The notes under the pieces: generated by a model
The model's input: only the letters and a program-made list of their open reading frames with translations
Database searches by the model: none
Told to the model about the DNA's origin: nothing
Program-made: the position numbers and the translations under genes
From: Amphibalanus amphitrite
Lineage: Eukaryota; Arthropoda; Thecostraca; Balanomorpha; Balanidae
Assembly (NCBI RefSeq): GCF_019059575.1
Contig: NW_024881780.1
Location: 1 to 64,000, forward strand
Length of the DNA: 64,000 nt
Direction: 5' to 3'
Shown: one piece after another, positions 1-64,000 of the stretch
How positions within the stretch are numbered: the first letter of the stretch is position 1
Layout: each line of letters starts with the position of its first letter

Positions 1-637
1 AGCGATGAAAACGCCTTGCATGTGTTCCGCTCGACGATACGGATCGATTGATATGCAACATGACCCTTTTCGGTCAGGTCATGACCTTGACCTGAGGTCA
101 AATTTTCAAGTTGACCCTTCAAGGTCAAGTTATAGTTCATTCGATGCGTCTTGACGAGAGGAACACGATGCCGGTGAAAGTAAGCTCATACAAGGCTTGG
201 GTCAAAGTTATTGCAGAAAACTGTTTCCGAAAAAATCGGCTATTTTTGCAGTTGTTGCCCCCTGCAGGCAAAACCGTTGACGTTAGGTCAAATCTGAGGG
301 AATTACTCAGAAAGGGCGTTAATAGGGCTATCGAATGCACTTTTCCGCGGCGCTGTAACTCTATTGGTTCCCGAGTTATGCGTTGGCTTCTTGGAAATTT
401 TCGACATTCGACCTGGAAATCGGCGAAATTTTGCCTTCAATGACCTCTGGTGACCTGACCTTTGACCTGACCAAAAAAATGACCGAAGTGATTTCGTCAT
501 TATTTTTGACGCTCTTTCGAACGCCGCCTTCCGCGTATCGCTACGTGGCCCAGGAGCCGAGTTACAAGGGGGGGGGGTGTTCAAACACCCCCCAGCAGGG
601 CGTGGAAATCCAGGACCCCCAGCCGGGCGCGGGTTAA
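1..637. mobile_element. piggyBac-like (TTAA) palindromic non-autonomous element, right half
   Basis: Right half of a repeat found many times in this window; the left half lies before base 1. It ends with a G-run/C-run hairpin (about 570-592), then GGGCGCGGGTTAA with TTAA at 634-637. The core near 45-175 is an imperfect palindrome: TGTTCCGCTCGACGATACGG on one side mirrors TTGACGAGAGGAACACGATG on the other. AGGTCATGACCT sits at 76-87 near the centre, and further AGGTCA/TGACCT half-sites fill the body. There is no credible ORF. The family is called piggyBac-like because complete copies elsewhere are flanked by TTAA and start CCCT or CCCG. The transposase source is not visible. Confidence 0.75.
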
Positions 638-888
638 TAATGCATCCCCGTCAGCAAGCGGGATATGATGTACCATTTTGTTTGTGAATTGACGAACATT
701 CTACCGGCGAGAAAGCTCGGATACTCGCTACCAAAACGAGTAAGCAGAACAATGACGACTTAAAATGCAGTCACATTCCATTCAGTCTCATATCTCCCCA
801 AAACGAGACACAAGGCATTCACACCAAATTGAGACAGTATAAGTGGAGCAATTACAAACTATGAAAGTTAGTCTGGCTTTGTAATCAC

Positions 889-3800
889 CTTCCCCAGCCC
901 ATCCCGCGCTGTTCCGGGCGCCGACTGACCTGCGCTCCGAGTGCGGTAGTCGATGATCTGGTACCGCCACGCGGCCGGGTCCGTGCGCGGGTCGTACCCC
1001 AGGCGCGCCCACATGTTGCGCCATGGGCCCGTGTTGAAGTAGTAGGCCACCAGCGGCAGCAGACACTTGAAGCGGTCCTTGAGGCCGCCCATCTTGTAGT
1101 AGATGTAGGCCCGCGACATGACCGGACGCTCCTCGAACAGCTGGCGTCACACGGCGAGGCCACGTCAGTCGGGACGCGGCGCCTCGCCGCTCAGCAATGA
1201 ATGTGTGGTTCACGTGGCCGACACTGGCGGACAGGACGGCGTATTCTGCCTCCTTTAGTCTGTATATCATCCCAGTCTCAGCACTCAACTGATTTCAATG
1301 TCCGATGCGGGTGTAATTAAAGCGTACAGAGAGATCCAATGAACAGCAACCGGTGAAATTTGAAAAGCGAACACATAAAAAGTGAAACTTTCACCGTCCA
1401 GCCACGCCTGAACCATCGTCAAAAGATGCTGAGCCAAGTCGGTGCGTGATAATGAGGGTTCGTGCATCTCCTGCTGACCAGAACTAATTGCTGGTATGAG
1501 TCGGCAGCAAAAACCAAGGAATCCGACATCTCAGGAGAGGTAGATGATATCCAATAAACACGTTACAGGTCACCCGTAAGCTACATAGTGAGCTGCATGG
1601 GCAGGGCCGACCTGGGGTCGACGGCCCCAAAGTCGCCGAGCCCTGTTTTTGCTGGGGTCACCGTTTGAAAGCTGGCGTTAAGATTAAAGCATCAGGACAC
1701 TTCGTGAGAGCAGAATGCGATTTCATGCTTTTCATGTTTTTTACGCATCATCCTCCTTGCCAAATATTGCAAAGCTAACTTCGCCGAGAGACTAACTAGA
1801 GTTTCCGGTCATGAGTAATCTGTTCGTATATCCATTGCAAAATAGGACGTCGAACAACGTAGGTACTAAACATACTTACGTTGTTACTAGAATAAGCCCG
1901 AAGTGAGTAGGCACTCAAATTAATTGTACTGATGCCTACATATTAATGCAAACTAGAAACAGTCTTGTGGTCAGCAAGAGATTTCATCTCCTTAGAATTG
2001 ATCTATATTACGGGACTCTGAAAGCCAATGATGTACGATTTTTATATATTTTATAGCTAATTATTCTTCAAGATTACAAACTCAAAACTACAGAACAGAA
2101 AAGGTGTTCACTAACAGCAATACCGCAGTTTCGTGCAACTTTGACCCACTTTTTTCGTTAAGCCTCAATAATTCAGTCATCTGTTTAGGTAGGGGAAGGT
2201 GGGGTAAGACGGCCCAGCGGGGCAAGACGGACCACCAGCCCTCCCGGCTGAACCGCTGCCGGTATCTACTGCTTTATGCACTCACTATGTTTGTTTTTCT
2301 TCGTAACAATGGCCACCTTGAGCTCATGCTGATAGGACGCATAGCTTTTGAGTTATTGAGAAAAATGTTGTTTTTCGTCAAACCGATCTAATATAAGAGG
2401 TCTACGGGTGATTCAATTACGGCGCCTTTCTTGCATGATTAGTTTCTATTTTGCACTTTACTGTGAAGAACAAAGTTATAAACATAGTTATAATGTATTA
2501 GAATCACTCTCAAGAACTCAAACTCGCTGTACATGCCTTGTCACTGGTGACTTCAACTTTGACCTTTTTGAAACTGACAATGATGAATCTACTCATGAAT
2601 TTTTTAATATCTTTACATCGTATGGATTTCTACCTTCAATATGCATGACAACGAGAGAGGGAGATAAAAAATGTTCCCTGCTCGACAACATATATTGTAA
2701 CAATATAGATAATGCCAACAGCGCTGGCATCATTTATGATGACCTTTCAGATCATTTTCCCATTTACCTGACACTCAACATTCATGCATCAGAAAAACAG
2801 AAACAAAGGAAAGAAATACGATCTTTTGACTATAGGAAGATCATTGATTTTAAATCATACCTCCAGACTACATTACGAGACTTCACCAATATAACAGATC
2901 CAGACACAGCTTGTGAAACCCTTTTAGAAGCATATACAACAGGGATAGATAGGTATAGTGTTACCTATAGACCCACAAGAAAAAATACCCCCATCAAGCC
3001 ATGGATCAGTCCAGGTATTCTAGCTTCCATTAATAGAAAAAAACATACTATTTCTACAAAAGAACAAACATCCAAGTCGAGAAAATATAGCAATATACAA
3101 CAAGTATAGAAATACCCTTAACAACATTTTAAGGGAAGCAAAAAAGATGTACATAAAAAGCCAGCTTCAAAATGCAGACCTTAAGAAAACTTGGGATATT
3201 CTAAGGGACCTGACCAAAGGACCATCTGCCAGGTCAGACCTGCCAAACACCTTCCATACTTCTGATGGAAATCTTGAAGGACCTCAGCAAATTGCTGATG
3301 GGTTCAATACCTTCTTTACAAATGTTGGAAAAGAATTAAGAAATAAAATACATCATAATGATGTAGATCCCTTGCAATATATACCCCAATTTACGGGTAA
3401 CAACTTGAACTCATTACCCCTTACCAATGATGAAGAAATAACAGGTATAGTCAATAACATGAATATGGTAGGTGGAGGGCATGATAAACTAAATACAAAA
3501 ATATTTAGAGCCACCTATTCCTCCATCATGTTAGAAATTGTTCATTTTATGAATCTTTGTCTGCAGGAAAGCACTTTTCCTAAGCTTTTGAAACTTGCCA
3601 TTGTGAAGCCAATTCTTAAGACAGGTAATAAACAACAGTTTAATAACTATCGGCCAATATCACTTCTACCTGTTATTTCCAAATTATTGGAAAAGCTTAT
3701 ACACAAACGACTGGATGATCACTTAACAACAAACAGCATACTTAATATAAATCAATTTGGATTTAGGAAAGGTATGGGCACACACATGCCCATATCACTC

Positions 3801-6800
3801 ATCCAGGAAAGGATTACAAATGCATTTGAAGCAAATAATATTGTGTGCGGACTCTATTTGGATATTCGGAAAGCATTTGACACAGTTAATATTAATGTTT
3901 TATTAAACAAAATCAAATGTTATGGAATCAAAAGTAAAGCATATGATATGATAGTATCATGCTTGAGTGATCGATCCCAATGTGTACAGATTAACGGTGT
4001 CAGATCAAACACATTGCCAATTGATATGGGAGTCCCTCAGGGATCTATTCTGGGGCCTCTTCTGTTTATCCTTTATATAAATGATTTTCCAAACATAAGC
4101 AAGGAGTTCAATGCATATTTGTATGCAGATGATACCGCAGCCTTTATGGAATGTAAAGATATGGCAAAATTACAAGATACTGTGGACACAATTATGCCCA
4201 AAATATCAGAATGGTTTTCTGCTAACCAACTCTCGATAAATACTGATAAAACTTCTTATCAGATATATTCAAACAAAAGAGATAGACAAGAAATAAGATT
4301 GAAACTAAATGGAGTAGAGATAAAAAGCTCTAAAAGTGTTAAATACCTTGGAATGTTTATTGATGGCGATTTTAAGTGGAATACTCATATAAATAAGCTA
4401 TACACTACATTGTGTAGAAATGTTGGTATCATTACCAAAGTGAGGTACTTTTTAAACACTGAACACTTATTATTACTCTACAATTCTCTATTTTTGTCAT
4501 ATGTCAATTATTGTTGCTATATATATAGCAATACTTATACTTCAACTCTATCCAAAATTGAAAAAATTCAAAAGAGAGTTGTCAGAATTATAGATGGGCA
4601 GCCAATGATGGCTCATACGGATCCAATTTTCAAAAAACTAAAACTCCTTAAAATTAAGGATGTGGCACATCAGCAAATGATACTTATCCTGCATAGAAAA
4701 ATATGCAACAATTTACCACATGGATTCGACCAATTGTTTAGATTTCATCCTTCACTCAGAAACATTCGTAATGTAAAACACTTCGAAGAAATATTCACTT
4801 TCAAAAAATATAAAACTCATACTTTGTCATGGACAGGTCCTAGAGTGTGGAACAATGTCATGACCTCGATCTTTCCTCACGTTCAGTCTGTGCCATTTGC
4901 CAAAAGCACAATAAAAAAGCTAGTTAAAAATCATTATATCAATCAATACTGATTAATTTAGCTTGATACATCTTATAATTCAAAGATAGGTACTTCAACC
5001 ATAGGTACCTACCAAACGCTGATATGCCTGTATGTGACAGTTGTATGTGTAATGTGTATGTATGCTTGTGTAGGCATACATAGGTGTATGTATCCGTCCG
5101 GTATATGTGTAATATGCAGTATGTGTATTTTACTCATTTTTAGTGTTTTGCTAAATGTCACCCTGCCTGCCCGGGCACTTGGAGCGCCCGACAACAAGCC
5201 TTGCTTCGTGGGGTGCTCCGAGTGTCTGGGCTAACGGACCCACATGCATGCCTAGACCAGAGTATTATGATGATGATCTTGCCTTTGATGAGAGAACCCC
5301 CTAACCAACCTTCCCCAGCGATTATGCCTTTTTCTCGTATTGGATGCTGTGTATGAATGTTACGAATGTGAGTGAGTGAATGAGGATGGGCTTTCAGTAG
5401 AGGGCAGTCACCACTGTTTACAGTGTCGACTACTTTGCTTCTTATTCATTCATATTAACCATGGACTCTCTCTTTACTGCTTTTTTATGTTTCTTTCATT
5501 TCCTAGCTGGGAGTGCCGCGACTTGAAATTTTAAGTTATTCTGGTGTTAACGTAAGGTTCTGTGTGTCGCTGGGATAGAGGGAGGGGGCACTCCTGGTCA
5601 CCTGATCATGGGTGGCGGCTTAGAAAAAAAAAAAATAATCACACTTTAGGAAAGGCAAGGTTTTGCAATGCTGGGCTATTTGATATATACGTCATGATAA
5701 TGACAGAATTTAGATTTGGGGCAAGACGGACCACTGTGATCCATCTTACCCTGTGGTGGTCCATTGTACCCTGCATATGGAAAGTTTTTTTTTCCAAAAC
5801 ATTGACACAAGTTAAAGTAAGCTAATTTTTCAGGAAGGAGTCTTTGTTGCATGTGAGCCATGCATGAAAGTGCTCAGTTAGCATGCATTCATGCCAAACG
5901 ACAATCAACACACATGTTCCCAGTTTTTAGCTGCACTTCCATCACACATGAGTAAAGAATAAAGGCTCATTTTGTTATTTTACCATTCTGGTTGCTTTTT
6001 CTTACAAGAGTACAGAGCAGAAGTGTAACACACATGAACGGATAGCAGGCACTGCTGAGTGGTCCGTCTTACCCCACGTTTTTTCTTGTCTGAGTTTTTG
6101 ACATGTCCCTCTTTAAGAGCATCCACCACCTAGATGTCTTTAATTTGAAATTTAGTCTTTACACATATCAACAGAGGAAGGATTGAGCATTCCGAAGACT
6201 ATAAATAATATGAATTACGAGAGCAGTGTAGCAAGATATGCGGCCTCAAACCTTAGCTGGTCCGTCTTACCCCACCTTCCCCTACAATGTTAAGCAACAG
6301 GGCCTAGAAAGAGCCCACCCTTGGCTTTTCGAAAATGACAAATTCGTGTGTGCTGCAACACTGCATACATATTTTTTTCTTGAAAATGCAAGTGGCCAAT
6401 GTTGTATGCTAGTATGGCAACTTGGGCCCAGCAAAAAAATTCATTAAAAATTTATGATTTCCGGCCTTTTTGCTCACTTTTGCCGAGCGTATGACAACAT
6501 TACCTACCTTAGCGAGTTAAAAAAAAATCACCCAAAAGACAGCGTGTATTTAAACCACAAGCCCAAGTTTCCAACACTACCTTGACCTATACACAAAAGA
6601 GCATTCTGGCAGAATCCAAGCAAAAAAAAAACCTAAAAAGGCACTGGCATCAGTACCTGCCACTCGGTACTCAGTGCTATCAGTACCTACATCAGTGTTC
6701 TAAAATTGGATTTTGGTTGGGTGTGACGATGATGACCAAAAAATCTAGGATGAGAAAAAAGCAAGTGAAAACCTATATCACTTTCGCAATAAATGCGTAA

Positions 6801-9800
6801 CGCTACGCTGGCTGATAATAAGAGAACATAGTACATACCATTCCTGACCACCAAAACTAACCGAAAAAGACGATGCAAATAGGTAAGGATGATCTACGGC
6901 AGAATTATAACTTTAACATCTGATCGCCAAGTGTTTCTAAATCCGTCCCATTTTATACCAACATTTGTGTTTGATTGAGACTAATGAATTAAGAATCACC
7001 CTTGTCTCTTATACAGCAAAGAATGAATACCTACTTCAACCAGTGAGATTTCATTTTCCTCACAAGTCAAAATGCATTGTCACAATTGAATGGCAATCCT
7101 TCTCCTAGCCTTAAATCAATGCCTTCCTTTCCGTTTCAGATGCAGACAGCAGATAATACCGTCAGCATCTGCTAAGTCCCTACTCATGCTTACTGGCACG
7201 GATCCAGGACGGTCCTTCTGCCTGTATATTTCTCCTAAAGAGCAGAAGATACAATGATTCTGTTGAAATCTGTTGTCATATCTTAAGGAGGGTGGGGGAG
7301 GGGCGGTTGAGAGAGCTCTCCCTATATGCAGGCTTTGGTACTAGTGCCATGTGGAGAAGTTTTCTTTCTTTTTTAAGCAAAGGAAGTGGGAAGGAACCTG
7401 TCATTGCCGTTGCAAAGGGCATCATTCGGTTCCTATATTATTGATTTAGTGCAGTTGACTCAGACTGTGTAATGCGTGAGGCGTGGTCATCACTGTGACA
7501 CTGTCAGAAAATCTTAGGTAATCATGATACCCTGATGGGCAGTTTGTTGACGTAACTGATCGCTATGAAACCAGAAACCGTATAACTCATGTGTTCTGGC
7601 CTCTGGGACGTTTTGCGCCTACAATATGGCAGCACCGCTTCCAAGATTACTGTATATTTGAGATAATATGCGGCAATATAAGTATGTAGTTTTCGTTCGC
7701 ATCTGATCTGGTAATATTCGTACAGTGTACACAGTATAGCTTTGAGCTTTCCATTTTCAACAGATATGACAATGGCCGGATGATACTGGAAATGGTGCCT
7801 TTGCTCTGAGCATACGGAACGGGACGCAGTATTGAGTATGCAATTGCAGTCGCACTATGCAGCATGACATACGCCGGAAATCTCCCGGCCCGAACGCCGG
7901 AACGGCCAGCGATAGTCGGTACTCATTACGCATAGTGAAAATGGAAACGGTTTCAGCGCAACTCTTCGAAAGGAACGGTGCACTACATGAGACTAGAAAA
8001 AGGGTCACTGATTAGGGCACCCCAAACGGAACGATGTGCACTGCGCAGCATAATACGCAACATCGCAATAAAAAAACGTGCAACTAACCAGTAACCAGGG
8101 CATCCGTATCGGAACGGAACGGGATGCAAAAAAAAAATGATAACAGGATGCCACCGACCTCATGGCCGGCCACCGAAACGGAGCGGTAGCTTCGTATCAT
8201 GTCACGTGGTAAGTGCTAGTGAGAGCGTCAATGATCAGTGATCAGTGATCAGAGCACCCGCAACAGAACGGAGGGCATCAGTGATCACTGATCAGAGCAA
8301 CTGCAACGGAACGGAGGGCATCGCTGATCAGGACACCCCAAGCGGAAGGGAAAGCGAGAGCACAACTGACCAGAACACCCGAAACGGAACGGACGGGAGT
8401 GAACGGAACGGAACGCATTAGCGGCTCGCCGAATCGCGATTCCGGCCAAACATGGCCTCAAGAAATAGGTCACAGGTCAAAGGTCATTAGGTCAGGAATA
8501 TGAGATTTTCAGAGTAGGTGTCCAATTAATTGACTCGAGGGTCCTGAAAGTTTCGTCGCGATCGGCCGCTTTTTACGCGAGTTATTCTCGAAAAAAAAAC
8601 AAGGGGGTGGTTCGTTCGACCCTCCCCCCCCCCCTATACGGGCGAGGGATAATTTATTAAAAAGCTAGGGCCTTCTTAATCCCATCTACCAGCTTCAGAA
8701 CATGTATTGGGCAGAGCTGGGAATACCGTATCTTAAATTTATCCCTAGATGTGTGCCAAGGTATCCTTTCACTCATCTTGGCTTTCCCTCGGCCGAACGC
8801 TTCGTGTTTAAAAACCTCTAGAAACTAATTGAAGTGAATAATTGGCGGTAAGATTATTGCAAAGGCATGAGAAATTAACGTAAAATACATCATTACCGGT
8901 CTTATAACCTCATTTCGCGTATGAAACCTGTCAGAGTCCCAGAGTTTCATATTCATCCCTAGGGTGTGCCAGGGTGGCGTGTCAGTCATCTCGAACCCCT
9001 GCCCGACCCGACGCCTCGAGTTTTAAAGACATCTAAAAACTAATAACGTAAATAATTTGTGGTGAAATTGATATAATATGATCAGAAAAGAACGCAGAAT
9101 AAATTAGTATCGGTCTCAAAGCATTATTTTGCCTATGAAACCAGCCAGAGCCCGCGGAGTTTTAGATTCATCCCTAGGGTGTGCCCAGGGTGGCTTTTCT
9201 CATCTTGGACCTCTACCAGGCGCGACGCCTCGAGCTTTAAAGTCCTCTAGAAGTCATTGACGGACATAATTTGTGGCGAAATTGATGCGATAGGATCAGA
9301 AATAAACGCAGAATAAATTGGTATCGGTCTCAAAACATTATTTTACCTATGAAACCAGCCAGAGCCCACGGAGTTTTAAATTCATCCCTAGGGTGTGCGC
9401 AGGGTGGCTTTTCTCATCTTGGACCTCTGCCAGGCCCGACGCATCGAGCTTTAAGGGCGTAAATACCGCTCACATGGATCCGCCACTCTGGAGTTTTCAA
9501 CACCATCAATCGTAAATGAACATGCCGAGTCAGCATGCATGGTTGTTAGTTGTTACTTATTTTCCAAGCCTATTAGTTATGATTCAGCATGCTCCAACCT
9601 ACGATATAAAAGCTTATCACACAATTTGATGATTCACGACAGGAAATACAAACACTTGATTTATGGTAGCTCTAGCATACCATTTGTAGCGTCATTCTTG
9701 CATCCGTAGCTCCTCAGACTTGTCCCGATGATACGTTACGGTATATGCAAATGCTTCAGCCCTTTCATTAAATTGTTCCAGCGGACGGGTGACTTGTGCG

Positions 9801-12743
9801 AATCAGCAGCAGTACTGGTAATCACGATCCCATTAAAAGAAAGAAAAAACTTCCGAAACGCTGGCATCCAACGTTACTATCTTTATTTCGCAAGGCTCGG
9901 ACTCACGTCAACTCCTAATAATTGTTAGTGCCAAGGCTATACGAGTAGAGCTCCGTTTGTGCATTAATGTGGTTGGGAGGCGAGCCGTGACACGTGAAAA
10001 TGTTCTCAACGTTACATCAACATTCGATGAAAAGAAAATTTTAAACTTTATTGGCATCACGAAAAAGGCAATCTTACAGACCGCCAACTGGAACAAATAA
10101 GGAACGGTCTTGAGTCACATAAAATCTGCATTTCCTAAGCATGTGGTTATCCATCTTAGTCGTTTTAACTGCAACATAAAGCGGACAACGGTTCGGAAAA
10201 GCGGATGCCATTTTCCAGGAGCTTGTGTCTGCGGCTGTTTCATAGCATATGACCACAAGATACGCCTTTATGTGAGACAATGCAGGACATTCAATTACCC
10301 CATATATAAAAAAAACGAAAATACATAATCATCATACATATGCATAAAATGTATGCAAGTTAAATTCTTATTATGGGTAAAAGAAATTGCGGCTGATGCA
10401 ATAGGCCGTTTGTGTTGCGCATTTACTGGATGAGCTATCTGGAGTATTCGTCGAAAAGAAAGCCTCCAAAAATGCGTATTAGGGTACTCATCCACAAATA
10501 ACTATGTGTGAAAGTTCAGGAGCAACGCCATTCATGACAAATTTGTCGCATATCTTTCGTACGAGCTTCAAGAGCATTTAAAATAGTGTCGAAGGTCTCA
10601 AAATCGCAATGGGGAGCAATTTGTAAGCCCCTTCTCTCGCGGCATAGGAATGGCATCCGAGTACCCGTTATTTCTAAAACCATGGCACAAATCCCCCCCC
10701 CCCCCCGGTCGTCTCCACCACGACCTTACCTTGCAAATCTAGGTCACCAAGGAATCGCCAACATCGTGCCAACATCGTTGGGAGCCCTCCATCCTTCAGC
10801 GTCCTCTCGGACCTACCCCACCCACCACACAGCGCCATCTATGGCCCGGCCTGACCACATCTGACCGAGCTTTACCGCACCCCACCCAGCCTCTGAGTCT
10901 GGGACTGAACCTAACCCCACCCCACCCAGCCTCCGGGTCTGGGACCCACCTTTTTCAGCTCTGCCAGGTCGGAGGCCAGGCCGCGCAGCTGGACGCGCGC
11001 CTCGAAGCTGGCCCGGTCGACCAGTGGCTCGCTGGGCATCTTCTCCTGCAGATGTGAGACGGCCTGCGCGCCGAACCGTCGCCGCTTCCGTCCCTCCGGC
11101 AGAGGTCCGTTCAGCAGTCGGTTGGTAGGTGGTCGCCGGTAGCAGTAGTTCTGTAGACAGCAGCGCCGGCAGACATCGGAACTAGGTGGGGTAGAGGACC
11201 TTTCGCACAAACACACACGCCTGCACGACTGATCATACAAGTACACAAGATTATCCAAGTCCCGGCTTCCACAACATTATACCCAAGCTTACGAGACCTT
11301 CCACGCAACCATCTACATACTCGTATACCTGGTGACTGGCGGGACCTCCCATACAAATACCCTCTAGATGTCTTCCGCACAGGCACCCTTTAGTTCCATA
11401 CCTGCGGAGTATCCACTCGTGAGAAGGCCACCGGCGGGATGAACAGGGCAGCCGGCCGGTCCGGATAGGCCGTGTCCATGCACGAGCTCGGCACAATGTC
11501 GTCGTACATGGAGCGGCCCTGGTGGTCCAGTGGCAGGAACTGGAAGTCACACATGTCTGCCGCCAGAGGGGGGGGGGGAGTCGGTGTCATCGGAGGTGGC
11601 TCGACCGAGGCCGGCTAGGGAGACAGACAATCGGAACGTCAACACTGAACACTGCATAACTGGTAACTATAAAAAGTAGACGAGGTTTAGGTATTCGTTG
11701 GACTTTCGCGAAAAAAAAATCAAAAAGTATGTTCATAGAAATAAAAACCTATGCCTGGCGGTTGATAGTTGTGAGTTGATAGTTGTTGATAGTTATGTGA
11801 GGTAAGTAAATAGGTACTGCATCCGTGAAAAGCTGAAAGAAGTTAGCAAAATATCCAACGCATAAACATGCCAGGATGTAACTCACTTGTGAACTTAAAC
11901 ACCTTCGTACAGACACCGAGTAGCTCCGTACTGTAGACGGGCGGTTCTGCGGAGTTCTTCTTTTTCCGGCGTTTTACCTTCAACAGCAAACCTGCAAAAT
12001 GCATGAGCTCATTGGGCTAGCATGTTGCAGACAGCACCGACCATGCAAAGAGCATCAGCAAGCTTATTAGCTCAGCTGTTTCTAATACCATACTCGTATG
12101 ATCTCTTGAGCAACTGAGCTAGAACTGTATGACAATAATGCATCCATTGACCACCATCCTAACATGATTGAGATGAACAATAAAACTGAAGCTCCAGGCC
12201 ACTGTTCTGTTACACCGCAGCTTTCTGTCTAATCAGCTCACCCTGCATGTCTTTGGGCTCTGTGCAGGTGGGCTTGCTGAACACATCGTCTGGACGGAAG
12301 CGCAACTCCAGTCGCCTGTTGCTTGGATCTTCAATTACCTGCGTGTGAATCAGATAGCAGTCAAGAAAATGAGCCGCCTATTACCAGTCACAACACCAAA
12401 GCTTGGGATAAGTATTTATCAATAGGTAATACAATGTGTGTTCTTATAGCAATGTTCATTGCAGATTAAAGAAAGGCATTAGGCCTGAACACCAGTCAAT
12501 AAATAACATCTAAAGATTCCATCACAAAGAAAAATCCCATTAACCTACCTCATTCATCCCAAACAAACCTATTCCATTTACGTAAGACATAAGGTATAAA
12601 TTTAGTTGCATATAGCTCACCTTATTTATGGTGTCTATACCACCTAGACAATTAATAGCTTTATCTTCATCCTTCACAACTGCTGGATATTCAATGCAGA
12701 TTATCTTAGCTGTATCCTTGGGGTTCAGCCAGCTCTGAGCCAT
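889..12743 (-). CDS. GTF3C5: General transcription factor 3C polypeptide 5 (TFIIIC subunit), 3' part off window
   Basis: GTF3C5 (yeast Tfc1-like) is a subunit of TFIIIC, which binds the A and B boxes of tRNA genes and recruits RNA polymerase III in the nucleus. Six exons join in frame with consensus GT/AG sites: 12743-12621 (start ATG, seven bases after an acceptor at 12751-12752, so a 5' UTR exon probably lies upstream), 12338-12242, 11991-11887, 11556-11402, 11150-10950 and 1140-889. They give 311 residues in the human order: IICIEYPAVV and LGG near the N-terminus, RLELRFRPDD, LLLKVKRR, MCDFQFLPL...MYDDIVP, LFIPPVAFSR, then LFEERPVMSR...AYYFNTGPWRNMW and LGYDPRTDP. The last GPWR/GYDPR block is the best conserved signature. 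The C-terminal acidic part lies below base 889, beyond the window. The intron between 10950 and 1140 is about 9.8 kb and is filled with transposons. The gene call is firm; exact exon edges are read from splice consensus only. Confidence 0.93.
1141..2188. other. Intronic stretch, nothing recognised
   Basis: Part of the large GTF3C5 intron between the last visible exon and the TIR transposon. I see no coding exon, RNA gene or clear repeat here. The longest minus-strand reading frame, 788-1288, is an out-of-frame shadow of the GTF3C5 exon. Confidence 0.5.
2408..4952 (+). pseudogene. LINE ORF2 remnant: endonuclease C-terminus plus reverse transcriptase
   Basis: The first open frame (2408-3109) contains the end of an apurinic-type endonuclease: LVTGDFNFDLF, then SLLDNIY and SDHFPIYLTL. 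The next frame (3147-4952, 601 residues) holds the reverse transcriptase: YRPISLLPVISKLLEK, NQFGFRKGMGTH, LDIRKAFDTV, GVPQGSILGPLLF and the catalytic YADDT, followed by the thumb and a C-terminal domain ending INQY. A single frameshift near the A-run around 3040-3060 separates the two frames; the 3147 frame reads upstream into sequence that continues the linker. The RT frame itself is uninterrupted, so the copy is fairly young. The endonuclease lacks its N-terminal half, so it could not act on its own. Residues upstream of about 2490 in the first frame are probably flanking DNA. Confidence 0.85.
2490..5278 (+). mobile_element. CR1/L2-like LINE, 5'-truncated, with 3' UTR
   Basis: Non-LTR retrotransposon copy. 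The left edge is approximate (2480-2515), where endonuclease homology begins. The coding part ends at 4952. The roughly 320-bp 3' UTR carries a stem-loop, GGGCACTTGGAGCGCCCG to GGGGTGCTCCGAGTGTCTGG (about 5170-5230), and ends in a short ATGATGATGAT tract, both typical of CR1/L2-type 3' ends recognised by the reverse transcriptase. The first half of the endonuclease and any ORF1 are missing, as expected of 5' truncation. It interrupts the 2189-6285 element, so it is younger than that element. Confidence 0.85.
6286..8410. other. Intronic stretch, no gene seen
   Basis: Still inside the large GTF3C5 intron. Nothing coding is recognised. From about 7890 to 8420 there are scattered GGAACGGAAC pentamer-type repeats and runs of TGATCAGTGATCAG (about 8231-8295), a short low-complexity patch. 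Confidence 0.45.
8411..8652 (-). mobile_element. piggyBac-like (TTAA) family, left-end fragment in reverse
   Basis: Reverse-complement match to the left end of the copy at 51131: it shares GAAAGTTTCGTCGCGATCGG, CCGCTTTTTACGCGAGTTAT and the CGCGATTC...GGCCAAACATGG block. It ends in CGGGCGAGGGATAA (8641-8652), a decayed form of CGAGGGTTAA, behind a C-run hairpin. Only about 240 bp remain. Confidence 0.75.
8690..9455. repeat. Tandem array of a 214-bp unit, about 3.5 copies
   Basis: The landmark TTCATCCCTAGGGTGTGCC recurs at about 8738 (diverged), 8952, 9167 and 9381, a spacing of 214-215 bp. Each unit also holds TATGAAACC(A/T)G(C/T)CAGAG, CGACGC(C/A)TCGAG and AACGCAGAATAAATT(A/G)GTATCGG. The last two copies are the most alike, and divergence increases to the left. 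The array breaks off at about 9455. No coding potential. Confidence 0.85.
9456..10949. other. Intronic stretch, no gene seen
   Basis: Nothing coding is recognised. A 10-13 base C-run lies at 10691-10704. Close to the GTF3C5 donor, the phrase ACCCCACCCAGCCTC(T/C)G(A/G)GTCTGGGAC occurs twice in tandem (about 10880-10946), so the second copy abuts the exon at 10950. Confidence 0.5.
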
Positions 12744-12750
12744 CTTTGAT

Positions 12751-13329
12751 CTGCAAGCAGACAATAAGCACAGGTGATTTAGTGAGGGTACCACTTCAGA
12801 AAAGAGGTCTCAACCGTCTCATTGGCAGCCAGAGCATGGATTAGAAACACCACAAGATTGAGGATTAGGAAGAGGATTAGTAGGAAGAGAATTAGCAATA
12901 CCCCATCCATGGCCTGCTGTTGGTGATTAGCCTGTTGATGACAGGCAACAGACAGGCATCCAGCCCTGAAGACTGATTTGTGTAACTATGAGTATTGGGT
13001 TGTTTGGAGCTCTGTTGACATTCACTGAAAAAAAAAACATGGATGAGAAGTGCTGCCATTGCTACCAAATCATTTGATGGAGTTCAAGATGGTTGAATCA
13101 GGGAGCCTAGCAATTAGCTGAGAGCCTTGGTTGCTCTCTTTTTTTGCAAAGAAACAATTAAACAAGTTTTAATTTCCTTTCATTTTGGTAAGACAACAAA
13201 GGACCAGTAAACAAATGAAACAGTGGCAACTGAGCCAGTGGCCTGAACCAGTGGACAACTGCCCTAGTTGAACAATAAACAACTGAACCAGTACAAGTTG
13301 GCCAATGGCCATCTAAACCAACTGGCCAT
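12751..13329. other. GTF3C5 upstream region with degenerate CAACTGAACCAGTG motifs
   Basis: No exon or core promoter could be assigned. From about 13195 to 13315 there is a degenerate run of CAACTGAACCAGTG-type units, the same motif that forms long arrays at 46130-46360 and 46935-47400. It directly adjoins the T2-like element at 13330. Confidence 0.5.
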
Positions 13330-13783
13330 TTAAAGGAAATAGTTCACTTTTAACATGGGGTTTTGAACTGGAATAGCAGTTTCGTAGCTTGAGCTGAGAC
13401 TAGCACAAATCAGGAGCTCTTACGGCTCAACGATCACCCTAGACGAAGATATTCCATTTCTCGTTCCGAAAAGAGTGCCTTGCAGAGGAATGTGTGCCTT
13501 GCACACACAGGAATGCAGCCACGTCATCGTCAGCCAATCAGCATGCTGCTTACAGCCAATGCAGCATGCGTAGGTTTGAACTACACAATATGATTGGTCC
13601 ACGCGTAATAAGCTTCCGCGTCAAACATTATTTTACATATAATATAGTTCGTCCTATATTAAAATATAGAAAATAATTGTTTTTACAAAAAGGTTTTATT
13701 TTATTTTCTGATCATTTTGAGCATAACAAATCATAAATCCATAGCAAAATACTAATTTCAGGAAAGTGAACTGTTTCCTTTAA
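13330..13783. mobile_element. T2/Kolobok-like MITE (TTAA, AGGRR ends)
   Basis: The left end TTAAAGGAAATAGTTCACTT (13330-13349) matches the reverse complement of the right end AAAGTGAACTGTTTCCTTTAA (13763-13783). TTAA targets at both edges with AGGRR just inside are the hallmark of T2-type MITEs mobilised by Kolobok transposases. No coding capacity; 454 bp. Confidence 0.75.
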
Positions 13784-13817
13784 GGCCACAGACTACAGAC
13801 CCAGTGCATAATTCACT

Positions 13818-13870
13818 CACTGGCATTGTAGCATCAGGGTAAGTGAATCCCTGATGCTACAATGCCAGTG
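13818..13870. repeat. Perfect 22-bp inverted repeat with 9-base loop
   Basis: CACTGGCATTGTAGCATCAG (13818 onward) pairs without mismatch with its complement ending at 13870. The loop is TAAGTGAAT (13840-13848). It could be a small fold-back element or a transcribed hairpin; the sequence alone does not decide. Confidence 0.8.
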
Positions 13871-14567
13871 CATCATGTACATATCTCCTGACTTGGAATT
13901 CAGTGGCAGCTGATTTATTATTCCTAAGCATCTTAGTTTTTAGCTGGAAGGTATGGTAGCCTCCAGGTTAGTTGGGTTAGGGTATCGACTGTTTCAGTTA
14001 TGATGTATGCAATGGTTCATTGTCATTTGCCAGTTTGTCTATCACTGGTTTAGGGCACTGTTTGTTCACTATATTATATTTGCAGGGTGCTACCTTGCAG
14101 CTCAATGCATTTTTTGCTTCTCATTGGTTGGATTAACAATGGACCAGTGAAATGAATGAAGAAATGGCTAAGCATAAAGCAATGTGAGCAAGTGACCTTC
14201 CATGTATGGATAAACTGGCAGCATGCTGATAAAAATTATATTATAACTTAACAGTGCTCAGCATCGTGACTGAATCAACGATCCTTCGCCAAGACTGCAA
14301 AGTATAAAAATCACAATTGTCAACAAGATATTGTTGATGCAGACTGCAAATGCACTCTTCTGATGTAAAGTGGTGTGAATTTGCAGTAGTGAGGTCCTCA
14401 ATATTAGAAGAGCAGTGGCCATTGCAATAACAGTGCTGCTGCTGTGCTGGCAGTTTGAGTTGGCACTGCATTGTCTGAAAAAGATGCATGAGAGTGTAGG
14501 ATACACAACAGTGTCAGCCAGGAAGAATTGACCTTGTAAGTTGTAAGCAGTTTTGGCTTTTGTCTTT

Positions 14568-15066
14568 GGGTCTGTTCCCGTCGCTCCTCCCAAAAAATCT
14601 CGGATGAGGTTGGATGAGCTTGGAGGAGAGCCGTTTCAGAGGAGCCACGGGAACATTTTCGCGAGGAAATCAGCTGTTTGCGGGGTGTAACGGTCGGCGA
14701 TTTATGGCGCGCAAACATAAATCAAGAGATAATAATCGCTTTCTAATAAAATAACCTTAGATTAATATCAAACATTACTATTTAAGATATCCAATCGTCA
14801 TCAATCACTAAAATCATTTCCACTTCCCTCAAATCTCATTTATAAACAATTCACATTTGTATTACGTGCGCCAAATATGTCTACGCAAGAGCCTCCTCCA
14901 AAAAACCAACTTTCGTTTGGGATGAGGGAGGAGGCAAATAGTGGTGGTGAGATGTGAAATCAAGATGAGCTTGGAGGAGCTTGGAGGAGCGACGGGAACG
15001 ATTTTTTGAAACGAGAGGAGGTTAGAGGAGCTTGGAGGAGGCTAGAGGAGTGACGGGAACAAACCC
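14568..15066. mobile_element. MITE with GGGTYTGTTCCCGTC inverted ends
   Basis: The left end GGGTCTGTTCCCGTCGCTCC (14568-14587) mirrors the right end GGAGTGACGGGAACAAACCC (15047-15066). A TTT flanks both sides, compatible with a 3-bp target duplication. The interior is rich in TTGGAGGAG units. The ends resemble PIF/Harbinger MITEs, but that assignment is tentative. Confidence 0.65.
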
Positions 15067-15669
15067 TTTATCTCGTCACAGCACAGCAGCTAGGTTATGC
15101 TGGCCTCTCTGACCAAAATTACTAGGTAATTCTCATTCTGTAACAAAAGTTCTAGGTCCTGTTTGGTGCAAGCTGGTGTGGATTTCCAGCTTGGTTGGTG
15201 CAGGCTGGTGACCAGACTTGAAAAATCCATACACTATGCCAGACGCCTCACGGACCAGGATTCGTGCACTGAAATTTGGCGGACCACGGAGGCACGGAAG
15301 TGATTCTGTCCCCGATTCTGTCCCAAAATTTAAACTTATTAGAGGCTGCCTTTTAGGTTATTTTTAGGGCTGTTTTAACTCGAGCCTGCAAAACATAGCA
15401 AGGCTTGACTGTGACGAAATGTGGGGGAATAAATTCACAATTTATTAGCAAACCACACAGTCGTCAGTCAGGGGCTGACACAATTTTCTCAGGGCAGAAC
15501 CAAAGTTTTTTTCTACATGGTTGCTCTACATGCTATTCCTTTGGCTCTACGATATAGGGAACTAATAAACCAGAAATTATTTACAAAAAAAAACATACAT
15601 CAGTACGTACCAATTATAGAATTATTTCTCTATATACCGTGATAGAATTCAGTGAGGCACACTGACACA
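15067..15669. other. Intergenic, nothing recognised
   Basis: No ORF, RNA gene or clear repeat could be supported here. Confidence 0.4.
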
Positions 15670-15670
15670 C

Positions 15671-16029
15671 AGTGCTGTTCACGGACACCTGCGGTAACTG
15701 CGGTAGCTGCGGTAGATCGCAGGCTGTAAGTCCCGCCCACTTGTGCGCACGTCATCACGCGTTCGTCTGAGGTTGGTCTGAGGCGGCCGTGTCAATTTTC
15801 CGCCCAAGTTACACGAATGCGCAACTGCCGCGCCACTTTGCATGACAAATGGCTCCTGCGGCCGCTGCGGTCGGATCGTTTCGACCGCAGGAGACGCAGG
15901 CGACCGCAGCCGGCCGCAGCCGTATGACGTCACACCACCCGCCCCATCCCCACTTTCTGTGACGTCATTACCCGGCTGACCGCCGAGCCGCAGCTACCGC
16001 AGCTACCGCAGGTGCCCGTGAACAGCACT
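15671..16029. mobile_element. Fold-back MITE with CTGCGGTAGCTGCGG arms
   Basis: AGTGCTGTTCACGG followed by ACCTGCGGTAACTGCGGTAG (left, from 15671) is mirrored by CTACCGCAGCTACCGCAGGT and CCGTGAACAGCACT (ending 16029). The arms are about 45 bp. The interior has further CCGCAGC/GCTGCGG pairs and two TGACGTCA sites (15925-15932 and 15960-15967). Non-coding. Confidence 0.7.
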
Positions 16030-16639
16030 ACGATTGCGCCAAGGCCGCTTGCGCTGGAATCGTCGCTAGAGTGTTGTGATAGTTGATTTGTTGTTCCCGC
16101 CAAATTTGAAGTTTTCCCTTTATCAGAGAAAAGGCAGCTTCAAGCTTCAAGATAGCATTTTTGAAAAGCTTACTTAAAGTGACCATCCCACCTTAACCCG
16201 GCCGGGCCCGGGGGGTAATCCCAACCACCGCAGCCCGGGGGGGGGGCGTTTTTCGCCCCCCCTGTCTAACTCCGTAAATAAGGGAGCTACGGAAACAAAA
16301 GCGATACCAAGCGAAAGGTCCTTACGAGACGATTCTAAAGCACCTAAAATTTCTGACCTCAAGTCAATTTTCAAGGTCAGAGGTCAAGGTCAAAGGCAAA
16401 AACCGGCACATGTGTAGTGATCTCAAAGTAAGCCTTCTAGAGGACGGCAGGCTGCATCAAACCGGCAAAATTGAGTGTCAAACGAAAGAAGAGAATCTGA
16501 GAATTCCGAAAATGTGCTTAAAATTAAATGTCAAGGTCAAGGTCATGCTCAAAATTGACCTTAAACTTGGCACTTTTTCGCACATCTTGCGTGCTAGCTT
16601 CCAAGATGTTTTGAAATGTTTTGAGGCTTATCAGTTCCC

Positions 16640-17845
16640 TACCCAGTAAACATGCCGACGTCGGCCCTACGTCGGGCCGAGGCTCGGCCCGACGTCGGCC
16701 CAGCGTCGGTTCAACCTCGGCCCGACATCGGCTGGACGTCGGATATGCCCGCATGTTCCGACGTCCAGCCGAAGTCCAACCGACGTCGAGCCGACGTCGG
16801 GCCGAGGTCGTTTGCCGAGGTTGACGAGATCGTTTGTCGTTGGACCGACGGGGCCGACGTCGGCATGTTTATTGGAACAACGCGCCAAAAATATCAACCG
16901 GCGGTGGGATTCGAGCCCCCCAGTCGCCGACGTCGGCATGTTTACTGGGACAACGCGCCAAAAGCATCACCCGGCGATGGGATTCGAACCCCGTGTCATT
17001 TGAACGCGAGGCTAGTGCGCTAACCACTACACCACGCAGCCAGATAGCAAACTTGGTTTGTTTTGTTGTGTTATGCCCTTTCGGTCTGACAAGACCATTT
17101 CAGAGCCGGAAGGATGATAGGATGGAGACATTGGTCTTCTTGGCGAGCACCCTGGGTCCAGTTCATATAGAGTCCCTGGTCCCATTGCTGTTACGTGGCA
17201 CTTATTGGAAAGGGCGACCCCACAATGGATTCATAAAGCCACTCTTACATACCTGCATCAACGTTTCCCAAAGTGTCCCTTTGATAAGTGGCACTTTGGC
17301 AAAGTGACACTTGCCGACTGGCCTTTCTATATGAACTGGGCCCGGCCCTGGTGAGTTGCCGGGGCTGAGCCTGACCAAAGGATAGGCCGAGCAGCCCCCA
17401 AGCACTCACCACACCCGGCTACGGGCGAGCTCGGCTTACGGGTAATCCCAAATGGGATAAAGTTTCCCGTCCAGTCCGGATCAGGGGGTTGCGGCGTGGA
17501 GGAAGATTTGAGTTTCCTGAGGATATTTTGAATACTCTTTATGAAACATGAAACATGTATTTTATATTATTTTAACGGTCAAAACAGCGGCCGATTTCGG
17601 TCCGACGTCGCCCCGACGTCGGCCCGACGTCGGCTGGACCTCAGCAATTGATCTCGGTCCGACGTCGGCCCGACGTCGGCTGGACATCGGCTGGACGTCG
17701 GTACATGCGGGCATATCCGACATCCAGCCAACGTCGTGCCGAGGTTGGACCGACGTCGGGCCGACGTCGGCATGCCGATGCCGAGTTGCCGACGTCACCC
17801 CGACGTCGGCCGACGTCGGGCCGACGTCGGCATGTTTACTGGGTA
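16640..17845. mobile_element. Composite of CGACGTCGG palindromic elements with TA-flanked inverted ends
   Basis: TACCCAGTAAACATGCCGAC (16640) and its mirror GCATGTTTACTGGGTA (17830-17845) enclose two blocks of degenerate CCGACGTCGG(C/G)CC repeats (16650-16950 and 17590-17835). TA at both edges would fit a Tc1/mariner-type target. An inner terminus, GCATGTTTACTGGG, at 16930-16943 suggests two elements side by side. The 17050-17550 part contains a second inverted pair (GGTCCAGTTCATATAGAG / CTATATGAACTGGGCC). Several short ORFs here are shadows of the repeat. Confidence 0.7.
16972..17042 (-). repeat. tRNA-derived SINE head or tRNA pseudogene
   Basis: On the minus strand GGCTGCG begins at 17042, an A box TGGTGTAGTGG lies at 17034-17024 and a B box GGTTCGAATCC at 16990-16980. 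Spacing is normal for a tRNA, but the 3' acceptor arm (CGCCGGG) does not pair with GGCTGCG and no sound anticodon stem forms. It is therefore not a working tRNA gene. The sequence runs on into GCGCGTTGTCCCAGTAAACA. A second, degenerate B box with the same downstream sequence lies at about 16903-16912. Confidence 0.65.
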
Positions 17846-18655
17846 TTTGTGGTTCATCTTACGATACAAGGCTGCTCAAAGGTCAAGGTCACAGAAGAGT
17901 ATCCCTGCTAGAGGCTATTTCACTGATTCAAGTTAGTAATAATAAATAAGATAATTTTGCCGTCCAGAAGCTCTAAATGAAGGCTTATAGGAAAATAGAT
18001 GCCAGATTCGTGATCAGCGGGTACAAATCCATCATAAATGACCTCTCATGTGTCAAGGTCAACCAGAGGTCATTCGAGGTCACATGAGGTCAACATAAAA
18101 CTTGACCTTTTCCGAACAAAATATTTATCATTCGACGCGGCTTGACAAGGCGAATGCGATGGTACCATTGCCGTAGCTCTAGGACCTTTTTTGTCGAAGT
18201 TATTTGCGAAAAACTAAAACCACATTTCGGGGTCATTGACCTGACCTCTGACCTCGGGTCACCAAAACTATTTTTCTATTTTTCTCTAGGTCAGACGCTA
18301 CACAACCGTGCTCGTAATTTGTCTTTATCTCTAAAACTATATTTTTAGCAGCTATTTGAAGTTTGCGTTGGTGACGCCGAAGTTTGCCGTGCAGGGGTCT
18401 AGAAAAATGGACCTTGTGACGTCATCAATGGGGCTAGGTCCAAATTTTTTACTTCAAAAGATGTCAAATTGATGGGAAAAAAGGTACTGAAAGTTTCGCT
18501 TTCCTATCCCTAAGTGTTCGGGAGCTATCGCAAATATTCACCAGGGGGGCGAAAAACGCCCCCCCCCCGTGCCCGCGAGGGTTAACATTAGTTTTGAGCT
18601 GAGATAGCCAAATTGGTGGCCATGGCCTGCAAATACCGGTTTGGCATAGAAATAA

Positions 18656-19291
18656 AGACTACATAGAAGGGACAGCTGCCTCTGCGGCATACGTGAACTG
18701 CGCCGCCATTGAGCCAGTCAAGGACTGTGGTTGTTTACATTGGACCCTATGGCGGAATCGTGTAGTTGGGTGCTTTCGGGCGCGCTCAGCTCCGCTTCCG
18801 GGGGGGGGGGGGGGGGAGGGCCGGTATCACGACACCACATCGCCCTCATCGAGAACTTCAACAACTCCATCACACGAGATGGACAGCAGAAGCAGCACCC
18901 ATGCTCAAACTGGTCCACCGCCATCGTCAGGTGGTGGGCCGCGAGAAGAAGGCTGACCTTGCCAAGAATGTGTTCTGAGTTTCTGTTAGGCCTAGGCAAG
19001 TAATTGGTGGCAGAGAAGTGACTCACTTTGCATTCAGTTGTGATCCAGTTCACTAACTCCCAGTAGATAATTCGCAACAACCCAGAACAACATGAAGCGT
19101 TATCCGGCGCGACCCCTAAAACTGACTCGTTCGTTCTCATTTTTTCTTGGTTTCATGTTCTGTTGTTAGGGACTCAAGGGAACATGTGTCTCTACGGTTT
19201 CAATGGCGTTGGTACTTTTGGGACAGGCTAATGCCGCCCCCCGTAGGCGGAAAATGTGCCGCCCCTGTGCTTGACTGCCCCCACCCTATCG
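18656..19291. other. Intergenic with a long G-run
   Basis: A G-run of about 20 bases lies at 18799-18819. No gene is recognised. The ORFs crossing this stretch depend on the G-run and show no family match. Confidence 0.4.
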
Positions 19292-19311
19292 AAATCCTAG
19301 ATCCGCCCCTG
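19292..19311. mobile_element. Solitary hAT-like terminus
   Basis: AAATCCTAGATCCGCCCCTG ends here. It is the usual right end (CAGGGGCGGATCTAGG in reverse) of a common hAT-like group. No partner end was found in the window. Confidence 0.45.
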
Positions 19312-19312
19312 C

Positions 19313-19772
19313 GAGTCTCTCGAATCTATTATTGAATCTGTTATTAAATCTAGTTATTGATAAAACTTTTTTTTGTAAAAACGGCCATTTTTCAGTTTCT
19401 GCCCTCTGGAGCCTAAACCGTTGACCTGAGGTCAAATCTGAGACATATTCCAGAAAGAGGGCTAAAGGGGCTATCGAATGCGCTATCCCGCGGCGCTGTA
19501 GCTCTATTAGTTCCTGAGTTATGCGCCGGTGTTTCGAAAATTGTTGAAATAGGCAAAATTTGAACTGTGACGACCTCTGGCGACCTGACCTTTGCCCTAA
19601 CCTAAAAAATGACCTAGGTATGTTCTTCATTATTTTTGACGCTCTTTCGATTGCCGCCTACCGCGTATCGCTGCATGGCCCCGGAGTCGAGTTAGACGGG
19701 GGGGGGCGTAAAAACGCCCCTCCCCCAAACACACCACGGAAGACTCAGACCACCAGCACGGCGCGGACTAGC
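19313..19772. mobile_element. piggyBac-like (TTAA) family, right-end fragment
   Basis: Closely parallels 280-640: CTATCGAATGCGCTATCCCGC, GCGGCGCTGTAGCTCTATTA, TGACGCTCTTTCGATTGCCG, then a G-run, CGTAAAAACG, C-run hairpin and CACCAGCACGGCGCGGACTA, a decayed GCGCGGGTTAA end. The left half is missing. Confidence 0.7.
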
Positions 19773-20270
19773 CTAACCCAGCACATACCTTTCACTTATC
19801 TGGCCATCGGACCTTACCTAATGTGTTATGTGAGAAGTTGGTGTAAGGTTGGGCTGGCTTTAGGTTAGGTTGGGCTAGTTTAGCGTTAGGTTAGGTGAGG
19901 TTAGGCGGGGTTAGGCTAGGTAGGGCTAGGTTTGATTTGGTTATGAGCCAAAAACGAATTAGGTCCGATATAGGATTTGAGGCTTGAGCGCGCTATCTCA
20001 CGCCGAAGGTCGCGCTGGTCCCGTTCCGCCGGTGGTGGATTCCAGTTCGCGGTCCCCACACGCAGTTCGAGGGTGGGGGAGACCCGGCCGAGGCATGGGC
20101 CGGTTTTGTAAAATGGCAATTTTCTTCCAGTGGGCAGTGGCTGGACCTGGTTTTTCACTATGTGTACGTGAAATTGCCTTTCGTCTGTAGTGTGTCTGAT
20201 CTTGGGATTAACAGCTTTGTCTCTAGATAACTTTTAATAAATCATGCGCTTTTTCGACCCATCAGAATAT
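19773..20270. other. Degenerate GGTTAGG repeats and unassigned sequence
   Basis: 19845-19940 is a degenerate run of GGTTAGG / GGGCTAGG units (for example GTTAGGTTAGGTGAGGTTAG). TTAGG is the usual arthropod telomere unit and such scattered runs are common in arthropod genomes; this one is too imperfect to be a telomere. The remainder shows nothing recognisable. Confidence 0.5.
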
Positions 20271-21345
20271 ACCGGGAGGTATGGGCCATGCCCCGGGAGG
20301 TATGGGCCGGTGTCATGTAGTAAAGTAATCTTGGGTGTCATGTCTTGCATTCTATTCTCGACATTGAGCACAATACTCGTGGCTGGGATCTATCTTCCCT
20401 TGAGCGCTCTTTGAGCCCAGGTACCGTATAAGCTTCCAACAGGTTACTTCATGGAGATCACACACCATATGGTCGTCGCATACAACGATTTACCAGCCAC
20501 GATACGATGCCGAACAGGAGCCCAGTTCAAAAAGGAGCTGCGGCTACATCTGCTAGGGAGGCAATGGAGTGGAATAGGCTAGAAATGTAGAGAATCTGGC
20601 TGGTCATTTGAGCTCGCATATCTTACCTGCGTATGACTGCAAAACTTGCGTGTATGCGTGTGTGTGATTGTGTGTGTCCGTGCGCGTGCTTGTAGATAAC
20701 CACAATGATCATTCGTTTAAGCATCTTGACAACGAGGCACGGAATAGCCACATAACTGTGTGAAAGTGCTTCATGATGTGTAATACAATGCAATACAATA
20801 CAATAAAATATTAATTTCGGTAAACTCAATCACGTTCCATGAAATAAGACAAATGTTTTTGTTTTCTTCGAATGCAATTTGTACTTAAATTTTCGACCTT
20901 GCGCGACAAAAATAAAACTTATTGAAGAGGACATTAAATGAAAGCATCATTTTATTGATTTAGGGTCACCGGGGATGGGTGGCCCGAACCTCCCGGTTAC
21001 GACGCCATAATGCACGTTGCATCTCAGGTCATAATCTAGCAAGAAAACTTCAAACTGTCTAACTATACATGCTTTAAACTTTATGTTAGAGATGGTCTGA
21101 CATAATAAAACGAGCCTGGTTCACATAAATCACAAATTTTCTGTATGTACCGTATTTTACTCGAAGAGGGTAAAACACTTTATCGCCGCTCATTACCAAA
21201 GAAGACTGAGGAAGATTTGGGAAATCACGTGGGTTGTATAACGAAATGGCTGCTATACCAGTTACGCGGTCAAATGTGTAAAGATACGCATCACTTCTTC
21301 AAAACTGCGATGGCCCATATCTCCCGGGGCCAATACCTCCCGGGT
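20271..21345. mobile_element. TIR element with doubled CCGGGAGGTATGGGCC ends
   Basis: CCGGGAGGTATGGGCC occurs twice at the left (20272-20287, 20293-20308) and twice inverted at the right (21312-21328 and 21330-21344). A further inverted copy lies at 20981-20996. No transposase ORF is visible. It is a non-autonomous element of unknown superfamily. Confidence 0.6.
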
Positions 21346-21412
21346 CTCCCCTACTGAAAGTTTTGTCGTGATCAGTCGATTTTGACGCGAGTTGTTTGCG
21401 AAAAGCCGAGAG
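21346..21412 (-). mobile_element. piggyBac-like (TTAA) family scrap
   Basis: CTACTGAAAGTTTTGTCGTG...GACGCGAGTTGTTTGCGAAA is a diverged reverse copy of the left-end segment at 51190-51240. It abuts the right end of the 20271-21345 element. Confidence 0.55.
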
Positions 21413-22029
21413 GGTCCTACGACATCCCTCAAAAGTGCGAGGTTGAACAGACTTCTCTGAACTCTTACTCTGATAGCTAGAAAGAAGCCCATTCTTAGAT
21501 ACAGCCCATCTGTTGCGTTGATAACAATAGGCAAGGGGACAAACGCTAGCAAACCTCATCCCTCCCCCTCCCCACATGCACACATCACATCACATCCACA
21601 CCAGCCTTTTTACGGTTCTTCCGGTGGTCAAGCGCTACATTATAAAAAAAATCGGCATTTCTTACTAATAAACTATTTCTAACTACTTCCCTGCAATTAT
21701 GGCAGCTGTAGCAGCGTTATCACCGGATCGCCATTGGCCCAGTTACCTACCCTCCATCAACAGGCAGGCCTCAGCGCTACCGAGACTAGACGGCAATCAA
21801 ACACTTTTCACTTTCTCAGACTGCTCGTCCGTGACGGAGACAGTGCCGCCAGCTTCACCGCTGGTCAGCCGGAACATATGACGGAGCACACAGATTACGA
21901 GCCGCTGTTACCGTTTAATTCGACATCCTACCCATCGCACAGAGAACGCTGGACGGTCGTCGTAAAATCAGAACATCGACAGTGTTGCCACTGACTTTAA
22001 GTAGGTATTTAAGCAGAAGATGCTTATTC
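21413..22029. other. Intergenic, nothing recognised
   Basis: No gene or clear repeat was supported. Confidence 0.35.
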
Positions 22030-23340
22030 AGGAGATTGTAGCGGCTCACAGGACGTTAACACTAGATCAGGAAACAGCAGCCTATCACAGGACTGTCGCA
22101 GCTCCAGGAGATTGCAGCGGCTCAAAGACGGACAACTATTTCAGGAGAGTGCGGCAACTCACAGGACACTATATAAGGAGACTGCAGCGACTCACAAGAC
22201 AGTAACTTTGTAAGAGACTGCAGCGGCTCACAAGACAGTAACACTGCATCATGAGACTGCAGCGACTCACAGAAGAGTAACACTGCATCAGGAGACTGCA
22301 GCGACTCACAGGACAGTAACACTATATAAGGAGACTGCAGCGACTCACAAGACAGTAACTTTTCAGGAGACTGCAGCGGCTCACAGGACAGTAACTTTTC
22401 AGGAGACTGCAGCGGCTCACAAGACAGTAGCACTGCATCATGAGAGTGCAGCGACTCACAGAAGAGTAACACTATTTCAGGAGACTGCAGCGACTCATAG
22501 AACTGTCGCAAATCCAGGTGACTGCAGCGACTCACAAGACGGTAACGCTATTTTAGGAGACCGCAGCAGCTCACAGGACGGTAACATTGTATCGGGAGAC
22601 TGCAGCGACTCACAAGACAGTACCTTTTCCAGAGACTGCAGCGGCGCGCGGCGCACAAGACAGTAACACTGCATCATGAGACTGCAGCGACTCACAGAAG
22701 TGTAACACAACTTCAGAAGACTGCAGCGGCTCACAAGACAGTAACACTGCATCAGGAGAGTGCAGCGACTCACAGAAGAGTAACGCTATTTCAGGAGACT
22801 GCAGCGACTCATAGAACTGTCACAAATCCAGGAGACTGCAGCGACTCACAAGACGGTAACGCTATTTTAGGAGACCGCAGCAGCTCACAGGACGGTAACA
22901 TTGTATCGGGAGACTGCAGCGACTCACAAGACAGTAACTTTTCCAGAGACTGCAGCGGCGCGCGGCGCACAAGACAGAAACACTAGATCAGGAGAGTGCA
23001 GCGAATCACAGAAGTGTAACACAACTTCAGAAGACTGCATGGCGACTCACAGGACTGTACATACTACTCAACTTCAGGAAGCTGCAGTAGTTATCAAGAC
23101 AGTAACACTATTGCAGGAGACTACCCTGGCGGATCCAGGAGGACATCCAATGCACAATTGATCGGAATCCGATGAGTCTTTTTTTAATTCAGTGAAACCT
23201 TTTCGGGGGTATGACTCCTTCACGCAACATTCGAGACCGTCTTTCTGGATCCGCCAATGGGTGACATAGGTGACTCAAAATAGTTATTCAGGAGACTGCG
23301 GCGACTCACAAGACGCTATTTCGGGAGACTGCGGCCCCTC
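22030..23340. repeat. 39-bp minisatellite (GGAGACTGCAGCGACTCACA units) with higher-order repeat
   Basis: About thirty units built on GGAGACTGCAGCGACTCACA then (A/G)GACAGTAACACT. The usual period is 39 bp with shorter variants. Most units have a CTGCAG site. A block of about eight units is duplicated: 22480-22660 recurs at 22795-22975 (offset 315 bp), down to the odd GCGGCGCGCGGCGCACAAGA unit. Because 39 is divisible by three, minus-strand frames read as CESLQSP...VLLS repeats; I regard these as incidental. The array is interrupted by a small inverted-repeat element at 23127-23256. Confidence 0.9.
23127..23256. mobile_element. Small MITE inserted in the minisatellite
   Basis: TGGCGGATCCAG (23127) and its mirror CTGGATCCGCCA (ending 23256) bound 130 bp that contain no minisatellite units, while units continue on both sides. 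The ends resemble hAT-type TGGCGGATC termini. Confidence 0.6.
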
Positions 23341-25059
23341 ACAGGAAAGCAGCACTTTAAAGAAAAGCAGTGGCTAACAAGGCAATGCTGAATGCCCATT
23401 GCTTTTGGAGACTTCAGTCATCAGTAACTCTGCTGACTGGCAAAAAAAACGACTTCAGAACACTGCAACTGCTCGCAATACTGCAACACGTAGCTTACAT
23501 TACTTTAGGAGATCGCGGTGGCATAAAGTGATCCAAATCAAAGCGGTAATACTTTTTCAAAGACCACATGGGCAGTGGCTCAGTAACACATAGGTACTAT
23601 GACTGTCGCTCTTAGTTGTATCTTTTTTTAGCGAAGATGTAACTCAATTAGGGGTGAAACAGTGAGGGTGTTGCAGTTGCACCCCTCCTAGCCCCAAATG
23701 GTAGGTGTATAAAACTCATAGATCCGAAAAGGGTTAAAGATCAATTGTTTGACCTTTCATTTTATCGTATTTACGTTCAGGTTTGTATTTAGGTATCATA
23801 TTTACGTATTTACGCATAGATTTGCTTTGTAAGTGCTCGCGATCCTGTCTTCAAAACTTTTGTCTCACAATATACCATTTTATTTGGCATTAGGTATAAA
23901 AGTGTTCACTTTCTAAGACCAATGATTCCGTTGTATCCTGGAGTGCTTGTTCTGTGGACGTTACAGAGCAAGAGGCAATGCTCTGGATAAAACCGATCAT
24001 ATTGCTCGTTAGTGCAGGAGATATGAAAGTGACCGCGGTACTCAAATGGCTAGAAACATGCTAGGTGCCGTCGAGTCCAACCTCACTTGGAACGCAGGAC
24101 TCAATCCATTGCTGTCCTGCGATGACGCAATCTGAGGTAAGTCATTACTAGAACGGTAATCGTCTTCGGACTAGCCGGGCGGAACGAACGGAGCGCCGTG
24201 TCATAGCATTTACGGCAGTGTTAGCCCACCAGAGATCCATTTCTAAAGAGAAACTAAGCCGCAACTGTCCTGAACATGTAGTGTCTGATTATAGTACACC
24301 ATGCAGGTATACGCTTGTTCTTGTTCACGATATGATACTGACGGACACTTCTCGCCATATTAGATCGTGTATGTTTTTCTGATAGGTATTGACATAATCG
24401 GAAGGGTCAAAGATATTAAGGATTAGTGGCGCCAATCGGAACTTGTATGTACCTTCGGTATTCCGATTTTGTCCAATGTCTTATTCGGAATTTGGATGGA
24501 TAAAGAAACGTTGGACAATCACTTGCTACACCTCAACATTTTTATAAAGTAATCGTGTGTAGCATTGATTGGCGGGTAAGGAGCTCAGCTTTCGATATGA
24601 TTAACACTTTTGGGCTGGTACCCAATTGTACATTAAAAGCATATAAATTACAGTACTGAGTGTTGATTATTGCGTAGTTTTCGCACATCTTTGGAAAAAT
24701 GGTTGACTTTGACATTTTGGGACGGACAGTCGACGAAAATGCCGGCCATTGGACGGCCATTGGACATACCTACACTTTTTTAACTAGCCCCACTATTAAG
24801 GATGGTCCATCTACAAATGCACAGATATGCCAGTTATGCTGCTGTGAAAACCCAGAAAGGCATTAGATGGAATAGAAGATCAACGACCAATTCACTTTTC
24901 GCCATACCACGTTTAAAAAAGAAATATGGGTATGAGCGTCTGGCTGTCAGGAGAGAAACAATTTAAACAAAAATAATAATAATTATAGAGCCAACAGTCT
25001 GAGTGTAAACGCAGGATGCACAACAACGGGTTCGGATTGAACTGCTAAACATTAACCTT
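23341..25059. other. Intergenic, nothing recognised
   Basis: No coding, RNA or repeat feature could be supported in this 1.7-kb stretch. Confidence 0.35.
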
Positions 25060-26500
25060 TGATGGAGACAAGATAGAGCGATGAACTCAGGTGGAATGTG
25101 TTCCGGCAATGACTATGGTTCGAACTTCGAATGATATGCAGCATGACTTTTCCGGTTAAGTCATGACCTTGACCTGAGGTCAAATTTAACCCTAGAACGC
25201 CTAGGGGGGGTTGTATCAACCCCCCCCTGAGGTTTTTTCGAAGTGCACGCTAAACGGCTTGTCGTAGCGGGCTGAAATTTTCAATACCCTCTGGGGCAAC
25301 CTTTGCGCATCTTTTGCCGAAAAAAATTGATCGGGTCATGTCAGGTCACGGAGTTATGACGTCATAAGAGGTACAGCCTCCGGCCGACAGTTACCAAACG
25401 TGTGCGCCGAATCCCTAGGTTTTCTGCCGGTGATACCCACATTGTTTGATGGATCATGATGAAACTTCCCATGCATGTTGGGGCAAGCATTGGCTATCGT
25501 GTGGTGCAAGAAAATTGACCGGGTCAGGTCAGGTCACGGAGCTATGACGTCACAAGAGGAACAGCGTCCGGTACTATTTTTGAAAAGCGCCCGAACCACT
25601 ATTTTGCTAATTCTTGTCACCTCAATGGGAATATGCAGCAATATTAGCTTCTATAGGGAGCAAATGGACCTCCCAAATCCAAAAATACAATCAGATTTCA
25701 AAAATTTAAATTTTGATTTTTCGAATTTCTGCCGCCGACTGTGACCTTGCCGACTTCCGGCGCTCCCAACGCGCCATTTTTAGAGCTAGTGAAACGAAAT
25801 ACATACCAAACGATAGAGAATTGATCAAGGAACACGATAGTGAAGGTTTCAAGTCGATATCTCCCACCGTTTTTCCGCAATCGCCGCGGAAAGTTGAAAA
25901 AGTTTGATTTTTTAGGAAAATTTGACCTTTGACCGGTCATAAGTAGGTCAAATGTTGACCTAGGACCAAAAAATATACCACCAATCGCGAGATCTCGTTG
26001 AGAGCAATCCGTTGGTTTTTTCCGCTAAGCTCTACGACCTTCCGTTTCGAAACGCCAGGGGGGGTCGTAACAACCCCCCCCCCTGGTCGTTCGTGTTATG
26101 AGAAATGGCCTGGTCGTGCGAGGGTTAAAAGCTGTCTTTTTCAGCCCAACTTATACTTCATTCGATAAGTCTCCACAAGAGAAACACGATGGTGGCAAAA
26201 TGAATGTTATGATGAAGGTATAAACGCCAGGGTTATTGCCAAATTTGTTGGAAAATTGATTCGGCGAAATCTGTCTATTATGGTGTTTTTAGTGCCCTCT
26301 GTGGGCCAAACCGTTGAACTTAATTGAGGTTAGGTTAGGTTCTATTTCGCGAGTCTCTATAGCCTTTTTGGTTTACGAATTTCGCCGATTTGTAAAGATG
26401 TCAAAATCGGGAGTTTTTGTGATAGGTAATATTACGTCTGACGACCTCCAGTGAACTCAAGGATGACATGGCTGTAAATAACCTTCACAATTCTGAAAGA
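25060..26500. mobile_element. Old piggyBac-like copy hosting a younger one
   Basis: 25060-25185 (GACAAGATAGAGCGATGAAC ... CATGACCTTGACCTGAGGTC) and 26129 onward (CTTCATTCGATAAGTC...GAGAAACACGATGG) are the two sides of one copy of the TTAA palindrome family, comparable with 1-230 and 32740-32930. The copy lacks recognisable termini. A complete family member sits in its centre. Confidence 0.65.
25186..26128. mobile_element. piggyBac-like (TTAA) element, complete, nested
   Basis: TTAA at 25186-25189 and 26125-26128. The left end CCCTAGAACGCCTAGG is followed by the hairpin G-run TTGTATCAA C-run; the right end has G-run TCGTAACAA C-run and closes with GTGCGAGGG. The left terminus CCCTAGAA equals that of the original piggyBac element. 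Interior: GGTCAGGTCACGGAG(T/C)TATGACGTCA occurs twice (about 25335 and 25528). Non-coding, 935 bp between the TTAA sites. Confidence 0.8.
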
Positions 26501-26766
26501 TATTACAGCGAACTCTATATTGCCTGTCTCGGTGTCTATCTTTCATAGTTTGGGACCACACGATAGCCCTTCCAATTCCCCCACCCAACATGACAAAGTT
26601 GGCCGAAGCCCCCACCCGGGAGCAGGTTCAGCACAACACTGTTGGCAGAATGCAAAAAGGCAGAAGCCAAGAAATATGAGATGCCCTCATCCTTCCGAGA
26701 CAATAGAAGCATCTAATTCTATACTTCGCAGGTGCAAATGGTGAAGATCTGGAGTACCAATTGTAT

Positions 26767-26917
26767 CGACAGTTCCGAGCAAGAACATCCTGTGTCAAAT
26801 TTTTCGAAATTGAGATGTTCATACCATTCGACTCAGCTCGTCGAGCTGAGTCGACTAGTATAAAAATCTCAACTTCGAAAAATTTGACACTAAGGATGTT
26901 CTTGCTCGGAACTGTCG
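26767..26917. repeat. 151-bp near-perfect palindrome
   Basis: CGACAGTTCCGAGCAAGAAC (from about 26767) is mirrored by GTTCTTGCTCGGAACTGTCG (ending 26917). The arms are about 75 bp and meet at GACTCAGCTCGTCGAGCTGAGTC with almost no loop. It is a fold-back element or a very recent inverted duplication. Confidence 0.8.
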
Positions 26918-27210
26918 GTATGCTTGTGTACTGTGTATCAAAGACAGGACGGGCAGATATATTTACCTAAATATATTCGTTTCATGAGAAGTTAAATCTC
27001 ATTAAAAATATCGAGCGACACATCTTGTCTCACATCTGACCCGGTCGGCGGTAGTTCAACGTGTCCGTACTCTGTGTTCCCCTTTGAGCAGCCCGGCCAG
27101 CCATCGATCGCTGGCTCCGATCTGCGAGGGAGATAGGGGAGAGACCATCGGCGGCCGCCCATGGAGAAACCCCGCCCGAGAAACTCGGCTCCGGCGACGG
27201 CCGAGGCTCA
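26918..27210. other. Cuticle gene 5' flank
   Basis: About 290 bp between the palindrome and the core promoter of the cuticle gene. Nothing specific is recognised. Confidence 0.35.
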
Positions 27211-27214
27211 GGGC

Positions 27215-27250
27215 CATAAAGGGCCGACGCCGGCTCGACGAGGCACAGTC
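27215..27250 (+). promoter_or_regulatory. Probable core promoter of the cuticle gene
   Basis: A TATA-like CATAAAG at 27215-27221 is followed about 30 bp later by an initiator-like CACAGTC (27244-27250), seven bases before the start codon. The spacing is right for TATA plus Inr. The leader would be very short, so the true start could lie further upstream. Confidence 0.45.
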
Positions 27251-27256
27251 GCTACC

Positions 27257-28560
27257 ATGACTTCCTTCAGCAGTGTACGTCACAGTGTCCGGTGTTGAGC
27301 TTATCATAGGGTGTGCGGTGTGTTGGCCTAGTGCAGCCCGATAGCCTGTGCCGTCCTCAAAACGGAGCAGTGCTGAAGCATAAAGGCTAAGTTGGCTACG
27401 TTGTAGGGTGGGTGGGGGTGGGGGCAATTGAATTTAGACTAGCATTGTGTCTATATAAGTTGTCATACTGTCCTTTTCCAATCATTCTCTTATTTCAGTC
27501 CATGGCACATGCCTTTCGGACATGAAAAAGCCAGTTGCGAAAAGTGTTAATTTCCGTCAGGTGCTTAGACCTATGCACCCTGTTTCAGGCCCCATTTCTG
27601 CTCTCTTTTTCTGTACGTAACTACGTTTGACTTCTTGACCTAACCTCCGACCTGACTGTCCTTAGGCCGTGTGTCTGGTGGCGCTGCTCGCTGTCGTCGC
27701 CTGCCAGGATGGCGGCTACAAGGAGCCACAGGGCTACTTCCAGTACCTAAACGTGCCTGCCCACAAGCAGTACGAGTTCGGATGGAAGCGCGGCAACCCG
27801 CATCATTTCATCGGACGATATGAGCAGGCCAAAGATCATCGGTTCCGCACCCGGGTACGTGATAAAAGGGAGAGTTCTCCTGTTACTCCTCAACCAGAGA
27901 AGGTACTTTCAAAGTAACGCATGGTTCTAAATACCTACCGGCTTCATATTACGAAATGCATACCAATCCTCATTCCCATGCAACTGCTAATGAGTGCAAC
28001 TAATCTCAAAACGGCCACGGCCAGTGAGCTTTAGCTATTATTTCATCATATGTCACCTATGAGGTATGTACAGCCCACCGCTAAAGTAATGTAGGGTTTT
28101 ACCAATCTCAACGGTTGGCTTTGACTGGCGATTGTTTAATGCGGACTGATCGAAAAGAAGATGTCAATAGCCAAAGTTGCAGCTGCAAGGGTGACGATAC
28201 ATATAAGCTACATTCAAAGTTTCATTGTAGTCTGGCTAATCATTCCTAAGCTTCAGAAGCAGAACATACCCATGACTGAAACCCCACATTACTTCTGCTG
28301 TGGACTGTACATTTGGATGGATTAAATGGGATTTTCTCCATACTGAGCTCCTTGATTGAAAGATACCGTGTCTTATAACCCTCTCTCCTTTGCAGGTGAA
28401 CTGGGGCGACTCGAAGGGAGGACACGGTGAGCACTACTTCGAGTACAACCACGCACCCAAGGGCTACGGAGGAGAACACCACGCGCAGGACTACTCGGAG
28501 CCGGAGCCCGCCTACGCGCCGGAGCTGCCCGCCTACCCGCCTCTCCCGCACGTGGCGTGA
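27257..28560 (+). CDS. Secreted cuticle-type structural protein
   Basis: Three exons join in frame: 27257-27274, 27666-27854 and 28396-28560, each intron in phase 0 with GT/AG ends (donor GTACGT twice). The product is 123 residues. The signal peptide begins MTSFSS and continues AVCLVALLAVVACQ across the first intron, the short-first-exon layout that arthropod cuticle genes typically show. The mature part is Tyr-, Gly- and His-rich: YFQYLNVPAHKQYEFGWKRG, then RYEQAKDHRFRTRVNWGD, then GEHYFEYNHAPKGYGG, ending in a Pro/Glu/Tyr tail. The YEFG...KRGNPHH...RVNW...EYNH pattern resembles arthropod extracellular cuticle proteins, but I do not see a standard RR consensus, so no subfamily is given. The donor at 27855 could be read through to a stop at 27915-27917, but the exon 3 continuation fits better. 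Function in the exoskeleton is inferred. Confidence 0.8.
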
Positions 28561-28924
28561 ACACGCCCCTCAATGACGGCAGTGAGCGCCGCGTGAACCC
28601 CACCTCAGCCATATCAGCACGTGCGGAGAAAACCCAGCCGACGCCTGGCGACGCGCGTGTCCAAGTCGATGTTACGTGAAGGTTGTTATTGGAACGTTGA
28701 ATGCTGCTGTAGACTGCATATCATGTTTTGAGTTGTAAATGTGCAGGTCTCGAATGAATATACATATGACACAAAATCTGATACCAATGAATGATCAAAC
28801 GGTTTTGGTAGACTAACGTTCAAAGCACACAGCAGACCCTGACCTGGAGTCGGAGCCAGAGTGGTAGTCGAATTACGGAACTCGGAGTCGGGTTCGGAAT
28901 GTTGGCTGTCGAAACTACATGGTC
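28561..28924. other. 3' flank of the cuticle gene
   Basis: No second gene is seen. No canonical AATAAA was found; AATATA at about 28758 is a possible weak polyadenylation signal. Confidence 0.35.
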
Positions 28925-28949
28925 TCCGTAGGCAGTGGCGTAGACAGGG

Positions 28950-30060
28950 GGGGCCATGGGGGCCATGGCCCCCCCTTTCCGCCCAGCCGCCCAAATGGCG
29001 CCCCAATTAGCGCCGACTAGGCTGATGCCGTTTTACAGAGAGAGCATGAATTAAAAAGTGATGTGCAGGCAGGGATCGAACTCAATATCTCTTTGGGGGT
29101 GCCTGGACACCTAAATAATCTCCAGGGCACCCCCAAATACGACCTGAGCCCCCAAATGTTGAAGGGCGCCCCTCCGGAAACCAGAATATTCCGAACCTCC
29201 AGGGTCGATGGCGCCCCTGAAGAGCCGCTGGCACCCACCTAAACGGAACAGTCGCCCCATTAAAGCTTGATGGCGCCCCTCTAGAGCACCCGGCGCCCCT
29301 CTGAAGTTCACAGCTGCCCCAATCGACCCATCCAAGATCGATCCCTGAAACCACTGGCGCCCCTCTAAAGCACCCGCATTCTTCTCAAGATCACAGTCGC
29401 CCTATCCGAGATCAATAGCGCCCTCAAGAGCCACTAGCGCCCCACCCCCTTGAGACTGAAGTCGTCCCGCTTGAGACTAAAGTCGCCCCATTCAAGCCCA
29501 ATGACGCCCCTCCAGAGCGTCCGGCGCGCTTCTGAAGATCACGCCCATCTAAACGAAGGTTACAGCTGCCCCATCTTAAGATCGATGGCAGCCCTCTGAA
29601 ACCAATGGCGCCCTTCTAGACTACCCGGCACCCCTCTGAAAATCACATTCGCCCCATCCGAGACAACGCCCCTGGAGACTACAGTCGGCCCACCCAAGCT
29701 CAAGCCCCTCCAGAGCCTCCCTGCGGCGCCCTGCTGAAGGCAACAGTGGCCCCATCCATGCCCAATGGCGCCCCTCAACGCCGTTCTAAAGATCACAGTC
29801 GCCCCATCAATCCGAGGTCGCTGGCGCCCCTCAAGAGCCACTGGCGCTCACCTGAACCGGGGCTTCAGTCGGCCCATCTTTGATCAATGGCGCCCCTCTG
29901 AAACCACTGATGCTCCTCTGAAAATCCCAGTCGGACCATCCGAGATCAATGGCGCCCCTCTAGAGCACCCGGTGCCCTTCTGAAGATCACATTCGCCCTA
30001 TCCGAGGTCGTTGACGCCCTCCAGTAGTCACTGACGCGAAACTGAATTGGATACTTCGGT
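28950..30060. repeat. Degenerate GGCGCCCCTCTGAAG/AGAGC repeats
   Basis: Over a kilobase of loosely repeated phrases such as GGCGCCCCTCTAGAGCACCC, GAAGATCACAGTCGCCCC and ATCCGAGATCAATGGCGCCC. The minus-strand reading frames across it are consequences of the repeats. Confidence 0.75.
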
Positions 30061-31394
30061 CGCCCCCCCCCCCCGAAACCACTGACGCTAGGCAATTTTT
30101 TTGACAATGGGGCTTTCTCATCGACACCAAGGGCCCTTTTCAAGATGCAGCAGCTAGGCGGCGCCGAGCTGGGCTTGGATGTGCCAAGCGAAGCGTTCCT
30201 TATTAGGCAGCCTTGTAAGTGCCACCCTCGTTGCGATACCGCCCCTCAACGCGACGCTGCCCCTTCACCGTACAATGCCACCCCTCAATGCAAGTTGCAC
30301 CCCTCAGCGCTGTGCCGCCCATTATTGCGATGCCGACAGCGCCTAGCAGTGGGGTGCCGCCCCCAGCGTAAGCGTTTTTTTTTTATTGAACCTGCTGGGG
30401 GTGTTCGAACATCTATATTACTATTTGAGGAGGGTGCGTCTGTCCGTTACCGAGGTCCCGACTTGGTGGTGCTTTGCGTGGACTGCAGGCCAGACCGTTG
30501 CACCTAGCCCGGTGAAATTTGCACAACTCATAGATCAAGGATGCGCGACGTGCCTTTGAGGGGTCTCAGCTCGATCGGGTCGATAGGGAGCGCGTGGTGC
30601 GTGCTCAAAAAGTGCAAATTCGCGTCATAGACTTTACATGTATAAATCGGCGTGCGAAATCGGGCGAAAATGGCTAATTTTGGCCGACACGGGTCCAGTT
30701 CCCGTGCAATATCTTGGTGACCAGGGATCCGACCGGCACGGGGAAAACAGCATCGTGTACAGAATTGAACGGGCTATTGAATGGTGTGCAATGCAGAGGA
30801 TAGCACGCGCCACGTGCACCGGAGAGGGCACTTTTATTTGAAAAATTGCGGTTTTTGAGGGATTTTGGAATTAATTTTATTTTTAGGTGACCGTTAAATG
30901 GAGCGAGTTGAATCAACGCCTATTTGCAAGAGAAAGGTACCGCCTCTCATATAAAAATTATGAAAAGCTGATTGATCCAAATCAAGGTGGTGCAAATCAC
31001 AGGAGTAAATGGTGTTTGTCAATTTTGTGTCACTTTATCAATCACACGGGTTTTGCTCCATGATCTGATATTTCTGGGAATTAAAAATGGCACTGTTGGA
31101 AAGAGCATTCAATTCTGTCCAAGGTTCAGTCTTCATTTTTGCATGATGAGCAACAGTATTCTTAAAAATGTAAATGTTCCAAACCATTACATCGTCATTT
31201 TTAGCGAAATTCATCGATGGCCCTCAAAAGACTTCACGCCAGTTTTCAAATCATTCTAAAGTAGAACGCATGAGAATACGACACGTGCACCTCGATGCGA
31301 TGTATCTTTTTGTTTTCTTACAAAATGCTTGGCCGTCAAAAAGCAATCGAACGAAATGGATATCTACCAACCAAATCGACACAGACCAACCCAG
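30061..31394. other. Interior of the hAT-like element, nothing recognised
   Basis: 30220-30370 has further short repeats (CTCAACGC...GCCGCCC). The rest shows no coding or RNA feature. Confidence 0.4.
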
Positions 31395-32195
31395 TACCCA
31401 CGGGTCAAAAAATTCCCCCTTCGCGTTGCGGAGCACGCGGGTAACCCTAGTCCACTTCTAACTCAGCTTGTGGGCCACGTCGAGACACGCAGTAGGCGGC
31501 GTTCGAAAGAGCGTCAAAAACTATTACAAAACTACTTAGATCATTTTAAGGCTAGGTCGAACTGGTCGAAGGTCAGGTCACCAGCGACAACTGAAAATCA
31601 AAGTTCGCCGATGTTGACATTTTTTGACAAAGCGGCGCATAAGTCAGGATTCAGAAAGAGATTGAACTACAGCGCCGCAGCAAAGCGCATATTCGATAGC
31701 TCTTTTTTATGCTCTCTCTTATTGATTATCTCAGATTTGACCTAAGGTAAACGTTTTAGCCTCAAAATATACGTTTTCGCGGAGGACGTTTACATTTTGC
31801 TCAGACCTGCATGAGATTAGTTCAACCAGCATCGTGTTCCATTTTTCGAGACAGACAAGTCAAATGAACTAAAATTTGACATTAAAAGGGCATTTGAGAA
31901 TTTGACCTAAGGTAAAGGTCATAACCTAACCGGTAAAGGTCATATTGCATATTAGTCGATCCATACTTTCGAGAAGGAAAATAATTATATAGGGTGTTTC
32001 ATTGCTCTAATATATCTCTATCAAAAGTTATTGTCCAAAATCTACTGGAGACCTTTCACGACCTGAGATGACCTCAGTAACATAAAAGTGGTCACATCAC
32101 GAGTGACATTTACCGATTAAATGTGTCATATTTACCTGCATCCCGATGGTTGAGGTTGTTTTCGTTCAGAAGAAGAGCATTTCAACTGTCTCCCA
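31395..32195 (-). mobile_element. piggyBac-like (TTAA) family, decayed reverse copy
   Basis: Reverse-orientation counterparts of the right-end segment: CACGCAGTAGGCGGCGTTCGAAAGAGCGTC (about 31485-31515), GGCGCATAAGTCAGGATTCAG and TACAGCGCCGCAGCAAAGCG, with the end at about 31395-31450 (CGCGGGTAACCC). It lies tail-to-tail with the copy at 32196. Confidence 0.6.
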
Positions 32196-33390
32196 TTGAT
32201 CCGCACCGTGCTGGAGGGGGGGGTACGCCCCCTTAGGTTTTTTCCTCGCGAACATCTCAAAAACGGCGTCGCGCAGCGCCTCCGCTGTCTTTGGTACACC
32301 TGTTCATACATCTTTTCTACACAGCTTGTTAAATTTCAGATGAGGGTCGTTCAAGGTCAGGTCACTAGGGCACGTCAAGTGACCTTACCTAAAAAAAGTT
32401 AAAAGACCCGCTATAGCTACACCGACAGAACGATCACTTTTGAAACTTTTAGAGATTGATAAGACTAACAATATGCATAAAATGTTCATCTCGGACTTTT
32501 TATGTCTGTGACCTAAGGTCAGGTCAATTTTGGGACCTCAAGTCAGTGGGAGAAAAGTGAAATGCGCCTCTTTTGGACGAATGTCGTTTAAAACCCCTTA
32601 AACATCGGTTCATAGGTAAACATAGCACACTGAATCGTAAAAATGCACATGTGTCCTTTTATGTGCCCTTGAGGTCATCTCAGGTCATAAGCGGTCACCT
32701 ATTTTATCACCATAAACGGTTTTTTGGCTTCATCTTTTAATGGAGACGTGCTAGAGCGGTGAAAACACGTCAGATGTGGTCAGCTCGACGATACGGATCG
32801 ACTGATCTGCAGAATGGCCCTTTACGGTCAGGTCATGACCTTGACCTGCGGTCAAATTTTTAAAATAACCTTTCAAGGTCAACGTATAGTTCATTCGACG
32901 CGTCTCGACGAGAGGAACACGAGGCAGGCAAAAGAAATATCGTCACTGTCTTGAACCAAATGTTATTGCAGAAAAACGCTTTTCATAAAAACTGGTATTT
33001 TTGGAATTTTTGCCCTCTGGCTGGAGGCTTAACCATTGACCTGAGATCAAATCCGAGAGCAATATTCAGAAAAGCCTGTAAAAGGGCTATCGAATGCGCT
33101 TTTCCGCGGCGCTGTAACTCTATTGGTTCCCGAGTTAGCCGTTGGCAGTTTCCAAAATTGTTGAAATGGACTCAATTTTACCTTTGATGACCTCTGGTGA
33201 CCTGACCTTTGACCTGATCTAAAAATTGAAACGAAGTCTTTCCGTCATTATTTTTGACGCTCTTTCGATTTCCCCTTACCGCGTGTCGCTACGTGGCCCA
33301 GGAGCCGAGTTAGAGGGGGGACGTGAAAACACCCCCCCCCCCCCCCAGCACGACACGGAAAGCACAGGCCACCAGCACGGCGCGGGTTAA
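32196..33390. mobile_element. piggyBac-like (TTAA) palindromic element
   Basis: The right TTAA is at 33387-33390 after GCACGGCGCGGG. The left end TTGATCCGCACCGTGCTGG (32196) is a decayed TTAACCCGC end. Subterminal hairpins lie at 32214-32232 and 33315-33348. The core holds AGGTCATGACCT at 32830-32841 and mirrored CGACGATACGGATCGAC / TTCATTCGACGCGTCTCGAC segments. Confidence 0.75.
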
Positions 33391-33764
33391 CTTATAGGTA
33401 ATCGGTAACTTATAGGTACTTATAGAGAGGTAGCAAAATTGAACTGGCCCTCAATGAAGATATTTGAGAGGCTGCAGTCCACAGGTCATTTTGGTTCAGT
33501 GAGTGAGCCTGTATGTTTGTTTTTTTTTTGCAAAGAATAAAGGTTGTGCCAATCGATCAACGCATATTTTACCGTTTCGAATTCGAATGGGTGTGTATTA
33601 TGAGAATAACATGTCCGTAGCCTGAGCTCGTTTCCTATATCGTGCTAAATATGCATAAAGATTTTTTATCGCTTTTGATAAAAAACACTGAGCTGCAAAT
33701 TGCATCAATTGGATTTCATGAAAAATCAGCGAAACCTGGTTCTGATACTCGTGCCGGTTCCGTA
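33391..33764. other. hAT-like interior, nothing recognised
   Basis: Short GGTAACTTATAGG repeats near 33390-33425; otherwise nothing supported. Confidence 0.35.
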
Positions 33765-33772
33765 GGAACACC

Positions 33773-34231
33773 CAGTGGCGTACCCAGGAATTTGCGAAGG
33801 ACCAGCCGGCATTGGACGAGAGGGCGCCAATCAAGGAGGGCGCCAACAACAAGGAGGGCGCCACATATCTGAAACTTGAATGTGTCAGTTATGTTCGTAC
33901 ACGTGCGGAACGATCATAACTGACATACTGGACAGAGGGGCGCCACCCACCATCATCTAGGAGCGCGACGCTATCGATTGGAATTTGGAGGGGCGCCAAT
34001 ACTGGACAAAGGGGCGCCACCGGCCCACCATATCGTCTAGGAGGGCGCCACTATCACCAGAGGAGCGCCAATACTGGACAGAGGGGCTTCGCCATCAACT
34101 AGAAGCGCGCCGCTATCGACTGGAGGAGCGCCAACACTGGACAGAGGGGCGCCAGTCACTGAGGGCGCCGGGGACGATGAGCCAAAGGGACAGGGCATGC
34201 ACGGAATGTCCTGTATGTGCGTACGCCACTG
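33773..34231. mobile_element. hAT-like MITE, 459 bp, with duplication GGAACACC
   Basis: CAGTGGCGTACCCAGG (33773) and GTGCGTACGCCACTG (ending 34231) are the inverted ends. GGAACACC is duplicated exactly at 33765-33772 and 34232-34239. The interior is repeats of GAGGGGCGCCAATACTGGAC. It is a shortened relative of the element it sits in. Confidence 0.88.
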
Positions 34232-34544
34232 GGAACACCTAGTAAATCATGCATGAATATATGACGCTACATTTTAGACTGACCCCCTGTCACTAGCTCA
34301 CTATGGCGCCCCTCTCAAGGGAAAAAGTCGCCCCCTCGAGCACCATGGCCCCCCCCCTTTCGCTGATTTCTGGCTACGCCACTGTCCGTAGGCTACGGAC
34401 TGTGCATAAAATACAGGCCGTAGCCATGGAGGTCACCATATTAGAAGCAGCGGATGACATCGTTCACGGCGAATAGACTGGTGGTATTTTCGTCTCAATC
34501 GGCTTCGTAGTTCCTGAGTAAGGTGGCTACAATAGGCGAAAACG

Positions 34545-34739
34545 TTAACCCGCTCCCCGTGGGGCCCGGGGAAGGGGGAGGGGGAGGGGGTCGTCCCCGT
34601 AAGATCTCGGAAAGTTACAGACCGATTTTCAACATTCAAACGGCGGTCGATAGCGCCACCGGGGGGCTACCTTGTGATCCAATTTTATTTACCTAGGTGC
34701 AACCGATGACGTCACAGTTCAGGTAAGTTTGCATTTCTG
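34545..34739. mobile_element. piggyBac-like (TTAA) left-end fragment
   Basis: TTAACCCGCTCCCCGTGGGG at 34545 followed by a G-rich hairpin and TCTCGGAAAGTTACAGACCG matches the start of the family. The remainder is short and no right end was found. Confidence 0.5.
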
Positions 34740-34927
34740 ACCGTCTACGTTTTTCTCACAGACAATGACAATAGGTACAAAAACAATGTAATAAGACCAG
34801 ACGTTTCGACAACAAAGTGCCTTCGTCAGTGGAAAAACAAGATATAGGCTTTACATCGATAAAGAATATATAGAAGACGACCAGCCTGCACGAAAAGTGC
34901 AGGCTGGTCGTCTTCTATATATTTTTC
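34740..34927 (-). mobile_element. Penelope-like element terminal fragment (hammerhead core)
   Basis: On the minus strand the order CTGACGA (34829-34823), a short helix AGGCAC TTTG TTGTC, then GAAACG (34807-34802) and TCTGGTCTTATTACATTG is the conserved core of a hammerhead ribozyme. Penelope-like retroelements are known to carry such a core in their terminal repeats. No reverse transcriptase is present here. The fragment adjoins the perfect hairpin at 34865-34923. I identified the core by eye; stems I and III were not verified. Confidence 0.5.
34865..34923. repeat. Perfect inverted repeat, about 27-bp arms
   Basis: ATATATAGAAGACGACCAGC...CTGCAC pairs with GTGCAG...GCTGGTCGTCTTCTATATAT around a GAAAA loop. 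There are no mismatches in the arms. Confidence 0.85.
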
Positions 34928-35249
34928 TTCTATATATTATTTGGTTCCAGTGGCGCAGCCAGAACTCTGGCGACGGGGGTGAGAGACGTTCGCGATGGGC
35001 CCCCCAGCAAAGTGGGCCCCCCTCAACCTAATGGGGGCCCCTTACCAACAACGAAAGGTCAGCTCATTGTTTTGATCATTACCAGCCAAATCGGGGAAAA
35101 GGACAAATATCTCTTGATCTGAAGAGGCACGTAAAAAACAACAGCATATTTACAGAAACACGACCATTCTGCCCATATTTGATGGAGCGTGCAATTGATG
35201 GCCAGCGGCCACTCAAATGGCCGGGCTAGGTCAAAAAGCTTTTAAAAAA

Positions 35250-36230
35250 GCTCAACATCAGTTTTTCGACTATTACCTTTGATAGAGGTAGAGTAATGAA
35301 ATTTTCTTGAAGGTGTTAATCATCCATACGGATCAGTTGATGACCATCATGAACTTCTCAAGTAAGGGCATGACCTTGATCTGCGGTCACATTTTGAAGT
35401 TGAACTTTTTATGTGAAATTATAGGTGTTAACATTCGATGCATGTTAACGAGAGAATGATGACAAAGTAAATGTCTCATAATTTTTCTCACCAAAGTTCT
35501 TGCAAAAATTCTTAGCAAAACTATTTTGGTAAAATGCGACTATTTAGATGGTTTTGCCCTCTGCTCTGTTGCCAAACCATTGACATGAGGCATTGAGGTC
35601 AAATCTTATAAGCGATGAAGCGTTTTGAAAGGCCTATCGAATGAGTTGTTCCGCGAAGCTCTAGCTCTTTGGTTCACGAGTTATACGGTTATTTGTGAAA
35701 ATATAAAAACAATAATTTTTTCGTCGTAATCTTGTCTTTGTGTTTATCATAATTTTATGATAATTTCATCTTCAATGACCTCAGCGATGACCTAATCGAA
35801 AAATGACCGCTACGATTCTGAAGCATCCTACAGCTATCTGTTGCTTTTCTCGTCTTTCTAGCCTTCTTAAATTACGATCGGTTTTGGCCGATACGCCCCC
35901 CCCCCCCCATGGCTGATTGCACGCGTTAGAGAGCTATCAAACCCACTTTCAGCGCGCTTCAGCTTTATAGTTATGTCCTCGAGTGTCGAAATAGGCGAAA
36001 CTTTTCCTTCGATGAACATGATGATGATGACGTGGGCTTTGGTCTGAACTGCAACATGACTGAAGTAATTTCTCCATGATTTTCGACGCTCTTTAGAAAG
36101 CCGCCTACCGCCGCACTTGTCGCTTCGTGACCCTGGAGTCAGGTTAGAAGGGAATATTCAAACACCCCTCAAGGGCGTAAAACTGGAAAGCCTGGGGCCC
36201 TGCTCTGCGGGGCGCGGTCGAGCTAGGCTA
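35250..36230. mobile_element. piggyBac-like (TTAA) family, decayed copy
   Basis: Shares the family order: GATCAGTTGATGACCATCATGA, GCATGACCTTGATCTGCGGTC, TTCGATGCATGTTAACGAGAG, then CTATCGAATGAGTTGTTCCGC and TTCGACGCTCTTTAGAAAGCC, and a right-end-like GGGGCGCGGTCGAGC. Termini are eroded. C-rich tract at 35897-35909. Confidence 0.6.
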
Positions 36231-36459
36231 GAGCCAGTTCGGGATGTTTACAAGCCCACGTAAAGCCCTCAAGAATCTGCATAGAGCACAGGCCTTCCAA
36301 GACTTGGGGGTTTAGATATCAACAATCGACATGGTCTTTTGAGACCTGCGTGGTGACTATCAGAGGTCGGTGGGCCCCTCAAAAGCCAGTGCAGGAGCCT
36401 CAGGTGTCAGTTTGGAGCCATCATGGACCGGTGTGGAGTCCTGGTGAATACCTAGGCGT

Positions 36460-38165
36460 TAGAGTTCTGCACGGCTGCAATTTTCCACAGCCTAGCCGCC
36501 CCGCAGCCGTGGCTCCACAGCCACAGCCGCCCACAGCCGTGGCAAACTGTGGGCAGCCAGCCGTCAGCCGGCCGTGATGAAATGCAACCAAATAGTATAT
36601 AATAAGTTGTTTTTAGTTGAAACATATAGCCAAAAGCACATTGCAATGGGCTATAGATTCTCAAGCTCATGAAGCATCATAGGCTAAGTGGTTGTGTATC
36701 TGGCTTTAGGCCGAAGGCCTGAAGCCTGATGCGCATCGCATGCCTACACAAGCCCTTGCAAGGGGTTAAGAAAGATGGGTAGGTTAGGTAAGGTAGGTAC
36801 CTACATCAACAGAAAACATAAACAACGAACCAGAATAGAAGCACTAGCAGTGTAGAATAGACATCTAATGCCAAATCCTGAAGCATGGTTGTGGGACAGA
36901 ACAACAGACCCTGATGCTTTTCATTATCAATGTTAGGTATGGAAAATGAAACTGAAGTTGATGGACAAACAGTGATTGTCTAGTCAAAACTCTTGCTTCT
37001 TTCTTACCCTGCATATTTTCTGGGGTGTGATATGCCAGGCTTGAAGCAACCTTCTGAGCAAGTCTCCAACTAATTTGATATGCAAGGCATCAAAACACTA
37101 GTGAGCATCCAAGAAAGAAAAACATTCATCTATTTTGATTTTTCCAAATAATGATCTTCGCTCAAATCCCCAAGGACGTGCGATTGCTCTTTCAATCAAA
37201 AATTTTACTTGAGTCAAATGACGTAAAAAGCAAAGAAGTGGCAATAAATTGTTTTGTGTCACCATAAACAGCCATAGAAATCATAATTAATCAATAATAA
37301 TGCTATACAGTTAAAAATTTGCTCTCAAACAAATATCAATTATCAAATTTTTACATTTTTAGAGGAAGACGTCATTATATTAGTAAAATCAACAGCTCGC
37401 GTAAGAAATATTGTGTTCAGGGTTTTCACCGTCATGTGAATTACGTGTTCAGGGTTTCCACCATCATGTGAATTAACCGTAAATAAGGTTCATACTCACT
37501 TATAATCTAATTCCATTGGCTTCGTTGATCAGCATTTTCTGTTAGCGGTCACTCACACGCCAGTTAGAACATAAAGCGCCAGTTTTATATTATGTAATTG
37601 GACTTGCCGAAAATCCAGAAGTACATCTAAGAGTTATTTTAGATAATATTTTATGAAGCCTTTACCTGCCTTTACCTAGGCGTGATTTCTTTTTCTATTA
37701 CCTGAAAGAATTATTGAACGCTCATCTTCAATAGCTGTAAGGTGCTCTCCTAATGACCAGGTAAGATTGAGATTGATTTGAGGGGGATGTGACAGCAACA
37801 TGTTGCATTTTCTGAAACTGTCAAGCTATTGATGATGAAGGAACAATTGGTGCCTATAATTAGTATTCTGTACCAGAGTGCAAACTCTTCTACAGCAAAT
37901 GGTAAAACCATTACAGGTTTTCAAAGGCTTCACCACTTTCAATATTGCTGGGCATCCTTTGCATGATTTTTACAGGCTAGGCTGCTTATCAGAATGTAAG
38001 ATTAAGGATTTAAAATTTTATATTTGAGTACTTAAGATTGAGCTTGAAATCTCACAGCCGTGGCCACAGCCGTAGCCGTGTTCTTGGAGATATTTGCAGC
38101 CGCCCCGGCCCACAGCCGTGGGGCTGCAGCCAGCCGCGGCTGCAGCCGGCCGGTGCAGACCTCTA
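36460..38165. mobile_element. hAT-like element with TAGAGNTCTGCAC ends and duplication CTAGGCGT
   Basis: TAGAGTTCTGCACGGCTGC (36460) mirrors CCGGTGCAGACCTCTA (ending 38165). CTAGGCGT is duplicated exactly at 36452-36459 and 38166-38173. Both ends are followed by CCACAGCCGTGGC-type repeats. The 1.4-kb middle is AT-rich with no ORF and holds a direct duplication of about 30 bp, GTGTTCAGGGTTT(T/C)CACC (37411 and 37446). Confidence 0.85.
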
Positions 38166-38574
38166 CTAGGCGTCAAACCCTTAGACGTCAGGGTGAGGCC
38201 GGGCGGTGAGGCAGGCACAGGCCTGAAGAGAAGAGGAATTTTCAGATGTCGGCTTGGCATCTTAAGGGCCCTGCATGGCTTTCTCAGAGGCTGACATATC
38301 GTACTGCGGGACCTCCATGAGCCTCAAAAACCTCTATGGGCCCCCTCACGCTTGGGGTAGGCTTCCTGAAGCATAAAATATCTGAGTCTTGAGATGGGCC
38401 CATTAGACATGAACTAGACCTAAGACCATCAATATACGTGTGGTGAGTTGACCTATATCAAACATGATATCGCTCAATCAGGATTGGGATAGGCCCTCTC
38501 AGACCCAGACCAGGCACGGAGTACGGACCCTCCCACACATAGGATGATCCTTTCATTCCTGGGATGAGTCTTCT

Positions 38575-39210
38575 CAGGCCTGAACTGGGCCCTCTCAGAC
38601 CTGAAATGGGCCCCTCTCAGGCCTGAAGTGGACCCTCTCAGGCCTCAAATAGGTCCTCTAGGGCCTGAAATGGGCCCTCTCAGGCCTGACATTAGCCCTC
38701 TCAGGCCTCAAATAGGACCACAAGGGCCTGAAATGGGCCCTCTCAGGCCTGACATTAGCCCTCTCAGACCTGAAATGGGCCCCCTCAGCCCGGAAATGGT
38801 CCCTATCATGTCGAAAAAGGGCCCCCTCATACCGTAACTGGGCCCTCTCAGGTCTGAAATGGTGCCTCTTATGCCTGAGATGGGCCCCTCTCAGGTCTCA
38901 AACGGGCCCTCTCTGGCCTCAAACGGGCCCTCTAGGGCACGAAATGGGCCCTATCAAGCTTGAAATGGGCCCCCTCAGGCCTGAAATGGGCCCCTCTCAG
39001 GCCTGAAATGGGCCCCTCTCAGGCCTGAAATGGGCCCTATCAGGCATCAAATGGGCCCTCTCAGGCCTGAAATGGGCCCTGTCAAGCTTCAACTGACCCC
39101 TTCAGGCCTGAAATGGACCCCTTCAGGCCTGAAATGGGCCCTCACAGACCTGAAATGGGCCCTCTCAGGCCTGAAATGGCCCTCTCATGCCATGGAACGG
39201 GCCCTCCAAG
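38575..39210. repeat. 21-bp minisatellite (TCAGGCCTGAAATGGGCCCTC)
   Basis: About thirty imperfect copies of a unit beginning TCAGGCCTGAAATGGGCCCT. The 21-bp period keeps frames open as LRPEMGP heptads (for example 38628-38837); there is no start context or family match, so I do not call a gene. It lies inside the 34948-39457 element. Confidence 0.85.
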
Positions 39211-39465
39211 GCCTTGGATTAGTTCAATCGGGCCTTGGATGTACCCCCTTAAATCATAAAATGGGACTATAAATCCTAAAGGGGGGGGGGTATCAGGCCT
39301 GAAAACTGTTTTTCAGTCCTATGACGGACCTTGACATTAGTGATAAAAAATTGTCGGGCTGCATAACGTTACAGTTCGAATCGACGGTGGGCCCCTAGGA
39401 TAAGAGACGGGGGTGAGATCTCACCCCTTTCACCCCCCCCCCCTGGCTGCGCCACTGTTTGGTTC

Positions 39466-39780
39466 TTGTCATTCCGGTGGTTGCTGAGTTACATGGATTA
39501 GTTGCAGGCCTGGCGGTGGAATAGTGTAGAACGCAAGTAGAACGTGCGTTCATTTTGACCGCAGTGTTTTAGAACAATATTGTTTACAATAATGGCGCAC
39601 AATATACAAAACCGATCATTCCTCGTTCCGCGTCATGTGCCGCATTCTGTCGTGTGTCCCGAGAGGCATGGGTTACTACAAGGCCATATGGTTACTATAG
39701 AAGTTATTTGTGTCAATAATTGGTAGCTGAAAAGAATATACATCAAGACTGTGCAATTATTTTGATTGCTAGACTTCCTC
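39466..39780. other. 5' flank of RPB8
   Basis: Unique-looking sequence between the hAT edge and the RPB8 start. It should contain the promoter, but no TATA box stands out. A possible acceptor TTGATTGCTAG (39761-39771) just before the start would allow a 5' UTR intron. Confidence 0.4.
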
Positions 39781-40233
39781 ATGGCTGGGGTACTATTTGA
39801 AGACATTTTCGATGTGAAGGATATCGACCCTGGAGGAAAGAAGTTCGAGCGGACAAGCCGACTCCACTGCGAGTCAGAGTCATTCAAAATGGATTTGATT
39901 CTAGACATCAATGTGTGGATCTATCCCATGGAGCTTGGTGATAAATTCCGACTCGTTCTTGCTAAGACTTTGAAAGAAGATGGGTACCCCATGGATTCAG
40001 AGTTCAATGCATCAGAAACAGGCCCATCTCGGGCGGACAGCTTCGAGTATGTGATGCACGGCAAGATTTACAGGATCGAGGGAGACGATCTGACTGGAGA
40101 TGGAAGCGGTCGACTGTCAGCCTATGTGTCCTTTGGCGGACTCCTGATGAGGCTTCAGGGTGATGCCAACAATTTGCACGGATTCGAACAAGACAACCAC
40201 ATATACCTGCTCATGAAAAAGCTGGCTTTCTAA
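39781..40233 (+). CDS. POLR2H: RNA polymerases I, II and III common subunit RPABC3 (RPB8)
   Basis: Single-exon gene for the 150-residue OB-fold subunit shared by all three nuclear RNA polymerases. It opens [20 protein letters not shown] and continues with [67 protein letters not shown], ending YLLMKKLAF. This is close to animal RPB8 over its whole length, with no gap. An upstream in-frame ATG at 39766 would add five residues; the [10 protein letters not shown] start fits the family, so 39781 is chosen. Absence of introns within the coding sequence is notable against the intron-rich neighbours but the gene lacks any sign of a retrocopy (no poly-A tail seen). Confidence 0.96.
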
Positions 40234-41062
40234 GTGCAGAATACATTCTCATCATCATTTTCTTTGCTGTTTTATAGTCAATAACAAGAAGCATCAATAT
40301 TAACATGGATTTTTTCATGGATGGTGACATTTACATATATATATTGGCACTTAGTCATATGTAGCTACCTATCTGTTATTATGGATTGATGCCCACCTGA
40401 CTGTTTGACAATACTGTGCAAATAATATGAGCTAGGGTATGCAACCATTGCGTCAGCCCGCAGCCGTCAACATGTAATTAAAACAATGAAGAAAGCTGAT
40501 CAGCAATATACTCATTCAGCATTTTCATGTATTCTTCATTATGGATGTCACATGACATTGTAATATAATTTATAAACTGATGCTTTAGAGTGGACTTACA
40601 TTCAAATAGAGCTGAAAAAAATTGCCAGCTAGGTAGGGACAGCTTATCATTGATAATGCAGCAATAGCATGCATTATACTACCTCTGCCTGTGACCCTAA
40701 GTTTTCATTCCATGCTAGATGTAGAACGAAGTAAGCAGATGATTTTATGGCAGCTAAGCTATATGTAGTTAGACTAAGGCATGATCTTTATCCTTATTGT
40801 GTAACCAGGGAAGCAGAGCTGCAGAAGTTCCCAATGGCTGCAGGTACAATTCAGTATCCCAGCTATGACAGAAAAATGTGCAGCTCTCATCTCCAGGTAA
40901 AATGTGCCAGTTCTGGCTGCTTGGTCTTCAGAAATGTGAATGTCAATGCTCATGCATCCTGGAATTTCACACAAATCGTTCTCAAAACAGGCTAAATTTA
41001 GTAATCTCCAGAATATTTCTCGAAGGTTAGCCCCAGGTAAAAAGAAGATGGTTTGAGATGAG
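40234..41062. other. 3' flank of RPB8, no gene seen
   Basis: AT-rich, nothing recognised. The 205-residue minus-strand frame crossing 40774-41391 is a product of the (GACTCC)n tract. Confidence 0.4.
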
Positions 41063-41364
41063 CAGGGCTGCGGAGTCGATGGATTTTCGGCGACTCCGAC
41101 TCCGACTCCGACTCCGGCTTTGGCTTTCAAAAACCAGCTCCGACTCCGACTCCGGGCAGAATTGTCGACTCCGACCGACTCCAACTCCCGACTCCGACTC
41201 CGCAGACCTAGCAGGGCTGCGGAGTCGACAGATTTTCGGTGACTCAGACTCCGACTCCGGCTCGGGTTTCTAAAATCGACTCCGACTCCGACTCCGACTC
41301 CGGTCACAACTGTCGACTCCGACCGACTCCGACTCCGACTCCGACTCCGACTCCGCAGCCCTGG
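41063..41364. repeat. Two (GACTCC)n elements with CAGGGCTGCGGAGTCG borders
   Basis: Each unit starts GCAGGGCTGCGGAGTCG(A)(T/C) and runs into GACTCC hexamer repeats (41064-41212 and 41212-41364). The second closes with CGACTCCGCAGCCCTG, the mirror of the opening. The shared non-hexamer core (GATTTTCGG(C/T)GACTC, then TCTAAAATCGAC and CAGAATTGTCGAC) shows these are copies of one dispersed element rather than chance microsatellites. Confidence 0.8.
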
Positions 41365-41482
41365 AGATGAGTGAACTTGTTCACATACCATGACTCAACA
41401 GGTAATATCACACATTGATATGTTCGGTGCTTCATAGGAGGTAATGCTTTTCTCCTCACCGCTCCAGCCTCTACATAATGAC

Positions 41483-43118
41483 CTACTATGGACGTCAAAC
41501 CACTTGAGACCCCACTTTTTCGCGATAATTTTTAAATGCGTCAACTCTCGTTGACAATATTCTGGCAATGTGTGTTTCAGAACCTGCCGAAACTTTTATT
41601 ACTAAGGTATTTTGACGCCAAACGATTATTAAAGGTACTTCTCATTCACTCGTAATGTTAAATTTCACGGAACGAATCTGCTGTTTGGGTAGAGGCTACG
41701 CTCTCATGGGGCGGAGCCACGTAATGACGTCAGCGCTAAGCTCCGCCCTACCCCTCCGGCGCTCCTTGCCCGGCGACCGGTCACTCGCGTCTCTCGTTCC
41801 ATTCAGGCTTGATGGTGGGCGGTAGCTGGTAGCGGTAGCGGGCGCTGGTAGATGGCATTTAGAGCAGATGGCGCTGGTGGCGGGGCTCGAGTGTGGCCGA
41901 GCGCAAGCCTCTGCCCGGGCCTGAATTGACCTTAACCCGCGCACCGACGGGGGGGGCGGATATCCGCCCCCCCCCTGAGGTTTTTCGCGAATAGCGGGAA
42001 AACCGCGGCGCGTAGCGCCGCGAAATTTGGTATGACTATTCCCTTATCATTTTTACACATGGTGTGCAAGTTTGAACATCCTACCTTTCAAGGTCAGGTC
42101 ACCAGGTCACTTTGAATGACCCAACCTCAAGTCACTTTTTTGCAACTTTGTCACCGTGCCAGAGCTACAGTAGATGTCGGAGGCCTTTTAAAGTCGCAGG
42201 ATGTTATTAGGTCATTAGTAGCTACAATTTGTATATCTCGGAATTTTGATATCGGTGACCTAAGGTCAGGTCAATTTCGCGACCTCCCCATTATAAGTCA
42301 ATGGGGGGGAAAATCAACTCCCTGTTTTTACCACTAAAACGGGTCGGAATGGCCCCATATACCATACATGACTTCATATACGATCAACCTTCACTATCTT
42401 GAGGTCTGTTTTGCTGTTGGGCAGCTGTGAGGTCATGTGACGTCATCAAAGGTCACCAAAGGTTTTTGGCCAATAACTCCGTACAGGAACAAGATACAGA
42501 CGCGTGGATGGTCTCATTGTGTTCAGCTCGTCAAGACGCATCGAATGATATACATGATGACCTCGAGGTCACGTGACCTGAGGTCAACCTTTGACCTTGA
42601 CCTTTCGAGGTCAACATATATATCATTCGATGCGGATTGACGAGAGGATCACGATGATGCCCTTAGTTTGTTCCTATCTTGACTAATTCGAAAGTTATTC
42701 GAGAAAAACTCTCTCCATATTTAGCGCCGCCATTTTGACTTTTTCGACCCCTGTGACGTCATCTTTGACCTGACCTGAAAATGACCTTAGTAAAAATTGT
42801 AGATCTTGACCGTGCGTATCCGATGCCGTTTACCGCTTGTCGCTATCTTGCTTCGTTCTCGAGATCTCAGGGGGGGCGGTCATCCGCCCCCCCCCCCGTC
42901 GGTACTAAGTTGGCGCAGACCCCCGTCGGTGCGCGGGTTAACATTACGAGTGAATGATAAGTACCTTCCATAATCATTTGGCGTCAAAATACCTTAGTAA
43001 TAAAAGTTTCGGCAGGTTCGGAAACATACATTGCCAGAATATTGTCCACGAAAGTTGACGCATTTAAAAATTATCGCAAAAAAGTGGGGTCTCAAGGGGT
43101 TTGACGTTCATAGTAGAG
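41483..43118. mobile_element. Element with about 175-bp inverted ends
   Basis: 41483-41661 (CTACTATGGACGTCAAACCA, GAGACCCCACTTTTTCGCGA, CCTGCCGAAACTTTTATTAC, TCATTCACTCGTAATGTTAA) is mirrored by 42938-43118. The arms differ by scattered substitutions. The interior consists of 270 bp of GGTAGCGG-rich sequence and the TTAA-family element at 41932-42941, which sits at the junction with the right arm. Confidence 0.8.
41932..42941. mobile_element. piggyBac-like (TTAA) palindromic element, complete
   Basis: TTAA at 41932-41935 and 42938-42941. Ends CCCGCGCACCGACGG and CCGTCGGTGCGCGGG match over 15 bases. Hairpins: G-run CGGATATCCG C-run at the left, G-run CGGTCATCCG C-run at the right. The centre near 42570 is a palindrome: GCTCGTCAAGACGCATCGAA and ATTCGATGCGGATTGACGAG flank AGGTCACGTGACCT (42566-42579). 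Non-coding. It is one of the clearest copies of the family. Confidence 0.88.
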
Positions 43119-43548
43119 GCCGATTGTTCCCAAATGAAGAAAAAAAGAGTAAATCTGGTGTGTACGAATACCTACTGGTGCATAATCGACAGAAACAGAA
43201 GAGTAAATTGGAAATTTTGGAATGCCTATTCTAACAAAAAAAAAAATATCATCATAAGGAACATTTATTCAAAAGAAACATCACTATGATATAAAGTTGA
43301 ACACGCTTTGGAAATATAAAAACAACAATGAACGGAGAATATCACAGCAGAATATCGCTCGCATTGAACTGTACAAAATGTACAAATTATCATCAGCAGG
43401 ATGCACCATCCAATGGAATGTTCAGTAATGGGTGGACGACACATTTGCATGAACGTGTTTCATGTGCATACCAGATCATCAAAATGACGCTTTTTAATAG
43501 CCAACTAACCAGAGCGAGGTAAAGTACATGATCCCTGATGCAGGACAC
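43119..43548. other. 3' flank of DNAL4
   Basis: Contains TTTATT at 43264-43269, an AATAAA on the minus strand about 280 bp after the DNAL4 stop, a plausible polyadenylation signal. Nothing else is recognised. Confidence 0.45.
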
Positions 43549-45548
43549 TTAGTTACATTTCCACACACATATACCCATATTTCCTCCGAAGAACATGTAG
43601 AGAAGGTGTTTACACTCATGAGAGACCTCGAAGCCGAACGCCTCGCCGACCACCGTGTGCCACGGGGCTCCGTACTTCTTATCCATCGCCTCCTTTATCA
43701 TCCGGGCGGCACTCTGAAAAGATGAGTTACATCGGTAATGCTCATCCGTGATGCAAACAATAACTACGGTGCCAAACAGTTTACTAGAAAATTGCTGCTT
43801 ATGCTTACGCTTCACACCCTCATAACAGACAGACGATGATCGACAAACAAATGTTTTGACTATGCTATGCTCAGAAGCCCGTTTATTACAAGGAATTGAT
43901 TATTTTTGTTGAATGTGTCTTTCATTTTACTAGATGTTTTTGGAACATTGTTGTATAAAATGGTAGGTAATGACTAATGGGTACCTAATAATCACTTTTA
44001 TTGCATCCCTGATGTCGGCTTGCGTCAAAACAGTGTCCTGCGATCCAATGTTGCTTACCTCGTTGTTGGATGAGTACTTTTCGCAGGCCGTGACGCACAG
44101 TTCCATCACCTCGGTCCTCATCTCCTCAGGCATGTCCGATTGCTGGGCAGAAATCAAACGAAATATGGCGTCAATGGCGAAACGGGCGCCAGAACCGATC
44201 AACAGGAATTAAACAACCGGACATTATATATAGTCGCAGTCAGCGAATGTAGATGGGAACGCATTCTAAAGCCTGTGGGGCATCTAAAGCACTGTCGAAA
44301 GCAAAGGCACTAGGGTTTGTCAAGGGCAAGCCTGCGATATTAAAGACACCTCATACAGACCGCAGCCTGACGCGCGGCTGCAGCCAGCGGGGCGAGAGGG
44401 AGGTCGGAGGGATGGGACGGCGGTCGTCGTCCGCTTACTGGTGACGGCAATAAGCGTGTGCAGCAGCTCCACCTATAGGAATTAACTAATTTCTTAGTAT
44501 GTTTGTAACCGTTTAACCCGTGACCGAATAGCAATTTTGCAAAAAAAAAAAACTTCCTAGCCTCCAGTCCTTTCGAACGTGATTCCTGCTGCTATAGAGA
44601 AACCTATGGGTAAACGGTGGAAAAAGTAACCATTTTCGCCCCATTGGCTGTCTTAAACTGAATTGTATGCCGGATTCCCCTCTCCATTCCCTCCTCCCAT
44701 GAGTTGAAAACGTGCACAACACGGCACGTTCCATGTAGCATTATGGCAGCGTAATGCTCCATTCTAGGCAAGGTTTCAGCAGATGACACTACCAGGTATT
44801 GACGTTCCGACTTCCGATCCTATGGAAACGCAAGCGGAAAATGGCTATTCTGATCAGGGCTGCGGAGTCGATGGATTTTCGGGCGACTCCGACTACGACT
44901 CCGGCTTCAAAAATCGACTCCAACTTTGACTCCAGCTTCGACTGCGACTCCGGACGTTACTCCTAAAATCCATATTATGGTAATAATGTTCATATTGAAG
45001 ATGTTTTTATTTTGCCTGATACAATCTTGGGTGCGTTTCACGGCCTTGCAGTGCAAATATGCTTTATAAATAGGTAGCATGCAGAGTTAGGGGCAGGTTC
45101 TGGTGCGTCCGCCGTCTTCTGCTTCTTTCGCTGAACACGCTCGTCCAGAACAAGCATATGGCCTTTTTTCAACAAAATCTAATTTGCAAAGTCGACGAGC
45201 TTAGTATTGTCGATCAAACAGGTGAAGCGCAAGGCGTTGAGCCATTCAGCGCTAACTCTGACTAGAGTCGAAGTCGGTAAGGTTTTGGCGGCTTAGACTC
45301 CAACTCCAGGCAGAACTGTCGACTCTGACTGACTCTGACTCTGACTCTGCTGCCCTGATTCTTATGCCCTTCAGACAGCATCTGCAAGAACATGGAAAAG
45401 ATCTTAAAAATTCCAAATGACATCTACTTCTCTGAATTGACCTGATGCGAGATGGATAAAAGAAAGCTGCACTAACCCGGCAAAGTGGATATGTGTGCAC
45501 CACCTTCTTCTCTCCCTCGTCTTTCTTGGCATCACCATCATCAGCCAT
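43549..45548 (-). CDS. DNAL4: Dynein light chain 4, axonemal-type (LC8-like)
   Basis: Three exons with phase-0 GT/AG junctions: 45548-45477, 44142-44059 and 43713-43549, giving 106 residues against 105 in human DNAL4. The protein opens MADDGDAKKDEGEKK, then YPLCRQSDMPEEMR, MELCVTACEKYSSNNE, SAARMIKEAMDKKYG, VVGEAFGFEVSHE and the strand FFGGNMGICVWKCN. The LC8-type dimer strands and the K-rich acidic N-terminal tail of the DNAL4 branch are both present. It is a light chain of axonemal dynein, also implicated in cytoplasmic transport. Intron 1 carries a broken (GACTCC)n element. The codon after R24 starts the second exon cleanly; no defects are seen. Confidence 0.95.
44857..45358. repeat. (GACTCC)n element interrupted in its middle
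   Basis: CAGGGCTGCGGAGTCGATGG opens at 44857 and the tract closes with TCTGCTGCCCTG near 45355. About 280 bp of unrelated sequence (44960-45240) separates the two halves. It sits in DNAL4 intron 1. Confidence 0.65.
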
Positions 45549-45844
45549 AGTCAAACCTGTGAAGAAGCCAACCACATAAATTACAATTAGGTACAATATC
45601 AATATTTATTCAGCTCGTTCAATCTATAAAGTATAAATACCTAATAACAATGAACAACAATGAAACAAATAGGCCAAATGGCAAATGATAGGTACTGGTA
45701 GTACCTATGGGCTATGAGACTATCATTGCCATTTAGGTTGTTAGGTTGTAGGTTTGTAGGTTGTAGAACCGGGACAGGTGGCCAGTATGACACCACTTTT
45801 TTAAGGAATCAAACGGTGATTGAACCAGACAAAAATCAAATGAA

Positions 45845-47617
45845 TTAAAGGGACCCTCCCACCTTAACATTAGATTTGAGTTGAGATAGCCAAAATGGGG
45901 TCCCTGGCCCACAATTACCGGTTTCGGCACTCACAAGTCACAATTTTGAGAAATACCTTAAATCGGAAATATTGAATTTCAAAATTGCAGCATTTTGATT
46001 CAGAGGGGCTAATGCATAGGAAGACCCCTCTGAATGTGTGACGTCAGCGCAGATATCTAACAATTTTTAAATGTTTGACTAAAACGTTTTGTAGCACGCG
46101 GTGGTATATGCTGCATTGCGCGCAACGGTTCCATGACAACTGAACCAGTGACAACTGAACCAGTGACAACTGAACCAGGACAACTGAACCAGTGACAATT
46201 GAACCAGTGACAACTGAACCAGTGGACAACTGAACCAGTGGACAACTAAACCAGTGGACAACTGAACCAGTATGGCAACTGAAACAGTGGACGACTGAAC
46301 CAGTGGACGACTGAACCAGTGGACAACTGAACCAGCGGACAACTGAACCAGTGGACAACTAATGTCGTACTGCGCTGTATAGGTATAAGGTAGCGCGTGG
46401 CTGTACGGACGGTCTGCGCCAATCTGCCGGTCTGCCAATTGATCTGTGTCCGATCTATTAGAGTGTCCGTCCGAGAGCCGTACGACGGCTGACAGGGCTG
46501 ACAGAGCCTGGTGGTCGCGAACTGGTGTGGTAACCGTTACGCCCACCTGGGACGCCCGAATAGTTAGCAACGTATAAATAATATTCACTTTGATGGCCTA
46601 ACTCGGGACAGACAGGGCACGCAACGTGGGCTTGGCAGAGTTCAGCCCGCCTGGGCCCAGAGGAATCTCCGGTATATAAATGGATTCACTGCTCGGGCTT
46701 ACATCGGGCTTACGCCAAACGTCGCACAACTAGGGCTAAACAACGGCTGTCCTGAGCTCGCCGAGAGGCCCAGAGGGCATACCTCCGGCAGATCATAGGC
46801 TTAAGTCGGCATTTTTGTGTCATACGCCGACTTAAGTCTTTAGCCCAAGCGCTAGCCGACTTCAGCCCGACTAAAAATCTCGGGCAAGCCGCACTTCAGC
46901 CTGCTTGGGCCCGGAGTAAAATTGCTTGCTGGGCTACTGGTTAGTGGTTCAGTTGTCACTGGTTCAGTTGTCACTGGTTCAGTTGTCACTGGTTCAGTTG
47001 TCATACTGGTTCAGTTGTCACTGGTTCAGTTGTCACTGGTTCAGTTGTCACTGGTTCAGTTGTCATACTGGTTCAGTTGTCACTGGTTCAGTTGTCACTG
47101 GTTCAGCTGTCACTGGTTCAGTTGTCACTGGTTCAGTTGTCTACTGGTTCAGTTGTCCACTGGTTCAGTTGTCCACTGGTTCAGTTGTCCACTGGTTCAG
47201 TTGTCCACTGGTTCAGTTGTCACTGGTTCAGTTGTCTCTGGTTCAGTTGTCACTGGTTCAGTTGTCACTGGTTCAGTTGTCGCTGGTTCAGTTGTCACTG
47301 GTTCAGTTGTCACTGGTTCAGTTGTCCCTGGTTCAGTTTTACTGGTTCAGTTTTACTGGTTCAGTTGTCCCTGGTTCAGTTGTCACTGGTTCAGTTGTCT
47401 GCCTACCGCGCGCAACAAATGCCGCACTTTTAAATAAAGTCGCTAGGAACAGCGGAGATCCCAAAAAGTAAACAAAAGTATAAGTCTAATATCTTGAAAA
47501 CCGGTGAATATTTTTTGATGACATTTGGTAGATATTCGTTTTCGCTCTTTCTGAACCGAGCGACATCACTATCATGTCAATTCATAAACTTTTTTGAAGG
47601 TGGGAGGGTCCCTTTAA
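45845..47617. mobile_element. T2/Kolobok-like element with inverted minisatellite arrays
   Basis: TTAAAGGGACCCTCCCACCT (45845) mirrors AGGTGGGAGGGTCCCTTTAA (ending 47617); TTAA at both edges. Two arrays of a 15-bp unit run in opposite directions: ACAACTGAACCAGTG at about 46136-46355 and CTGGTTCAGTTGTCA at about 46940-47400. Between them lie CTTAAGTCGGC / GCCGACTTAAG hairpins (about 46800-46835). No transposase is visible. The site 45864-45867 (CCACCTTAACATTAG) is the unoccupied form of the insertion at 16193. Confidence 0.8.
46938..47400. repeat. 15-bp minisatellite (GGTTCAGTTGTCACT)
   Basis: About thirty units of GGTTCAGTTGTC(A)CT with variants ATACT, CCACT and TTTTACT. The partner array of opposite orientation lies at about 46136-46355. 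The period of 15 leaves all three frames open as TGSVV, WFSCH or LVQLS repeats; these are not genes. Confidence 0.9.
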
Positions 47618-48974
47618 TGATTGAATCGATCCAAAAAAGGTGAACCAATTAACCAGTCTGATCAAACCCACCTGGATTTCTTCCTGAGCTACGTTTAACG
47701 TTTAGAAGAAGACCAAGAAGACAACGTCTTGCAACACCAAACACATATGCCAATAATCTACGATTAGCAACAAGGTCCCACAACTATATATCATATATTC
47801 TGTTATAATATATATTGATATATTCAATTTGCCAACAATTTGCAATAAAGCTACAGAAGCGTGAGGAGTGTGAATAACCGACACCGCTTGTCTCCTAACG
47901 TAAACAAAGGTTTGCCTTTCTTTCACTGCATCAATTGAAAAACAGTCACAAACAAAAAAAAGTTGAATCTGTTTTAGATCAAGGAACTTCATTTGAAGCA
48001 AAGAATGATGTAATGTTTCTCATTTATGTTGGATTTTTAATCAAATATGTTCAATTTGTTATAAAAATTTGCAAAAAAGTCAAGAGCGTTTTCTTTGCAA
48101 TGAAGCTTTTTTATCATATGGAAGCGATTTGTTATGTTGCGAATCTGACTGAGAACAGACAATTTCGGCGGCAATGCTGTATCCGCGGGATTTCATTTGT
48201 TGGGCCTGTTACGTACCCAAGGCCGAGGCCTCAGCGCGCATTCAGCGCGAAGCTGAGAAGCAGGCTCAGGCTGAGGGCCATCTCAATCTGCAATCTGCAG
48301 GTCATAAAGCAGGTGTAGTCTTTGCTTATTTCAGATCCGTAAAGTGAACTCATTTTTTCATATATTTCTTTGGTAGAGTTATAACCATATGTTTTTGGTG
48401 GGTCAATATCATTTGTGCTCGTGACGTAACTAAATTCTGGCTTCTGATCACTTTTACCATTCTCGCTAGAATCGCTTCTTGTAGAGTAATGGAGCCAGTG
48501 AAGCCACGTCCACGTGCATCCCGACGTAAATAGGTGCGGTTTATTTAGCCTTGGGTGCGTTGTAGAGCCCGGTGGGTGTGTTGAATCAATTGAATGGAAT
48601 CTATGATTATATATCAATATTATGGCCATTTTGATGTTCGCATCTTGTGTCAGTATGGTTTGTGCTTGGCATTACCTTAATTGCATGCAGCGGCAGGGCA
48701 CTTAACAGTAAGGATCCTGGGTTAGCTTTACAGGTTAAGTAGATACCTAGGTACCTATTGATATGGTCCATTTTTTAATTTGACCCACGGTTTATATTTT
48801 TAAAACAGCACGAGATTCGTGGAGAGTATGACTCAGACTGGGAAAACTGGTTGCTGCATGTTGTATAAAAGAGATGAATAATATTTTTGAAATGTTTTAA
48901 ACACCATTCACCAATGAAGCAGCATAGTGATAAATGACATTTGTTTGGTTGATGAGTTCAGTAATAATTCCCAA
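47618..48974. other. Intergenic, nothing recognised
   Basis: AT-rich. The 132-residue minus frame at 48231-48629 has no recognisable domain. Confidence 0.35.
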
Positions 48975-49245
48975 CAAGTCTACACCATTTTTGATCCATT
49001 TTAAGACAAATAAAGACCAATTTAAAACAGTTGATTTCCTAATCAAAGCAATTTAAAGATGGGTTACATGTGACACCAGCTTAAAACCTGACACATGTGA
49101 AATCATGTGACAGGTGTTTCAAGCTGAATAGCATGTGTCTGTCTTTCAGTCTGTCTGTCCTGTCTTTCAGTTGCTTTAATTAGGAAATCAACTTTTAAAT
49201 TGGTCTTCATTTGTCTTTAAATTGATCAAAAATGGTGTAGTTTCA
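48975..49245. repeat. Fold-back repeat, about 80-bp arms
   Basis: CTACACCATTTTTGATCCAT...GACCAATTTAAAACAGTTGATTTCC is mirrored by GGAAATCAACTTTTAAATTGG...TGATCAAAAATGGTGTAG. The loop of about 120 bp contains ACATGTGTCA / TGACACATGT-type short palindromes. MITE-like, non-coding. Confidence 0.75.
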
Positions 49246-50225
49246 CTGGGTAATGGTAAATATAGGTACCTATTCACTTATTGCAAGTCAGGGAAATGGG
49301 AGGCAAATGCAAATGATAAAGTAAGTCATTTTTAATAGACGGATCTATTAAAGATATGTACATGTAAAGATATGTACAGCACCCTGTTAAACGTATTGCG
49401 TCAGCCTGCCTTCAGCTATCAACCCTCATATTACACAATTCCTGGTCAATAGTATTAGATTCTAAATCTAAATGCATGCACATTGAGCTGTATACTGCCA
49501 GTCAGCCTCCTTGACTAGTGACTTTTGCAGTTGGCTGACAATTACAGGCTGTCAAGAGCCTCAAACATTTACTGCCAATGTCTCCTTGAACCCTGGACTT
49601 TTGTATTGGGAACATGCACTCTCACCACAGTTCAAAGCTATTATGACTAACCTATAGGACACTTTTGGTTGGCTCGAGAAATCTGCTGAATGCTGATGTT
49701 TGAGGAGGCAGACCTCTGGTAAATGATATTGTTGAATGACAACAGTCAGTGTGGTGACCTATAATAAGAAGTGTTTTTAAATGAGGGTGTTGTGTCAAAT
49801 ATGTCACTTTTCAACATTGTATAGAACTTGGTAAATAGTTATAAGCTCAATAACTAATAGGCAGCAAATTGAAAGTATTTCTAGAACATGTAGCTATTAG
49901 CTACGTTGATGTAGAGCCCAATTCAAACTTCCTGAATCAAACTTATGAAAGGAATGAAGAACCAATTCATATTCCATAACCATGCATTCAGCCATTTAGA
50001 CCGCATACTAATTATCTATAAAAGACATGATAAAATGGTTGCAGTGAAGACTGTGGGATCGAAAGGAGTGTATATTTATTGCTATATATTGTTTGTGCTG
50101 TAAAAGCTTATCTTGTGGCAAAGATGCACACCAATGTCATATTTCCACATCAATGTCTTTCAGTTGACTGAGTTGACTTTTTGCAGTAACTGATCTGGAC
50201 CTGGACAACATTTGAAGGATTTAAG
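49246..50225. other. 5' flank of NOB1
   Basis: No gene seen. TGACTTTTTGCAG ending at 50186 looks like an acceptor, so NOB1 may have a 5' UTR intron. Confidence 0.4.
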
Positions 50226-53200
50226 ATGATTCAAGAACCATACATTGACAACTTGGTGGCAGACTCTGGAGCCTTCCTCCGCAATGTGCCACTCCATCAC
50301 ATGGCCAAAAATGTGCTCACCGTTCCCGAGGTCGTGTCAGAAATTCGCGACAAGGCCACTCGGGATCGGCTTCAGGTTCTGCCTTATGAGCTGAAGCTCA
50401 AAGAACCTAGCGATGAGTGCATCAGACAGATCTCTGACTTTGCGCGCAAGACGGGCGAGCTGCGATTTCTCTCCGCCACGGACGTGCGCGTGCTGGCGCT
50501 GGCACTACAGGTGACGCGCGAGACTGTCGGCGGTGGGCACATCCGTCTACTGCCAGCCGCCTCGCGCACCGACACCAAGCTGTACCACCCGAGAGAGCAC
50601 AAACTCGGCCAGCTGCCGGTCGGCTTCGTGGAGAAGGTTGGCGAGCTCGCTGTGACAGAGGACGACGAGAAGGCCAGAGGTGACGGCGAGCAGGTCGGAA
50701 CGGGAACTGATGCGCAGGACGGTGACAAGGTGAAGGATGGGGATGGGAAGGCTCCGGCACCCGGTGGCGACGAGACCGCGGGAGAGAGGGAGGAAGGAAA
50801 GAGAGGAGAGGCAGAGACAGATGACCCCAACAGCGAGGAGATGTTTGACGCGAAGGAGGACCCTGAGGAGGGCGACACTGATGAGGATGCTGAAGAAACT
50901 GAGATCAAAGAGACAAAAGATACAGATGCGATTGAGTCACAAGAGGGAGACGAGGAGGACGGCGATGAGCAGCAGGAGGAAGAGGTAGAGGAGGAGGAGG
51001 AGGAGGACGAGGACGATGGTTGGATTACACCGGGCAACATTCAGGCCGCCAAAAACGAGATGAACGCTCAGGCCGGTGAAGTTGAAGAGCCCGTTAAGGT
51101 GAGATAACCCTGACTTAATCCGTTTTATGCTTAACCCTCGCATGTGTAGGGGGGGGGGGTCGGATGGACCCCCCCATGGTTTTTTCGCGAATAACTCGCG
51201 TAAAAAGCGGCCGATCGCGACGAAACTTTCAGTACCCTCACATTGATCAATTTTACACCTACCCTGAAAATTTCATGACCCTGACCCAAATGACCTTTGA
51301 CCTGTGACCTCTTTTCCGAGACCATGTTTGGCCAGAATCGCGATTCTGCGTATGTCGGCTCGCATTAGCCGCGCGTTTGCAAGCTTTTCGTGGTTTCAAA
51401 CGTTGAAACATGTGATTTGATGTTGCTTCCATGCATTAGGGTGGGTGTCAAGGTCACCTGAAGGTCAGGTCAGGTCATTGACCTTTGGTGACCTCGGGTG
51501 ACCTCGGTTCACTTTTTCGAGCTGTACATGTTTCTAGGCTAGTTTTTGGAGCTGAATTCGAATTTAGCAACCATTTGAACATTTACGAAGTAGTTTTGGT
51601 GCCTTCGTAACATGTTACGAAGCTGTCAGAGGCGGTTGACACGTACTACGAATACCCGTCACGATGCCTACTGGTTGACCTGACCTGACCTGACCCGACC
51701 TAGTCTAAATGCTTAAAGACATCATCTGTGGTCAAAACTAACACGATATTCGTGATCAGCACCCCGAAAAACCCCTTAGAAGCCACACTTTACGACTTTC
51801 TAACAGGTCCCGATTTTCCCGACTTTGGGTCATTGACCTGACCTGGAAGGTCACCCAATGACCTAGGACCTTAAAATTGGGTATCATCGGCTTCCTCTCG
51901 TCACGGGCAACACGCTCGTTTTTTTCCGCGAAGCTCTAGCTCGATCAGGGGCCAAACGGCAAGGGGGGGGGGGTTCCAACCGACCCCCCCCCCCTACACA
52001 TTAGAAGCTGGCAAACGCCGCACACATGCGAGGGTTAATATGCTTTGTTTTTATTTAGTCTGGATTTTTTCAGTGATCGAATTTCAGAGGTTAGAAGTAG
52101 AACCAACACTAAGCGGTCCTCATCACTTGGATCATCACTGGCACGGGTTCTGACCCGTAACGCTGTGTCGCGAAATCCTTGGTGACCCTCATAATTAATC
52201 TTCCACGTAACGGCCCACCCTGGTCGGAGACAACTGATTGAATTGGTTGTTTTTTCGCCATTGTTTCACTAATGCCTTACCATCTCGATAAGAAAGCATA
52301 ATACTCTGTCAGTATACCGATCAATTGTGCCTGCTTCTAGACGAACGGTGTTCGCGTTTGATTATTGGCTGACTGACATCCTCTCGTGCTCCTCCCCGCC
52401 CCCTCGCGTTCCCAGGTGGCGTGCATGACCACCGACTTCACGATGCAGAACGTGCTGAAGCAGATGAACCTGGAGCTGGTGTCGATCGAAGGACGAAGAA
52501 TCCGAGAGGTGCGCCGGTTCGTGCTGCGCTGCTTCGGATGTTTCCAGGTCACCCCGCACATGGACAAGACATTCTGTCCCTGGTGTGGCAACAAGACGCT
52601 GAAACGTGTCTCTGTCACGCTCAGGTGAGGAGAGGGCCTCCAAATAAGGTTGGGGCGACGGACTGAGCGTCTGTGGTGGCTTATGGGATGGTTTATGGTA
52701 GGCCATTTCGCTAAATAAGTGCATGATAACGGATGCACAGACGGTAATGGTCTGTCTTCGCGAATGGAGAGATAACTATTGTATCTGTCTCCTAGCCTGT
52801 CTCTCTGTTCCTTTTTCAGAGCTGACGGCTCGCAGGAGATCCACATCTCAACTCGAAAACCAATCAGCAAGCGCGGCACCAAGTACTCGCTGCCGTTGCC
52901 GCGCGGAGGGAAGTATTCGGTACAGCCGGTACTGTGTGAAGACCAGCCCCTGCCTCAGCAGCGCGCCACGGCACGCTCTCAGGTGATGCAGTGGCGGGAT
53001 ACGCGGGTTGGCGCTGGGACGATGGGAACGTGTGCCGACGGGAAGGGTATCCTCGTGCCCAGCATAATTGTGAAACAGTGATGCAATTCAAGTGCACTGC
53101 TGCGCTTTCAGGGAATGTTTTCACGAATGGTGGCTCTGCCTAAGTTTTCGTGTCATGTGCATATCCACAGTTTTGTTTTGATTGCAACTTGCTGCAGCTG

Positions 53201-53459
53201 ATATTGCAACAATCGTGTTTCACTCAATAATATAACGTGCTCCATTTTCACACTTCCCTTTTGTTTGCTGCAGGCCCGAAACGCCATTCTGTCGGACGAC
53301 TTTGTGCAGGGCGGCTCGCCGTTCTCACTGAACGACGTGAACTCGCGAGCAGCTCAGCTGGGCAGGAACTCTCGGTTCAGGCAGGTGCCCAACTGGGAGC
53401 GGCGCAACCCCAATGCGCGCGCGCCGCCTACCGGCAACAAAAAGAAGCGCAGGAAATAA
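50226..53459 (+). CDS. NOB1: RNA-binding protein NOB1, 18S rRNA 3'-end endonuclease
   Basis: NOB1 cuts the 3' end of pre-18S rRNA in late pre-40S ribosomes. Four exons join in frame: 50226-51098, 52416-52624, 52820-52982 and 53274-53459, giving 476 residues (human 412). The N-terminal PIN domain has its acidic residues at D13 (VADSGAFL), E39 (VVSEIRDKATR) and D86 (LSATDVRVLAL). Residues about 140-275 are an expanded Glu/Asp-rich low-complexity linker, which explains the extra length, followed by the family motif DDGWITPGNI. Exon 2 carries the zinc ribbon, CFGC (330-333) and CPWC (345-348), after DFTMQNVLKQM. Exon 3 has RGTKYSLPLPRGGKY and the end is PNWERRNPNARAPP...KKKRRK. Intron 1 contains a complete TTAA-family transposon 33 bp from the donor. 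No defects are seen. Confidence 0.97.
51131..52038. mobile_element. piggyBac-like (TTAA) element in NOB1 intron 1
   Basis: TTAA at 51131-51134 and 52035-52038. Ends CCCTCGCATGTGTAGG and CACACATGCGAGGG are mirrored. Hairpins: G-run TCGGATGGA C-run (left), G-run TTCCAACCGA C-run (right). The middle holds AAGGTCAGGTCAGGTCATTG and GGTGACCTCGGGTGACCTCGG. Complete, non-coding, 900 bp between TTAA sites. Confidence 0.88.
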
Positions 53460-54255
53460 TCCGCCCGGTAGGTGTCTCTCGCTGCTGGGAATGTTGTGTT
53501 GTTGAGGGTTTGTGAAGGGTTATGCTGATTGCTGAAGACATGCTGCAAATGTCGTGTGTTTTTGTAAAAACATTTTGAGCGTGTTTTTGGTGATGCGTGG
53601 TAAGGTTGGTAGGTTGCACGCACATCATTATCTTGAGGTGTCTCGCAGTCGTGAATTAAGACTCGCGATATGTAGTGGAGAGTCTGTCGTGATGAGAATA
53701 TTCGACTTGGCACCGGCTCAGTCTGTTAGGCCTGTAGTTTTCTGTTTCTATAGTCATTCTACAGTCGCTAGACATTGTTTGCCGACTAAAACCGTCAATT
53801 GCAATCATTGCAACCTTTACAAAAAGTGCTTCGCAGCACAAAAGAAGACAAAATTTTTATTTAATCTTTGTCGTTTTACGAATAGAGGTATACTGGCTAA
53901 TGCGATCATTTTACGGTGAAAGCTCATTAAACTATAACTTTCATGCTTTTTGTTTTACCGTCGCGTGCAGGGTAGAGTGGAGGACATTTAGCTAGTGCTC
54001 CCGGCAATTTTCACATTTTCATGGGCGAGTGGTCCGATTGTCTAGTAAAGCTAAGTTGCGTCGGCGAGGTATGCACCACGGTATGGACGAGGTATAAGTT
54101 GCGTCGGCGAGGTATGCACATTAAGCAATGGATTGATGACGATTAGTGTTCCTCAGTCTCGATACAATACAATGTTTTGTGAGATGTACCTTTTTACTCA
54201 GCACGGGGTTGGGCACGGCTTGAATTTGCAACTCATACGTATTACAGTATATGTC
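53460..54255. other. NOB1 3' flank
   Basis: No further exon recognised. GTTGCGTCGGCGAGGTATGCAC occurs twice (about 54055 and 54098) as a short direct repeat. Confidence 0.4.
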
Positions 54256-56024
54256 TTAACCTGCGAGCTGCTGGGGGGGGGGGGGGGAAGGGGCGTTAAA
54301 CGTCCCCACTTTTTCGCCGCCCTATAGCATAAAAACGGCTCGCCTCAGGCGCGCCAAAATTTAGGTGCCTGAAATTTATTGTGACAAAGTTTCAAAAAAA
54401 TTGGTCGGAAAATTTTGAGATATCGAGGTTTTAGTGACGTCAGTTGGGGGAGGTTTGGTCAATGGTTGTCATTTTTAGCACATGCCATTTTTGGCAACCA
54501 TGTGCTAAAAATGACAACGCTATCAGCTATTTTTAGCAACGATGAAGCCGATTTCACTCCTCAGCGAGGAAATCACGATTTTGGAAATACAAGCACTGAT
54601 TTTGGAAAAGAAGTGCTGCCACCTGGTGCAAGAAGAAGAAACCAGCTTTAATATGGCCGTTGTTTGTATGGTAGTCCAACGTTGAAGTATACCCTTTTTT
54701 GTGGCCCGAAGTTGGAACTTTAAATTGAAGCATCCGAAAATGATCGATATTGATCGAAATCATGATGTTGATGAAAAAAATAATATGTTAAGTTGAGAGA
54801 GGAGGCCATTTTATCCAGATGCGGTGGTTTACTTCTTGAAATTATTTTTGCTTACGACGACTGCCATGTAATGAGGGATAATTAGCAGCCGTCATTAGCA
54901 AAAATAATTTCAAGAAGTAAACTACTGCATCTGGATAAAATGGCCTCCTCTCTCAACTTAAAATATTATTTTTTTCATCAACATCATGTTTTCGATCAAT
55001 ATCGATCATTTTCGGATGCTTCAATTTTAAGTTCCAACTTCAGGCCACAAAACAAACTACCATACAAATAACAGGCATATTAAAGCTGGATTCTTCGTCT
55101 TGCACCAGGTGGCAGCACTTCTTTTCCAAAATCAGTGTTTATCTTTCCAAAATCTTCATTTCCTCCCTGAGGAGTGAAATCGGCCTCATCGTTGTCAAAA
55201 ATAGCAGAATCGTTGTCATTTTTAGCACGTGTGACAAAAATAGCACGTGCTAAAAATGACAACGATTGACCAAACCTCCCCCGACTGACGTCATGATTTC
55301 TGAGTGTTTGACCAAAAACGGCATATGTTAAAAAAAGCATATAAAATCACAGAATAAAGATACAGACATGCAGTAAATGCCATTAGACTGCCAATACCAT
55401 GAACAATCAAATGGCTGTCTTCGATTTTTGATTATCGTTCCGCATTTTCCAAAATCTTGAACTGAATCTTGGCAATTTCTCGTGACTTCTTCGCGACCAT
55501 TATACAAGCATTTCTTAAATTCAACTCTTTGAACCAAACACGTACACATATGATGAAATGAATGTTACCATCGTGTTCTACGCCCAAAATTACCCATAAA
55601 TCATGTGTCACAGGCTGTGAATATCAGTTTTTATTTTTGGGGATGTGTGCTTACCTGGTTGACCTGACCTTGACCCTGACCTATGCTTGACTGACCCCTA
55701 CATGGATCTGACACTCTTGTAGGCCTTATATGAAGGCTTGTGCACCGTTTTGACAGAGTTCTTGACGAGAGACGCCCATTGCGAAGTCCTGAAGTCCATG
55801 CTACTAAAAGTTCGATTTCAGGTGTTTGACCTGACCTTGACCCGACCTGTGACCTCAAAATTCAACTTAAAAGCACTCGTCTGAAGCGTCTCGTCGCGTT
55901 CTTTCGTTTGCCCCCTGGTACGTTTTGCTGAGCCTATTGGTTCTCGAGTTATCGGCTGGGGGCGTTCGCCCCCCCCCCCCAGCAAACGACGGGTGGCGAA
56001 ATACCCCAGCAACTGCCGGGTTAA
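54256..56024. mobile_element. piggyBac-like (TTAA) element hosting a large fold-back
   Basis: TTAA at 54256-54259 and 56021-56024; ends CCTGCGAGCTGCTGGGG and CCCCAGCAACTGCCGGG are diverged mirrors. A G-run, CGTTAAACG, C-run hairpin follows on the left; G-run CGTTCG C-run lies on the right (55958-55981). GACCTGACCTTGACCCTGACC (55660) and TGACCTGACCTTGACCCGAC (55828) belong to the family core. The middle is displaced by the palindrome at 54434-55292. Confidence 0.75.
54434..55292. mobile_element. 860-bp fold-back element
   Basis: Arms of about 415 bp (54434-54850 and 54880-55292) meet near 54863. They share TGACGTCAGTTGGGGGAGGT, TGTCATTTTTAGCAC, TTGGAAAAGAAGTGCTGCCA and TGGCCTCCTCTCTCAACTTA with about 10 percent mismatch by eye. 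Each arm holds the same roughly 70-residue open frame ending PPGARRR.QL because of the symmetry; I do not claim it is expressed. Confidence 0.85.
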
Positions 56025-58647
56025 TGTTACTTGAAGGTTTTGCGGGACAAAAAGGACACAACGTCTGGATTCATCACTTGTTGCATATTCCAGGCCACAA
56101 TGCCACTGATTTAAACGAAAGTATTCGGTTATTTTTTGTTACGTCTATCGAATTCCAGAACAAGGATGTCGTGTCGACTGTCGATAAATCCGATCTTACT
56201 ATGCTATCTTTTTACGTATGGTCTTTCTCATGGGGTCACCGTTTTATCAAAAACTGATCGCCTTTATATCGACAGCTCAGTTTCTCATCCGTCACTCGCC
56301 CTTTCGGCCTATCGTCGCAGTCACCCACCCACCCACTGTTTCATCTGTATGCGGGTTCCAGTCGCTGGTTTTTTCCCGTCGACCCGCGCGGGTCAGTGGG
56401 CCATCTCTGGCCGGCAGTAGCTGTGTTATCGTGACCGGTGGGCGTCTGGAGCGCACCTCCAGCTGAGCTTTCTCTAGGTCACCGACCAGACGGCGCCCTA
56501 TCACAGCCGGTATCACAGCCATGAGTTCGACGGGGTGATGAATGATGATGGTTTACTGAGCGAATACAGGGTTCTCTGAACATTGACATGACGAGCCGTT
56601 CCGGGTAGAAAACTTGTAAGGGATCGGACTTCTGTGGATACTATGATTTCAGGGTGAATGATGCGTGACCCTCGAGCTATTCTCCGTTTTGTCGGAGTAC
56701 GAGTATCAACCACGCAGTGAGACTAGGCTGTACGTCATCGCTCGGAGCTGCCAAACTACCCGCCCTTGAAATGATGGCTGCGATGCGGAGTTATTTCACA
56801 CCGGATTCACGCTGCGCTACACGCAGCGGAAGCATGCACCCACGCAGTTTAGGGCCTCGTATTTCAGTCGCTGTTATCAGCGAAGCGTACTCCCGCCTGC
56901 AAGTTTGCACTCCATTATTTGTGTGTTATGCCTGTTGTAAAGCAGCCGTATCACCACTTTAAAGTGACTGCACGTTCTTAGCCAACCACATACCTCACAA
57001 CCTTTCCCGTTCCCGAGCAGTCTCCTCTCAGACTGTGTCGTTGTCCCAACCACTTACTCAAATTCAAATCAGGCGAGTCTTACGGCGTCGTTTTTCCAGG
57101 ATCCTTTCCTCTTTTTGTGTGCGGTCACCTTCATTTGTTGCCGCGTCATGTTCCGGCTCGGGTCAGGGACCTGATGGATTCAGCTCAGGTGAATTCAGTT
57201 CATCGGCTGATTCAGCTCTTTCTTCGATAGGATAACTGAACCCGGAGGGGTCAGAGAGATCTAGCAGTGACTAGTGAAAGGTGAATGCTCCCGATAGCTC
57301 CCACAAAAAGTTAACTATCTGCCGGCCGCTGGGAAACCCGGATTTCACTCTGTCCGCTTGGCATATTGATGTTAGGATGTGTTGTGTTCCCGATCTTCCG
57401 AATTGGTGTTAAAAATTATCTGAATATGCTATAAAAAGCAATTGTCATGCCTGTTGACATTGTATCCTTTTTGCTTGGGGTACACAGGACCTATGCAATT
57501 ATTATAATATCATTTAACGTTACCCCATTCCCCAGTTTCCGGTTGTGAAAGGGTCAAGGAAGGGATGCGGTATTGCAAATTTTTACATAGGTTTGTTGGG
57601 CTCTGTGTAATTGAGGAATGAGGACGGGATCGGTTTGTTTTCCCGTTCATCTCTGGCAATGATTGACACATAAATCTTTTGACGCTCGTTTCTATCTTCT
57701 TATTTTCATGCGAGGCCACACTTTAATTTGATCCTAAGTTATGTGATATTTTTTGTTCAAATAAACTGTGCAACTACCATTTAGGTAATCCGTTTTGCTA
57801 AGGATCTCATCTAATTTCTGAAACTGTGGCTGAAACTCAAATGTGCAAAGTTTATTGGTCCAGGATGAGCACTTGAAGCATCTACTCAGCTGGCTTTGAT
57901 CAACAAGAACAATGTGTTGTGCCATGTTTCATATGCTAGCTATCTTTCTTCTTCACTTTGTACCATTTTTATAGATCCGGACTGTATACGTGCTTTGTAG
58001 CTATTTACCTGCTAATGTGACGAACTGGTGATCGCAACACGACAGTGATTCCTGCGTCGCGATTCGTGGAGCTGTTACCACGACCTGCTTTCGGGCATTT
58101 ACCGTCCGATCCCCCTTTTTTACTTCCAATCGTCGTCGGTGTGTCGAAGAAATGTCAGGTTTAAGTACTGGTGTGCATTGTTCATCCTCTGATTCAAGGA
58201 ACGCTCACTAAGCCTTATCTGTTTAGCGCAAAGCGTCCCCAGGTTGAAAACCAGGCATGGTGAGAGCACGATTCTCTTTGACGTCAGATAAGAATAATTT
58301 TCTTACCTCCACAACTACTTCATAATGGGGTAACAACAATAAATAAAGAGGCAAACGTAAAGTTACCAATTACCAAATAAAAATTCACACGTATTGTCTA
58401 TATGTATGTATTTGTCTTACAGTTTCACAATAAAACGTCGCGAGTGACGCGACATCCGCAGAATCATGCTACGACCACTTGCGACTGCATCTCGAGTCAT
58501 GCCCACGTCTTCGCATTGTGCTCAGGGGCATCACAGTACAACAGCATAACAATGAACACAAGTGAACACAAAACAGCGTCCGACAATCGACACCGCCAAG
58601 GACGCTTGGTTCCGGACGGGGGCGAGTGGCGACCTCTTATTGGTCAG
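56025..58647. other. Intergenic, no gene recognised
   Basis: Several short frames exist, for instance minus 56292-56522 (MAVIPAVIGRRLVGDLEKAQ...), but none shows a known domain or convincing splice partners. No repeats stand out. Confidence 0.35.
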
Positions 58648-61600
58648 CTAGACCTGCTTCACGTACCAGACCTCGTTACGCCGGTTCCACAGCTTCATGG
58701 GGCTGTCGTATCCGGCGCTGTGAAAAAGAGAGTGACGTTAGAAGTGAAACTCTGTGACGAGGGCGAGCGCCGAGCATTCCCTTGTACCGACCAGGGCACA
58801 GTTTATTTTATTTCATTTTAGGACATGCATGAATATGACATTTGAAAGACTCAATATATCCACATAAATAACAAAATAGATAAAAGTTGTTAACAGATTT
58901 TCGGCCGGTAGTTATTTTAATTTAATCTATTTAAAGTGTGCGTTAAAATCCCATTTATCTGCAGCAGAAAACGGCACTTGCTCTGCTCGCACTAAGAACT
59001 TGAACTAACCGGTAGAATTTGGAGTAGTCCACGCCAGTCTCTCCGTTCGCGGTGGCGTCATCCTTGAGTTTCTTGGCCAGGTCCTGCCAGTCGTCCTCGG
59101 ACATGTAGCCGCCAACGCGACTGTAAGAGGGGAGGAGCGAGTCAGAAAGTGTACCGTTACATTGCACGGTCGCTTTGTTCAAACTCGTAATCGTTTTTAC
59201 TGTTTCGTTGCATTTATATAAAGTATTGGTAACCGCACGCTGACCAGGGTCGACCCATTTTGTCATACCCTTTTATGAGTATGCCAGCACACACAGCAGC
59301 ACCCGATCAATGAGTAGTACATACTACATAGTATAAGTCCGTGTAGTGGCCTGAACTAAAAACAACTTTCCTTACCACCCAGTGATCTTTACTTTCCTCA
59401 CCTATGCACACCTCCCCCAACTCCATTAGACCACGACTCACTTTGCGATAACGGTCATGGTGGGCCGCTCCTCGAGGAAGACGTCGGGGCTGCTGGGCGC
59501 CGGCGGGTTCTCCTGGAACTCCTTGTTGATGTAGAAGCACATGGTGAGTCGGCTCTGCGGCTCACCCTCCTCTGTGACGGTGATCTCGGGACTCAGCGGC
59601 ACCCGCAGCATGGAGACAGGCGAGGTCATCGGCACCGTCTGACCTGAGGTCAGGTCACAGAACGGGTTACATGGAGGAGATGTACTGCATGGGTGCGGGA
59701 TGCCTCGAGGCAGGTGGTATTCGTTTCCAGATACAGGTTCCACGATCTGATGTTGATAGTCTTGATACGTGGCACGGGACTTAAACTGAATATTTTGAAA
59801 CCAATTTGCTTACTATACTGCGTCCCTGAATGGACGCAGCATAAAATTGGAGCTATTAAAGCGGTAAAAAGTGAAAAATATAAGTACTCACTCTGCTCAT
59901 TTTCGCCGCTAATGTAGCGGAAGAGCCGCATGAAGATGCCGTCACTGCCACCTTCGGAGGTGTCGATGACTTTGCTGGTGCAGACCCACTTCTGACCGGG
60001 GTACGTCCTCTGCTCGTACAGCACAGTCTGTAACGGAAACACCCCGCGTTACAACCGAGTGCAGATAAATACGGGAAAGGACCGGACTATTATGTCTGGG
60101 TGCTGTTGGAGATATTTCCCAGTACAAGTGCTTACACATTTCGCGTGAAAATATTGAACGTTAAACGGCTATGCCAAAATGTCAGGGCGCTCCTTAATGA
60201 TGGAGGACCGGCACTAGCAGCCCAGCAATTTTTCGCCTATTGTGTTTAGCCCCGCGCACCCGAGCGAGGCTGCCGGTTTGCATCTCCTTCACATTGGCCG
60301 CCCTATGTTTGCATCTCTACCTCGCCCGGGGCATGCCAATCGGCCGCGGTGAGAGCGGAACTCACCATCGGCGGACTGTGACTGGCGGAACTGGAGGCAA
60401 GCACGGCGTTACATAAGCGCCCGTGGCCGCGGGGCACTGTCGAGCCTGGAGGTCACCTTTGTTGGGTGTGCGCCGCCGCACCTGGTGACTCATGCTATCA
60501 TACACTACGCAGGTGCTGTAATCGGTGCTGGGAATTTGAATTCGAGTGCGTAAAGCGGAATGATACGGTGTGACTTTGATTACGTTATTTTTTTAGTTCA
60601 AAGGTAAACGTCTAGTATCGCGTTATCTGACATACTCGTATTTCTCTGCGAAAAACAAACAAATGAAATGTAAGACGAACAAGGCTCACTTTTGGAGCAC
60701 CGCTCCCAAAATATTAGCCGTTTGCATGTGCGCACTTCCCTGAGACGCTATGCGCTCGGGATACTGAGCGGACAGAGCAAGCAGTGCGGTGCAGTATACC
60801 CGCAGGCGTTTGCCTGGACAGAGCGAGTCATGCGGTACAGTATACCTGCAGGCGTTTGTCTCTAATGCCATCTAGCGGCCGCGATCTGCATCAGATGTCT
60901 CACGCTTTCGCTTACTGGCGGCTCAAAATAACCGTCGTGTTAATAGAGACTAACTTCGAAGCTTAAGAGTGAGATGTCAGGTTGACTACATTGACCAGGC
61001 AAGGTGATGAGTTAGGCTAACCGCTAGAGGCAAGTAAGATTACGCCCAATGTCAAAATGGCATTTAAATGATGACTTACGTAGGCGTGGCAGCTCCCAAT
61101 ATTATTGCGCTGATAACACTCTGGCAAAGCGCGTGCACTTGGGTTGCTGGCAATAAGGCAACGAGCATGATGTTTCTGCTTGATTGGCAGGCTAGATATC
61201 ATCGACTTGGGCTGGTAATTCTGGTTATAATGGTATTTGCGCAGCTCTTGTCACCTAAGTTCTTCACTTTTTACGATAGAATCGTCAGCCAGAGCTGTGC
61301 CGATCCATAATCACGGTGCTCGCTGCTTTGAATCGAGCTTTATCCAGGGTGCTGGGCGGTGGCTACCCGCCCCCTGGTCGTGAGCACTCCGAATCGCGTT
61401 CCCTCCCAGGCAGTTCGCTGTCTCACCCACCTTATTGTCAGCGTCCATGACGGTCCTGTCGACCGTGTACGGCACCATCTCCGTCGTGACGAACGGCGAG
61501 GTGATGGTCGCGGCCGCCGAGTTCAGGCCGTTCCGGATCGTCTGCAGAATGCCGCCGCCCTGCCACGCAAAAAGAAGTCACGTGAGCTGTGAGCTTCTCG

Positions 61601-62125
61601 TTTCATGTTATGTAGCTGAAATTGGAAAATAACTTTCATTCGAACCTTTTCTGGACTTACAAATAAGTTGGAACGATCGAATAAGGAAAGTTTTGGTGTT
61701 TCTTTGGTCCTGACTCCTGTGAGAAGCTGTTTAAGTGCCGTTTACTTTTACCGGACTACATCCTTACTTATGTACAGTACATGAAGGAGAACAAATAACG
61801 CATTCGGTATCTCCTGCCAGCATCAAAACATGTAAGACAAATTGTCAACACTGGTCTGTTTTTTTTCCTTCTCACAATTTGTTCTGAAGGCTGGATCTCT
61901 CAAAATGGCACGCGACTTCCAATCCAACCTGGCTCCGCCTAACTAGTCGCCAAGCTTACCTGACCCGCGCTGGCACCCCTGGCTCCCCTGTTTACCTTGG
62001 CATCCCTAGCTCACCTGGCCATTGGTCCCCTAGCTCACCCTGGCTCCCTTTTAGCTCCCCTAGCTCACCTGGCCGGCCCTGGCTCCCGCTGAGAGCGCCA
62101 TCACTATCACGACGTACAGACGCAT
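58648..62125 (-). CDS. HEBP2-like: SOUL/HEBP2-family heme-binding protein with signal peptide
   Basis: SOUL-family proteins bind heme or other tetrapyrroles. Six exons join in frame with GT/AG ends: 62125-62069, 61559-61431, 60027-59892, 59643-59442, 59120-59010 and 58717-58648, giving 234 residues. Exon 1 encodes a signal peptide, MRLYVVIVMALSAGARAGQ. The SOUL domain follows: VLYEQRTYPGQKWVCTS, GIFMRLFRYISGENEQ, QTVPMTSPVSM (the usual I.MT.PV element), CFYINKEFQENPPAP, VFLEERPTMTVIA, then GGYM...VDYSKFYRAGYDSP and a terminus close to HEBP2 (MKLWNRRNEVWYVKQV). Human HEBP2 lacks a signal peptide, so this is a secreted branch, as seen in several arthropods. The segment between the signal and the domain (GGGILQTIRNGLNSAAATIT) has no family match. 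Subfunction is inferred. Confidence 0.93.
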
Positions 62126-62235
62126 ACTGGGTGTCCTGTTGCTGGGCTCGATAAATGTGGCGCCGCCGCAGTCGGCTCTCTGATATAGCGTCCTCGTGAC
62201 AGCGCCGCGGCCCGCCCCTGACCGCCCATTGGAGG
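62123..62235 (-). promoter_or_regulatory. Core promoter of the HEBP2-like gene
   Basis: Reading on the minus strand: CCAATG (62233-62228), a GC-rich stretch with GGGCGG boxes, then CTATATCAG (TATA-like, 62188-62181) about 58 bp before the ATG. A start near 62155 would fit the TATA spacing. Assigned from spacing only. Confidence 0.5.
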
Positions 62236-64000
62236 CTGGCGGCTCGGACCGCCCCAGCCCGGCCGGTTATGTAACCGGCATAGAGCAAAGAGATGACTTG
62301 CTCCCCGGCAGTGCCGTGATGCAGGTAGAGGTAGGCATACGTAATTGGCGAATGGCGGTTATGTAAGTGGTTCGGGGAAATATCAGTTGCCACTTTGTGT
62401 TCATACTAGCAGAATGGTTTCCGGGATGCAATATCTTGCATTCAGTCCGACGAATAATGGAAAAAAATTGAGACTAAGCGAGCTCGCAGTTTTGACGAGC
62501 TAAAATAAATGTCCATACTAATTCATGATGTGAATTAGCTCTTGTTTTGCATCAAGAATGCATCCATTCATCTGCGGTTTATGCTATAGTGCTGGCAGAC
62601 CACAAGAAGTCTGCGTTGGGAAACAGCCTCTCCGTTCCCATAAGATTCCTCTCTGAATGCCAATGCCATCATATTTCATTTCTAGCAGACACCTTTCGCC
62701 TCTCGGCGGGAGCCGGCTGTAAAACGCTGCTCCGCCGCCCGTTCCTGCGCCACGGGAAGGGTGAGAGGACGTGCGCATCGCTGCAGCATCCGTGACATCA
62801 CTCAGCTTCCGGCAGTGACGCGCCGCTGATGCTTATCACCCCCCTCTGTGGATGCAAACAAGCCACCTGCTGGTGCACAACTGCGTACCAATATACATGC
62901 AGGGTGTTCCAGAATTGACCGAACACTGTCGATCGGCGTATAAGATAGGAAAAATAATTGCACTGTCTTCTTTTTATCACCCGATGTAGTTGACGAGAGG
63001 AGCTATGTAACGACGCATGCAATCGACACGCTGGTCACAGGACTAGCCAACGCTTGTGGAGGAATGCTTGCCCATGCTGGCCTCAGTCCTTCCACAGGCT
63101 TCCCGAAAGTGACCTTATTAGTAGCCACTCTCCACTGAACTTCTGCCGAGATATAGGTACCTATAGGTATGCTACAAGTACCCTCAATAAGATTAACGTC
63201 TTTACTGCTCCCAGGCCATTTCGCATCCTCTCAAGAAACAAAAACATATTTTACCATGTTGCGTCGTGCTCGATGTCTAAGGTGGATCGCCTCCAATCTC
63301 GATGCATGAACATTGAACAATGCACATTAGCTTAACTATGTTTTAGGGCCTTGAGTTAGACCACCTAAACAATTCGACTTTTGGCTTCGCAGCAGCTTTG
63401 CTTCTGCACTCTGCAGTGACACGTGGGATAGCCGAGCCGCCAAGTACCCGCGGTACTTTTAATTTCCTGTGCCGAAGTTATCATCGGCGAATCGACTTTC
63501 GGATTTAACTTATTAATGAATAAATAAATCAATATTTTTTACATATTCTGGTGCATTTTTTTACGATAAAAGTAAAAACATTGAAATAGCTTAGGTACTG
63601 TATAGAAGTACCTACCTAAGATTAGTGGGTCGAGCCACATATGAACAGCATAGCGGATGACGTGCCCTGGAATATTTGGTAAACTGAGGCGCTATATGTA
63701 GTCAACTAACTTTGCGAGAGGGGAATTTTGGTAATTGCCGACCTGCCAATCTCACTCTTATCATCTATCGGCCATAATTTCACTCGATGTTTCAATTGAA
63801 AACGGTTAACTTTACCTTGCTGACTTTACTTTTTAACTTCATCCTCTCCTCAGCGCAGTTTTGTTTTGGCCCACACCATCACTACCTATACTGATATCCC
63901 CAGTCATGTATCAATCGTTCCGGGAAACCGTTTAAATGAGACAATGCGCTCCGTCTCGAATGTGCGTTATAAGCTTGCGTAGTTTGTTAGTTACGCTGCC
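62236..64000. other. Intergenic, nothing recognised
   Basis: CAGGGTGTTCCAGAATTGAC at 62900-62919 resembles a transposon terminus, but no partner was seen. No gene or RNA is supported up to the window end. Confidence 0.35.

Follow-up and report, generated by a model that had tools for sequence, protein, structure and literature searches.

What kind of element lies between the two TTAA tetranucleotides at positions 41932 to 42941 of the DNA analysed here (64,000 nucleotides of Amphibalanus amphitrite, contig NW_024881780.1, hereafter the window), and what are the regularly spaced AGGTCA words that fill it? A first, sequence-only reading had described it as a member of a transposon family with TTAA flanks and piggyBac-like ends, wholly palindromic, present at about a dozen sites in the window, devoid of a transposase and in a recent or continuing burst. 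The features of this focal element are as follows.

41932..42941, no strand: focal non-autonomous element, TTAA to TTAA, 1010 bp, non-coding
41936..41950, plus strand: left terminal inverted repeat CCCGCGCACCGACGG, perfect over 15 bp
42923..42937, minus strand: right terminal inverted repeat
41949..41974, no strand: left subterminal G-run/C-run palindrome, hairpin-capable (element bases 18-43)
42091..42109, plus strand: AGGTCA cluster 1, three hexamers, 159 bp from the left end
42209..42214, plus strand: single off-phase AGGTCA
42256..42273, no strand: AGGTCA cluster 2, three hexamers
42430..42455, plus strand: AGGTCA cluster 3, two hexamers
42514..42657, no strand: 144-bp imperfect palindrome, off-centre (element bases 583-726)
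42558..42613, no strand: AGGTCA cluster 4, seven hexamers, within the off-centre palindrome
42766..42787, minus strand: AGGTCA cluster 5, three hexamers, 154 bp from the right end
42870..42903, no strand: right subterminal palindrome (element bases 939-972)

Results

The focal element and its neighbours in the window

The left and right ends of the focal element match perfectly over 22 bp, TTAA included, and this repeat, together with the uninterrupted sites described below, bears out the TTAA flanks and the piggyBac-like ends. The symmetry claimed for its whole length did not hold. Inverted similarity was limited to the ends (bases 1-44 pairing with 939-1010), the palindrome at 583-726 and a handful of short matches (12-16 bp), and the global alignment of the element with its own reverse complement scored 57, against 27.6 ± 10.1 in 20 interior shuffles, which is a weak excess. 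A wholly palindromic (foldback) structure was rejected, the symmetry being found mainly at the ends and in one off-centre stretch.

The sequence TTAACCC or its complement was read at 15 sites in the window (6 left and 9 right). The assignment of the elements to a single family did not hold. The termini of the five elements that had been taken as complete copies of one family are five different end pairs (CCCTAGAACGCC/CCCTCGCACGACC, CCCGCGCACCGACGG, CCCTCGCATGTGT, CCCGGCCGGG/CCCTCGCGGG and CCTGCGAGCTGCTG/CCCGGCAGTTGCTG), and self-BLAST of the window gave no full-length match among them. By their terminal repeats the elements of the window belong to at least five families. Those other than the focal element, many of which carry the same AGGTCA clusters (hereafter the lattice), are listed below; large internal palindromes are present in 16193-18585 and 54256-56024.

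1..637, no strand: lattice element truncated by the window edge, of which the right part remains; 10 AGGTCA; end TTAACCCGCGCCCGGCTGG
8427..8652, no strand: fragment, 82% related to the left end of 51131-52038; four-hexamer AGGTCA cluster
16193..18585, no strand: different family, 19 AGGTCA; matches the end adjoining a transposase gene on contig C412
25186..26128, no strand: different family; internally deleted derivative of the transposase-bearing C44:1060842-1064816
31452..33390, no strand: made up of lattice elements (composite); ten clusters, most of them 150-190 bp from the next, with 24 AGGTCA in all; right end TTAACCCGCGCCGTGCTGG
51131..52038, no strand: different family, 17 AGGTCA; a relative elsewhere hosts an inserted focal copy
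54256..56024, no strand: different family with an 859-bp palindrome (86.7%)

The focal family is recently amplified and inserts precisely at TTAA

The exact 19-bp end TTAACCCGCGCACCGACGG occurs 2784 times in forward and 2794 times in reverse orientation, i.e., 5,578 times in the 807.6-Mb assembly, and its reversed control does not occur at all. If every copy has both of its ends, this corresponds to some 2,800 copies. The haploid number may be lower, since several nuclear-receptor domain matches come in pairs of equal score and the assembly may therefore hold part of both haplotypes. Full-length matches were scored for 40 copies, at 96-100%, out of 2645 first-look candidates. Among 18 distinct full-length copies with both ends exact, in the loci examined, the mean difference was 1.6% (p-distance 0.0157, range 0-3.9%), a figure that leans young, since eight of the 18 are the focal copy's best BLAST matches and exact ends are common to every one of them. 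The family is recently amplified, and the burst proposed earlier is in agreement with both counts.

TTAA on both sides and unrelated flanks were observed in all eight listed full-length copies, which had matched a query including both TTAAs, so that the tetranucleotide is partly present by construction and copies lacking it fell outside the search. Independent evidence came from uninterrupted sites: when 37 flank pairs were tested (duplicates included), a match spanning the joined flanks was found in the loci examined for five distinct insertions, at 76.6-97.6%. In one of them, the focal copy at C1:1510395-1511399, the joined flanks match window positions 51463-51967 at 97.6% over 505 columns, this copy sitting inside a relative of the 51131-52038 element; the spanning matches of the other four were of 76.6-94.7%, and the window's own focal insertion had none in the loci examined. 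Because these sites span the joined flanks, precise insertion at TTAA is shown. The focal element combines what is seen in MITEs (1010 bp, non-coding, high copy number, inverted repeats, homogeneous copies) with the TTAA duplication, precise insertion and CC-starting terminal repeats of the piggyBac superfamily. Two longer spans turned out not to be autonomous copies: at C4:1496536-1502646 (6.1 kb) a Gypsy-type retroelement has split a focal copy, and at C1:1077495 (2.7 kb) other DNA has done so.

AGGTCA clusters recur every 170 bp

The hexamer AGGTCA, which had gone unmentioned in the sequence-only reading, is a nuclear-receptor half-site. The focal element carries 19 such words in its 1010 bp; 500 dinucleotide shuffles gave 0.49 ± 0.67, and none of them reached 19. 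In 15 of 16 arms, counting two in which it tied, AGGTCA was the commonest non-homopolymer hexamer, the arms having been picked for their clusters and several being related to each other at 65-80%. In the window, 119 of the 150 AGGTCA words fall within ten spans of 11.5 kb together, drawn around elements and clusters.

The clusters are evenly spaced. Of 33 consecutive distances of up to 260 bp in the window, 29 fall in the range 140-210 bp, with a mean of 171 ± 30 bp, and the periodicity statistic was 0.372, against 0.092 ± 0.050 in 2000 randomisations, none of which reached it. The pair-distance histogram has peaks near 170, 360, 460-510 and 670 bp, and the Fourier estimate of the period, 154-165 bp, lies below the mean spacing. 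In 39 intervals (chosen with a centre distance of 130-215 bp) the centres of neighbouring clusters were 170.3 ± 18.3 bp apart, with 143.1 ± 21.4 bp of clear gap between the clusters. Thirteen of 14 arms have their first AGGTCA 134-174 bp from the TTAA end; in the remaining one, the right arm of 16193-18585, this distance is 292 bp.

The same phase was observed outside the window. In loci L009-L058 (143 kb fetched for other reasons, some of which overlap or are mutual copies), with focal copies masked, 116 AGGTCA pairs were found at 160-180 bp, 5 at 80-100 bp and 4 at 240-260 bp. Genome-wide, pairs with a gap of 150-180 bp numbered 288,562 forward and 286,789 reverse (575,351 in all; reversed-pattern control 6,733) and those with a gap of 320-350 bp 167,223 and 140,048 (307,271; control 6,054), against 35,051 and 33,636 (68,687; control 9,564) at 65-95 bp and 37,039 and 34,987 (72,026; control 6,561) at 235-265 bp, so that pairs at the 150-180-bp gap outnumber off-phase pairs by about 8:1. 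Likewise, TTAACCC was followed by AGGTCA after a gap of 140-170 bp in 34,708 forward and 58,366 reverse cases (control 321 and 332) and after 60-90 bp in 484 and 610 (control 179 and 166), and by the TGACCT orientation after 140-170 bp in 16,175 and 21,556 (control 298 and 295); all these genome-wide counts are dominated by multi-copy families, in which one element can be counted several times, so that it is the tests at the level of families that speak for independence.

Successive words of a cluster are often 5 or 10-11 bp apart and do not keep one receptor-dimer spacing. Adjacent half-site pairs were DR-1 (28), DR4 (17), DR0 (12), ER1 (9), DR5 (8) and DR1 (6), with others fewer, an arrangement that fits no single receptor dimer. 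Clusters are present in families with and without a transposase, and the lattice families are alike in little beyond their end style and these clusters. In fourteen other piggyBac elements of the same genome, representing few end types, the lattice was absent, with 0-2 AGGTCA per 2 x 600 bp of arms.

Lattice ends adjoin piggyBac transposase genes

The assembly contains at least 116 scored matches to PF13843, many of them with open frames of more than 550 codons, and none of the 116 listed lies on the window contig, as expected from the earlier claim that the window has no transposase. Transposase genes adjoin ends that match three of the five window elements. The 3,975-bp element C44:1060842-1064816 has both distinct ends of 25186-26128 (left 97.2% over 393 columns, right 92.7% over 315), so that the latter is an internally deleted derivative of it; its transposase gene is open over 667 codons, with an apparent frameshift near the C-terminus. 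The ends adjoining the C1797 and C512 genes match the 26128 end at 98.2% and 96.0% (one end each) and can be assigned to the same family. The end at the C412 gene matches window positions 16193-16641 at 91.4% and 17844-18244 at 83.5%, that at the C639 gene matches the 56024 end at 82.9%, and that at the C552 gene resembles the 54256 left end at 69% (one end read in each of these three). The C412, C639 and C512 genes are in pieces or carry stops. Further transposase-bearing elements of the lattice type are C33:447032-451754 (666 open codons) and C702:33509-39481 (683). In the C33 element the clusters occupy about 700 bp at each end, and only three AGGTCA lie in the gene-bearing 3.3 kb between them.

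The earlier reading had suggested a search for an autonomous piggyBac relative with the same 15-bp ends; a PF13843 transposase with the focal CCCGCGCACCGACGG ends was not seen in one or both flanks of the 55 transposase places read. Among the first 20 transposase loci the readable ends were of the CCCATTA or CCCTTTA type and not focal (L012 and L020 showed none), and in 20 further one-sided flanks five TTAACCC ends were found (CCCAGGAACG three times, CCCAGATCTG and CCCATTAGAG), none of them focal. The three flanks with the CCCAGGAACG end have no AGGTCA. A lattice end was also absent from the read flanks of C1616, C53:657k, C152, C1313, C1202, C186, C720 and C778; the C720 flank does contain AGGTCA clusters.

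Like the lattice elements, piggyBac of Trichoplusia ni (T. ni) and piggyBat of Myotis lucifugus target TTAA and have inverted repeats that start with CC. The C33 transposase resembles T. ni piggyBac (E 1.2e-56) and piggyBat (4.6e-21), and both it and the C702 transposase match PF13843. Its Cys/His-rich C-terminal domain aligns with the cysteine-rich domain (CRD) of T. ni piggyBac, the C702 protein shows the same pattern by eye, and neither matches zf-C4, the receptor domain, up to E 1. The transposases of the lattice families are mostly 38-54% identical to that of C33 (51-76% for the C1010 and C698 pieces) and may form one clade. The assignment of the sister families to piggyBac is sound and that of the focal family likely. 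Kolobok and Sola3 also use TTAA, but the focal element is unlikely to belong to either, since its sister families have piggyBac partners. It is very likely that the focal element is moved in trans by a piggyBac transposase of the lattice group.

A possible nucleosome-scale reading of the spacing

The explanation that we prefer, at a probability of about 0.6, is that the focal element belongs, as a high-copy non-autonomous member, to a piggyBac group that also has transposase-bearing members in this genome, and that its arms carry a putative protein-docking lattice, acting in cis and matched to chromatin. The members of the group have a common cis architecture: TTAA with CCC(G/T)-type ends, a G-run/C-run palindrome inside each end, and non-coding arms in which clusters of AGGTCA return every ~170 bp. 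The clusters themselves, their spacing, their conservation and their lack in the other piggyBac elements looked at are observations, whereas the docking and the link to chromatin are proposals.

The clear stretch between clusters, about 143 bp, comes close to the 147 bp of the nucleosome core. A/T dinucleotides show an oscillation of about 10 bp across 40 gaps (0.272 against 0.007 ± 0.039, reached by none of 1000 controls), with a statistic picked after the lags had been seen. In held-out gaps at three redundancy limits the signal was weaker: 0.081 (n = 43, reached by 18 of 500 controls), 0.086 (n = 51, 5 of 500) and 0.098 (n = 59, 0 of 500). It was absent from 24 terminal segments of 60-155 bp (0.0007) and from a strict held-out set of only three segments (-0.06). 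A-T-rich linkers were looked for across the gaps and none was seen, the G+C content being flat. Taken as it stands, a nucleosome-scale cause of the spacing is plausible. One nucleosome between clusters could set the clear gap, the element could in this way lay down a nucleosome array with protein-bound linkers, and such an array might keep the arms accessible in germ-line chromatin or help to join the ends. A more specific version can be put forward only tentatively, namely that the arms are a genetically specified array, with ~143 bp rotationally phased and ~27-bp linkers that hold putative docking sites of the host hormone-receptor type, which would tie transposition or germ-line accessibility to a host nuclear receptor.

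Candidate binders of the AGGTCA clusters

The clusters are likely to be docking sites for a DNA-binding protein and to act in cis, because MITEs without genes keep them; since these MITEs have no gene to express, a cis role also seems more likely than a role only as promoter of the transposase. As for the binder, nuclear receptors recognise RGKTCA words, according to the available part of PMC1785376. The assembly has 77 matches to PF00105, the DNA-binding domain of host nuclear receptors, and several of them come in equal-score pairs. That the binder is a host nuclear receptor recognising single AGGTCA half-sites is a real possibility, to which we would give somewhat less than even odds; the alternatives are the transposase itself and some other host protein.

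A serious rival, although on balance we doubt it, is that the transposase binds the clusters through its own C-terminal cysteine-rich domain, the 170-bp spacing merely allowing it to bind between nucleosomes. The alignment of the C33 C-terminus with the T. ni domain, and its likeness to that of C702, speak for this possibility, and so does the finding of the lattice only in one piggyBac group and mainly in its non-coding arms. In the excerpted text of PMC7351741, the T. ni CRD half-site reads TGACGCATG, which has TGAC in common with TGACCT, and in the structure the domain is bound at bp 17-33. The available text of PMC11707139 places the bound piggyBat site at bp 19-30 and describes a CRD palindrome present three times in the left end, a precedent for repeated sites. 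The known elements also resemble the lattice elements, as far as those two texts go, in having repeats or palindromes inside their ends and a PF13843-type transposase with such a domain. However, the internal sites seen bound in the known elements start only some 17-19 bp from the tip (PMC7351741, PMC11707139), whereas the lattice arms start their AGGTCA words about 155 bp in and repeat them every ~170 bp. Furthermore, the portion of PMC11707139 at hand shows that both the domain and its site differ between piggyBac and piggyBat, whereas here one hexamer is fixed across differing terminal repeats and transposases. The constancy of the hexamer in families whose transposases have mostly diverged to 38-54% identity with C33, and the lack of the lattice in the fourteen other piggyBac elements and the three CCCAGGAACG flanks, favour a conserved host partner.

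AGGTCA persists while the intervening sequence changes

In 13 alignments of diverged relatives, AGGTCA was kept in 116 of 177 cases, against 182 of 742 for composition-matched words and 2698 of 10498 for all hexamers, with both directions counted and some sequences shared. In a stricter test with eight alignments and non-overlapping words it was kept in 76 of 107 (71%), against 984 of 3979 (25%) for CpG-free unrelated hexamers; other short words were also conserved in this test, among them GAGTTA (18/25) and GAATGA (10/13). When the units between clusters were compared, 3 of 38 same-arm pairs were alike (8%), against 3% of 727 between-family pairs. The units being mostly unlike and AGGTCA being kept, the spacing and the word persist while the sequence between them changes.

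These results bear on the possibility that an ancient tandem array of a 170-bp unit, satellite-like in origin, has diverged and left the periodicity behind as a passive relic without present function. The clear internal duplication at 187 bp in C44 and its derivative 25186-26128 is what such an origin would leave, as is the small excess of alike same-arm pairs; yet the other 35 of the 38 pairs lack similarity while the hexamer and its spacing persist, and other words are retained at little more than a third of the rate of AGGTCA. An origin of the spacing by tandem duplication is mostly unsupported, and we regard the relic as improbable.

Slightly less probable still is that host silencing or insulation acts on the lattice, with a host protein that binds the AGGTCA arrays and organises or represses the elements, which tolerate it. 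It would agree with the persistence of tens of thousands of such ends and with a nucleosome-length spacing, which would be typical of organised chromatin, but a purely harmful site should vanish from successful families, and AGGTCA is instead conserved against drift. Finally, that the focal element is an ordinary piggyBac MITE whose AGGTCA words are an accident of composition deserves hardly any credence: its end structure and copy behaviour are usual for MITEs, and that label stands, but the shuffles, the window randomisations and the genome-wide phasing refute accident as the source of the lattice.

A MITE nested in the C702 element (C702:33975-34969) is a natural example of word and spacing persisting. 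About 650 alignment columns of it are 97-100% identical to the focal element, and the 300 columns on its left and the final 60, with the terminal repeats of both sides, are of a different end type. Its clusters stay in phase, those of the shared interior by descent, so that only the first one, in the foreign left arm, is independent. Lattice families thus appear to exchange ends.

Discussion

Piggybac-derived MITEs such as human MER75 and MER85 are non-coding, flanked by TTAA, high in copy number and thought to be mobilised in trans, and the focal element is alike in all this. We know of no nucleosome-spaced AGGTCA lattice in MITEs of that type; here, in contrast, the families have the lattice in common more than their sequence. 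Alu is a single SINE family. It resembles the elements described here in that a mobile element spreads half-sites through a genome, in its case DR2/HNF4 nuclear-receptor sites (PMC1785376, PMC3252374, both in excerpt), and the DR2 motifs arose largely by CpG deamination, according to the former excerpt. In the barnacle, by contrast, many dissimilar DNA-transposon arms carry 5-19 AGGTCA each, in phase and conserved between relatives. Among open-licence papers, no piggyBac group with a conserved, nucleosome-spaced AGGTCA lattice was found. Hence, the spread of receptor sites by mobile elements is known, and the lattice is what sets this piggyBac group apart.

Transposons are usually analysed by their ends and genes, and the lattice adds to these the question, now testable, of whether elements use a host protein and positioned nucleosomes in cis. 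That a spaced regulatory word ranks with the best-conserved features of families whose ends are unrelated suggests selection on the chromatin state of the element, and the thousands of copies offer a natural series in which the cis use of a protein and of nucleosomes could be measured. If the tentative version with receptor docking sites is true, tens of thousands of transposon ends would have seeded the genome with ready-made, nucleosome-phased receptor platforms. The lattice would also supply an animal genome with nuclear-receptor half-sites on a very large scale, and already in phase.

Inverted and tandem repeats of the window

The repeats of the window that were recorded apart from the focal element are as follows.

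Inverted and tandem repeats
54435-55293: inverted self-match of 859 bp (86.7%), within element 54256-56024
26764-26920, 48980-49240 and 34862-34926: imperfect palindromes standing alone, 65-261 bp long (76-89%) and containing no AGGTCA
46135-46360 and 46945-47399: the same 15-16-bp unit (TGGTTCAGTTGTCAC / GACAACTGAACCAGTG) repeated in two arrays that lie on opposite strands
22026-23122 and 38546-39235: long tandem arrays, with periods of 39/78 bp and 21 bp

The 859-bp self-match far exceeded the terminal repeats of its element in length. The two arrays of the 15-16-bp unit enclosed ~584 bp, and a related stretch lay near 13188-13320; the structure may be a foldback element bearing a minisatellite. 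The sequence flanking the focal element on the right (42938-43116) had an inverted copy at 41483-41661 (93.9%). This copy broke off precisely at the same TTAA, so the repeat in the flank may have a TTAA as its own terminus.

Focal copies and related elements in the host assembly

At C4:1496536-1502646 (locus L059), a focal copy was interrupted by a Gypsy-type element with long gag/pol-like ORFs, and the stretch repeated on both sides of this element looks like its LTRs. Many matches to the nuclear-receptor domain PF00105 occurred as equal-score pairs on separate contigs, as if both haplotypes were present in the assembly.

When diverged lattice elements were aligned, AGGTCA was not the only word retained: GAGTTA (18/25) and GAATGA (10/13) were kept as well; because these words are also conserved, the lattice unit may contain additional motifs. 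A four-word AGGTCA cluster at 59623-59657 was not within any recognised TTAA element of the window.

When the MITE at C702:33975-34969 (L096/L097) was compared with the focal element (41932-42941), the interiors were 97-100% identical, but its terminal repeats and left arm were unlike those of the focal element. From this comparison, ends seem to have been swapped between families, with the phase of the AGGTCA clusters maintained.
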